Shown here piece after piece: positions 1 through 64,000 of a DNA stretch of 64,000 nucleotides. Under the pieces are notes generated by a model. That model was not told where the DNA came from, did not search any database, and was given only the letters and a program-made list of their open reading frames with translations. Each line of letters starts with the position of its first letter. Within the stretch, counting starts at the first letter, position 1. Position numbers and translations under genes: made by a program. This DNA is from Trichopria drosophilae (taxonomy: Eukaryota; Arthropoda; Insecta; Hymenoptera; Diapriidae): contig CM059585.1 of the NCBI GenBank assembly GCA_030407085.1, forward strand, positions 13,881,001 through 13,945,000. Direction: 5' to 3'.

Positions 1-299
1 GATTTCGCTTACGCACGTATATACTTACGAGCCCCTCTTATCTTGGCGCGTGTCTTTTTTAATGGGCCAAGATTCAATGATGAAATTCGGTGTTCCGGTC
101 GTCAATGAGTCCAAAGTTTGCTGTTTCCGAGAAGCAGAATCATATTTGTCCATTTGAGTGCCTTTTTTTAATGGGAATTCAAAAAGTCTTGGAATGATTG
201 ACGGGATCACTTAATTGTCACATGTTATTCTAAAATTTCATACTTTAGTTTGGATTATCATGAAGTCTTCCATGTGATTCTCATAAAATAAAAAATGAA
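1..299. other. Unassigned AT-rich DNA
   Basis: No coding signal, RNA gene or recognisable repeat was found here. The only internal echo is a pair of short similar words (TTTTTTAATGGG) near 55 and 165. Confidence 0.5.
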
Positions 300-1850
300 T
301 AACATTCATGAGAGTCTGGTCTCATCACGCGGTGAAGTATGGCCTCAGATAGTAAAATGTGACCATCACATGATAGTTATTGATGCCATTGTCATCGTTC
401 AACCGAACACCATTCATGAGATTCCAATCTCATAATGCAGCAAGGTATGTCCTCAGGCAGTAAAATATAATCATCACAATATGGTGAATACGTTATTAAC
501 TTGTACGAGACCTCATAATTTTTCCTACATCTCATGCTTTACTTGGAATTGTTACAAATTTGTCCATGTGATTCTTATAAAATATAAAAAAAACAACTTC
601 TACGCTATCTTAGGCCATACTTCACGTCCGCATGAGACAAAAACCACTTAAATGACGTTCGTTTCATATTTTATGAAGATTACTTGGACAAATATGTGGA
701 CATTCTATGTAAAGACGTGATTTGGAAAAATTATGAGGTCTCATACAAGTTAATAACATGACCATAGTGTGATTATCACATTTTACTGTCTGAGGACAAA
801 CTTTGCTGTATTATGAAATTGGAATCGCATGAATGGTAATTCGGTTTTTATTGTCTCAGAATCACATGGAAAAAGATAATCCATGATAATCCAAAGTACA
901 GGATAAGATTTTCGAAGACGAGGTCTCATGGGATAATGATACTGCTCATTATGTGACTGTCACATTTTATTATCTGTGGACCTACTTTGCTGCATGCTGT
1001 TATTAGTTTTTTGTTTTATGAGAATCACATTGGAAAACTGATGAAAATTCAAAGCAACGCATGGGAGTTAGGGAAGAATTATGAGGTCTTCTACGAGATA
1101 ATGACCTCATAATCGCCATGTGATTATCACATTTTATTATTTGTGGACAAGCAAATCTGTGATGTGAGATGGAAATATCCTAAAAGTTTGTTTTGTATTT
1201 TATAAGAATTGTATACAGAAATTTCTGAAAATTCAAATCAAAGCATGACCGTTTAGATGAAGCATCAGGTCTTTTATGAGGTAACGACCTCATAATCGCC
1301 ATTTTATTGACATGTTGTAGTAGCTGTATACAATCTATTCTACGTAGTGAGATAAAAATAACCTACATGTTTATTTTGTATTATATGAGAATCACATGGA
1401 AAATGTGTGATAATCCAAAATAAAATATGAGATCTGAGTAGACGAAATCTCTTATTGAATAATGACGTGGATCACTATATGATTGTGCAATGTGGGGACC
1501 GTTTTCGTGATGATGCAGGAATATTTTTTTGATTTTATGAGAATCACATGGGAAATGTTGTGAATATTCAAAGTAAATCATCAGTATTGAAAAGAATTAT
1601 AAGGTCTCTTGTGAGATAATGACGTTTTTATTACCATGTGAGTATCACATTTTACTATTTATGGACATGTCATCATGTGAATGATTGGGCAATCACCTAA
1701 ATGTTGTTAGTTTTATATTTTATACGAATCTCATGGAGAGTTTTGTGAAAATTCAATGTAAATCATTAGATTTGCGAAAATGAAATCTTCTTAGGTGATA
1801 ATGACGTAAGGATCATTACGTGATTATCACATTTTACTGAGGAGTCGCCA
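300..1850. repeat. Diverged tandem array, ~175-bp monomer
   Basis: The marker GTGATTATCACATTTTA, followed by a TCTGWGGAC-like word, recurs at about 769, 952, 1119, 1290, 1475, 1637 and 1819, giving a spacing of 165-183 bp. Between markers each monomer also carries a TGAGAATCACATGG-like word and an AATTATGAGGTCTC-like word. Two further monomer segments at 341-370 and 450-478 are in the opposite orientation. The array is degenerate and non-coding. It lies in intron 2 of the Rbp6-like gene if that intron extends this far. Confidence 0.8.
400..848. repeat. Head-to-head palindrome at array inversion point
   Basis: The left arm (about 400-595) and right arm (about 655-848) are inverted copies around a centre near 624. 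The clearest block is 492-525 against 724-757: 34 bp with one mismatch. The outer parts (CCATTCATG at about 409 against CATGAATGG at 828) also pair. This is where the monomers change orientation. Confidence 0.8.
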
Positions 1851-4800
1851 AGTTATTTTTCGTTAATAATTTATTAAAATCGTAATTTTCTATTGTGAAA
1901 ATTCGAATTATACGTGAGATAATAGAGTTGTCAAATCATAAATCTCATTTTTTAAAAGTTTATTTTAAATCTCAGTATAATGATAATGATCACATCCATT
2001 CCATTAATTCTTAGAAGTTAGGAATTACAATAATTCTTTCGTAATTCTCTCATAAAATAATAATTATTAGCAACAAATTGCTTGATTCTAACGAACATTA
2101 TTGATAATTAAATTTTTAAGAAAATTATAAGCGAATTAGAAGAAATGAAAATTGCCTTATGAGATATATAGTGCGCACACATTTAAGTGATTCACATGGT
2201 CATTGTACAAAATCAAAACCAGCTGTGTATGGTAATGTATCCTTAAATCTCACGCAATCCATTATTAAAATCATAAAAAATGAATTATTTTTATGAGAAT
2301 CCGATAATAATTTTAAATAAAGTATATTAAAAATCACGTGTCTATATTATAAGTGTTCTTGGAGTATACAAGAAATTATGAAGTAGATAGTAATAAACCC
2401 CGAAATTAAATGGATGTGATTCTTAAATAGGCAATGAAGTATATTATTATTTTATGAAAAATAATCGCATAAACTTGTACTGAGTATCGATTAAGTAATT
2501 TAAATTAATGAATCTCCAGAATGCATAACGATTATTTACTTAAATAGTACTGGGAAACTTATATTTTTCATTGATCGCAATCAATCACATAATGAATTTA
2601 ATTACATCTCAAAGATCATAGAATTTACTACTTTTGTTTTAAAATGATATTAATCACAAATATTTTGAACTAGAAGTTCAAAAAAAATTTGATTAGAAAT
2701 GCTAACAAATAATTTGTATATATCTCTGTAATCATTTAACGAAATAACATAATGCATTACTGCTAAATCAATTTTTTTCTCGCAAAGTTTTAATATTCAC
2801 CTTTTTTCCACATTTTGAATATTTTTGAATGCTCAGTTTTCTTCTCGCCGAGTTAGTTAAGATTATCGCATAAACTAGTTAATTGCCACGCTCGGCAAAT
2901 TTGTTCCGGAATGACGCACGCATCGAATGTGATTATTCCTCATAGAAAGATGATAAAAGCCTCCTCCTTCGAGATGCAAATTCTCGGCTAGATACTCAAA
3001 ACGACGGCATGCATGCTTTAAAAGCGAAGTAATGTCGTTTTATTCCTTAGTTTTTTTCTTTTAGAGATTTATTTTATAGTGTTTTAAATATTGTAGAAAT
3101 TTGAAAAAATCATATCTAATAATGACTTGTTTTAATTTATGTAATGTGATTTATCAATAGAATTTTTGTGTGTGATTCTCGTTCATGTAACGATTAAATA
3201 ACATGTAATCAATTTTGAAACTATAACAATTCATTTGGAAAGTTTCTAAATACAATGAGAATTTATTAATCTCATAAAAATGTGACCACCATATTTTATT
3301 TTAATGTCATCGCAATATTTTATTTTAATTTACCTCCGTATCAATGTGTGATTACGTAACGTATATAGGGGATATTTCACATCAAATTAGCAACTATTTT
3401 GGTCATAATTTTTCATTTTCCTACTATTTGATTACTAGAATGTGCGAATTAATTTTGAACCAAACATAACCTTTTTACAAGAATATTACGGAATGTTACG
3501 GGACTTTTAAAATCTTTTTCTAAAAATTGTTTGAAAGATTTTAAACTCATTTTTTTGACAGGTGGACAGCTTTTAAAAATTTAAAAAGATTCCCAATAAT
3601 TGCTCTATTTTTTACGTTCTTAATAGTATTAATTAAAAAACGTGGGCTACGGTGATTTTATATGTTCAAATATCGTGTAGAAATTAATCGCAAACAAGAA
3701 GGCCCCTGAAATACATATAAATGTGTTTAATCGAGGGGCCTTATTATTTTCAACTTAGATCACGGTATTTTTTTTGTTAATTTTAAAGATAATTTCTTGC
3801 TTTATGTAACTCCCTTATCAAATGGTTTGTTAATTGTTACTAGTAATAATGCTCCAAAATTTTCAGAGACGTTAAAAGGCTCATTTCTAATTATTCGACG
3901 TGGATGAAGTTATTTTTTTTGCATTATCCCATATGAGAATAGCATAACCAAGCACCAAATTACATGATTTTACCGAGTATTGTCATTACTGTAGTTAATC
4001 AATTCTGTCATTGTGATTCTCATAAATTATGACATGAAATAATAAAATTCTTGAGCAGATTTGTATATTTAATGAGCAAACAAACCTCATGAACATCTCA
4101 TGTGATTTTTATGTGAGTTCTGGCTGTTTTTGCATTTATATACGTATAACATCATATTATAATCATTTTTAAATTTCAAAAGTCTTTTTAAATGATTCGA
4201 ACGTGGCTCATGCTCGTTATTTTAAATAATTTTGCAGAATACCCTAAAATGATGAAGACTCGTTCTATTAATATCTCAAATTATTTTTAAAATTTTCGAA
4301 AACTACTAACAATGACATACATTTCATGTGATTCATGTGATGAATAATCGCCTTCTATAAATATCCAGAAAATGATTAGGAAATTGATTGAATTGACATC
4401 CATATGACTCACAAACATTTTATGTTACCATTTCGTATCTGCGTTTTCAAATATTTCATAATTTTCGATACATTCCGGCATTTATAACAATAATCATCAA
4501 CTGTCAATAGAGTTTGATCAAACTATTAATAAATTCGACATGTGATTCTCATGACAATCTGCCATTCTGTTTGTAATTTTGAACAATAGCATTTTTATTT
4601 TTAAAGAAGTTATATTTTAATTTACTTATTCATTTTACCAATGAATCTCATAAAAGATTCTTTAATAATTCTTAATATTTTGGAATAAATCGAAATAAGG
4701 GTGTGAATACGTGCCAAAAATCCTTTTATTTTGTGAAAAATTTAACGCCAATAATATTCACATTTATTAGTCAAAATATTTATTTCTAATATCATGCCAA

Positions 4801-5078
4801 TCGTTTGAATTTCTGTGGTACTTCACAAGTATAATTTTGTAAAAACTTTCTTAGTACAATTTAACTCACGACAAACATTTGAATTATTTACTGTCCTTAT
4901 TTTTTCTTTTTTTTTTATTATTAAATAAGAGGAGAGTGTAATTTTCATAAAAATATTTCTTACAAAAGAAATTCAACACTTCGTGTGCATCTTTCATTCT
5001 TTTCCATGTTCTATTACAAATTGTTTATTAAGACGTTATACAATTCCAAAAGACAGACAATTACAAGATACAAAAAAA
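1851..5078. other. AT-rich non-coding DNA
   Basis: No open reading frame of interest, no TIR element and no GC island. Scattered TGATTCTCATAAA-like words resemble the array at 300-1850 and may be its older remains. A short hairpin at 3699-3742 is listed separately. Confidence 0.6.
3699..3742. repeat. Short hairpin, 9-bp stem
   Basis: AAGGCCCCT at 3699-3707 pairs perfectly with AGGGGCCTT at 3734-3742 across an AT-rich 26-nt loop. It is GC-rich against its surroundings. No function is inferred. Confidence 0.5.
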
Positions 5079-5276
5079 AATTAGTCCAGATAACTAAACG
5101 GGTAATTACCCAGTGGGAATTAAATATTTAGTAATTTAAAAGTTGAAATTAGTTAAACAAAATCAATGTCAGATTAACTACATTTTAGTCAGTTTAACTA
5201 AATGCAGCGTAAAAATGACTAAATATTTAGTTCCCACTGACAAGTAACTACACGTTTAGTTGTCTGAGCTAATTTC
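5079..5276. mobile_element. Foldback MITE-like element, ACTAAATATTTAGT type
   Basis: The left arm (about 5079-5132) is an imperfect inverted copy of the right arm (about 5216-5276). Matching words include AACTAAACG and CAGTGGGAA...TAAATATTTAGT on the left, against ACTAAATATTTAGTTCCCACTG and CGTTTAGTT on the right, in inverted order. The centre holds further GTTTAACTAA words. There is no coding capacity. Similar looser sequence occurs near 17750-17950 and 19290-19400. Confidence 0.65.
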
Positions 5277-8031
5277 TTTTTTAGTCATAAAACTATTTTA
5301 AATAAAAACAACTAAAGATACAACAAAAATATTTTAACGCAGAGTATTTACAGACATCGTATTCAATTAAAATAAATATGATTAGACAATTAAGTATACA
5401 AACATCAGAAATTGTGAAACGAGTATACATATATAAATGCTACAATAATGTTTTTATTGGGGCATAACGCCGATCTTTTCAAATCTAAAAATTGTAATTT
5501 AACAAAATTAAGACTCAATTAAAACTATTGAAAAATATGATCTACTTCATAGAATGTAAATTTTACAATCAGTTATGTCCTTGCCTTCAGCTATCGTTTG
5601 AAATGCTTTCGTAAGCAGATTACGAAATGTATGTTTTATTAAAAAACCGAATGCGCATGATAATAAAAATAATAACATATTCAATATCCGGAAATGGAAA
5701 CGCTTCGCGAATGATCAAGTTTCCATGTAATCAAATATTTCTCGACGTACCGCGTTCAGAATATTATTTAATCGGTCGCTGAAGAAATTCTTAAATGGCT
5801 GAATAATTTAATTTTTCGCGCAGAACTGAAAGAGTCGGATAATTCATAATAAAAATATAAATAAATTTCGTCATACAATGCAGTTTCATAATTGAATATT
5901 AAACGTTAATGAATAAATAAATGGCTAATTGTATTTACGATAAATGCCTTGTTTCTTTTTGATGAGTATTTGGTTGAAACGTACTTTCATAGTTATCTGC
6001 AGTAAATTATTATTTCAATATTTACTTCATTATTAGTCATACTGAAGGAATATATGACGAATACAACGTAATTATAAATTCCGACAAAGAGAAAATTGTG
6101 AATTTTATGTTTGCGGAACAAATATTTTATTATCAAACTTATTGAACATCAATAAAATTTATTAGAGGTAGCTTCAACATCGAGATACCATACATCCAAA
6201 TAAAATAAATATTGAAAATTTGTACTAATCGTTTGAATAACAAATTTTAAAAAATAGTTATTACATACAATCTAGAAACATTTTGATAAAAAAGAATTAC
6301 AGACAATAAAATTTCTTCATGAATATTACATAAATACAAACGCCTAATCGAAATATAGTCAGCTAAAGATTAAAAAATTCACAATAAAATGAATAGGATT
6401 TGTCTCAAAATCAGCTTGGTGAGAAAGAAAGTAGTAAAAAATCTTTAAGATAATTCGTTTTATGTCGTTAATTTTACTATATTTATTTAAATTGATAGTT
6501 AATAAGTATTCAGAATGATTAAGAAATGCGTTACTATGCAATAAATGCAAAGAAGCATATGCTAACATGATCAAAGGAAACCGCCAATAACTCCATTAAA
6601 AATAATTCCACTAAAAAAGTTTCCATACAAATTCTTAGTAAATTTGAATACTTTTTAAACTACTCAACGTATTTCAATAGGTCCTCAACGAAATTTTATG
6701 CAGTTACGACCGAAAAAAATTAAATCAATTAAACATGTAGTTGAGCTAAAAATCATCAAAAAAACATATTTTCATTCAATTCTAGTAATTTTTTTATAAT
6801 TAGTTAAATGAACTTTCAAAATTGAATTTCTTTGACTGTTTTTTTAACTAATTTAACACCTTTACGGTTGCAATTTCAATTTATGAAAATTTATTCAGGA
6901 TATATTATACAAACACTTTGAATATTTAAAAAATACTCAAATTTACTAAACATTTTTCAGTATTTAAAAATAAATATAATATAAAAATGTATGTTAAATG
7001 AAGAAAATGTGAGAGAAAGGTAATTGTAAGACTTATACCAAAATATTTTCATAAAGTATAAACGTTTTAAAATTTTGACAAAAAAGTAAATGACAGAACA
7101 TTTAACGCTTAATATTAAGTTAAAATACTTAACAAAATAAAACTAACTTTTCTGATTGATTAATAATGTTTTAGTTTAAAGGCGATAACTTTTCCATAAT
7201 TATTTTATGTTCTATTTTAAAAATGACTAAAGCCGCATTTGAAATGCAAATAGGATCAAGGTAAGTTCACGAATACCCTAATAGATGGCGCTATTTAACA
7301 TAATCAATTGATTTTTTTGAAATTTGCATCTGTATTACCAAATTATGGTAATTGTACTGCTTGGGCAAGAAAACCAAGTTAGTCAGAGAAAAAACACGTT
7401 ACAATTAAAAATTTGTCTGTTTTTTTTTTTTTTTTTAATTTACGTTATTTTTTTACTAAATTTGTTATTGGTTTCTTAATTTGGTAGATGTCAACTCGAA
7501 ATAGAGTAGAGAAGGTGCAGAATTTCATGGGGAATATAATATGATGACTGAAAACCATGAAAAAAATACGAAAAAAAGCAAAAAAGAAAGTTTTTCTTAA
7601 CAAAAAAATAAAAAAACTAAAAATATTTCTACCCGATTTCTACCCTTTTAAAGCTTTATTTGCCTAACTATAGGTACGTTAAGTACCACTAGATGTCGGA
7701 TGATATGGGAAAACTCAGAAATAATAGAGAGTATCCCTCAGTATACCTCAAAAAAAAAAACAAAGTAACCTTTTCTAAAAAACGCTCTTTTTTAGGACAG
7801 TCGGTAGGAATTCATCGAAACTATTGTTGGATTTTTATTTTTATTTAATATACTTTCATTTATTGGAGCTTTAAACATAAATGCATATGATATTTCATAT
7901 TATTTTGAATTTTTGTTGTATTTTGACAAGCGAAAAACAGTGACCTACATAAAATTCAAATGTCTGTCATTTTTCAAATTTTCGACATTTTTGAGATTTC
8001 CTAGGTTCAAGCATCAATAAATATCATCTAT
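5277..8031. other. AT-rich non-coding DNA
   Basis: No supported gene. A stretch at 7487-7540 (ATGTCAACTCGAAATA followed by a GGGGAAT-containing tail) resembles 62481-62535 and may be a dispersed repeat. Homopolymer T and A runs are frequent. Confidence 0.5.
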
Positions 8032-8035
8032 TTAA

Positions 8036-8493
8036 CCCTTTGCAGCACAGTGGTAACCTACGTTACCACCTCGATTTCTTTGATTTTGCTCATTTAAATT
8101 TCGGTTAACTTTGGTGATAGAAGAATGTATAAACGCAGTTATTAAGATGTAATTGTTTATTGTGTATTATCTATAAATAAATAAACATGAAAAAAACACA
8201 ATTTTTTCGAAAGAATTCATTATTGACGCTGTTTTTTAATATAATGATTTGAATTTTGGTATAATAGGGGGTTTTTTAGGTTGCTGATGACGAATCCGAT
8301 GTTGGTTTTATAAAATTCAAAATGGCGGCTACAATATGACGGCCTTCACGATATAAATATGCAACAAATATGTCATATTGAATCCGCAATTTTGAAATTT
8401 TGACACCAGATTCGTAATCTGCGATCCCAAAAACCCTCTAGTGACAAATTTCTAGTCAATTCAACAATAAGAGAAGTGTATGCCTCAAAGGAT
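8036..8493. mobile_element. piggyBac-like non-autonomous element (MITE)
   Basis: TTAA at 8032-8035 and 8494-8497 flanks the element, as expected of piggyBac-type target duplication. The left terminus is CCCTTTGCAGC; the right terminus read inward is TCCTTTGAGGC. Just inside the left end is a palindromic word, GGTAACCTACGTTACC. The interior is non-coding and contains the foldback at 8267-8438. Superfamily assignment rests on TTAA plus CCCTTTG termini, with no transposase present. Confidence 0.65.
8267..8438. repeat. Foldback repeat, AAAATGGCGGATCC family, copy 1
   Basis: The left arm reads GGGGTTTTTTAGGTTGCTGA then CAAAATGGCGGCTACAATAT. The right arm is its inverted copy, ending GCGATCCCAAAAACCCTC. 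Related copies recur across the window at about 17520, 19510, 21525, 28487, 32425, 37855, 39273, 42425, 56695, 57785 and 58400. Confidence 0.75.
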
Positions 8494-8777
8494 TTAAGAA
8501 TTTTTTCACGTGGTCATCTCATTTTAGGCGGTCCCATTGTAACAGATGTACCAAATTTTTCTGTCTACATTGTATACCAATGAAATAATTTTGTATGCTC
8601 AAATATATGACAAATAAGTACCAAAAATGGTTAATTTGCCTCCGCCCCTGAAATAAAATATAAAAAAAAAAAAAGTGTTTGGGTCGCCCGAGAAAAATTT
8701 TCCCACGGGAGTACCCAGATCATAAGAACCGTAAATTTACTCCAAGTTGGAGTAACGGAATTAAAGCCTGGACTTAC

Positions 8778-8818
8778 CTGGACTAGTCTGCCAAGATAAT
8801 CCCCCGATGAACATTTTC
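8778..8818 (-). CDS. Rbp6: Exon 2 of Rbp6/Musashi-type RNA-binding protein (RRM1 start)
   Basis: This is a 41-nt internal exon. On the minus strand a pyrimidine tract ending TTTTTTAG (acceptor AG at 8820-8819) precedes G-AAA-ATG..., and the exon ends CCAG before GTAAGT (donor GT at 8777-8776), both near consensus. It encodes KMFIGGLSWQTSP. MFIGGL is the RNP2 strand of RRM1, which contacts RNA in Musashi-family translational regulators. The QTSP ending matches the Rbp6/MSI2 subgroup rather than Drosophila msi, as known from the family. The first base completes the glycine codon split from exon 1 (GG|G), and the last base G starts the next codon. The rest of RRM1, RRM2 and the C-terminus must lie left of the window; nothing resembling them was found in 1-8770. 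Subfamily naming is by motif, not by alignment. Confidence 0.88.
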
Positions 8819-8837
8819 CTAAAAAAGAAAGACTCCA

Positions 8838-9470
8838 TCAGCATAGGGCGATTAAACCCGTCGTCGCCTGGATTCTCGGTTCCTTGGAGGCGAGATCCGG
8901 ACAAAGTCGAGAAGTGGAGAACAGCCGGCAGAGGGTAACTTCCGGTAACACAAAAAAACACCCCTCTCCCTCTCAGTCTCCGTTCCTCGACGACAGGTGT
9001 CACCACACATCAACCAACAACTGAACTCCCGAAATTTTTTTGAGGCTCGAAATCCACCAATCGCCGAAATCCGAACACGTGCTCCAATCACCACAAGGCT
9101 CTATTTCTGGTTCGTTGCTCTATTTTTTTGGTCACGACCCCCCCCCTCCCCTCCTTTCCTTGCCCTACCTCGCTCGCACTTCGAGATCGATCGCCTCGTG
9201 CCTCCCCCCCTTGCACCGAGTGCACACAACGGAGTAACCAGCACTTCCGACGGGTCTGCCACTCGCGTCGCTCGACAACGAACCACTTAAAACTTCGCAA
9301 ACTTAATTTCGAGCGAGAGGTCGTCGTCGCCGGATTCTTTAACGCCCGTAAACCGTTTACCTCCGATACGGCCCTTTTAATCTTGCGGACACGACCTAGA
9401 GCTTTGTTTTCACGATCGGTCCCTGATAAACGCTCCGATCGCTCCTTTGATCTATACGGAGATCCAGCAT
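8838..9470 (-). promoter_or_regulatory. CpG-rich island beside exon 2; possible alternative promoter
   Basis: GC-rich, CpG-rich DNA follows immediately upstream of exon 2 on the minus strand, with pyrimidine runs (CCCCCCCTCCCC near 9139). If transcription began here and the acceptor were unused, reading would pass in frame from ATG at 8844 or 8838 through MESFFFRK into MFIGGL. None of the open frames on either strand looks like a known protein. The promoter role is inference from composition and position. Confidence 0.4.
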
Positions 9471-10149
9471 GAGTGACAAAGATCTATGACGATTTAATTG
9501 GATCTTTTGTTTTTTTACTTCGAAAGGAGTCAACAAATCTTTAAGGTTGGCACTTACTCAGATTACGGTAGCTTCGAATGGAGCCAATTCAAAAAGGACA
9601 TTCCTCTTAAAGTTCAAACTCGAATAGTAAATACAACCATACTAAAATCACTTTGTGAGTAAGTTTAACCTCAAAAAGAAACGTCAAAACCATTATTTAT
9701 GACAAAATGCAGAACTATACATTTTTTTTTCTTTTTATATTATTTTATGTCGACTTTTCTGAACCCATATAGGACCAAATCGTGACGGATCCTACAGTTT
9801 ATGAAGCTGGAATCCGAACCACCTGAGCTTTTGCGTTATTAGACATTTATAAACAAATACAGAGGTGTCCCGATGACAGAGTACCTATAAATTGCTAGGA
9901 AATTATCGAAATTACTACTCGCCCCCCAAGAGGACACCGTGCGAGTTCTGTCGGTAATGTCACTCCCTAAAAATGAACAAATTCAAATAAAAGCTTCTAA
10001 AATACTAAAAATACTTTAAAAACTCATAATTAGTAAAAAAACTATTTCCAATATCTAGAGGAATTGTTTACGTTAAAAAAGGTGATGAAAGGAAAAAAAT
10101 GGTTACTTCCTTCAGAATACTTGTGCCTGTACATGAGGAAATGAAATTC
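9471..10149. other. Intronic DNA, nothing recognised
   Basis: Mixed-composition DNA with no coding signal. A tRNA B-box-like word on the minus strand near 9810 was examined and rejected. Confidence 0.5.
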
Positions 10150-10330
10150 TGAAACACGTGGGGCAAGTGCATTCGACAAGTTCCGTAATACGTCGGCTGC
10201 GTGCGATTCGCTTAGATATCACCACGGTGATAACGTAACTCGCGGTCACGTGGGGTTGCCTTCGAGCATCGATTTTCCGAACGGAACCGCTTATATTCCC
10301 AACGCCTAATCTACTTCTCTCTTCGTTTTA
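10150..10330. promoter_or_regulatory. E-box pair and palindrome, candidate enhancer
   Basis: CACGTGGGG occurs twice (10155-10163 and 10247-10255), about 90 bp apart. Between them, near 10216-10231, lies TATCACCACGGTGATA, a palindrome with a 2-nt centre. The segment is GC-richer than the surrounding intron. CACGTG is a bHLH binding core; any use here is inference. Confidence 0.3.
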
Positions 10331-13300
10331 CAGCTTCCATTCTCTCTTTGCCATATACGATGTCACCTATCTGTCATTGTCAATATTTATCTTAACCTCT
10401 AAATAGTGACTCTGAAAATGTCTAGTCCTTAAAAAAAAAAAAAAGTTATTGAAGTCTTGCAAAAGATTTGTGAAGTCTTAATTTTTGATTGGAAATGTCA
10501 CTAAATGCTAAAAATTTTTGGACTAAAAAAAATTGTCTGAACGAGTGATTCATGAAACTTTGACAGCGAATCGGCGCACGTCGCTCCTAATGCAACGATA
10601 TATTCAACGCGGAAGTCGAGTTTTAATCAGGTTGTTTATAAATAATACACAATCATACGAGCATTGTTCTGTTTGCGACCGTGAGAAAGAGATTCTCGAC
10701 GATATCGCGAGAAACGAGACGCGAGGAACTTTGAAAGTATCGCACGATTCAACGATCTCTTATCACTTTTTCGCGACCTCCTTGATAACGGAAACTAGCA
10801 AATTATCCGAGAGAAACTTGAAACGAGGTGAACTTAAATTTCAAAAACGTGCGGTAAACTTGTGTCTTCTTCTCGACAAAATTTCATGAATTTTGGAAAA
10901 TTTTGCAGATTTATTTTTTCGAGAACTAGACAAATTTTCATTTTTGTATAATACAACTGTAAAAAAATACTTAATATAACTGGAAAATTAGTAGCAATAT
11001 TAATTTGTTGCGAAGTTATTTTATTTAGTTAGTCGTAATAGTTTTAAGTCTTGAATTGATTAAAGAATGAAAAGTTTTGAATTTTTAGTACGATGTATAT
11101 TAACCAGAGAGAAAACTGTTGATTAATGTTTAGTTATGGACTGAAAATTAGTTATTTTCGATTTTAATTAGTAGCATTTGTAAATAATCAATAAATTTTT
11201 AATAATGCAATGTAACTAAATTTACTTTTAACGATTAATACATTTTTAAAAGGTAACTGAATTTTCTTTCTCACTATTCAACTAGTTAAACCGCTTTTAT
11301 TAAGAAAGTGGTAAAAAATAGATTAGGTTAATTTAATTTTAATTTAAATTAATAATTTTTCAAAACTTCAAATAATTTTCAAAAACATAATTGTAAAAGT
11401 CAATAATTTTTTAATACAATAACTTTAAAATTATCATTTAGTAGGTCGTAAATAAATATTACGGTGTTATAATTTAAACGAATCATTTTAATTTGAAGTG
11501 AAATTTATTAAAATATTTTAAAAAATGCAAAATTTTAATGAAGTATTAAATCAATTCTTACTAATTTAGTTAGCGCAGTAAACAATAACAAAAAGTAACT
11601 TTCTTATTTATGGCGGAGATTTTGATAAGACAATTTAAAGAAAAAAAAGTAAAAAAATTGTTTAATATTAAATTTATTTGTAAATCTTTGAAAAAAAGTT
11701 GTATGTTTTAAATATTTAATAATTATAAAAATAAAGTAAAAAATCATTCTTTTTAAGATAATCTCTGATTAATTACTTATAAACTATTCATAAATTAATA
11801 AAAAATTGTTCAAAATAATTTTTAAAGAATTTGACAAAATTATTTCTAAAATTCATTCATAAATAATGTTTACAAACACAATCTGTTTATGTTATTTATA
11901 AATCGTTAAATCTTAAAGAAATTTATTTTAAAAAAATTATCTCGCGAAAAAATGACCGATTCTTTAACATTTATATTTATAATTATTGTACAACTAAGAA
12001 ATATCGAAAGATAATTTAAAAGAATGCATTTTATTATTCTTTGCTAAGTAACTTAGAATTTTAAAATCATAAAAAAATGAATTCGTGTATTCTTTAATTA
12101 AAAAAATGTTTTCATTCATAACATAACCTCAAAAATGAAATTTAAGAACAAGAAATAAGGCAAAATTTTAGGTTCAACATTTTTTTCGTTCAAACTAAAG
12201 AATAATTTACAGAGACTCATCAACCTCTGTGCTTTTACAACCTTTTCAGGACGCTCGTAAAACTGTCAATAGTTACTCAAATATTCTGGATGTCGACATC
12301 AGTGAGGATAATTCAACTTCCTTCCTAACGTGCAACTACCAACTCAAATCACCGACAGTGTATTATTACCCACTTACTTGATTTCATACAAAAAAGATCA
12401 CGTTTTTGTTCTGAAGTTCCATTGTAAAAAAATTGCGCATATTTAGTTTTTGGATAAAAAATTCATTTTTTCAACTTTGTTGACATCTATTTCTTATGTT
12501 TTTTATTAAATTGTAAATTATAAAAACAATTACAAATACATTAATGGGCCAACTAGTATAAACATTAAACAAAATTTCTGAATTTTTTAACTGTCCTACA
12601 TTTGAAAAATTCCTATTTTTGTATAGAAAAAAATCGATTTTTACCAAAACAAACCTTCTCAAATTACTGTGTTTTTAAATTGAAAACTTAAATTGACTAC
12701 TGCACCAAAAAGTAAAAAGAAAAATTAATGTTTTTTTTCAATAACAATAACGTTTTCTGTATAAAAAAATAATTTTACCGATTCAAAAATCGCGCAAAAA
12801 AAAATTTTAGTCGATATTTTAAACATTTTTTCATAAATATTTCTCAAGATTTGTATTTTTCGGATTCTTTGTATGTTAAATACCTTTTAATTTAATAACA
12901 TTTTAATGAAGTATATTTTTTCAAAAAAACTTTTTTTTTTACTGTCCACTTGTATATTCTAAAAAAAATTCACAACGTAAAACTGACAATAACAATACCG
13001 ACATCCACTTAATGAGACTCAATAAGAAATTCATAACAAAAACAAAAACACGAAAAATTCTTTAAAATTTTAATAATTCCATGAAGAAATGAAAATAACA
13101 ACACTCACTAAAAATTATTTTTAAAAAAACGCAGCTCTATTTACTTTCATGACATTATCCAAAACGATGTCTGACCAAAAATTTTTCACATTAGTCCATT
13201 ACTACTGACGACATCCGTCGGACCCAGAATGTTTCTACTGCGACAACTCGAGCCGGTGTGGAAAATGTCGTCTTTTTCTACTTTTCTCAAGTAGATAAAG

Positions 13301-13599
13301 CCGCGTTGAGACAACGCTCCCTCAATGTTTACTCGATAAAAAACTACAGTTACTACTGATTTTTTCTCACTTCGAAACAAACAGAATACAATTTAGTCAA
13401 CACAACCTACAATTAACGAAAAAATTCACCATCTCGAACAGCGAATCCTCGTATCTCCGTACCAAAATACAAATTTCTACACAACATCCAAAAACGTCGA
13501 AATCACGTAAACAAATGAAAACAATCCAACGACAAAGTGTAAAAAAATCAGTTTCTCCTTTGCAAATACCCGCAAACAATTCGAGGGCCTTAAAAGCCG
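10331..13599. other. AT-rich intronic DNA
   Basis: No exon, element or array was recognised. The open frame at 10533-10889 and those at 12471-13732 show no family resemblance and lack splice or start context; they are not reported as genes. Confidence 0.55.
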
Positions 13600-13804
13600 A
13601 CATTTTCCCACCGTGGATAAAATTGAATTTTCCGTCACCTTGCCCTACACTGTAGGTCATTTTTTTCGCCGAAATGACAGTTCCTCGTGGTTTGAGTTCT
13701 CCATCGCGACCACGTGGTCTCCGCATCGTCATCGAGCATCGGATCGTGCGAGAGAAAACCTACTCTTCCCCACCACCCCTACCCCCATTCCCCCCACTGT
13801 CATA

Positions 13805-13829
13805 CTCTCTCTCTCTCTCTCTCTCTCTC
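13805..13829. repeat. (CT)12 microsatellite
   Basis: A perfect CT/GA dinucleotide run in intron 1, about 0.6 kb downstream of the exon 1 donor. On the gene strand it reads as GA repeats, the type bound by GAGA factor in insects. Confidence 0.9.
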
Positions 13830-14414
13830 GCACGCACGCGGTACTTATCGACCACGTGAGCGTAATCTCGCCGTTGCGTTTCATATTCTCCCATGACCCC
13901 CCTACTCCTCTTTCTCACTCTCGCGCCTTCTCTGTCGCGCGCGCTTCGATCGGCCCCGAGATGCCGCGGGGTCACGTGACCCCCAACCGCCGACACCCCC
14001 ACAATACGTTGCCGCACCACCCCCGCACCCATGGCGGGAAATTCGAGAGAGTAAAACAGCGCTCGCGCGCGCGCGGGTTCGTCGGACCGTGGAAAGTCGA
14101 AACTTGTTTCGCGAGCACGCCGGCCATGTGGATGACTACAATACCATTCGTTCTCTCATTCTCTCTCCCATTCTCTCCCTTTTCGGTCTACGCACACAAG
14201 GGGGAAAGCACGAGGCGAACCTTTAAGAAACCCGTAAGAATAACAAACACAACCGAAACAACACAACAGGATGCAGGAGCCTTCTTTCTCTCTCTCGCCC
14301 TCTCTTTCTTTCTCCTTCGTGACTCCCGCACTGCGATAAAACGAGACGCGTCCGGGTCGTGCAGGTGGTTGATGATCGTGGTGGATGGACGATTTTTGGC
14401 GACGGATTTCGTAC

Positions 14415-14479
14415 CCTGGATCGTTGGGCACTTCTGCCGGCGCGCCGCTGGCTGCGACCTCCTGACTCTGTTGTTCCAT
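14415..14479 (-). CDS. Rbp6: Exon 1 (coding part) of Rbp6/Musashi-type RNA-binding protein
   Basis: The minus-strand ATG at 14479 has a good context (AGG-ATG-G: purine at -3, G at +4). An in-frame TAA lies upstream at 14539-14537 with no ATG in between, so this is the supported start. The exon encodes 21 residues, beginning MEQQSQEVAASG and ending AEVPNDP, plus GG of a split glycine codon. The donor is GG|GTACGA, weaker than consensus. Joining to exon 2 gives PNDPGKMFIGGLSWQTSP, the linker and RNP2 strand known from MSI2/Rbp6 proteins (DPGKMFIGG). The alanine/glutamine-rich leader before RRM1 is short, as in the family. Regulation is probably from the surrounding GC-rich island. The splice phase, the DPGK junction and the RRM motif together make this strong, although each part alone is short. 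Confidence 0.85.
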
Positions 14480-15059
14480 CCTGGATCTTGGACGAAGCGC
14501 GAACTTCTCTTTCAAGAAAACTCTCGTTCCCTCTCCTTATCTCGCACTCTCTCTCTCTTCCTCCGTCGCGAAAAGTCGTCACCCGCGTCGACGCCTCCTT
14601 GCCGGCGAGGAGGACGTTTTTACACCGTTGCTCGCTGGTGCTAAGGCACCGACGTGCTGTCACTGTCGCCGGACTTGCGGTCACTTCCGGTCGTCGATCG
14701 TGGCAATCCGACTGATTCGCGCCGACTCGAAAACTGCACTCCTCGACGATGTCGTTCCTCGGGGAGCTGGGGGAGGAGGAGAAGGCTCGACGAGTACCGA
14801 GAGTACCTCGTCCTCGTCGTCGGCGACGTCGTCGAGCTTTTTTGCTTTCGGTGTTTTGTAGGGAGGGCTACGACGACGATTTTCGGTGTCGTTCCGCGCC
14901 CGAAACTACCGACTACTAAAAACTAAGGAAGGTAAAGAGAGAAGAGAGAGGTTACGTTGCTGCGCGTTGTACGGCGACTACTGATGACGGGCGGCGGCCG
15001 GATCTCGGACGTGCGACGCGCTCAGCGAGAGGTTCAACGCGACACTGCGCTCTGCGGCG

Positions 15060-15182
15060 CGGGGCGGGGGTGTGCCGGGGGGGTCGCCGGGGCCGGCGGG
15101 AGGGGGGTAGGGTCGAGCGGCGGGCTGCGGGGGCGGCGGGCGCCCTGGGGGTGGTGGGGGCGGGCGGGGCAGGGTAGGGGCG
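15060..15182 (+). promoter_or_regulatory. Guanine-run block, G-quadruplex candidate
   Basis: The plus strand carries many runs of four or more G separated by 1-10 nt (GGGGCGGGGG, CCGGGGGGG, GGGAGGGGGG and others). This is enough for several overlapping intramolecular quadruplexes. It lies about 0.6 kb upstream of the Rbp6 start and would be the template strand of that gene. Confidence 0.6.
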
Positions 15183-15314
15183 CGCTTGCGCCTTGGCGCA
15201 TCGTTCGGCACCGTGATCTCTCCTGGTGCACTGGTGTGTGCATCGCGCCGCACGGCCTTCCGGGAAGAGGCCCTCGGCCCGCCTCCGAATGCTTGGTGCT
15301 CCCGAGGCAGCATG

Positions 15315-15347
15315 TCTTCTTCTTCTTCTTCTTCTTCCTCCTCTTCT
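15315..15347. repeat. (TCT)n microsatellite
   Basis: A TCT/AGA trinucleotide run of about ten units, slightly interrupted at its right end by TCC. The serine run it would encode on the plus strand is not supported as protein. Confidence 0.9.
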
Positions 15348-15400
15348 GATACTCTTCCTTACATCCTTCTTCGGGATTCCCCCTCCCTTCCCAAAAAAAT

Positions 15401-17169
15401 GTTTTATAAAATCTATCAATTGTACTATAAAGAATGAAGAAATTAATGTTCATGTAATTACTGTGTAAAGTCTTGTTAGTGATACACAATTTTAATAAAA
15501 TTTGTTTGTGTTTGGAATTAAAATTAATATATAGTATAACTTTTAGTAGTTTCTTTGCATGATACAAATAGTAAAGCATTTATTTTTACTATAGAAATTC
15601 ATAGCTATAACATGATTGGGTTTTTAGGTAAACGATTTTACAGAGATGATGTTTTATAAACAATCATTCCATCATAAAGTTGTTCAATATATGAACGTTT
15701 CAACAAAATATGAGTAGGTCTCAAAACTAACAAATAAAAAAGCAGACAGTAAAAAAACACTTAAAAATGACTGCATTTTTGTTGATCGTTTTTTATGTGT
15801 CGACTTTTTGACTGTCGGCCTTATGATTGTCGGTTTTTTTACTTGACGGCTTTTTAATTTGTCGGTTTTCCGACCCACATCATAAAATATATGTGAGTGT
15901 GTGGAAAATGTTACATGTCTAATCAACACAAAAGAGACTCAACATCAATATTTTCAATCTGAACATTTGACAAACTCAACAAAATACCATATCAAATGAA
16001 AAACGCAAAAACGTGTATAAAATTTTGACACCGTTTAATGAAGTTCTATTAAGGTTACATGAGATTACATTTCAACTTGAACAGCTGAAGGAACGTACAC
16101 GAAAAAATTTCAAAAGAAAGATTAGTTCAGAACAAAATTCAAAAATTGTGAGACGAAGAAGCTGAAAATTTGTTCCCATGAAAATATATTTGCATTTATT
16201 AGCGGCAAATTACTCGTTTAATATGCGGTAGGCAATCGTTTGGTAATAGTTTCAACTAAATTATGCGAGTAAATTAAATCCATATTATCGGATTTGGTAC
16301 GGATTAAGTAAAGCGCATTCACCTGTTATTAAATATTGTCTGGCTCGTGTGTCTGTTTCTACTGCGGTAACAGTTTTTCTACTTTTCCTCAATTTTGGGC
16401 TGTCTCACGCAAATCCAACTTTATCTACTGCTAAAGTATCTCTGATTAAAATTTACTTATTACAAGTATCAATTCGCAGGTGCCTTTAATGATAGTTATT
16501 GATTTAATTCAAAGTATGAAATATTTGTGTTCTTCTTTAGTTAATGTCTCTTAATATCAATCTTTCGATATTTAATCGGTAATTAATCATTATTTATCTT
16601 TTCGCTCATATACCTTTCTCTTTTGCTCTCCTTGTTGACTTCCTCTCTCTTCTCCATGCAAACCAACATGTTTTATTTATCACCAGTAAATATTGATCTC
16701 CGTAAATTATATTAACAGTAACAACTTTATGGGAAACTCCGACCTTCCTGCGAAATAGGTATTAAATTTAAGCCTGAGTACCATTACAGGGACAGGCAAT
16801 AATTCTACGTTTTTATCTAATTGCAAGTTGACTCGAGCACTGCTACTTCTCCGTGGATCTTTGCTATCTAAGATAGTATTAATATAAAACTAAAAATAAT
16901 TTTAAAGATATGTGGTTTAATCATCATATCCAAGTTTTTTGTTGTTGCAATAATTCGATATCAAATTGATTTTTAAAATGTTCTTATAACATAATACATA
17001 CACAAAAATTGCTTTCCGCATATTAAATTACTGTTATCAAAAATGTCTTAGTTTCAAGGAAATATATGAAAAAACAGAATTAATTAAAAATAAAAATGAC
17101 TGGTTATCATGAAAACCATCAAAAAAATATTGTTGCATATGAATCGTAAACAAACAACAATAGTATATT
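15401..17169. other. AT-rich non-coding DNA
   Basis: Abrupt return to AT-rich sequence. No gene was seen. A word set around 16358-16400 (TTTCTACTGCGGTAACAG then TTTTTCTACTTTTCCTCAA) resembles 13226-13290 and 18241-18300 and may be a weak dispersed repeat. Confidence 0.5.
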
Positions 17170-17410
17170 ATGCTTCAAGGGAGGAAGCAATGCGAGGGCA
17201 GCACTCCTGCGAGGTGCGCGCGCTTGCCTCCCGTGTGGCGTACGCTATTTTTCTCCCGACCCCATCCATTACTCCCGCTGGCGACGCTTTCCGTCCCTAG
17301 GGAGTAATGAGAACGAAGCGTGCATGCGCGCTGGAGCCCGGCGGAATCGGCAACTTTCGTCCCGCGTTCCAAGCATGGAATACGGACATTCCGACGCGGT
17401 CGGGAGAAAA
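17170..17410. other. GC-rich island with 10-bp hairpin
   Basis: An isolated GC/CpG-rich block in AT-rich DNA. CATTACTCCC at 17267-17276 and GGGAGTAATG at 17300-17309 form a perfect 10-bp stem with a GC-rich 23-nt loop. No coding frame resembles a known protein. It is a candidate conserved or regulatory block. Confidence 0.45.
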
Positions 17411-17519
17411 TATTTTTATTTATAAAAATGAGCCGCAACTGCCCACTTTTCAATGCAGATAAGTCACAATTGCTTTAGAATTTGAAATAGAAAGTGACAT
17501 TTGCTTTAGCGAATTTTCC

Positions 17520-17690
17520 ATTTTCACCATGTTGGATCTGTTGTTTTGAATTTGGAATAAATTGTTGAATGCAGATCCGTAATCAGTCACCCCAAAAAAA
17601 CCCTAGTAACTAATTGAAGTAGATTTGACTTATTTTTTAGTTTTTAGTCTGCCATATTAGATCCGCCATTTTTAATTTTAAATATTGTTT
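17520..17690. repeat. AAAATGGCGGATCC-family fragments
   Basis: The minus-oriented half-arm at 17521-17606 ends GTAATCAGTCACCCCAAAAA. A second piece at 17646-17687 (GCCATATTAGATCCGCCATT) matches the other half of the family. The copy is diverged and rearranged. Confidence 0.6.
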
Positions 17691-19499
17691 TCTTTAAGTC
17701 GTATCCAGATATTGTTTAGCCACAGATTATCTAAAATTTCGATATTAACGGCAAGTTGATTAGAGCAAGTAAGGAAATAGTTACACTAACTAATTGACTA
17801 GATTTTCATTCAAAATAATTACTTAGTAACCACTTTACATCGTATTTTCACTATTTAGTTCGGTATCCAACCAATTTCTAGTCTCGAACTAAAAGAACTA
17901 AATGTTTGATTGCCCCAACCAACCCTTTAGCTTTCATGTTGTATAAAATTAAATTAATTGACATCGATTATTTTGCAAAGATGTAGTTCTTTATAACCAT
18001 ACTAGAATACATTAAATTAGACCAACGTATTCAAAAAACTTAGATTTTTTCCAATAGTCATACGAAGTTCGAAATTGTATTTTAGTAACTTTAATAATTG
18101 TAATAATAATTCTTAGAATAGTGGCGAAAATATACGCATCTAGAAAGTTCATCTACGTTATTTTTCTTAATTGTCATGAGCGAATCAGAAACAGAAAACT
18201 ACTATAAACAACTCTAATCAATAGTACTTTGAGAATAGTTCTACTGTCGGAATTCGGTAACAGTTTCAAATTTCTTTATGCGCCGTTTTTTACTTTTCTC
18301 AAAAAATAATTCTATGTGCACTTAATTCGTCTGTACGGTGTATAAATGGTAATGTTGCCCTTTCATGGTTGTATCAGCAGAACCTACTGGCGAGAAAATG
18401 GCAATTTTTACTAACCGAATCTAAATATAACATTTTATTTCATATTCAACATTTTAGGAAACTAAAAGCTCCCCCCCCCCTCCTTTTTTGTCTAACACGC
18501 TTTTTTAGATTTTCAGTTTCCTTTTGGGCACATATTTAGCAGAGTGGAGAAAAAAGACATCAATGTAATAATGAAAGAGCAATATCCACAAAAAAAGTGG
18601 CATCACGTATAAACGAAAAAACCATTTATCTCTTAAAAACACACTTTGAAACGAGACTGAAATTATATTAAGATAATAAAATTAACAATTATTGGTAAAT
18701 TCCTTAAGAAGTCGTTAAAAAATCGAAATTGGAAAATTTGGAAGACTTTTAAGAATCTGAATACATCAATAACAAATATAGTAGTTTTCTGGCACTTTTA
18801 CGAAAGTGTTACTTTTTTCTAAAACATTCAGCTACGATCTGTAAATATTTTACATGAGAAATATCGTGGTGTGAATGAAAAATTCAAATTATTAAAACAT
18901 TGTTATAATTTTATAACGATGATTTATACATGTGTATTCCTTCTTTGATATTGAAGTTTTGGAAAGATAATATGAAACTTTTGTAGAATAATATGGAAAC
19001 AATAAGCCAAGTTATACTTTACAACTTTACTTTTATGTCTCTATTGTCACTCGAGTCGTGTGCTCTCTACGTTTTGTTATGGAAATTTCGGTTGTATGTC
19101 TTCTTTATTTCTGGATGTACCTTTCAGAATTCTTTGCTATCTCTTTTACTCTTTTTTCACGTTCATTACTTTGCCCCACTACATAATGAAAAGAGTTATT
19201 CAATTTGGTCACTTTATCTTAAAAAGTTCCCCTCGAAATTTTCATTAGATCTCTCGGAATAAGAAAGGATAAATTGAGAAAAAAATCCATAGTTAAATTG
19301 ACTATATCACATAGTTGGAAAAATATAGTTAAAACTACTATGAAAAGTAGTTAAATTTACCACTTTCATAGTCGATTTTACTATAATTAAGTTACTAAAA
19401 AAGTCGCTAAAAATGGATGTTTTTTACAAGTTTAATCGAAAAAGTAAACATATCTAATTATGCTCTCAACCTAAAGTGCATAAAAAGTATATACGTTCG
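17691..19499. other. AT-rich non-coding DNA
   Basis: No gene. It contains ACTAACTAATTGACTAG-like words (17790-17810) similar to the foldback type at 5079, and a C10 run at about 18471. The open frame at 18993-19262 has no family resemblance. Confidence 0.5.
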
Positions 19500-19810
19500 A
19501 AATATGCATGGCGGAATTAAAAATTTAAAGATGGGGGACCCAATATGGCGTCAAATACATTGTAAAATCTTAAAGATAACCCATATATTTTGCAAATTGT
19601 CCAATTTGCGGCGGAATCGATTGAAGTTTATTACTCGGACGTTTTTGGGGTCGCTTATTGGGAATTTGAAGTTAGATTTTCAAAATTCAAAATGGCGGAT
19701 GCAATATGACGGACGCAATAGAGAAAAATTCATTGGTTTTACCTGAATTTTGTTACCCGAAGGTTTTTGGGGTCGCTGATTACGAATTTGAAGTCATATT
19801 TGCATGAAAC
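19500..19810. repeat. AAAATGGCGGATCC-family repeats, two to three units
   Basis: Two direct unit starts, TTTTTGGGGTCGCTTATTGG (about 19643) and TTTTTGGGGTCGCTGATTAC (about 19764), lie roughly 120 bp apart. AAAATGGCGGATGCAATATG follows the first, and a decayed unit sits at 19506-19555. The 109-codon frame over this repeat is incidental. Confidence 0.7.
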
Positions 19811-19872
19811 ATAAGAAGTCAAATCTGCATTGTTCAAAACTGAATGTATTTTTATGTAGATAAGAAACAGAA

Positions 19873-20183
19873 CACGGAGAAAAATAATCAGCAAAATCAG
19901 CCGAAAAATCCGCAGATTCTACGAATTTTATCCTATAGGGACAGCTGTTGGAATTCCGTAGGGATAGCCGATAATTTCAGCTAAATTTACTGAAAAAGTC
20001 CGCAAATTTAACGGAACAAATCTGCTACTGTAGCGGAAATTTAGAGCTAAGCGCGAATTGAGTAGGGTTAAGGCTACATTAGCGGAATCAAAACAGCTAA
20101 AATTGCATATATTTTCGGCAATTCCTGTCGAAAATTTTAGCTGATATGAATCAGCTAATCCAGCGGAGTCATTTTTCTCCGTG
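19873..20183. mobile_element. TIR element (MITE), CACGGAGAAAAAT termini
   Basis: Perfect 13-bp terminal inverted repeats: CACGGAGAAAAAT at 19873-19885 and ATTTTTCTCCGTG at 20171-20183. The 311-bp interior has no ORF but carries subterminal AATCAGC/GCTGAT and GCTAAATTT/AAATTTAGC words in both orientations. The target duplication is unclear. The superfamily is not assigned. Confidence 0.75.
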
Positions 20184-21128
20184 AATAATCCAATTTCTTA
20201 GTTAAAACGTCTTTCTAAATAAAAGAAGTAATATTATAAAAAAAACGTTAGAAAACAAACTGCACGAAAACTTAGAAAACAGTGAATACGTTTTTAAATT
20301 ATTTTTAAATTGATTGCAAGTATAATAGCCAATAAAACAATTAAATATATTCCAACCTTTGATATTTGCATGAAACATGCAAAAATTTATAAAGTAGACT
20401 TTTATATTATTATTTAACTTCTATACAGAATTTTCTTTATAATAATAGATAACGTTTCAGTCAAAAAATAAATATTTTATAAAGGGATTGCTCGCTTTCG
20501 ATGCATATAAGCTGTGAATGATTAATGTACGATAATTTCTTAATCGATTTTCGATAATATGAAATGAATAACCAAAGTAAAATCGGAAAGGCAATGTATG
20601 ATAATTAGTAACATTTTAAAAGTTCTTCTATATTTTGAAATACTCGAAAATGAGTTAAATAATGTAAATGTAATTCGTGTAAGATTTTTATAAAATTTAC
20701 AAATTACATATTGAATGTGTTTAAATTTAACATATAAATCCTTTCAATTTAAAACAACAGCTACAAGAAATTTAATCCAATAAAAAATTAAAACATCTTT
20801 TTCAGATAATTAGTATTCTCCAATAGTATTAAATTAATTAAAAGAGCGTTATGGATGGTATTTGTAAGTGTTTAAGTGAGAATTCATTAAGGCTGATGTC
20901 AACTGAAAGTGGAATATTTAATTTTTATTGTTGTATTACAATTCAATCTCAATGTTTTCAAAACTGACTCGTTAACTCGGTCGTTTATATCAAAAACAAC
21001 TTGCTGACTTTATACAATTTTGCCACGATTACATTATTGTTTATTTTATTCCTAGTAAAGGAAATCAATTTCTATCAAAATTGTATATAACTGATTCTTT
21101 GATGTCAGGAATTAATATTATATACAAA
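20184..21128. other. AT-rich non-coding DNA
   Basis: Nothing recognisable beyond simple AT-rich sequence. Confidence 0.5.
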
Positions 21129-21720
21129 TTAACCCGTTAACGCTAAAACCCTATGGAATTTGAGTCTTATTTTGACGTAACATCAAGTGTAGATACACAT
21201 TTTTTATAAAGTATAGCAAGTGTTATTATATGTTTTTTAGAGACGCTCTAAGATCTTATGCTCAACATTTAAAGATTTCTACTAGGAAACCAAACATGAC
21301 GGTGTTTTTGAGAAAAAAGTACAAAAAATCAAATTTTCTTTTTTAAAATCATAATTTCATACGAAATACTTAGAAGTAACAAAAAGTGACACTAAATGGC
21401 ACAAAGTCATAGAACTTTCAAAACGTGTTTTATTGCATACAGTAAATTCAAAATAGCTATTTGTGCACAAACATTTTGTACAAAAATTCAAGCTTCATCC
21501 AATATACAAATTTCAGTATTTCAGGTTTTCTGGGATCGCTGAATACGAAACCGTTTGCGGTTGTTCGAGATCCAAAATGGTGGATGTAACATGGCCGAAC
21601 TGTACGAATCTCGATAACTGGGGCATATTACAAGTTTTGTTATTTCAGCACTGTCACTTTTTTACCAAACGTTTTTTGACCAATTCTAAGATATTTTTGT
21701 CCTAAGGACATTTTGTCTAA
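21129..21720. mobile_element. Probable TTAA-type element remnant
   Basis: The left end resembles the element at 8036: TTAA at 21129-21132 followed by CCCGTTAACGC. Inside, at 21524-21600, lies an AAAATGGCGGATCC-family arm (TTCTGGGATCGCTGAATACG, then AAAATGGTGGATGTAACATG). No matching right terminus was found, so the end is approximate. Confidence 0.4.
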
Positions 21721-24192
21721 AGTCTGCAGATTTTCAGATAATAAATCCTAATTCTTGAAATCTAGAAAGGATTAATAATTTTTATTCTCAAACGCTATAA
21801 ACTTTGAGACAATCTTCTTAAACACACAAATATCTTAAAATAGGTCAAAGATTTCTCTCAATTTTTTTAAGTTTTTGTAAATGACTTCAAAATTTCGTGT
21901 TTTCGAAATTTCAAAAATAATATCAATACATTCTGAAAAAATTTAGGCATATTTTTTAACACATTCTAAGACATTTCTATCCTTATTCAATTTTTTCTGC
22001 AGTTCAAAAATCAGACAAAAAAGCAATACAAATACATTCTATGAAACTAATTTGAGGTTATGAATTTACCATCACGATTTTAAGTATTCACAACTCCTAA
22101 TAATTACTTTTTCAACCCTACTATACATGTTTACTGCAATGACACGGTCAAATAATCGCTATTTGTACAAGAAAATACAAAATTACAGCTTCTGGAGGTC
22201 ATCTTGTAGTCGTTATTTTGTTTTTTGAAAAATTTCAACGGAAAAAGAAAGGGCTGAACAAAAAGACGCGATTAGTACATTTTGCAATAATAATTATTGA
22301 CCTTTTAAATTTAAAAAAAATACGATTCATGCCAGGAATCGGTGAAAAATCGTTTTTTTTTTGCGGCAAATGATCGTAATATTTTTCTTTGAAATCGCTG
22401 GATAATTCTGATCCTGGGATTCGAAGGAGATAAAAACTACCGATCTTGATTTTTTCAATTTTGTTAACGACGTTTCGAACCAAAACTAAAAGTTGCGAAA
22501 AACTTTCCGACTTTCGTACCAAAAAATATGAAATTCGTTATTTTTGCCGCAATCTTTAGAATGAGATTTTGGGTAACATTCTAATGGTATTTTCGAAAAA
22601 TGACGGCAGATTTTTAGCATTTGAATTTAAATGTGACATTTCCTTCCAGCTGTTCTTTTCTTTTCTTATATTATTATTATTATAATAAATATTTCTTATA
22701 TTAAGCATAACTTCATTATTTAAGTTGTAACCAAATTATTTTCCGACTGTAGTTTTTTAAAATTTATTTTTATTTTTTTTTATTAGACAAAAGTAGAATT
22801 ATAATAAAAAGTTGCGTTTTTAAAAATCGCTATAACAAATCGTAAAAAAAATCATCTAATCTGGTACAATAATACCGACAAATTATCTCAAAATCTAATC
22901 AAAAAAATATTTTTTTATTAATTTTTTTAATATCAGTAATAATATTAAGAACTTCTAATATTATTAAACAAATATCGAAAACAATGAGAAATATCATTAT
23001 ATAACGGAAGATTTGAAAAGAACACAAACATACTTAATAAAAAGAATTGCAGCTTTAGTTATACATTGAAAAAATGGTATCTTTCAGTTTTTACTGGTCA
23101 ATAACTACATCGTGAGAAAATAGTAATTTCGCCGTAATTGATAATATTCACTTATTTCAGAATATCATTTACTACTACATAAGTACAAAAATAGTTCAGA
23201 GAAAAATAACGTAAATAAGTTTATTTAGTTAGATATGGTAATTGAAAAACGCTAATATTTCTGTTTGAACTTATTAACTTAGTTATTAGACCTAAAAATC
23301 TCTGATTCAACTTAGTTTCATGAAGTCAACTTCTTTCTCATCAGTGTGAAATTAATTAAGTTGGTACAAACATGTTATTTAAAAAAGAATTTTAAATTTA
23401 CAACTGAAATAGTGGTATAAATAGAATATTAAATATTATATAACGATACCAATCACTAGATAAAAGATACTTCGTGCAAATCAACGTTATCATCACATAC
23501 TTTCTTCGAATATCTGATTTCCACGTCACTGACATTCTTAATGAATTTTTCACTAAATGGATAGTTTCGGAGTAACTTTTTTCATTAGATCTAGGACGCT
23601 CCCAGCATGAGAAAAAGCAATCCCTCAAGATGTAACTTTGGTATAAAAATATGAGAAAAAGGATCTCAAAATGTGATATGAAAAAAATTTAGATGCGAAA
23701 CAAAACCGTTTATAAAAAGCGCTTCTCGATTTTAAATGTCTGATCAATCATGTCTGTTTTCACTTAATAAAAGAATTCCATCCTCCGAAATGTTGGTGTT
23801 ATTCCTGTTGTATTGTAAAACATTTCGATTCTTGCCTGAGGCAAATGCTCTGACAAACTCTCTTCACAATCTCTTTTCTGTAATGTTCTACGCAGTGAAA
23901 TAAATCAATAGATGTCTCTAATTCTTCAACTTCATATGACATGGTGTCGAATTGTCAAATTTCATTTGACGATTTAATTGTGTGCAAAGTACGATATTAC
24001 CAAAGCACTTTTCCATATCATAAAAATATGTCACCTTTGTATAACTAATAATATGATAATCTTCATAAACCTAAAGTGACATTCGTGATTAAAGTGGTTG
24101 TAATGTGTGATTTTAAACCCTTTTTATTCGTATATAAAAAGTGCGAAAAATATTATATTATACACTGCCGTATAATCCGCAATGAATGCTAC
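21721..24192. other. AT-rich non-coding DNA
   Basis: No supported gene. A segment at 22235-22520 is locally GC-richer with a 95-codon minus-strand frame, but the frame resembles no known domain and is probably a transposon relic. Confidence 0.45.
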
Positions 24193-24446
24193 TACAGCAG
24201 AATCCCGGTAAATTTACCCACTCGGTTCCCCTTTGGTCTCGTTATATTTACCAAAAGAAGGGTAGCGGCGCTTCTACCACACAGTCGCGTTATGTTCGTG
24301 ACGTCACAGCAGATCCTTCCTGTGGACCCAGCCAGTAACGTGGGGAAGAAAGAGTGCGGCGACAGGTAAATATAACGAGACGGAACCGGGCAAATATGCT
24401 GGGACGTAAATGTAGCGAGATGAAATTATACCAAGACTCTAATGTA
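24193..24446 (+). mobile_element. TATATTTAC-rich TIR element, copy 1
   Basis: This is one of three related copies (others at 45017-45261 and 52186-52402). The outer ends are TACAGCAGAATCCCGG and, inverted, TACATTAGAGTCTTGG. Internally GTTATATTTACC and GTAAATATAACGAGACGG are inverted partners around a GC-rich centre (TTATGTTCGTGACGTCACAG). The CAGTAGAGTC-type terminus with adjacent TA recalls Tc/mariner-pogo TIRs; that assignment is tentative. There is no transposase. Confidence 0.7.
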
Positions 24447-24834
24447 CTTTACAAATATATGTAACCTTAAAATGAAAAAGTTTAAAAAGTAATTCTAAAA
24501 GCTACATTTATTAATTTTCAAAAAGATTTGCCCGTTGCCATTTAGTGATTTAATGTGCAACTTCACACACTTAAGCCGAATTAAAACAAATTAAAGTTAT
24601 TCAATTAATTATAATAAATTGCAAGAAAGAATGTAAACATCAATGAGATTTTCTTTTACATACAGACATTTTTTACTTTTCTAATTTTGTCACGTTTTTA
24701 ACCTCTCACTTGTTTATAGTAATTTATTTCATCCTTTCTTTTATTCAAATAAAAATGGTTATTTATGTTTCTTTTTTTTTATACACGAATTCGTTACCGC
24801 AGAAGTATTTTAAATAAGCACATTACAGCCGATC

Positions 24835-26930
24835 TTTTCACTTTCACTTTTTATTTAATAATGTATCTGCAATTTCCATTTCCAATTTGTTAATTATTTT
24901 TATCCTTTAAGATGGTAGAAGAACACATCTTAAGTATAAACATGTAATGTAAGCAAACAATAAACTTGTATAGAAATAGATCTTCTGACCTTTCACTTTT
25001 TCCATTTATTTATTCATTTGTAAAAAAAAGATTTTATATATGTTACACGACATGACGGTATTATAATTATAATACGGCAGGATTTGTACTCAATATTAAG
25101 TCGATCTGTTTCTCTTTTACTTTTTCTATAATGCTCAATTTTTGGCCCAATTCGTCTAATTTAGACTTTAGTATAATTATCTCATCAACAACCCATTTGC
25201 GCCACCATATTTGTAAGTTCTATTTGTCTTCTTCACTTTCACTTTTGTTTAAAATACTTAATCATCGACTTTTCTTTTATTAAAATTTCAAAAGTTATTA
25301 ATTGGTAGGTTCCTCACTGTCCTTTAATAAAAATAGCATCGGTTTTTTAACGTAACCATATCAAATACCACCGACATGACATAAACTTATTCCTTTCACT
25401 TTTTAAACAATTATTTAATGTCTACTCTTTCTGTTCGTATTTAATTAACAGAAATTACTAATTGCCGGTTTTCATACGGTAGGTATCAATACATAGAAGC
25501 TTTCGTTTTCAAAACAAAAGATATTGCATATCCAATTGTTCTTCACGTTTCTATTTTTCATTAATCAATAATATTGTATTGCTATCGGGGCAAGAGTATG
25601 TCATGCCCCAAAAATCGGACCAAAAGTTTATCCATTATATCACCTTGAAACAAATTAACTTTCACTTTTTTTTTAATATTTAATTGTTGATTTAAAAATG
25701 ATGAATTGTTATATTTTCTCACGGAATCCATCAATAAAATTTCTGTTTACCAACATAAACATCACTTACCCCCTACGTGAAGTACATTTATGTACTTTCA
25801 CTTTATAAACAATTATTTAATTTCGTTCTTTTTTCTATTGGTATTATTATATTAATATTGTTAATTATCAGGACTAACTTCAACTATAAATTCTTATGTG
25901 TAATAAAATAAATTTTCATCACTTTTACTTTTTTTTTTGTATACATATTTAATTTTCCATCGTTTTTATTGGTGTTAAATTATCAGAAATCGCAAATTGT
26001 TAGTATCTGTTGGTCCTTCACCAAAAGGCTATTTGCAATAATAAAAACTATATTTGTAGCAATTACCTTTCACTATTTTCATTTCTCTTTAATTAATAAT
26101 CGTCCAACCTTGCTATCGGCATTGATTTAACAAAGAGTATGTCATACACCAAAAGTTGAACCAAGAGTTTATCGCTTAAAATATTACCTCGACTCAAATT
26201 AACTTTCACTTTTTTTATATTTAATTGTTGATTTAAAAGTTAATAATTGTTATATTTTCTTTGGGCATCCATTAATAAAACTTCTGTTTACCAACATAAA
26301 CAGCAATTACCCCGTACATGAAGTAAATTTATTTACTTTCACTTTTCAAATAATTATTTAATTTTATGTTTTTTCTATTAGCATTATTATATTAATATTG
26401 ATAATTGGCGGGATTATCTTCGACTACAAATTCTTATGTGTACAAAGATAAAGTAATTTAATGTTAATCACTTCACTTTTTTGTATACATATATAATTTG
26501 CTAATGTTTTTGTTGGTGTTCAATTATCAGAAATCGTTAATTGTTGGTGCTTGTGGTCCTTCACTAAAAGGCTGTTTACAACAGTAAATACTACATTTGT
26601 AACAATTGCCTTTCACTTTTTTTATATTGAATTGTTCCATTAAAAGTTATTAATTTTTATATTTTCTCATGGAATCCATTAATAAAACTTCTGTTTACCA
26701 ACATAAACGTCGAATACCCCCAACATAAATACATTTATGTACTTTCACTTTTTTTTTGTATACATATTTAATTTTCTATTGTTTTTGTTGGTGTTAAATT
26801 ATAAGAAATCGCTAATTGTCGGTGTCTGTCGATTCTTCCCCAAAAGGCTGTTTACAACAATAAATATTACATTTATATTACCTTTCACTATTTTTATTTC
26901 CCTTTAATCAATCATTTTCTACTCACATTG
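24835..26930. repeat. Tandem array, ~135-bp monomers in four-monomer super-repeats
   Basis: CTTTCACTTTTT-like words recur about every 135 bp (about 24838, 24990, 25237, 25397, 25661, 25796, 25919, 26067, 26204, 26336, 26470, 26608, 26741 and 26879, with weaker ones between). Monomers fall into four types. A contains CTGTTTACCAACATAAAC, B contains AATTATTTAAT...TATTAATATTG, C contains TTTTGTATACATAT...ACCAAAAGGCT, and D contains CTATCGG...AGAGTATGTCAT. The order A-B-C-D repeats with a 541-bp period (25743 to 26284). Later blocks have lost a monomer (A then C at 26608-26741). The array is non-coding. Confidence 0.85.
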
Positions 26931-27049
26931 TTAGCATTCATTTTAGAAACATATATGATATAAACTATATTTTTTCTTGTTTCATATATTAAAAATCTGC
27001 AGTCTGGAATAATCAACATTACCTTCAATTATACAAACTGTCACTTTCT
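26931..27049. other. AT-rich spacer
   Basis: Short transition between the tandem array and the pyrimidine/GC-rich island. Confidence 0.5.
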
Positions 27050-27829
27050 ATTTTACAAAAATGTTTATTAAACCCAACTGTCCTAAACGCATAAATCTCA
27101 TAACATCGAACCCATTCCTTACTATTCGAGTCAATCTCAAATTCAGAGCTGAATTATTTCTGCTACAAAATGTTCCGCCGCCAGTAAAAATATTGACTCT
27201 CCACAGAGTTTCTTTATCTTTTGAGAGATTTCGAATTTCTATATACGTCTGTCTCTTACTTTCTACGATGTTTGTATGCCTCCTTTTCAATCCGTTCGAC
27301 TATGTTTCTCTTTCTATATATATCTTCCTTAATCTATCCCCTCTCTTCACCCATTCCTTCTCTTTCTCCCTATCTTTCGCTGATCTCTTCCCTTCTCCTC
27401 CTCTCCTTTCTCACTCTTTCCCCTTCTTCCTTGGCATCTCTGTCCCACCCTTTCGTCTACCTCTCTCGTTCGACTGCAGCGCTTCCGCGAGTGCCGCAAC
27501 GGAACGGCCGACCGCCCGGCCGCCTGCACTACTTGACGCGATTCGGTTCGATTTCGGCGCGCGATGCTGCACTATTTTCGGCGTTGCCCTAGGTGCGAGG
27601 AGGCAAGTGCGCGTCGGGCGCCGTCGAGGCTTTACGTGACTCGATTCTTTTATTTATAGACGGGCGGGGGGGGGGGGGCGAGGGGCGGTAGGGAATAGGG
27701 CAGCTGGCGGAGCGGGAGGGGGCATCGACGGTACCGCCGAGTGTTTTGTTTTGGGTTCACCGCTTTAACGAGGACCCGAGAGCGGGTTCGCTTCGAAGGA
27801 TTTCGATTTGGGCGGCGGTTGCAGAGACC

Positions 27830-27881
<52 letters not shown>

Positions 27882-27960
27882 CCCGTAACTATATTTACCC
27901 CTGTGTTTTTCAGCCCGACGTGTTTTACACCTTGACGCGATAATTATCTCGGAAAATTGA
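27050..27960. promoter_or_regulatory. Pyrimidine- then GC/CpG-rich island, possible upstream promoter
   Basis: Sequence passes from pyrimidine-rich (27250-27470) to CpG-dense (27475-27640), then a G14-type run (about 27667-27680) and a CT microsatellite. On the plus strand TTTATTTATA at about 27650 is TATA-like. On the minus strand AAA|GTAAGA at about 27258 would be a good donor for a 5'-UTR exon of a gene reading left, such as Rbp6. Open frames here are low-complexity and not reported. Promoter or UTR-exon status is inference. Confidence 0.35.
27833..27878. repeat. (CT)23 microsatellite
   Basis: A perfect CT/GA run of 46 bp at the right edge of the GC-rich island. Confidence 0.95.
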
Positions 27961-28486
27961 CCAACCCGAAGTGATGAGTAAAGGTGAAAAAGAACATTCG
28001 CTTTAAGAGGGCTTTAAATGATATTTTCAAAATTCCGAGAGATGGACCACGAAACGAACACTTTACGCTTGAATTGCTCGTTCATATTCGATGAAATGAT
28101 TCTAGGGTGGGGTTTGGATATTTTGTATCAAAACACGAATTGTATATAATTCTATATAATTTCAGATACAATTTGATATAATCGTGTATAATCTTATATG
28201 ATTGTTTTCAGTTATCTTTAATAATATATCATTTTTTATATTGTTGATGTAATTATATATTTATAGCAAATTAAATAAATATATAATTAAATATAATTTT
28301 AAATTACACTTTTATAAACTGTATTATATGTCTATAATTTTTTTCCCCAGTTTGTTTTAGTTCTTCAGAACAGAGACGTTATGAAAGATGAAAATTACTA
28401 AAGATATGTGCCCAAATTATATTCATGTAATTTAAAAAAAAATGGTATGCCAAGACGAATTAATAGTTATTATTATTTGACGTTTG
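27961..28486. other. AT-rich DNA with TATAAT-like low complexity
   Basis: Repeated TATATAAT/ATATAATT words at 28140-28330. Nothing coding. Confidence 0.5.
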
Positions 28487-28672
28487 GCATACAGGGGTTT
28501 TTGGAGGCGCTGATTGCGAATATCAAATTTACAAAATTCAAAATGGCGGATCCAATATAGCCGACCAAAATTATAAGAAACTGTAATATAGTCTTATATT
28601 GGATTCCCCATTTTGAATTTTATACACCTGACAGCGGATTCCTAATCAGCGGCTCCAAAAAACCTTGTATAC
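28487..28672. mobile_element. Foldback element, AAAATGGCGGATCC family, complete copy
   Basis: The arms are full-length inverted copies. The left arm starts GCATACAGGGGTTTTTGG, then GCGCTGATTGCGAATA and AAAATGGCGGATCCAATATA. The right arm returns through ATTGGATTCCCCATTTTGAA and GCGGATTCCTAATCAGC to CCAAAAAACCTTGTATAC. This copy best defines the family's symmetric structure (~185 bp). Confidence 0.8.
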
Positions 28673-30689
28673 CTACTTTAAGAGAAGAACTATCACTGGC
28701 AAAATTCGTGACTAAAAGAGTTAAAGGTTAGGATGATTTCTGTTGTATGGGACCCGAAATCAGTTCCATTTCATGTTCAATATGAACAAAAAAAATATCA
28801 TATTTTCGTAATTTAATAACCACCGGTTTGATTTTTTGGACGATTCAATTGCAATTGAAACACGAAAATGTAAAAATTTTGAAAAATATACCGGCAATGT
28901 ACTAAATTGAACTCTTCTCAAATTTGTAGATATATACAGATTGTTTTTAAATAAGGTTATAATTTGACCAACTATTAACTTAAACCCAGTTTTAAACTCT
29001 TCCAGAGACGATTGAATAAATCGAAATTTAAAAATCGATTAAGTTTTAATCTTTAAGCACAGGCAATTAATAATCCGAGATGTGAAATAAGTAGGATTAG
29101 AAATCTTAATTTTAAGGTTATCGTTATATTTGCATAATATCTAAATTGTCGATGTTTGTCAATGAAATTTTCGATTATATTCCTACAATAATTAATATTA
29201 TGAATGGGATTCTTTAAAATGCATACTTTGAGAAGTCTCTATTATAAATTCTGGCTTATATAAAACTTTCTTCCATTATTTTAAAGCTTCAGCATCAAAC
29301 TTTATTTCTCTGCGGTTCTTATATTCATAGAAGACGCTTAATCTTACTTACTTCAACCTGGATATAAGAAGAAATTTGGGTTGTTCTGATTGGATAAAAT
29401 CACGATTTAAGATCTTTTGGACAGGATGTGAGTGACGCATATAAATTCGGATTATCACTGTTAGAGGAAGTTACGAAAATAGTTAATCTAACTATAAAAT
29501 TTGGAAAAGCAATAAAAACTACGAGATATAAAAATGATGTTTGCTATTTATCAATTAACAAAATTACACGGTACATCAAGAAAAATAAGGTTTTATAATA
29601 TCTCATTTAACTAAAGTGTACATCTTAATAAAACTATGTAATTTATGTAAGTGGTTACCGTGTTATCAAGCATTGCCTATCAAAATTTTGAGTACAATAT
29701 TGATTAATTAAAAGGTGTTTATTATTATTTGATTTCATAATCTTAAATAAAAATAACTGCTTCATTAACGAAAGTAAATAGTAAATGTTTAATTCTCTTT
29801 GATAACCAAATTTAATTCAAAATATTGTTCTTAACTACTGGAAATTATTTAAATTGAACTATTGGAAACTATTAATTATCCCTGATAAATTCGTATCTTC
29901 ATTTATTACGCAGCAAATAATCTAGTTTAAAAATAGAAATCGGTGATTATTACTATATTCGTTGCAATATTTAAGGCTATTGCTTAGATATAGTTGGCAT
30001 ACTATTAAACTTTGCTATGTAAATTCCAGATTCATTAAAATAATTGATTTGAATTTGGGAGCAGTATTATTTCGCATACCTAATGTACAAATTTAGTTAG
30101 TATTTATTAACTGTTATCACTATTTCTTACCATTGCTTATATAATACTAAACAGTCACTAAATAATCGAAGTAGATTGCAACATTCATATAATTCAGTAC
30201 TTTTGAAATCTGATGCCCCTGCTATGTTATACCGTAAATTATGTATTTTGCGTAAAATATGAGGTAGTGACTATAAATTTAAGGTATAATTAAAGTACTT
30301 TTTAACATTCTTCCATTCATATTTAATAAACTAAAAACTACCAGCAAAATAGCTAATGGACCCACTTCACACAAGTAATAGCATTAACTATTTATTTAGT
30401 AAACAAGATAATAATATTTTCCATTTTATATTTCCCGATCGATAAGTATGCAGGAAAGTACATAACCTCAAATCTACCGCAGTTTTATAGTCAATTACAA
30501 AATTCGTCACTTTGAATATTCCTGAGTTAGTAAAATAGACGTAATAAAATTGAGTACATGAAAATAATCTCCTGGCATAGTAAAAATATTTATTATATGG
30601 TATATTTTACGTGTGCTTACCATATATTGTATGAATTATACTGCAGTTGAGGATATTGGGCATATTTTCATTGTACTAAAATTACTACT
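28673..30689. other. AT-rich non-coding DNA
   Basis: No gene. AATAGTTAAT/ATTAACTATT words are frequent from about 29450 onward, suggesting old, unresolved repeat. Confidence 0.5.
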
Positions 30690-30810
30690 AAATAATAATA
30701 ATCACGTCTTTATTGGCAATTACAAATACAATACAGGATATAAATAATACAAAAATGCCAAAGGGCGAGCCACAGCAATTGCTGTTTTACAGACTGACCA
30801 GTATTTAAAT
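30690..30810 (-). mobile_element. 3' tail of a non-LTR retrotransposon (5'-truncated)
   Basis: Read on the minus strand, a GC-richer stretch (CAGCAATTGCTGTGGCTCGC) leads to TTGTAATTGCCAATAAAGAC, then GTG and an (ATT)4 tail. A polyadenylation signal next to an ATT-repeat end is typical of I/R1-group LINE insertions. No coding sequence remains, so the 5' limit is approximate. Confidence 0.6.
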
Positions 30811-32424
30811 TTATGGTTGGAAAAAAACAACTATTAGCTCATCTCATGAAAACTATAATTAATTATTAGTTTGTTACAAATAGCTGTTTCTTTGTTGTTT
30901 TTACTCGTAGCCAGTCTTTATTTAACAATTATTATTGGGTATAGATATTTGTTGAGTGATGGAATATAAATAACTAATGTAGACTATCGTATATTATTGT
31001 GTAATATCTGTAAAAGTGCAATATGACATTTAATTATATTTAATTGATATATTGATTAGTTCAATATAAATTTGCAATAATAATTTGCAGCAAGAATAAT
31101 TTTTGTCCTAAAAAATGCTTATAAAATCGTCAAAATTTAAATTTTGATTCGTTTTTTTTTTCAACGCAAAAACATATTTTCAACAAATTTAGGGATGGAA
31201 AACAAAATCTTTCATTCGTTATGAAAATAAAAATTTTAATAGTCAAAATACTTTCTTACGTATTTTATTATGGAATCATTCATTCCTCTTAAAAAAAATA
31301 ATTTTGTTAACTTTTTAAAATAATCTAAAAATAAACTAGTATATTTTTGACCCTCTGGACGTAAAACTGTAAAATAATTCGGAAGAAAAAACACTCTTCA
31401 TAATTAAATGACATACAGTACAAATATATGATTCACGATACAATTAAATACGTAGACACGTAATATACTTATTTTTTACTTGATAATGGAAATAATTTGC
31501 GTCTAAGAAAAAATAGTTTACCCACTGGTATTAGTACTAGTATGCCTACAAACATGAAATTCATGAATTTCTTCAGCCAAAGAACATCACCTTTTCATTT
31601 TTATTGATTATTTATTATGTAAACATAAAAATCACGTTTCTTTGTAAATTAGCCGCTATTTTGAAAAAATCAAACGTCATAGAACTAAACTAATAGCAGA
31701 TTTGAAAAGTACGGACAAAAGTACGTCAGAAAATATTGTTTTGACATTTTTTTGCTTGTCATTACACAGATAAATATTCACGTGAAAACCACAAAATAAT
31801 TGTGGCCTTTTTGCAAGAAAAGGGTTAATCTACTGTTTAGTTAGTAATTCCAACTATTTCATTTTTTCCGTGTAATATTAGAAGGAGTAACTGACTTCAT
31901 ATCGGGAACAGTTAATAATGTTGATACTTTATGTATTATCTAAATATTCTACATGTTGTTAATATTCAATAATAGTATCAGAAAAGGCTAATAATTATTA
32001 TTACTTGAAATTACTGACCAAAAGTAGAGTAATCGATTATCATTGTTTATTCGATGTACAAAGGAAAATGTTGGGTATTGTGAGCAACGGTACTATTAGA
32101 TAATATGACGTTGGAGTCAAAAGTTATTATTACAAATCCTACATTTACTGATTAATAATAATTATTGTAAATTGAATAATTACAAAGCAATAATTACTAC
32201 AACTGATTATTTATGAAAAAAAGAATGCTCATAAGTTGCGTACGGAATTTATTACGATTAGTTTCCAAGACGGAGCATTTTAATCGTAGTATTTTAGTCG
32301 TTCATTTTATTTTTATAAATGACAGATAACTTTTTTTGGCACTAAATGTAACGTTTTTTACTTAACCACATTACTGGTAATGTATCATATGTGTACAACA
32401 AAAAAGTTGTATCATCAAAATTTA
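30811..32424. other. AT-rich non-coding DNA
   Basis: No gene. It contains repeated TTAATAATT/AATTATTATT words. A TTCCGTGTAA at about 31868 has a partial partner at 29566 (TTACACGG) but the pairing was too short to call an element. Confidence 0.45.
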
Positions 32425-32729
32425 TTATGCCGGATCCAATATGGCAGTTACAAGTTATATGTTTTTTGTTACTAGTGAAATTTGTTACTCGGGGGTTTTT
32501 GAGATTGCAGATTTCCAAAAATCAAAATGGCGGATCCATGGAGGACAGAAATACAAAAAATTATTTTATCTCATATTCAATATTACTTTATTTCGTGCGC
32601 CGTATTAGATCAACCATTTTGAATTTGCAATTTCTGAATTCATATTCGTATTCAGCAATCTCGAAAACCTCCTACTTAAAATGTTCATCGACATTTTAAG
32701 ATGAATAAAAAAATGTATGCTTCAAAGGG
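32425..32729. mobile_element. TTAA-type element remnant with AAAATGGCGGATCC arms
   Basis: Two plus-oriented family segments (GCCGGATCCAATATGGC at about 32429; GGGGGTTTTTGAGATTGC then AAAATGGCGGATCC to 32537) and one inverted segment (32600-32670). The right terminus CTTCAAAGGG abuts TTAG at 32730, like the CAAAGG-TTAA ends elsewhere. The left terminus is not clear. The 102-codon frame across it is incidental. Confidence 0.5.
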
Positions 32730-33119
32730 TTAGTCGAGTCTCTATGACGAGAGGGAAGGGAGTGGTGGTCGGTGAGTTTTGTTTGTGGCAAACGATATGT
32801 TTTATGGAGAAATTGAACCGTGTTTCTCAGTTCCTTGATATTTTAAAAAGTACTCTTCATTTCAAAACTGCTAGTAGTGAAGTGGTTAAGTAATATTCTT
32901 CTGATTTGTAGAAATGCCGGCAATAATACTTAGTTTTTTTGCAAAATTATGTCCACAATTTGTAAGGATATCAACAATTCTATAACCAACTGATGGGATT
33001 TCTTCAAATGTGCGTTAAATGATTCCGATTTCAATAATTTGCTTGAACGAAATTCGATGATCCCGTCTCAGATTTTACCGGTACAATAACTTCATTTCGT
33101 GAGTGAACCTCCTTAACAC
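32730..33119. other. Unassigned DNA
   Basis: No gene or element recognised. Confidence 0.4.
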
Positions 33120-34660
33120 ATGGCATATTTTTTTATTGTATTTTATTTATTTACTTTTTTTATTATGACCTTTTTGGACGTGTTATCTTGAGACAGTGTA
33201 AGACTGAATTAATAGATAGCATAATGTACAAACTTAAAATTACAGTGCTTACAAAAATGTAAGTAATTAGAGATTAAGAAATGCTAACTAGACTAAAAAT
33301 ATATTAAAAAAGAAACAAGAAGTATAATCTTACATATTTTGTAGGCAGCGTAACTTACGCCTATATGGTGAGACTTAACAATCATATTTGAGGTTGAAAA
33401 TAAATCTAATACAATCCCGAGTAAAAAAATGTTTTTAATAAATTTCACTGAAGTTTCCTTACAGTTTCTTATTTAGGTTTCCAAAAAGTTGCTTATATGG
33501 GACGAATAGAAATTTTCCGGAAACGTTTAATGAGAGGTCCCCAAGACAACTTCCATGCAAGATGAAAGAAACTCAAGAGACACGTGTATCGAGAAGCTTG
33601 TGGGAAAGGTTTAGTATGAAATTTGTTGTAAATATGCTGAAAATCACTGTGCAAAAAGCACCATTATGGTTACCATTCGATCATCAATACATTTTTTTAC
33701 AAAATAGCTTACAAAAATTAGAGCAGTCGGCGTACTAAAATTTCGACGAAACCAAGATTTAAATGATTTAACAACGTATATTGATAAGCAGTAACTTGAT
33801 CAAAAACTAGTTTTCTAGCAGATTAGCTAAAAAGCAGATGGAAATGTGCGTAATGATGTGTTCAAAAAACCAAATAAAAAATGTAAAATGACAGATAATA
33901 CCAAGATAATACAAAAAAGCTTCTAAGGAGTTGACACATCGCTGAACCATGTCACTAGTTAAATTAGAAAATTTAAAAGAATGAAGTTCGTTAGGAGTAT
34001 CAAAAATATCATCTTAGAAAAAATGAACAACATTCATCCGACTGATCTTTGAAAACACCACAAAATAAGAGTTAAGCTCCTCTAAAGAGTTAATAAGTGG
34101 ATGAGAAATAATTCTATTCTTAATATACCGAGACGTCTAAGTTTAAATCAGTTTCGGTTTAGTTAGTTTGGTCATTCCAGAGCGGGAGTATTTTTCATGA
34201 GCTTTATACAGTTTTCGACGAATAAGTTTGCGCTGTTCGTTGTAATCGACAAAATCAATGGGGACCTTCATGTTTAGAAAAGTATAGCATTTTTTCAGAG
34301 TCATCTACAAGACAATGGTCTATCCACAAGTCGCAGGTTACTTGAATAGATAAAGTCTCTTAAATGATCTCTTGATTCATCATTATATTTTAGAAGATGG
34401 ATATTTAGATCACCAAATATTATAATATTACTTTACATGTGTTGAGTTAGGACAAGTGGATGCTCAAGTTCTTTTAATAATTGAATCTTAGAAGGCAACC
34501 AGGGATAGATAATTCGGTAAACAAGAATCACGTGAAGTACCAAGGATCTATGAAGAAAATTAATTTTAGATTTTAAACTGATGTATATATACACTAAGAG
34601 TCCTACTCCCCGCTTAAAAAGTCGATCATAGCCCTTAATATTGATAAACACTATTTTTAA
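33120..34660 (-). mobile_element. Decayed non-LTR retrotransposon (APE endonuclease + RT remnants)
   Basis: Minus-strand reading in broken frames. The segment KRGVGLLVYI (about 34600) and VYR...PSKIQLLKELEHPL (about 34500) match the endonuclease style of LINE ORF2. GDLNIHLL at 34414-34391 is the GD-N strand. CDLWIDHCLVDDSEKML (about 34333-34283) holds the conserved DH of the apurinic endonuclease. Further on, SLEELNSYF (about 34090) and, after frameshifts, NLGF and RRNFSTPTALI (about 33760-33720) match the fingers region of the reverse transcriptase (GFR-x-STxTAL). The catalytic YADD region was not found. Stops and frameshifts make it non-functional. It belongs to the I/Jockey/CR1 kind of LINE; the clade is uncertain. 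Confidence 0.75.
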
Positions 34661-35109
34661 TTAAGATACTATTATTCCTTCCAAAAAGACGTTAAATAAG
34701 CCTGAGTTTAAATACTTTTGCACCTTGCCAAGGTTTGATCTCAAATAAAATTTATATTTATAAGCACAAAAAAAATAGTTTTGATGTCATCGAATAAATA
34801 ATAACACTGCTACATTTATAAAAATGAAATTGTCATTCCAAACACTTTTCTTCACTACATCAGTAAACATAAAACTCGTTACCCACATGAGAAATAATTC
34901 GTTCCCACGTGTAAAATATTAAACACTGTCTGCCTATACCTGTTACGTTTATTCATTGTTATGCCTACATTGTTCTACCAATATCTGTATGCATTTTTCG
35001 CAAATTCCAATAATTTATCTCAATTTTCACTTAGACATGACTGGACACGAAAGACCTCTATATTTTCTGATTTACACGACTTTAACCTAAGATTATAGTA
35101 ATTTCGACA
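34661..35109. other. AT-rich non-coding DNA
   Basis: No gene seen. Part may be the 5' flank of the decayed LINE. Confidence 0.4.
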
Positions 35110-35410
35110 ACCATTTTGCAGCACGTCAGTCCCGGGGAAATTGGCGCCCCACCTGCCGCGATGACAACTCGCGGTTTAGCTTGGCACGGATCATTGTCGC
35201 TTGCGGCATTTAGTCGCAGACAGTGAAAAGGCAAATCTGTCATGCCTTAGTTGTCTGATGTAAAATTCGAAATTCGTATGTTAGCGAGCACGGCGATTGG
35301 CCGGTCTCGGTCGTTATACTTATCGCTGGTAAGACTAAAGGTGACGGTGTACATGACAGGCAACAAATCGGTGCGACAACAATATCCCAGGAACACGGCG
35401 TGAGAAATCA
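35110..35410. other. GC-richer island, candidate conserved non-coding block
   Basis: Balanced-composition, CpG-containing sequence set in AT-rich DNA, without coding frames or repeat structure. Its contrast with the flanks suggests constraint. No function is inferred. Confidence 0.35.
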
Positions 35411-35867
35411 GTTTTTGAAAGAACATTGCACTACCTGTTTCCAATTTCCGAGAGTTTTAGGAAAGTTATTTTGTATTCGTTGTTTGACGTACATTTTGAA
35501 ATTTGCGGGTAACATTTCGTTCATATTTGTAACATTTCGTTCATTATACTTACTTATCATATTTTTTAGTACTTTTTCGATCTATCATTCATATTCAACA
35601 TAATACAATTTCGAAAATTAAAACAAAATGTACTTTCTGAAAATTTTAAATAAAAATTCATTAAATGCAAAGTAACATAAATTTTGTTAGATATTCCTGT
35701 TTGGTAATGGTATAAATTCTTAAAAGTTTTTAAGCTTGCTATTTCACAATCGGTCGGACATTTTTCAATATCTACAGTTATTTTTTTCAAAATGGCGCCC
35801 AGAATGCGAAACAAAAACAAAAAAAATTATATTCTTATATTAAATCTAATATTACTTTTATTTTGTC
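35411..35867. other. AT-rich non-coding DNA
   Basis: Open frames at 35400-35820 on both strands have no family resemblance. Toward 35790 it grades into AAAATGGCGCC-type sequence ahead of the minisatellite. Confidence 0.4.
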
Positions 35868-36727
35868 GGTTTCAAAATGAGTATCTTACAGTGGTGGTAT
35901 AAAATAGGAGTTTCAGAATGGTTGTTTTAAAATGGCGATTTCAAAATGATGCTCAAATGGTTGTTTCAAAATGGCGGTTTCAAAATGATATTTTCAAATT
36001 GGTGATTTTAAAATGTCGGTTTCAAAATGATGATTTCAAAATGCTGATTTTACAATGGTGGTTTAAAATGGGAGTTTCAGAATGGTTGTTTTAAAATGGC
36101 GGTTTCAAAATGATGCTCAAAATGGTCGTTTCAAAATTGCGGCTTCAAAATGATGATTTTACAATGGCTGTTTAAAATGGGAGTTGCAGAATTGATGTTT
36201 TAAAATGGCGGTTTCAAAATGATGCTCAAAATGGTGATTTTAAAACGTCGGTTTCAAAATAATGATTTTACCATGGTTGTTTAAAATGGTAGTTTCAGAA
36301 TGATTGTTTTAAAATAGCGGTTTCAAAATGATGCTCAAAATGGTCGTTTAAAATTGCGGCTTAAAAATTATGATTTTACAATGGTTGTTTAAAATGGGAG
36401 TTTCAGAATTGATGTTTTAAAATGACGGTTTCAAAATGATGCTCAAAATGGTTGTTTCAAAATGGCGGATTCCAAAATGATGCCTTCAAATGGTTATTTT
36501 AAAATGTCGATTTCAAAATGAGTATCTTACAATGGTGGTTTAAAATAGGAGTTTCAGAATGGTTGTTTTAAAATGGCGATTTCGAAATGATGCTCAGATG
36601 GTTGTTTCAAAATGGCGGTTTCAAAATGATATTTTCAAATTGGTGATTTTAAAATGACGGTTTCAAAATGATGATTTTACAATGGTGGTTTAAAATGAGA
36701 GTTTCAGAATGGTTGTTTCAAAATGGC
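35868..36727. repeat. Minisatellite of ~15-bp TTTCAAAATGGYG words, 641-bp super-repeat
   Basis: The word KTTTCAAAATGRYG repeats almost without interruption for about 860 bp. Variants include GATGCTCAAAATGG, GATTTTACAATGG, GGGAGTTTCAGAATGG and TTGTTTTAAAATGGC. A long variant string starting GAGTATCTTACARTGGTGG at 35880 reappears at 36521, 641 bp later, with few changes over more than 130 bp, so a larger block has been duplicated. The unit shares AAAATGGCGG with the foldback family in this window. Confidence 0.85.
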
Positions 36728-37854
36728 GTAATTTTCATGAAAAGGTTCTATTTCCAGTTACCACGTCATTGTAACTGAATATTAATATTTTATTATACTG
36801 CTTAAAACACGTCAATTTTTGAGATTCCTGATTATGAATTGATTGACAGATTGTTAAAGACAAATACAATATGGCGATCAACAAAATGTAAACCTGCTCT
36901 TGAATTCTTAGGGTAACTAGTGTTACGCAGTTTAAGGCACTGCAATGTTTTGTTTCTGATTATGTACCTAATCGAAGCAATACAAAATCAAATTTTACGT
37001 AATATATGTAATAGTACACATACAACAGTATTTTACGATTAAAAAACTGCAAAATTTTTCTAAGATGAAATTTTCGGTAATAATAAAGAAATTAATGTGT
37101 CGATTAAAAGTCGGCGTTTTTCAAACAATCGAAATGAAAGGCAATGTATATAAAGAGGACGGATGAAAAAAAGTTCTATGCACGCTAGCCATTTTTCATG
37201 GAAGACTTTGAAGAGCCGTCTACTAAATACAAAAGGGATCGATACAGTCAGATTGCCAGGGGAGGCGTCGGATTATTACCTCACATGCTATACCCTCCGA
37301 AAACGATGTCTATAAAGCAATAGGTGAGCAGGTACTGTAATAACAGGACTCTATATAAACACTGTAATTGCTTTCATAATCTTTTATATGGAACTACCAA
37401 TTTCTTCAATTTTAAAATGAATTTTCTCTGCATTTTCCAATCTCTTTTTTAACTCGTATATGATTATTTTTATTTACTTCGCTAATATTTAATTATTTTA
37501 TAGTAGATTTTTTTTTAACTACAAGTGTAACAAACTAAAAGTATTTGTAGATTATTATCGAAATCGCTGTACTTAATTACTGTACTAACAAAATCTTTAG
37601 TAAATTACTTTTTAACTATTTAAATTTAATTTAAACATGGATTTCTTTGACTTTTCACTATTTACATTCTTGTTAACATATTCAGATTACTTTTGTGACG
37701 AAAGAACATATAAAAATGGTAATGAACACCTAATTTTTATTGTTTATGTTACATAAATAAACAAATATAAAAATATCACGTTTTTTCGAAAAAATTCACT
37801 ATTTGCCACGTTTTTAAAGGCAATTACTCGAAATTTATTATGGCAATGTTTCTG
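36728..37854. other. Unassigned DNA
   Basis: No gene. A more balanced stretch at 37180-37340 has no recognisable content. Confidence 0.4.
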
Positions 37855-38035
37855 TGGTCGCCGACCACACTAGATTTACCGCATTTAAAATGGAGAATTC
37901 AATATGGGAGACAAACATTTTAGAAATTCCTCCATTGGCACAAGATTTGTTACTTGGAGGTTTGGGATTACTAATACGATGATAGACTTGTAAAATTCAA
38001 TATGGCGGATCCATTATGGCGTTCATAAACATTTG
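37855..38035. repeat. AAAATGGCGGATCC-family fragments
   Basis: GTGGTCGCCGACCACACTAG and AAAATGGAGAATTCAATATG (37857-37905) are followed by ACTTGGAGGTTTGGGATTAC and AATATGGCGGATCCATTATG (37953-38020). These are two diverged direct units about 100 bp apart. Confidence 0.6.
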
Positions 38036-38961
38036 AAAAAATAATAGATTTGGTAAAAGTACATGTCCGGGTACTTTCCAGGTCAATAATTATGAATATG
38101 ATATCAGATTTATTACACTATAATGTCATTCTAAAAAATATTTCAGTAGTTTTTTTTTGTGCTTAACACCATATCGGCTTGTTGGAATCAATTCCATATC
38201 TCGCAACCAGTCTTTTTTTCCATTATGTATGGTGTATATACACTGTACTAATGTAGCGAGTGCTCAACACTCGAAATCGTCTGCCCATTTGACCGATACC
38301 ATACTTCACTTGTGAGAAACAGGATATAAAGCGTGCTGTAGCCGTATTTCCAAGTTCGTCCTTCATTTACGACATTACCACACGAAAAACGAAAAAATGC
38401 ATATAACCTTTTTTGTAGAAAATTTGATACTCTATCTTTTTTGTTTAAAACATTTTTTCATCCGGTTTGTATGTTTGAAAATAAATGTGAAAAACCGGAA
38501 AAACGTGTTTGTTTTTCAGTTTTGACCTTGAAAATGACCTTGTCGCCAATTTTCATGGTCATATTTGTAATCGGCGCATACAAAATCCTAATAGAAAGTA
38601 CATAAAAAAATGTGGTTAGAGCTCATCACATCCAAGTTCTGTGATTGATACTGAGAAAAAGAAAATGTTTAAATAATGTTTAGCACAATTTTGTCATTGT
38701 TATGGCCGTTTTACATGAATGGCAGCCATTTATGCAATCGTCTATAATTCGTTTAATAATAATACATAAAGTTCATAATAAAGTTAATAGTTATTATTTA
38801 AGATAGTCGCTAACCTACTTTTACTAACTATGTCGACCATAACAATTTGCACCAAAACTATGTAGAGGTACTATTAATTTAAATATGACCTAGTAGTTAT
38901 TATTCCACCATAAGTAGTTACTATAGACAATACTAATACGGCCATTTCTGGTAGTACAATT
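38036..38961. other. Unassigned DNA with TGACCTTG words
   Basis: At 38520-38560, GACCTTGAAAATGACCTTG is followed by a diverged inverted partner (ATGGTCAT). Similar words occur at 58548-58830. No gene. Confidence 0.4.
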
Positions 38962-38965
38962 TTAA

Positions 38966-39446
38966 CCCCTTGACTGCCGATGACGATCTTCGTCATTTCG
39001 AACTTTTCCTAGACTGCCGGAAAAAATTCAAATCTACGTCATGGTAAATTAAACTAATAAATTCTCGAATTTATGTAAATTAAAATCAAATCCATTTCTA
39101 GACATTCTAAGGTGTGCTGAATACGAGGATGTTGTCCATTTTCGTAATTGATGTGTCAAAAAAATGTACTTCTACGAAGGTAGTTTTCACGATTTTTTTC
39201 AACATCTTCGTCATAAATTATGACATGTGTTCAATCAATTTATGCATAAAAAGTTTATAACACCGCTTGAAACTTGTTACTCAAAGGTTTTTGGGGTTGT
39301 TGTTTACAAATATAAAGTCAGATTTTGGAAATTCAAAATGGCCGATCAAATATGGCGGGCACTTTTTTGTTTCAACTATTTCCATTTTGGAATTTTCATA
39401 ATCTGACCGCAGATTTATAATCAGTCGAAAAAACCCCTAGCAACAA
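38966..39446. mobile_element. piggyBac-like MITE remnant with foldback core
   Basis: TTAA at 38962-38965 precedes CCCCTTGACTGCC, then ATGACGATCTTCGTCAT, a subterminal palindrome in the same place as in the 8036 element. The foldback core (39273-39446) has arms CTTGTTACTCAAAGG...AAAATGGCCGATC and the inverted CCATTTTGG...CCCCTAGCAACAAG. The right TTAA terminus is not recognised. Confidence 0.55.
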
Positions 39447-42368
39447 GATTGAAGTGATTATTTTCGATATTTAAATATTAGTCCGCCATTTATTAGAAAG
39501 TTAATAATTTGTAATGTATAATACCTTAGGTTAATATATACAAATAGTGTACAATAATTACTCTCTTTTTCTAATTTACATTAATAAAAATAGAGAGCTA
39601 TAACGAGAAAAAGTTATTTCTAAAATAATTTCTAAATTAGAATTCGTTGAGACGTATCGGTAAAAAAAAGGTTACGATTTCAATTAATGTCTAGTTATAA
39701 AAAGACTAATACACTCATTTGTCAAATTCAAGATTCTTGTAATTTAATAATCTTTACAAAAATTATATGAAAACTATAGGATTATTAGAGTTTTACTAAG
39801 GAATTAATACTCTTTTACGTTACTTAGTTAATCATTGACTACTTATTAACAGTGAGCCACTTTTCATTTTACATTATTACTTTCAGAATAATTAAATTTT
39901 AATTTATTTTGAGGGAATGTTCATTAAACTCTAAAATTGACTTTGCAATTAACGTTTTTTATATAATTTTTATAAGTTAAATTTTGTATTAATTTTTAAT
40001 TCAAATATTGCAGGCGACTAAGTACGGTAACGACAATTTTTTAATTTGCGGCGTTCAGGTTAATCCCTGGGTTAAGCATAACTGGATTTTTCGAGTATTT
40101 AAAAGAGCGCCGTAATTAAGTCACACTCGCTCTTTGTAATGATCTAATAAGAGAAAACAAAGTGCTGGGGTGTTTTAGAGTGCTTTCAAAATGAGTAATT
40201 AAATACACCTTTGTCATAATTTCTTTAAATATTTTATATTGCTATTTTTATTTAATTTATTTATTGGATTATTAATAATAACCAATTTGTTCTACGTATC
40301 TGTGACAATCATCATTTTAGATGTTTACCTCGCGAAGATTGTTGATTAAATTAAATTTAATTTCAAAAACTGAATCATGATTTTTCGATTTCAAAATAAA
40401 AGAAAACATTTACTTCACCGGAAAAAGAAGTTTAGATTAAATGAGAAAGTAAACGTTCAGGTGTCTTTCCGTGAAATAGAATTACATTTCAAGAAAGAAG
40501 ACAAAATGTTGATTATCTATGTTCAAAAGTAGAAATTCAGGAGAAACTCGAAATTACTCAAATCTGGAAGGAGAATGTAGTATGTCTAATAATTTTTAGA
40601 GGTTTCTGAATACGAATAATGGATCAAATTTGAAAAATTCAGAATGTGGTAGATGTCTCATCGCAAATGTAATGCAATTTTTTGTGCAAAATTTTATGTT
40701 AATTTCTTGTTTATTTATACAATTTTTGTTCTGTGAATATTTTCAAAAATATTTCTGAAAATAACCCATGAAAATCAACGTCAAAAGTTTCTTTCAAAAT
40801 GCTGGCATTAATATGAACGATGCAAAAATGCATTAAAATAGTTTATTAGGTTATGTGTTTTAACTGCTGAAATGATATCAACAATTTTTTTTTCATTTTT
40901 TGCGTGTGACAAAATAAACTTTGTTAAAAAATGATTGGACCCCTCTCTTTTTACTCCTTAAACCCTTCTAAAAAACGGTACAATGTTGGTTGGTGTGCCA
41001 TCAAAAGGAAAAATTAATTTTTGTTACGTTAAATATTAAAAATTTGAGAGAATTCTTTATATGTAGATATTCATTATTCACACGAATATTCAAGTCACGT
41101 ACGCATATACACCCATATAAAAGTAACGTATATATGTTTGTATTAGTATCTATGTATGTAGGTATGGATATGTATCTTGTGCCTCCCCTTAATAATCGTA
41201 CATTCGATTTTATGAGAAATTATATTGAAAATATTCTGACTGATCGACATATATTGTATTATGATATCACGTTTTGCATATTTGTAAATATATAAATTGG
41301 TATTCACAGTAAATATTGAATAGTGATGAAATTGAAAAGGGTCGAGATGGGGATGGATGCCACGGCAACAGGTGAAGCTATATTCGACCGTCGTTGAATC
41401 AGTATATATTTGATAAATCTGTGACGTACGTTAAATATGTAAACCTTCAAATTGGCCAGTAAATTAATAAGCAAGCAAATTGATTTATAACCACATAACT
41501 TTTTGAAACCAAGCAATTGTCTACGTGAAAGGACATAGGACAAAGTACATAGAAAGTATCGATTTCTGAAATTGATACGACCTTGTCTTTACAGAGTGCA
41601 ATTTGCGCGTTTATGGTATTAACGTCGCGATTAAGGAAGTAATTTGGTTACCGATATTTCCTACGAACGATCCCACGACCTCAGAAAGTTTCTGCACGCA
41701 CGAACGATTTCTCCTAACCATATTCGTCAAAATTCCAAATGACCAGTTGCAATTGTACTGTCCTTTCCCCAGGCTATGAAAACCATGGCATTGCAACCGT
41801 CCAGTAGGTAGTGTTTGTCTTTGCAATCACTAGACTTCCGAATACACGGGATTCTTAACGCCCAAAGGTATTACACTGATCTCCAACGTCTAATTTTCGG
41901 AGAAATTCCGATCCCATTTTCTGATTTTCTCATGACAAATGTAGGGAAACGATATTTAACATCAATTTAATTTTTCATAATCCCCCACCCTAAGAACACA
42001 TCTAATTTCGAGCAAGTGCTTTGAAACCTGATACCATTTGTCGGTAACTGGCTTGAAGGAAGTAATGCTAGGAGGTTTACTCTGAATGAAATGGACTTTT
42101 TAGATTGCTATGTTGAAATGTCGGATAATCATTAACACATGAGTACATGCAGCCGTTGTATCGTAGCTATGCAAACTCATTGAGCGACTGTAAATACACG
42201 GAGATTGAAACTCAATTTCAACGCTGAAATCCAATTAAAGGATTTCAAGTTTGTATGTTTGGAAAGTACTAAATAATGAAATCTGACTATACTAATAAAA
42301 AACACTGAAGTTCGCAAGAGAAACAAACAAGATAAAGATTATCGCATTACAGTTCTAGAGGCCATGAG
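39447..42368. other. AT-rich non-coding DNA
   Basis: No gene supported. A decayed AAAATGGCGG-family arm lies at 40590-40655. A more balanced patch at 41580-41850 has no recognisable content. Open frames at 40990-41295 and 41304-41826 show no family resemblance. Confidence 0.45.
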
Positions 42369-42372
42369 TTAA

Positions 42373-42640
42373 CCCTTTTTCAGGCAGTAGGTAAATATTC
42401 ACAAACGGTATATCATATTCAATTTTTGAGGTTGATCTGACATCAGGTTTTCAAAATTAATGGCGGATCCAATATGGCTAATCCAAAATTAGAAACTTAA
42501 ACGAATTTTCATAAAAAGCGCTACTTGGGGATTTTACAGGGGTCTCTGAATACGTATATGGTATCTGATTTCCAAGATTCAAAATGTCGGATCCAATATC
42601 GTAATAAGTCTTGGAAAGGTTCAGCTGGACTTTAAATTAT
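42373..42640. mobile_element. piggyBac-like MITE remnant
   Basis: TTAA at 42369-42372 then CCCTTTTTCAGGCAG, similar to the 8036 and 38966 termini. Two family arms follow in direct order: AATGGCGGATCCAATATGGC (about 42460) and CAAAATGTCGGATCCAATAT (about 42580). The right end is not identified. Confidence 0.5.
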
Positions 42641-43059
42641 TTTGTTGTTAGAAATTCCATTTTCCAGAATACGCTCATAGTGATAACATAATAACGGTAT
42701 AGTTTGCTGACAATCTTTATAGATATGATGGCTAGCTACAGAGTCAAAAAGGAGCTGATTTTATTTACTCACTATTTTTGAGAATTGAAGGAAAGAGGAT
42801 TTGATGAATCCACCACTGCTGAAGTGAACAGAATAACCACTCACATCGTGGAAGAATGAATGATGAAGGTAGAATTTGAAGCTTAACAAACCCATTGTCA
42901 TCTATATTTTATCCCTTGCAAACAAATGGACCAAATAAGAACCCGATTCTAAAATTGAACTTCAAGGATTGATTATTATTTTTATTGTTAGGAATCAACT
43001 AGGTTTAGGTGTTCAAAAAATAAACAATTTCAAGACCAAGTTGAACATTTTGCAAAATC
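42641..43059. other. Unassigned DNA
   Basis: Mixed composition, no recognisable gene. Confidence 0.4.
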
Positions 43060-43490
43060 TCCAGTCAGCCATTAGTAGTCAAGGCACGAATGGCCTCATC
43101 TTCGACGAATTATTCAAGTTTGTGCAGGACATATCGAGATTCAGTTTGTGTCCGTCCGCATCGAAACCGGGCAGATACGTCGCAGTCACGTAGGACGTGT
43201 TCTGATGACCGTCCCGAAGGATCTGGCTCCTGCCAATCTGCGTTTCAGGATTTTCTAACCCTTCGAAGTGTCTGAACGTCGCATCTTGTCTTTTGCCAAC
43301 GCGTTTCCGCCTTCGAAATCTTCAAACATCGTGCCGACCAGGGGCATTCGTGGGGATTCCAAGCCCGAGTCACGTTCCCAGCTCGGCACGCGAGTTGCGT
43401 GCACGTACCTATTCGTATGTGTGGACAGCCATTCGCGATCCGTTCGTTTAACAGCGCAAAGAAAGGAATCGATTTGAAAGCTAGACATGC
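43060..43490. other. GC-rich island, candidate conserved non-coding block
   Basis: CpG-containing balanced DNA contrasting with its flanks. Open frames on both strands (43090-43488) overlap each other and match no known family. No good donor/acceptor pair bounds a single frame, so it is not called as an exon. A regulatory role is inference. Confidence 0.35.
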
Positions 43491-43555
43491 CGACGCTTCG
43501 TGTTAGCGTATGATTGTATTTTGCACTCCAATTAAGATTTTTCGAACCAATGCGT

Positions 43556-43861
43556 TACCCGAGTAGAAATGGCCCGATTTGACCCCAATAGAAACCAGGC
43601 CCGAGCCGGGATACGGCCTGGTTAACCTAATTAAAAATTCGATTAGGGTTCTGGCTGGACTCCAGCCGCGCTAGTCCGATCCCTTCGAATTCTGAATACA
43701 ACGACGGTAACTTGGTCGGGATCCGATCATAGCCCGGTCAGTAGCTCAAATCTGACCGGGCTGAAGTCGGGTAAGCGTGACAAGCCCGGCCAAATCCTGG
43801 AGACAACCAGGGTAACTCGAATTGATTCCGTTCAGAGCCCGGTTGCAATTTCTACTAGGTA
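43556..43861. mobile_element. TIR element built of GCCCGG words, GTAGAAAT terminus
   Basis: The termini are TACCCGAGTAGAAAT and, inverted, TACCTAGTAGAAATT. The interior is non-coding and reiterates GCCCGG/CCGGGC in both orientations, for example GCCCGGTCAG against CTGACCGGGC (about 43733-43770). It looks like a fold-upon-fold MITE. The same terminus occurs at 63221 with a different iterated word. Confidence 0.7.
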
Positions 43862-45016
43862 TGCTCTATTGTTCCTCGGCAGAAATTGATCCCTCGCAAA
43901 TGAACTCTGTTTTGAATAGGTAAAATTACCCAGTTTCGAATTACCATCGCAATCCTTTACCGATTCTCAAGTGAAATACGATAAATGATCCATAATTTAG
44001 TGAACCGCAAAACAGTTCTTTTGAGAAATAGAAGGCAACTTAAGGTCTCCTTCCTGTGGAAAGTAGGTAGGAAAGTAAGAGCTTTCTGATAATTTTGATT
44101 TCGCCATCTTGATCTCTTGCTTTGGCCATAGTTCTCCTGTTTCCCACCCCATCCCGACACTACCTCGATGGTCACCTACAGCTCTTCTTCCTAACCTTCG
44201 AGAAGTTCAAACACCTGCTGGTGTTTACTTAGGACGACGGTCTCTCTTTCTTCCTCTTTCTTAGTTACCATTGTCCTGTTCGTCTTACAATTTTCTTGGT
44301 GTGCCTCTGAGAAAAAAAAACAAGCAAGACCGGAAATTAACTTGACACAAATAGTGTGAAAGAAGTTTTATGATGTTTAAAGGGTTATTAATTTTCTGGA
44401 AATGGAAGATGAATTGTGTTATTTAGACAAAATAATGATTTATACTTTTTAAGAGATTTTTTATTCTAGTTAGAGTAAAATTTGCGGACCACATTGAATA
44501 CACTCCAGTCATGTTAGTTATAGGTGCATGCCGCTTGAACATTATGTTCTGTCGAACCTATAAATGAGATGCTGGGAATAAATGCACGTTTTTTGGAATT
44601 ACTGTTAACATCAAACGTTATAAGAATTTTAAAATTGCTGGAGATTTGTGGAGAAAAAATAGGTCTCAAAATATTATTAGAGTTCGACAAACCTCACCAT
44701 CCTGTTATGGTTTAAGAAAAAGGTTAAGAAGATATCTGGATAATCGTTAATGCTTAGTCGAAAAGAGACAAAGAACATTTTGGGTGCAAAGAAAAATTTG
44801 TGACCAAAGAAGGTGATTCTGTTTGAGACTTTCTTATTAAATTTTTCTCCATATACAACAGTGTCAAAGGTCCTCTAAAGTAGCACCTGAATGTCCAAAG
44901 AATGCAACAAACATCAAGTTTCGAATTGAAGTTTAACAATTAAAATTCATCATCAGCTTCAGCTTAGTGGTGTATTATAGAATTGACTTTGTTACAGACG
45001 TCATAAAGAAAGAAAT
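43862..45016. other. Unassigned DNA
   Basis: No gene or element recognised. Confidence 0.4.
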
Positions 45017-45261
45017 AGTACAGTAGAGTCTCCGTATATTTACCCACTCGGTTCCCCGCCTTCCCCTTCCGTCACGTTATATTTACCAAAAGAAGGGGAG
45101 AGCCGCTTCTCCCACTTCCCTCAGTCGCGTTATGTTCGTGACGTCCCAGGAGGCCCTTCCTTTCCCCTCCCTTCCGATAAGTAAATATAAGGAGACGGGA
45201 AGCAGCAAATATCCTGGGACGTAAATATAGCGAGACGCAATTATATCGGGACTGTACTATA
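45017..45261 (+). mobile_element. TATATTTAC-rich TIR element, copy 2 (fullest ends)
   Basis: The left end TAGTACAGTAGAGTCTCC mirrors the right end (read inward TAGTACAGTCCCGATAT). Inside, CCGTATATTTACCCACTCGG, ACGTTATATTTACC, TAAGTAAATATAAGGAG and ACGTAAATATAGCGAG form nested inverted partners. It keeps the TTATGTTCGTGACGTC centre of copy 1. Confidence 0.75.
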
Positions 45262-45272
45262 CTTTGTTAGAG

Positions 45273-45300
45273 CAGAGAGAGAGAGAGAGAGAGAGGGGAG
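45273..45300. repeat. (AG)n microsatellite
   Basis: AG/CT dinucleotide run directly after the TIR element. Confidence 0.8.
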
Positions 45301-45329
45301 AGAGGAAAAGAGAAAGGGTAGAGAAAATA

Positions 45330-47665
45330 ACAAAGGTTTGAGGTTTAATAACGGAAATACGACATCAGCTTCCTTATAAAATAGAGATCTGATATTGCTG
45401 GATCCTAAAATAGGATGTGATAACAAAAATGTCGTCCACAAGTTGGAAAGGGGATGCCGTAATCGAGATTCTGTAAGAATGATCACTGTCAAAACTTGGC
45501 CAAAATTCTGTCATTCCTTGTCACTGTCGAATTGGAAATACAAAAAGTCCTGATCAACGCACCATATAAATTACTATTCCTCGTGGGTTTACTGATGCAG
45601 TGTGTATCTTGTATTGTTAGAGGTTCCCTACAATGGAATCTCAAATATTGTTTGATCACGTACAGAGGATGTAACAACAATTTAGTATCGGTTCGAGGTT
45701 TTGTAATGTCAGTTCATCATCAGTGCACATGACACCATTAAATTATTATATTCCTGATCAGGTATTAATTCAGATTCTCAAAGACATGTTCGAAGGTCTG
45801 TCAAGAATTGCGTCATTCACTGATGTTGTCATCGAAAATGACAGCATTAAACGATGGCAGATGGAATGTGTTGTTCGATAATAAACTTCATTAAATTCCT
45901 CATCATGAATTGATCGATATTCTTTCAGAGCGATCCCAATACAGACCTGTCCAGAATTTATTATTACACTCATCAAACATAAAATACTTAAATCATTGCA
46001 CCATAACATTTACGATTTATCTTGAGTTGACCGCTGCATTGTCGATCTGGCATTGTTAGGGGTTTTAGATAATAATATCTAAAATATTGTTAGATAAGGT
46101 AGCGGAAGCAAATTATATTTTGGCATGAGGTTTCATACTGACAATTATTTCTTAGTTGACTGGTGCGGTGTAAATCTGTCATTGTTCAAAGTTTTTGCAA
46201 AAAAATTTTTTAAGTAGGAAGGGAGAATATAAAAAAAATACTAGGTTAGGTTTTGACATTCGATACCCACAATTTATCATCAGGTCTCTGTTACAATATA
46301 GACCTAAGATTGGAGGTTCCCTAAAACAGGGTATCAAACATTGTTGGATTATAATGGGAGGATGTGACGAGGAACAAGTTTCGGTTTGACATTTAATCAG
46401 GATAGTTTACCAACTGTTTACTGGGGAAATATAGATTTGTGATTGTTACAGGGTTCCTGAAATATAATCCTAAACATTGGTAGAGCAGGGAAAAAAATGT
46501 AACGAAAAACAACGTTCAATTTGAAGCTTAATGATTGGCAATTTATATTAGTTTCCTTGGGAAATATAGTTCCGATATTGTTACACGTTCCCTAAATTGA
46601 GATTTGTAACATTGTTCGATCAGGAATGGTGAACTGATACGTTGTTAGCGCTAGATTTCTACAATAGGATCTGAATCATTGATACACCAGGAAATAGAGG
46701 TGTAACGAGTATGATGTTCCCGTTCGAGGTTTACTGATTGGTATAGTTTCGACCTGTTAAAGGTCCCTAAATTAGGATCTGTAACATATTTACACCAAAG
46801 CGAGAGATCATTGTCGCAGTAGGGATGTATCAAATATTAAGTTTGAGGCTTAATAATAATCTTTCACCACTTGTTTACAAACGCAACACAAATCTGACAT
46901 TATTAGACGAGCACCAAAATAGGATTTGAAACATTGTCACAGCAGGAAGTAGAGATGTAACACATATAAAGTTTTCATCTAAGACCTACAGATAATTTAT
47001 CATCAGTGTCATTGTGACATGCAGTTCTGACCACATTGTTAGAGATCCCATAAAATAGGATCTATAATATTGTTAAACCTGGTGGTCTAGTGCAATGTAA
47101 ATATAACATTGTTAAACGATCTCTAAAAAAGGATCTGAAACATCATCGCACCTTGAAATAGGGACGTAACAAATATCACATTTCCATTTAAGGCACCTAA
47201 TAATGACAGTTGATCATTGGTGTACTGGTGCTATATAGATCTGTGAATATTATAGGGTCCCTAAAATATAATCTCAAAGGTTGTTAGAGGAGGAAATTGT
47301 ATAGTGACAAGTGATCAGCAGTTTCCCGATTAAATATAGGCCCGATATTTAGAAGTCCCCTAAAATAGGAACAGGATGAGCGAAATTGTAGATTGTTAGA
47401 ACAGGAAGAGAGATTTTAACAAAGATCAATATTGGGTTTAAAGCTTGATAATGTGAATTAATCACCTGCATACTGGTGCATTTTAGATGTGACATTGTCC
47501 CCCATAATAGGATCACAAATATTGTTGGACTAGAATGAATGGAAATAACAAGGGACCAGATTTGGTTTCCGGATGACAAGTCCTCATCAATCTCCTGGTA
47601 CAAATGTAGATCCGAACACTTGGATCCTGAAATAGGAGACCATTAAAATGTCATCCATAAATTGG
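45330..47665. repeat. Long diverged tandem array, ~90-150-bp monomers
   Basis: The marker TCCCTAAAATAGGATCT followed by RAAACATTGTT recurs at about 45409, 45630, 46070, 46320, 46450, 46575, 46665, 46768, 46910, 47045, 47130, 47255, 47360, 47500 and 47625. Between markers are recurring CAGGAAGAGAGATGTAACAA, AGTTTGAGGTTTAATAATG and GTGCAATATAGATCTGACATTGTTA-like words. Monomers vary in length and are strongly diverged. Short open frames within it are incidental. Confidence 0.8.
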
Positions 47666-47749
47666 AAATAAGAATGATCGCCACGAACATCTGCCCAGAA
47701 TTATGCCCAATCAATCCACTGTAAATCATGACTCACCTGACCTCTTATA

Positions 47750-48310
47750 AACTATGACAGAGGAGATCGATCCAAGGCACTCTCATTCATCCTTTGCTCA
47801 CTTGAGCCTGACAATAAAAAGGGAAAAGGCTGGCCGGATGGTGTCCCCTTCATCGAAAATCCGCAGGGTTTTATCGGCTGCGAAAGGAGTTGCCGGCGCG
47901 GGCGAGGGCCAGATATTGGTCCAAAAGAGGCGGGCAGCGAGTGCAATCGCGAAGGGAGCCCCAGGACGGCGTAAAGCCGAGAGGCAATTAGTTAATTGAA
48001 TTGATCGATGGATTTCGTTCGCGCGACGCGTACTGACTCGACGTCTGATTGAGAGCATCCACTCGTCGCACACGCGCTGGGTGTATGTACACGGGCCGCG
48101 CCCGCAGCGTTTACACCGGAAACGAACAAAGGTCCGAGCGTAACTCGATAATCCGGAGTAGCGCTCGTTCCGGGCGCCGATCCGTCATTAGCGACGAGTG
48201 GATTAAGTTTGACGTTAAAATTACTGCACCGTCACGCGCCCGATCTGATATTTTCTGTCACCGCTGCGGAGGATCGCGGACACCCTGTTGATACCTAGCT
48301 TTTCTAAATA
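47750..48310. promoter_or_regulatory. GC-rich island with homeodomain-type core, candidate enhancer
   Basis: CpG-dense block between a tandem array and a transposon cluster. At about 47983-48000 it contains GCAATTAGTTAATTGAATTG, a cluster of TAATTA/CAATTA-like homeodomain cores. Overlapping open frames on both strands match no family. The enhancer reading is inference from composition and motif content. Confidence 0.4.
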
Positions 48311-48689
48311 AGAGCCCGGAATGCACCGAACGAATTGATCCCGATGCAAATCTCGATAGGTCCGAATGGGGCGCATTGGGACGTCAACAATATGAATGCT
48401 TGAGGCAATATTAAGGTTCGGTTATTAAGACAACAGATAAAAACGATAAAATTAATGTCAACACTTGAATAGTTCGAACTCGGGTCAACAAAAAAAATAG
48501 AGCATGGATGCTGTTGGTATGAAGGGAACCGCGTCTGAAGTAATTTTGAATCCGAGGTAAAAATCAGACCAACATGGCAGGATTTAGAAATATTTTAGGT
48601 TATGCAGTCGAAAAATGCATTTTTGGCTATTATTGAGTTTATTCACAGAATGGGGCAAATTTTTACGAAGCCGTTAAATATGAAGATGA
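48311..48689. other. Unassigned DNA
   Basis: No gene recognised. AATCAGACCAACATGGCAGG near 48565 is a weak echo of the AAAATGGCGG family. Confidence 0.4.
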
Positions 48690-48837
48690 TCTCTGGTAGA
48701 GATGGTCACGAGAATCTGCCCAGAATTATCCTAGATTTTGAAGATCTGGCTAGAAACTAACTCTATAATATGGGTAGAAATCCTACTGAAAATGACATGA
48801 ATTCTGGCATAAATCACGAGACATTGAGACAGCTAAT

Positions 48838-49912
48838 ATTCGTCATGTTAGGTTAGGTGGCCCAGAGCGCCATCTGGTGGATGTTTCTCGAACACGAGTA
48901 ATGAGTCCAAACAGTACGTAAATACATGGGAATAGTTCATATTTTCGCAAATAAATTAATTAAATGAAAGAAAAAGGGGTAAAAATGATACGGAATGAAG
49001 ACAAAAGATCATATCATTATTTTCCTAAAACTCCAAACATAAAAGTAAAGTGGGCACGCGCATGCAAAATAGGCATGACTATGTCAAAGTGCATGTTGGT
49101 TTGTAGTGCTCATTTTTCAAAAGAAGATTATTTTCCATGTATGTGTGTATAATATTTTGAATATATGACATTTCACCTTTCGTGTAATATGTATATATAT
49201 TTCGTTATTAATAAAATAAAGTTGTATGTAGACTACTTACTCCATTTTGTGAAAAACAGTGAATGTAATAAAACTATTAAATATTTATGTATTAAATACT
49301 GTTTTAGCTGGTTCACATATTAAACATAAAATTTTGAAACCATTAGCGATACCAATTGGCAACTTACCAAAATCTTCTAAATTTGATAGAGAAGTTCTAG
49401 AAAATATTTGCATAATGCCATAATTTATGTATTTGCTTATTTATTGTTTAATTAGTTGTTTCTTGACGTTTATTTATAATTTAATTATTTGTTCCAATTC
49501 ATACTTACGGTGTTAAATGCATCAGTAAAGCAACGCATTATTTGCATTTGCCTAACTGACCGGCTTTACATGAACAATTACATTTGATATGCTTTCCATC
49601 GTGAGTACTAATTGTATACGGAAAATTTATCTCATATGGCGGTCCATGTAAGTTTGAAGTTTGTAAACAGAGTGCAATTCATTTGAATTATTCGATGTAA
49701 TTCCACAAAAAAGAATGTGATTCGCGTTTAAAACACATTATCCTTCTAGGTAACATCGTGAACTGTCGCCTACATATGAAATTAAATCAGAAAAACGAAT
49801 TACAACTTCCATTTTCTATACTTTTACATGTATTTTCATGCTGCGCGGACTCATTACTCGTATTCGAGAAACGTCCACCAGATAGCGCTCCGGGCCACTT
49901 AACATGACGAAT
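48838..49912 (+). mobile_element. P-like TIR element carrying a THAP mini-gene
   Basis: Long terminal inverted repeats: 48838-48908 (71 bp) against 49847-49912 (66 bp), differing by a 5-bp indel and a few bases. The outer sequence is ATTCGTCATGTTA, then GTGGCCCRGAGCGC and TCTGGTGGA. CATGTTAAGTGGCCCGGAG loosely recalls P-element termini (CATGATG... GGTGGTCCCG). The only coding content is a spliced THAP domain. No transposase catalytic domain was seen, so it would be non-autonomous. Target duplications are not clear. Confidence 0.75.
48964..49423 (+). CDS. Spliced THAP-domain mini-protein in TIR element
   Basis: Two exons are predicted: 48964-49138 and 49308-49423. The donor is CCAT|GTATGT and the acceptor TGTTTTAG|CT; the phase-1 intron is 169 bp. 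The product is 96 residues. THAP landmarks are SYHYFPKTP (16-24), invariant Trp30, CSAHFSKEDYFP with Cys47 and His50 as half of the zinc site, and KILKPLAIPIGNLP in exon 2, in the place of the domain's closing AVPTIF box. The N-terminal CxxC pair expected before residue 16 is missing, so zinc binding may be lost, or an upstream exon was not recognised. An unspliced read stops after residue 62, and AATAAA lies in the intron (49210). THAP domains bind DNA and head P-element transposases. Here nothing follows, so a repressor-like or relic product is likely. Confidence 0.65.
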
Positions 49913-50399
49913 AGTTTAACCTATAATCTCTGGCATGAGTGCGACAGGCTCCTACAACTTATCGACCTCGGCGCGATTCGAGAGTCTCGAATACCTCTTG
50001 ATCGAACGTCCAATATGGCGGCTTGCTCTCAGCTGACTCGCCGGCACACGCTGTCGCGATTGTTTACAAAGCTGTTGTAAAGATCAAAGCTTCATTTCGA
50101 AAGAAAAATTGTTTACATTTACACCTGCTCATTTTGTCGAAACGATTGATCCTTACCTATTATACAAATTTAAGATGATATTTTTGAGTTTGTAATTATT
50201 GCTTTATGTCACTCTAAATATATGTTAGTGGTCTATAGCGGGTTTTCATTTAGAATTCGTGTATATTTCTACCGAGATTCTACCGAACAGTAGGATAACG
50301 GCTAGTTCAACCAGCCAAATCTCTACCAGGGATGTCAGAAACTGATATCGGGAATTTTCATGATCGCGACTTCAAAATGGCGGATAACGCGAATACTGT

Positions 50400-50575
50400 T
50401 GCGGTTCCTATTCAACCAGAGTCGTCTGAAAGTCGACTATGATTCGATGATTGCAAGTCGACAATAAATCGACAGTCAGTTGACTTAAATGACTACAGTC
50501 GACTGCCAAGACAGCTCTTGAAAGTTGACTTTAGTCAAATAATGAATCGTCGAAACAGGATTCTCTCAATCCCGT
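50400..50575. repeat. GTCGACT-iterated segment
   Basis: GTCGAC/GTTGAC-like palindromic words recur about eight times in both orientations (AAGTCGACTATG, CAAGTCGAC, AATCGACAGTCAGTTGAC, CAGTCGACTGCC). The style matches the GCCCGG and AGTACT elements at 43556 and 63221, although no GTAGAAAT terminus was found. Family arms (GCCATTTTGAATG, ATCCGCCATTTTGAATG) flank it at 50370 and 50595-50690. Confidence 0.55.
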
Positions 50576-52185
50576 TACACTTGTCGTTTTGATCCGTCAT
50601 TTTGAATGCTCATAATCTCAGGTCATATTCAAGTTGTTCTTTGTCGAATAATTTTTTTTAAATTTCATCCGCCATTTTGAATGATCGAAATGAGAGCTCA
50701 ATATGTGCGTGACAATATCCGCTAATACTCGACAATGTTATGTTTCATGAATAATGTAATTAATCTTATAAACTAATTGTCGGTTATTTTCTTTCAAGAA
50801 GTGCTTTATGGCCTAATACTTCAAATCATACTTTGGTCATTAAAAGGCTTGTTATGTAGGACTTGTCACGTGTAGACAAGCAATATTGAACCATGCAATG
50901 ACAACACAGTAATTTAGTCGGCAGTTCCGTCAAGGTAAAATTCACACTTAATACTTCCCGCTTTAAAACGGCATATTATAAATGTATGTAAATGTTTCCA
51001 TATTTCAGAAAATTCGATACTTGTACGGATGAGGAATATTTTTAAAAAAATTATAATCACATGAGAAATGAAATTTATAGAAAAACATTTTCTAAATATG
51101 AAAAGCAATGGAAATCTTAATTAACAAAGCAATAATTAAAAAAGCGTTTTAAAGCTTCTTTTACATGAAAAATAAAAACCATTGTAAAAGTGTTAATAAT
51201 AATGGGTTATGACTAATTTTCCCCATTAAAAACATATTTTTTTAATATATGCATATATAAATCAACTGTTTATTTTTCTTAACCGCTTGAAATTCAAACA
51301 TATCGAAAATCAGATTATTGGTTTTACGGTTCTTTTACTACAAACAATAACATTATAAAGTTTAATTAATAAAATATTGGGTTGTTGATGTCAACCTCAG
51401 TGATGTCAACCACTAAATATGAAAAATATGTGTAAATAACCTGTTTGTGTATTATTATTATTTTGTTAATATTATGAAAATCGATGTATATATTTTCAAT
51501 TACTCTCCTTGATTTTGTGTATTTTTTGTTTATTTCTGTATCGAGTAATTTTATTTAGTAATTTTGATTAACTAACATATTTTAGCGGTATTTTAAAAAA
51601 CCAAATTAATAATAATATCAATTTGTTTGAAAAAACAAAGTAACTGTATACAGTTTTTTAGGAAAAATCAGGTTATTCGGCGACATCTCAAAGAAACTTG
51701 ATAAACGAAATGAAATAGATAGGCAGAATACGTTGCATCATAAAATACGTGAACCATTATAGAAAAAACAAACTGAATTTCATTATTTATAACATCAAAT
51801 ATTTACATTAAATACTTTCGATTTTCAAATCAGTTTGATATTCTTATATAATATTAATAACACAAAATTCTAATGGTCTTAAAACAAGCCCAATGTACGG
51901 GAATAGAAAAGATTTCGATTCAGTTGCTATTACGAGTCATAAACTGGACAAATTTGATTTGTTTAATGATTATAATAAAGCCTGGATTAAAATTCCGTTC
52001 GTTGAAAAAACAGAATTTGTAGGGAAAACGAGTTAACTACACTTTTCTACAAAGTTGTTTTATACAACCATCAACCATCTTTTTCAAAACGCCAGCTTGT
52101 ACTTATTGATAGTTTTTAAAGTGCTATAAAAAATTATCATCTTGTCTATAAAGTTATCCGCACTACTCCTACTTTCGTATATCCA
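50576..52185. other. AT-rich non-coding DNA
   Basis: Decayed AAAATGGCGG-family arms to about 50700, then featureless AT-rich sequence. Confidence 0.5.
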
Positions 52186-52402
52186 ACTACACTAGAGTCC
52201 ATGATTGCGTCTCGGTATATTTACGTCCCAGTATATTTTCCCGGTTCTATCTCGTTAATTTACCTGTCCGCGGTCTCTTTTTCCCCTACTTTGCGGGATG
52301 GGACCCCAGGAAGGGCCTGTTGTGACGTACAAACAACGCGGTTGAGGGGAGAGAGAGAGAATCGGCGCTCCCCTTCTTTTGGTAAATATACCGGGACCGT
52401 AA
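52186..52402 (-). mobile_element. TATATTTAC-rich TIR element, copy 3 (inverted, internally deleted)
   Basis: Reverse orientation relative to copies 1 and 2. It starts ACACTAGAGTCC, then ATTGCGTCTCGGTATATTTA, and ends GGTAAATATACCGGGACCGTA. Compared with copy 2 it lacks the ~40 bp between the two TATATTTACC words next to the left terminus, as if lost by recombination between them. The central GACGTC-type word has decayed to TGACGTACAAAC. Confidence 0.7.
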
Positions 52403-53489
52403 GTCCATCGCGAGTATGTATCGAACCGAAGCTTTCCAAGGTTTGTCGATCATTGTTGAATATTATTAGTGTCAACAATGGCAACCAAAGGATGTATTAC
52501 GGGGGGACTAGAAGAGTCTTACTCTAGTAACATTTTGGTCAAGGCAAACTTAACTTAGGACATGGAATGCTGTATTTTGGACTCATTATCATATAATAAA
52601 AACACTTTTTCGAAGCAAACCCCAAAGAAAAGAGGTTAATTTTAATTTCACTTAAAAAGAAAAATTTCTTTCTTTTTCGTACAGAATCGAAATTCACCCA
52701 TTGGTGACCGAAAAAAAATACATTTCGATGAAACAGTTTCGATAAAAAGGAATGTTTTGTCTCTTCGTATATCATCGGTAACATACCTTAGATTTTAATA
52801 AGAAATAAAATGTCTCAACCACATTCGCATTACAATAGTAAATTAATCCCTTGTTATTGTACAATCTTATTCGTACTTAAACTCGGATTTGTAACAATAA
52901 GGTTTATGTCAAACACGTTACGTAGTCGCCACATGAAGTTGTTTGCTGACGTAAGCTCATGCGTAAGCGCAAACCGGGTTCATGATAGTAGTGTTGGAAA
53001 TTAAACAGAAGCTCAACTCAAACTCCAAGTAGGTATACTCCAGGACAGGTTTTCAGAAAGCGTACCGTGTCATAATTTATAGTATACCGACCTTTTGTAT
53101 TCTATCAAAACGTTCTGGAAATTTATTGCCCGGGATGCTTATTATGTGCTGTTTGAAGTTACTTTTTTAACTCTGGAATGACTTCAGTGAATAAAATTCG
53201 TATTTGCGGTACTATGTAGTTAGTGAAATCGTTGCACATAAAACACGTTTTAAATTTAAGCACGGGAAATTAAAACTCATTAACTCTTTAAGGTCCAACT
53301 TATTTCCACTAGTTTCACACGGGCGCAAATCACCTACTTCGCGCACTTGTATCGTAATGTAGTATTTTTAACCCGATAATGCAATCAACCTATTGTTATC
53401 GAGTGGACCCCTTTAATCGATTATAGATTCTGTTCGCAGCCAAAATAGTAACCACGCATTATTTCTCTCCATGATCCTTATGCAAACTT
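52403..53489. other. Unassigned AT-rich DNA
   Basis: No gene or element recognised. Confidence 0.45.
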
Positions 53490-53960
53490 CCGTCACTCGC
53501 AGAAATATTTCGCAAACATTTCTCTTCCTCCAAAGTCAATTTAAATATACAATACTAAATACCTCCGCGGGATCTTTTATTTTAGCCGCATTTACCATCG
53601 TCGTCGACTCCACCTAACTGAGGGACGACAATAAAAAACGGTCGTGCTGATAAAAGAGAAAAAATGACGTCCACGATACAGTGAGGACGACAGAGACGAG
53701 GAGTTTTGAGTGGAATAAATGCGAGCAAATCGAGCTCTTCCTTTCAGATTTTCTCTTTCTTTTTTTCTCTGTCAGAATTCTTCTATCTCTCTTCCCTGAT
53801 TCTTCTTTTCTCGTTACCGTTCGCACCCTCGCGCAAAATTTATTCGCGCGAATCTCGCCGATAAATAATCCGGACGCCCCCATCGCGTCGCGTAAAAGGC
53901 GGCCCCGAGTCGCAACTGTACCCGCATATCGCACTTTTTAACGCGATTTAAGGAGAACAT
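53490..53960. other. GC-richer island with pyrimidine tract, candidate regulatory block
   Basis: Contains CpG-rich segments (TTCGCGCGAATCTCGCCG, GCGTCGCGTAAAAGGCGGCC) on either side of a CT-rich tract (53740-53810). Overlapping frames on both strands match nothing. Its contrast with the flanks suggests a constrained element. Confidence 0.35.
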
Positions 53961-54219
53961 TGAAATATGGGATTTTTTCTTTTTTATCTTTATCATTTTT
54001 CTTCTGTTTTCATCATATTACGTCATTTAATTCAATGACATTCTTTCACTTATTTAGTATCTTTTATATTTTCCGTACTCCTTGCCATTATTTTGATTTT
54101 GTCAAATAGTTGTAATTTCTTATTAGGTTTAATTTACTTAATATTCTGCATATTTAAAGTGCAACCATTTGTAATATCTTTGTATCATAACACAGGTAGA
54201 AAAAAAACATTTTGAATAA
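53961..54219. other. AT-rich spacer
   Basis: Nothing recognised. Confidence 0.4.
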
Positions 54220-55130
54220 GAAATACAAACGCGCTGGTGTATAAAGAATTCGATATTCTTAACCAACCGGTTTAATAGCCAGAAATAACAAACTGCATAA
54301 TTGTAAACAATAACTGGATTGTTACACGGAAGAAAGAAAATATAAATTACTAACCAAACCGGTTTCGTTGGACCTAGGTTGGTTCGTAAAGCAATGCCAG
54401 TGATAACAAGTGTGGTTATTAGTACCAAAAGGTTTGGCTGAGACAAATTCACTAAGGCTTTAAAACCAAACAATTCACTTTACATCAATAAGAATGCTGT
54501 ACGAGGCACCCGAAGCTTAATTTCAAAGTATAAAGCAAACCGAACAGATATTATCATTTTTGACAATGCGTTCATTCCAGAACTTTCATCGAACAATTCA
54601 TTGCGAAATCGTTCGGTACCATTTATTAAAAGGCAAACCGTTTGGTTGTATCTACTGAAAAGGATCGTCGAATTTTACTGAATACGAAAAGCAACATAGT
54701 TCAATTCAAGATAGCTTAATCTGACAAACAGTGAAAGAAAACTAAAAAGTGTTGGATGACATTTTCAACTTCCTTCGTTCTTTCTTTGTAAATAATAAAC
54801 CTTTCGGTTGCAGCTGTGAAAGTAATATGAAATTAAACTTTTTGATCAGATGTAACGAATGAACAAGTCGGACCAAACTATTTTACAGAGGAACTACTAA
54901 AAGAAATTAAAAGCCAAACCAATTTGGTTGGATCGGGTTTGATTTGTAAAGCAATTGCTGAGATCCAATGTGGTGTAATTGTAAGTAGTAGACCAATGGG
55001 GTTTCAAGAACCAACTAGTTTGGTTGCGAAAATATCAGCACAATTCGTAGGTTATGATGATCAACCAAGATTCCGTGTGTAATTCCTAAACCTATTTGGT
55101 TGTAGCGACATAACTTTGAACCAGATTTCT
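54220..55130. repeat. AACCAAACCGGTTTGGTTG-iterated repeat
   Basis: Words of the type AACCAAACCGGTTT/TTTGGTTG occur at about 54250, 54353, 54443, 54460, 54640, 54915, 54995, 55015 and 55090, often as near-palindromes. The segment at 54353-54440 (TTGGTTCGTAAAGCAATGCC then AGTGTGGTT) is matched at 54915-55000 (TTTGATTTGTAAAGCAATTG then ATGTGGTG), about 560 bp later. This implies an internal duplication. Non-coding. Confidence 0.65.
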
Positions 55131-55369
55131 TAATGCTTTACAACCAGTTTTCATGAACAATAAGTTTGCAAAATATTTCTGTGACTTTCTGTAGTCTTTT
55201 ATTTTGGTTATGCCAACCAAACCTTTCTTGATCCTTGTATTTCATTATTAATGAAGGTAATTTAGTAGTATTATGTCGAATATTAATCTACCACCGTATT
55301 TTAGAATTTCAGGAGTTTCATTTGTTACTTTTTTCTCAAATGGTACGAAACTTATCCAGGTGAAAAATA
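55131..55369. other. AT-rich spacer
   Basis: Nothing recognised. Confidence 0.4.
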
Positions 55370-55830
55370 CTCACGTTTCCGTCCCCTTAAAGCCACTAGC
55401 GCCGCTTACCGCGGTTTAGGGAGTACCTTAAAGGGAGCCAACCTGGCCGCTACGACGTAAAACCGAGATAACAAATCGGGATGGGGCCGCGAAAGGATGA
55501 CAAAGAGACGTCGCGCGGCGCATAAAGATGTTCCCTTTCCGACGTTGGCGCCCCGGTGCGGCGGGGAAAATACGGAAGTGTCACATCCCTCGCAGACGAT
55601 GCCCGTGGCCCGTTTACGAGATGTTCAAAGGATTTTGCGTGCTATGCCCTCCAAGCGAATTCACCCCGATGCTCGCTCCGACGTGGTCTCACGTCCGCAC
55701 AGCAACCGGCTTTCGAAAGTGCGAAAATTACTGACGGAAGGAAGAGAGGTGAAAGAACTCCTTTTCTTAAGAAAATTAACTTAACTAATTACCGAGGACT
55801 AGAGGATAAAAGCGGGAGAATGACTTAATG
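55370..55830. promoter_or_regulatory. CpG-rich island, candidate regulatory block
   Basis: A dense CpG block with an internal near-repeat (CCTTAAAGCCACTAGCGCCG, then TACCTTAAAGGGAGCC). Three overlapping plus-strand frames of 68-95 codons match no known protein and change frame freely, so none is reported as a gene. A regulatory role is inference. Confidence 0.35.
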
Positions 55831-56340
55831 GCCCGATTCCAGACCTTTTATGCATCAGGTCTTCAACTCCTATCAGACAATGTCTCACAATTTGTATGTT
55901 CGATCTCAACACTTTAACGGGGTATAATTAATTGTCTTAGAATAAGAAAGATCACAATAATATTGAATTTGGTCACGAATTATCAATTAGCTCCACTCGT
56001 TTTTTTGATTCTATTTGCGATGGGTTATCTACGTGAAAAAATAGTTTAGATGTGTCATTTCTAACATAACATGTATTGCGCAATTCGATCCTAACCTCAA
56101 AATTGAGAAAAAATGCTGTTGGCGAATGACACAATTACAAAATGTGGCGTTTCACCCCAAACATTGTTTTTCATTAACAAGTTTGTACCCAAATCCCATC
56201 TTGAGATCAATATGAAGTGGACATCTTATATCTTCGGACTTTAAACTTCAAGCCATTTTTTAGTTTTTCATGTATAATATTTAGAAATGAAAAATTTCCA
56301 TGCGAAATAAATTTATTATACTTTATTAGTTCGTTGATTC
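55831..56340. other. Unassigned AT-rich DNA
   Basis: Nothing recognised. Confidence 0.4.
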
Positions 56341-56606
56341 ACAGGCCTGCGAAATTTAACTTTTCTCAGTTTATAAAATGAGTGAGGGTGATTCTTGTAA
56401 GTGAAATTTTGAGTAATTCTAGGTCAAATGTCTCAAAAATTTATATTTTTAACATTTTTTGGAAGACCGAAATTTTTTCTTTAATTTTCTATATTGCCTT
56501 CATATAGTATGCATTGTCAACTTTAATCACTATTATTTTTAATCAATTTACGATGAATTTTAAAGAAGTTATTATTATTTGAATGTCTAGATTTTGACCA
56601 CATTAA

Positions 56607-57967
56607 CCCTCCTCCGCGGGAGTTTCTATTTAAAAACACTTTTTCAAATGCATACATTTTTCAGAGTGATATATTTTCATATAACTTCGTATTTATGGGT
56701 TTTTGGAATCGCTGATTGCGAATCTGAAGTTAGAATTACAAAATTCAAAATGACGTACGAATTTTTAAAAAATTGTCGAATTTGAACCCCGAAGACCTCG
56801 AAAACTCACCCTCGCTATTAATATGAATCCAGAATTTGCAGAATAAAAATAGCAAATTTAATATGGCTTACGACTTTTGAAAAAAAAATGTGCATCTTAA
56901 TAAAACTTTTTAATTTTATTCTGTAAATTCTGGATTCATATTAATAGCGACGGTGAGTATTTAAAATGGGGGAGGGTCTTCCTTGTAGCTTTTTGTGATG
57001 AGAACGAATCTGACATTGAAAATGCTGTAGCACGTCAGGGTTGGTAACTACAGCCTTTGTTGGTCGGATTTGTCTCTTTTCTTTCTTGATTTTGTCTGAT
57101 GTTTCTATCATGATCCGAAATATGCGAATCATTTTTTTATCTTCCCTTGCTAAATGGATCAGTACCTTTTTATAACTGAATATATGCTTTAAATTCACTT
57201 TACAAATCAGTTTCGACAGACTTTGGTACACCATATCAAGATTTGGATTCCCTAAAATCATGTAAGTCTTCAAGTCATGTATTTGCAATTCCATCTTCAT
57301 TATTTCGCTTCTTTGGATTGGGCCATGAGTTTCGATCTGTGATAAAATTAATTTACGGCCTGAAACCCCTTTAAAGGCTACTTCAAAAAAAATCTTTAGC
57401 GTAACGGAAGAGTTTACACAACTAATACTCATATCTTTAACAAAAAAAAGGTAAAATGATTTTAAAAACAGGATTTTAAAGCTCGAAGGCAATACTATAC
57501 TATATCTCTGTCGGAAATGAAAAAAAAAATCTTAAAAATGGCTAAAATAGCCATTACTTGACCATTCAAGCTCTAGTTACCAAAAACCCTGACGTGCTGC
57601 AGTATTTTCAAAGTCAGATTTGTTCTCATCACAAAAAGCCTACAAGGAACACTCTCCCCATTTTAAAAACTCACCTCCGATGTTAAATGAATCCAGAAAT
57701 TACAAAATAAAAATAGCGAACCTAAAAAAAAGCTATGGATTTTTATAAAACATAGTATTAGAGGTCTTCGAGGTTTAAATTCCACAATTTGTTTTAAATT
57801 CGTCCGCCATATCTGATACACCATTTTTAATTTTATAATTCTGAATTCAGATTCATAATTAGCGACCACAAAAACCCCAATGTACCAAGTTATATGAAAA
57901 TCCATCACTTTGAGAAATGTAAGGATTTGAAAACGTGATTTTAGATAGAAACTCGTGCGAAGGAGGA
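56607..57967. mobile_element. TTAA-flanked long-TIR element with unique core
   Basis: TTAA at 56603-56606 and 57968-57971. The terminus CCCTCCTCCGCGGGAGTTTC matches inverted TCCTCCTTCGCACGAGTTTC. Inverted similarity then continues for about 430 bp per arm (56607-57070 against 57540-57967). It runs through a GGGTTTTTGGAATCGCTGAT/AAAATG-family arm, GAAGACCTCGAAAAC/GAGGTCTTCGAGG, and AGCACGTCAGGGTT/AACCCTGACGTGCTGC. The left arm has an extra ~135-bp hairpin (56820-56955). The unique core holds a minus-strand ORF. Confidence 0.7.
56941..57492 (-). CDS. Unrecognised 183-codon ORF in long-TIR element core
   Basis: A single uninterrupted minus-strand frame from the unique core into the left arm. 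The product is lysine/isoleucine-rich and basic, with a hydrophobic stretch near the N-terminus (about residues 6-20) and a charged region EDKKMIRIFRIMIETSDKIK mid-protein. No known domain was recognised, and it has no DDD/DDE transposase signature that can be seen. The last ~30 residues (NPDVLQHFQCQIRSHHKK) lie in the inverted arm. The right arm read on the plus strand gives the similar NPDVLQYFQSQICSHHKK, so both arms preserve a related peptide. That may be coding constraint or simple repeat identity. It could be a transposon protein remnant or chance. Confidence 0.3.
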   Translation of the reverse strand: MPSSFKILFLKSFYLFFVKDMSISCVNSSVTLKIFFEVAFKGVSGRKLILSQIETHGPIQRSEIMKMELQIHDLKTYMILGNPNLDMVYQSLSKLICKVNLKHIFSYKKVLIHLAREDKKMIRIFRIMIETSDKIKKEKRQIRPTKAVVTNPDVLQHFQCQIRSHHKKLQGRPSPILNTHRRY

Positions 57968-58115
57968 TTAATGAGTTTAAATCTCATAAATTTGACCTAG
58001 AATTACACGAAATCTTGACGTGAAGGTCTATTTTGAGGCAATAGATTGGTATTTAGCCCGCAAAGAGCTACAAGAATCATCCTTACTCATGTATAAACTG
58101 ATCCTCTCAGGTCCT

Positions 58116-59233
58116 GTGTTATGAACGTGGCGTTTATTTCCGAAATTCATAACAAGGTAGATTATAAAGGCAGATATTAACTAGCATAAAATGGAAACAT
58201 TTACGGAACAATCATATCTAGTCCTAATCTGATGATTATAATGCTTGCGCTCATTCCAAATCGGAAGGTTTATCAGGTAATTTTGATGTTATTTCACAAG
58301 TTTTTTATGAAAAGATCCTGAAAAGCTACGAAAAATTACTATTGGAATTGTACAATGTCAAATTATAAAAATTAAGATATTTTGCAAATAATCATCTGCC
58401 AAATCAAATCCTTCATTTTAAATTTCTGAAATTTAGCGTGAGATTCGTGATAAGCGATCCTAAAAACCCTTCCATACAATTGTTTGTAAAAATTGTCATA
58501 TTTTGAACGTGACCGTCTGCCATATTGGAATCCTTCCTATTGAATTCGACCTTGAACATGACCTAGAATATTATTCCAATGTTAAGTTTATTTTTTTTAA
58601 TGGAAGCCCCTATTTTCTTCGTGGATTTCCGAAAGAGACAACATTTTTATACTATAAGAATATATTTTTCGGCGTGGTCATTCCAAGGTCAAACTTAAAA
58701 CTCCAGGAACTGAGAATTAACTCAGCATTTTCAAAGAAAATGTTAAATACAAAAGTTTGAGGATTTTTCCCTGGCTATTTAAAGGTGCCAATTGCATCTG
58801 TCCTTGGACATGACCTTGAAAGTTATTTCTCTATTTTTTTTTAATAGATTCCGATTATGATATGACCGAGACTTTGGTCAAGAATTTGTTCACTTAGAGA
58901 TTTTGAAGTAGGATCCGATGACACAAAATGTACGCGTCATAATAATCTCCGTATACATGAAAAGAAATAAATGTTAGCCAGTACCATCAGTATATTAGCT
59001 AGTCCCATCAGATCTCATCCAGTACCATTAAATGTTATCCTGATGTAAAAGTAAAAAAATAGTTCATAACCACAAAAATCCCGTGTAACTGTTTCATAAG
59101 TATGTTCAAATGTTTACAATTTTTTATCCACCACATTGAATCTCCCATTTTAAAGTTTAAAATCTGTCAATAGACATATGGTGCTCAGATTTCAATTTAT
59201 TGGTCTATTGAGTGAATTCCGCGACTCAAAGGG
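58116..59233. repeat. Repeat-derived DNA with TGACCTTGA words and a TTAA-type right end
   Basis: A decayed AAAATGGCGG-family arm at 58400-58530 (TAAGCGATCCTAAAAACCC; TCTGCCATATTGGAATCC). Then GACCTTGAACATGACCTAG (58547), CCAAGGTCAAAC (58683) and CCTTGGACATGACCTTGA (58802). At 59223-59233, GACTCAAAGGG abuts TTAC, matching the right terminus of the TTAA elements. The 85-codon frame at 58503-58760 is not supported. Confidence 0.45.
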
Positions 59234-59425
59234 TTACATTAGTAATTAAATTAGTTACTAAGAACTATTCCTTCGATTTACTTGTAGTTTTCTAATAATT
59301 GTTATTAACATACTTTTACTAATTCAATTGGTAGAATTTGATTGAAATTTGACTTTTTTCTGTCAACAGACGAGATTTCCAATATAATACAATTTAAATT
59401 TGTGTATGTGCAATATGCATGTGTC

Positions 59426-59460
59426 TTTCTTTCTTTCTTTATCTTTCTCTCGCTTTCTTG
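59426..59460. repeat. (CTTT)n microsatellite
   Basis: CTTT/TTTC tetranucleotide run with interruptions. Confidence 0.8.
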
Positions 59461-59639
59461 TTTAGAAAATGTACGTTGCACATTAAACGAGATAACTTTT
59501 CTAATTCACTATATGAAAAATTCTTACATTCTTTTGAAATATTCATAAAAACTATAAAAGCTCGGAGAATTCATGTCAGTATTCGAATTTTTCTAAAACT
59601 ACATCGATTACCTCTAAATTCTAATGTTTTATAGCAATT

Positions 59640-60180
59640 TTCAAAACAGAATTTTAGAAATATTCGTATAAAAAATCTCTCCGTGCACTGAATCTAAAAA
59701 AATTTAGATATGTCCAAAAATCAGTTTTTTCACAATCTAACCTCGAACATAAAAAAATGTAAACAAGTTGAACAAATTCTGGACCCTGGATTCGGATCAG
59801 CAACCAAAAATCCAATAGTCTTGATCCATAGAACATTTGAATTTTTTTCTTGCACAAAATATGTCAAGTTTTTCGGAAAAAAACAATTTATCGCAGTATA
59901 AACCTCAGATTTAAAAAACTTCAGATGTAGAGGACCAATTCTGTCCCCAAATTCAGATTCAGCGGCCCAAAATCTTTAAGAAAAACTTAGCCTTGTTCCA
60001 TTTTACAGCTTACAATTTTTTTGTTGCAGTAAATGTGTAAATTTTCTGAAAAAAAAACTATTTTTCGCCCTTTAAACCTCAAATATAAAAAAAACTCAGA
60101 CGTACAGGGCCAATTCTGTGCCCTAATTCGTATTCAGCGGCCCAAAATCTACAATACAAACCTAGTTCCGTGTAATTAGT
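59640..60180. repeat. Three diverged tandem copies, ~165-170 bp
   Basis: CAAATTCTGGACCCTGGATT...CAGCAACCAAAAATCC (from about 59772) is followed by CCAATTCTGTCCCCAAATTC...CAGCGGCCCAAAATC (59936). A third copy, CCAATTCTGTGCCCTAATTC...CAGCGGCCCAAAATC, begins at about 60110. Spacing is 163-174 bp. TTTTTCGGAAAAAAAC and TAAACCTCAGAT-like words also recur. Non-coding. Confidence 0.75.
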
Positions 60181-60539
60181 AACAAAATCTCTTCTTTTCT
60201 GACATTTTCTACAGTTTTACATTATGTTGTAACCGACTTGTAAACATTTAAGTTTGATATAAAAACGATAATAAAAGACGAGCAAAAATTGCGAATATTC
60301 CACGAGAACTTTGTTTCTCGTTGTATTTCTTATTAAGCTGCAAGCATGAAGATATCGATTAAATGCCCAAAGTGATCTAACTGAAATAACGACTTTTTTC
60401 GAATAACAACGTTCTCAGTAAATTCATTAAAAATGAAAAATAGTATCTTTTCATTTCTTTTAGTATTCGGACTTTTTCGAAATGTGTAAAAATAAGTCTA
60501 TTTGTTCCCTTAATATTTAAGTTCAGAATTTCATTCCGA
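60181..60539. other. Unassigned AT-rich DNA
   Basis: Nothing recognised. Confidence 0.4.
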
Positions 60540-60860
60540 GACGTCAAGTAGCGTGCGCCAGAGATGACAAGTGGAAGCGATAATACCATTTTCTACAAAG
60601 TGTCACCATTACGGTTGATTCTACATTAAGCGCCCTCGCACGTGGTTGGCTTCGGCAAAGGGACGATACTAGCGACGAACAGAGTCAGGCAGCCTTGATT
60701 AATGATTTCAGGGCCAAGTAAGGCGGATGGCGCTTTCCGCCCCTTCATCAGCCCGGGGAATCCCCCGCGTCCCGCGCGGACCAAAGTCGTTAGCTTCCTA
60801 ACGTAAGCTCGCTGCAAGCTCTAACGATCTACGACGTTACTCCGACGAAACTCGATCTTA
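60540..60860. promoter_or_regulatory. GC-rich island, candidate regulatory block
   Basis: CpG-rich block (AGCCCGGGGAATCCCCCGCG near 60750) with an E-box-like CACGTG at about 60638. The 63-codon minus frame over it is unrecognised. Its contrast with the flanks suggests a conserved non-coding element. Confidence 0.35.
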
Positions 60861-61235
60861 GCACCTTAAGAGGCAACTGTTAAAAAAAATCTTATATGAT
60901 GATAGTTAACAATATATGGTACAACTGAACACGTCACAATTGTGCATCTTGCTTGCTTCAACAAACGGAAAAAAATTATTGTTCCGCCTTGATCAAGATT
61001 CATACTTGAGACAATAAATTTCCAGTTTTATTCATAGAATCTTCAAATGTCCTCCAGTGAAAACGGAGAAACTCTTCGGTAAGGCAAATTTACGTAAAGA
61101 CAGCAATTTTCACCGAAGAGTTGCTAATTTTTCACTCCAGCAGAATTACAGGACTCTACAATACCCAAAAAATGATAAATTGAGTACTTGAACTCAAGAA
61201 AATGACAAAATTACGTGTTATTTCGCAAGTAATGA
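60861..61235. other. Unassigned DNA
   Basis: AACTCTTCGGTAAGGCAAAT and ACCGAAGAGTTGCTAATTTT (61070-61135) form a short inverted pair. Nothing else was recognised. Confidence 0.4.
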
Positions 61236-61712
61236 ATGGAGCTACGATTAAATATCCCTCTAGCGCCATCTCTGCTTCAGCATTGGTATCGAAATTGTCG
61301 TTTCGAAGCATCTGCAGAAATATACGAACTTTCGGTCTTTTTACATATTCTAATTGAATTAATTAGATTAATTGATAGAGCACTAAGATTAGCACACATT
61401 AAATTTAGAGAAAAAAATTTAAAATTAGTCAAGAAAATATTAACTGAAAACGGTTATCCCACTTATGTAATTAATGAATGTTTCAGGAAAAGAGTTTATA
61501 AAATATACAACACCCTTGACACGAATTCAAACGATAAAAAATATATTAAAACAATTAGCATTCCATATTTCATAGAAATCTCAGAGAATATAAGAAGCAA
61601 TTTCAGAAATAATGATATTAGAGTAGTTTTCAAACCAACGAACCTAAATATTGGCGGTACCAAACCGTTCAAAGACAAAGTAGATACATTACATCAAAAA
61701 GACGTCATATAA
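61236..61712 (+). pseudogene. Penelope-like retroelement fragment (RT to GIY-YIG linker region)
   Basis: A 158-codon open frame. From about residue 40 it reads ELIRLIDRALRLAHIKFREK, LVKKILTENGYPTYVINECF, IKTISIPYFIEISENIRSNF, then FKPTNLNIGGTKPFKDKVDT, ending before HQKDVI. This succession of motifs is found between the reverse transcriptase and the GIY-YIG endonuclease of Penelope-like elements: DRALxLxH, NGYPxxxI, a PYIxxISExIR-like helix, and KDK...DV just before the VYKIxC start of GIY-YIG. Both catalytic domains are absent and a stop follows immediately, so this is a truncated relic. The first ~35 residues probably come from other sequence. Confidence 0.65.
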
Positions 61713-62622
61713 TAAAAGAAACTCATCAAGAAAATTTTCCCTTACGAAAAGGTCAGAGAAGAAAAAAGATTTATTTATATTTTTAATTGAATTAACGATT
61801 TCAATTGTTCTACAGAAGTTCCGAAAGTTTCACAAAGGACTGATATATAATAAGGGTTAAAGAATATATTAAAAAATATTTGTATTTACAAAATGCCAAT
61901 CGTTTGTTTATATTTATGTTGTCATTTTAGGCAATCGAATTCTGTATCTTCTGACAATCTTTTTAACACATCAATACAATAAAATTTTAGTATTTTTTAC
62001 TTTATATTTATTCCCCTCGGATGTATTCTAATATAAAAAAATGATAATATAATTAAAAAAATAAAGACAAGGATTAAAAATAGAGCAACATTTTTTTGTC
62101 CCACTATAAAATAAACTATTGAATCAAATACAGAAGTTGTCACTGCTAAATACATTTGCACGAGTAAAATCTAGCAGTAGTAATTGGTGTTGTTTATTCA
62201 CACTTTATTCACATTTTATCGTCTATTTCTGTCAGGGAAAATGCGCACTCGTTTGAGTTCTTTCCAGCAACGAACTACATTAAAAGCGCGTACTTTATAA
62301 ACCCAAAAATTTTACTAACATAACAAACAAGCGGGCGAATAGCTGCGCAAATATCATACTACGGAGCTTTATAACCTCATTAGATATAAGTACCTCTCGT
62401 ATTTGTTTTATAAAATAGTGTATAAACAAGAATGCAATTTAATATTACATAAAGTTGTTTTTTCTGATAAAAACATTTGTATGTCAACTCGAAATACAAG
62501 AGAAAAAAAATTATACAAGGGGAATTAACTATAATTTATTTTAAATGCTTGATATAACCAAAAACACTTATGAACTTGTTATCTACAGTGAATATTCCAC
62601 TGTTAAATAACGACTAATAGTC
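61713..62622. other. AT-rich non-coding DNA
   Basis: No gene. A copy of the 7487-7540 word set (ATGTCAACTCGAAATA, then ACAAGGGGAATTAACTATA) lies at 62481-62535. Confidence 0.45.
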
Positions 62623-62626
62623 TTAA

Positions 62627-63004
62627 GGGGGTTCTAAAGTGGTCTGCCGGTAAGGTAGGAAATTTCACCAAAAAACGCAAATTAAAGATGACTGAATAAC
62701 ATTTTCAAAATTCGGACTCTGTAAGGGCAATTCTGAGCACTAAAAACAGTTTCCTAGAAAATACCAAAGATATTAATTGAGAACTGACCGAGAATTTTCG
62801 GAAATAAGTGATTTTTATTTATTTCTGATAATTCTCGGTCAATTCTCAATTAATGTCTTTGGCACTTTCTAGGATACCGTCTATAGTTATTAAAATTGCC
62901 CTTACAGAGTCCGGATTTCGAAAAATCGTTTCAGTCACTTTCTATGTATGGTTTTTAGACGAATTAACATTTCTACCTTATGGGGCGAGTACTTTAGAAC
63001 CCCC
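62627..63004. mobile_element. Near-palindromic foldback MITE with TTAA-like duplication
   Basis: Flanks are TTAA (62623-62626) and TCAA (63005-63008). The terminus GGGGGTTCTAAAGTGG is answered by inverted ACTTTAGAACCCCC. The two ~185-bp arms stay closely complementary to the centre (about 62810): TGTAAGGGCAATT/AATTGCCCTTACA, TTAATTGAGAACTGACCGAG/CTCGGTCAATTCTCAATTAA. No coding sequence. Confidence 0.85.
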
Positions 63005-63008
63005 TCAA

Positions 63009-63220
63009 CTGAATAAATTAATGATAAAATAACGTTCGAGCGCATGAATAACTTATTAATGAAAACTGCCTTGAAATACAAATTTTTGTTTGCCGTATAA
63101 TATTTTGTTTAGACGACAATTGGCTTCGACAGTCCTCGGACGCACAATCTCCACTCGGTCCGTAAAATGGAACTTTACGACCTAGGACCGAAAAGTACTA
63201 TTATAGAAAATTAAGGTACC
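63009..63220. other. Unassigned spacer
   Basis: Nothing recognised. Confidence 0.4.
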
Positions 63221-64000
63221 TACTCAGGTAGAAATTGAGCTAGTAAAACCCAGGTAAAATAACCCAGTACTGGCAGCTAGTACGGATTCCAGAAATCAGT
63301 CAGTGCTGACAATAAACTGGCGAAAAGCTGATCCTGCTCTAGTATGAAGTAGTATTTGCAACAATAAAACAGGACTGTCAACAATACGAACGAAGTACTG
63401 AGCCAGTACACGTAGCCAGTACTGTATTCGATATGAAACGATTCCTTAATGACGGATTAAATTAGTACTGACACAATACTGGCTGACAGTACTGGTATCA
63501 GTAAGAAATAACTCCGATCGCAGATGTACGTCAGTACTAACCCAGTACATGTCGTCATGACTACATTTGGTATTAAATCTGTACGACAGTACTGGCCCAG
63601 TACTTAATACCAGTGCTGATATAGTACTTATTGTCAGTACGCATATTCTACATTGAACCAGTACTTCCGCAACATTAGTCGCAGCACCCAATCAGTACTG
63701 AGTGTCTGAGTCGGAACATTACTGACAAACAGGCTAAATCAGTAATGTTTTAGTAAGTATAGAAGGGCTAACTCAGATTTTGAGGTGAACCAGTACTAAT
63801 TACAGGCGTTATTAAAGACTGGCAATCAGCACATACCAGTACAGGACAGCCGTACTGACTTTTTACTCAGCGACTACGATAGTCAGTACTGGACAATGTT
63901 ACATGCCGTTATTGACTCAATAGTGGTCCAGTATTGCCGATCAGTTCCCAAACTCCAGCAAATAGTACTAGGTCAGTACCGTGCCTTTTTTTCGTTTTTT
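63221..64000. mobile_element. AGTACT-iterated element with GTAGAAAT terminus, cut by window edge
   Basis: The left terminus TACTCAGGTAGAAATTGAGC resembles that of the element at 43556. From 63263 to the end, AGTAC/GTACT occurs more than 20 times within about 740 bp, often in palindromic settings (GACAGTACTGG, CCCAGTACTGGC, GTCAGTGCTGAC) in both orientations. Irregular spacing of roughly 15-65 bp rules out a simple tandem repeat. No coding frame is supported, and the right end lies outside the window. Confidence 0.65.

Follow-up and report, generated by a model that had tools for sequence, protein, structure and literature searches.

Musashi proteins bind RNA and control translation, as is established for the family. 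The closest described gene structure is that of Drosophila melanogaster Rbp6 (CG32169), whose isoform A has exons 3-10 of 41, 82, 85, 42, 93, 49, 83 and 85 bp and an exon 12 of 84 bp according to Table 1 of PMC3507872. That paper describes as unusual the arrangement of very short exons next to introns of very large size, and its table has had the 41-bp exon in print since 2012. On Rbp6 gene structure in insects our literature search found nothing beyond PMC3507872, as judged from titles and the opening lines of abstracts, and a search for a Musashi exon of 41 bp with an RRM found no paper.

Here we analysed a stretch of 64,000 nucleotides from the hymenopteran Trichopria drosophilae (C4:13881001-13945000, in an assembly of 936 Mb and 509 contigs; hereafter the window), in which an initial annotation made from the raw sequence had proposed a hidden two-exon 5' end of an Rbp6/Musashi gene. 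With a probability that we put at roughly 0.96, these segments are coding exons 1 and 2 of an Rbp6 gene of the Musashi family.

Two short coding exons and their borders

Coding exon 1 lies at 14415..14479 on the minus strand, the strand of all features of this gene described below, and its 65 nt comprise 21 codons (MEQQSQEVAASGAPAEVPNDP) and two bases of a split Gly codon. The nearest in-frame upstream stop, a TAA at 14537..14539, stands 20 codons 5' of the ATG, with no other in-frame ATG between the two. Exon 1 ends at the intron 1 donor GTACGA (14409..14414; border CCAGG|GTACGA), intron 1 spans 5596 nt (8819..14414), and the intron sequence 5' of exon 2 ends in ...TTTTTTAG, with the acceptor TTCTTTTTTAG at 8819..8829 (border TTCTTTTTTAG|GA). 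Coding exon 2 (8778..8818) is 41 nt long and contains the base that completes the Gly codon, then KMFIGGLSWQTSP and the first base of a Glu codon; its donor GTAAGT (8772..8777; border CCAG|GTAAGT) opens an intron that leads to exon 3 outside the window. The joined exons stay in frame as MEQQSQEVAASGAPAEVPNDPG|KMFIGGLSWQTSP, with the Gly codon split in phase GG|G, and they read MEQQSQEVAASGAPAEVPNDPGKMFIGGLSWQTSP with one base over. The initial annotation proved exact to the base in its coordinates, its phase, its VPNDPG- peptide and the two lengths of 65 and 41 nt; the donor and acceptor pairs that it had called visible are there, as GT/AG borders at both segments, and so is the in-frame upstream stop (14539-14537).

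To rank the splice sites of the window's minus strand we used a simple weight matrix of base frequencies, which placed the exon 1 donor 80th and the exon 2 donor 2nd among 3294 GT sites and the exon 2 acceptor 91st among 3009 AG sites. The exon 1 donor is therefore of only moderate strength. The exon 1 peptide of relatives finds 14479-14414 with E=1.65e-9, against E=4.2 for the second-best site in the window, so exon 1 is not a chance match. RRM1 begins within exon 2, whose KMFIGGL we take to be the RNP-2 core of this domain. As 41 nt do not divide into whole codons, a transcript that began at the exon 1 start and left out exon 2 would go out of frame and lose RRM1, so any RRM1 protein made from that start needs this exon. 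Exon 1 is surrounded by a GC-rich block (13601..15400, unstranded, 59% GC) that probably holds the promoter and 5' UTR.

Several other features of the window are recorded here for completeness. Seven blocks hold 300-nt intervals with GC above 50% (17101-17500, 27301-28000, 35101-35400, 43101-43900, 47701-48400, 55301-55800 and 60501-60900) and sit in an AT-rich region, the window as a whole having a CpG observed/expected ratio of 1.24. A tandem array of AAAATGG-like units, whose periods include 14, 41 and 109 nt, occupies 35856-36728. Among the repeat matches listed, 228-1839, 5072-5281 and 28486-28673 contain diverged inverted and direct repeats and are perhaps remnants of mobile elements; 401-846, 5072-5281 and 28486-28673 each align with the reverse complement of themselves, and 25268-26915 contains diverged direct repeats that are 70-85% alike. 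There are nine ORFs of at least 120 aa in the window; a Pfam scan of four of these gave no match above the curated cut-off, and no RNA family reached its gathering score in the window.

Ten coding exons and the identity of the gene

When the genome was searched with an Rbp6-like query, 50 matches had E<=10; the query included the translation of exon 1, whose match is thus by construction. The minus strand of C4 carries eight more coding exons outside the window, to its left, between 13.05 and 13.44 Mb and in the order of the protein. In order, the ten coding exons measure 65, 41, 82, 85, 42, 93, 49, 83, 85 and 84 nt, are bordered by AG/GT, and are separated by introns of 5596, 446546, 201531, 33258, 64175, 42420, 44745, 645 and 7220 nt. 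The 42-nt exon, between exons 4 and 6, was placed at C4:13208234-13208275 with a degenerate pattern that, with one mismatch allowed, fits four places in the genome. Intron 2 (C4:13443232-13889777; 446,546 nt) begins at window position 8777 and leaves the window leftward to reach exon 3. Counted over the ten coding exons, leaving out the 3' end, the counterpart of the 36-bp fly exon 11 and the 5' UTR exons, the gene spans at least 846,845 bp.

Joined, the ten exons form an open frame of 236 aa with two RRM_1 stretches (Pfam), the first of which begins at residue 25. The best matches of this protein are insect Rbp6 proteins with up to 94% identity at 100% query coverage. Among the best 120 of 6090 matches, all are insect proteins wherever a species is named, and they carry the names Rbp6, RNA-binding protein 6 or Musashi, with the exception of two entries from Photinus, annotated as RRM domain-containing protein, and of entries that are unnamed; by these names the closest relatives are Rbp6 rather than dMsi or hnRNP. 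The exact 13-residue peptide KMFIGGLSWQTSP is present in 106 of the same 120, and in 100 of the 106 VPNDPG stands immediately before it, a set biased toward the exon 1 and exon 2 peptides in that the query held both. Solved RRM chains of Musashi-1 and Musashi-2 match the joined protein with E down to 3.7e-48. Slightly better structure matches are nuclear polyadenylated RNA-binding protein 4 (3.9e-50) and hnRNP D-like (1.1e-49), which outscore Musashi because both RRMs align in one chain in these two, whereas each listed Musashi chain is a single RRM. Altogether, the ten-exon frame of 236 aa, its two RRM stretches and its best matches among insect Rbp6 proteins identify the gene as an Rbp6/Musashi orthologue.

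The shortness of the two segments and the 446 kb that separate them from exon 3 could also suggest a pseudogene or a chance match that is no part of a working gene, the more so as the highest-scoring place in the genome for the Rbp6 query lies elsewhere, at C5:63949985-63950428 (61% identity, E=6.6e-51), with a second piece at 63953505-63953636 (57% identity). The C5 locus scores highest because it is one unbroken open piece, however, and the RRM exons on C4 are 79-91% identical to the query (83-91% within RRM2). Together with a reading frame and splice borders that are kept in the right order across all ten exons, these identities make a pseudogene or chance match exceedingly improbable, and C5:63949985-63953636 is, by its sequence, probably a msi paralogue. 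We thus retain the two segments as the start of the Rbp6 gene, and the two-exon 5' coding end that had been proposed is borne out by the eight further exons on the same strand and contig.

In this gene model exon 1 contributes 21 residues and two of the three bases of a Gly codon, and exon 2 supplies the start of RRM1 and is spliced over 446 kb to exon 3, with the eight further coding exons completing both RRMs. Both splice junctions are presumably used, and the ATG of exon 1 is presumably the start codon. By analogy with the family, RNA binding and translational control are the functions to be expected of the protein.

N-termini of relatives and a possible second promoter

The bias of a query that holds exons 1 and 2 is avoided by a second search, whose query was restricted to residues 37-236 and which gave 6844 matches. 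DPG is joined directly to the exon 2 K in 95 of the best 120 of these; in 5 an insert comes after DPG, 5 have a different upstream segment, 5 start at the exon 2 methionine and 10 lack the exon 2 peptide. Eight of these last 10 begin at M[VI]MKDP within exon 3, and the other two are a Schistocerca nitens model and a partial Sarcoptes scabiei record. All of these counts refer to sequence clusters and isoforms rather than to independent species. As to a different exon upstream of KMFIGG, which the initial annotation had named as evidence against its model, the direct DPG|K junction prevails, and the 25 of the best 120 in which it is missing show that the family has further kinds of 5' end. The minority of records without the N-terminus could reflect alternative starts, partial sequence or misannotation. 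In Vespa and Vespula models an insert separates exon 1 from exon 2; among its five best matches per query there was no convincing one in the window and not one within intron 1, the best lying at 43165 with E=1.1.

One such 5' end could arise at this locus itself if a second promoter lay in the GC-rich stretch of about 0.7 kb that adjoins exon 2 (8819..9500, minus strand) and its transcript read directly into exon 2. GC content is 52% over 8801-9500 against 32.5% for the window, and a genome search that skips simple repeats and common words found no copy of 8819-9520 but its own. Extended 5' into the intron, the exon 2 frame runs through 64 codons, with two ATGs among them, until it meets a stop, so translation of such a transcript might start at an intronic ATG (giving MLMESFFFR-KMFIGG) or at the exon 2 methionine. 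An R precedes KMF, as read-through of AG|G would yield, in 4 of the best 120 models, three from Apis dorsata (P0103, P0121 and P0153) and one from Episyrphus (P0133), and the five models that start at the exon 2 methionine fit the same scheme. MLMESFFFR is absent from all nine of these models, however, and the window holds eight other GC-rich blocks; because seven of them stand away from exons 1 and 2, the block beside exon 2 is weak evidence for a promoter. We therefore consider a second promoter unlikely, although worth bearing in mind: were it real, the internal 41-nt exon would become a 5' exon, the Musashi protein would carry a different leader (MLMESFFFR or none), and promoter choice would set the N-terminus of Rbp6, as a few bee and fly models hint. 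We favor the model in which exon 1 supplies the N-terminus and is spliced to exon 2.

Comparison with Drosophila Rbp6 and the Musashi family

The initial annotation had called this 5' end hidden and of a kind that predictors commonly miss. This does not hold: the 41-bp exon of Drosophila Rbp6-A is already published (PMC3507872, Table 1), and the direct DPG|K junction is frequent among database models even when the query lacks exons 1 and 2. The structure of the gene is ordinary and already known, if very long. Our analysis places the start of a gene of at least 0.85 Mb in which a 446-kb intron separates a 41-nt exon from the next, which makes it a helpful test case for annotation pipelines that set an upper limit on introns. 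It confirms that the reading of the raw sequence was correct and leaves knowledge of Musashi proteins unchanged.

As in vertebrate Musashi-1 and Musashi-2, the protein has two RRMs, to which the solved RRM1 and RRM2 chains correspond. Its N-terminus resembles those of insect Rbp6 models (Apis florea isoform X9 and others), which are of the form MExQxQE...AEVPNDPG|KMFIGGLSWQTSP and belong to proteins alike over the whole query. According to PMC3507872, Drosophila Rbp6 isoform A shares with the wasp gene a 41-bp exon that precedes a very long intron, and all nine internal exons measured (9/9; fly exons 3-10 and 12, leaving out the 36-bp exon 11 and exons 13-15) have the same length in the same order, a likeness of lengths and order rather than of aligned sequences, in which the borders of wasp exons 3-10 were placed with the fly table in view but AG/GT and the reading frame left little freedom. 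By the figures in the same source, the two genes differ in that exons of 379 and 711 bp precede the 41-bp exon in the fly, whereas here only coding exons were traced, and in scale: the intron 3' of the 41-nt exon measures 446,546 nt in Trichopria against 42,426 bp in the fly, and the fly gene of 172,933 bp compares with at least 846,845 bp here, about five times as long.
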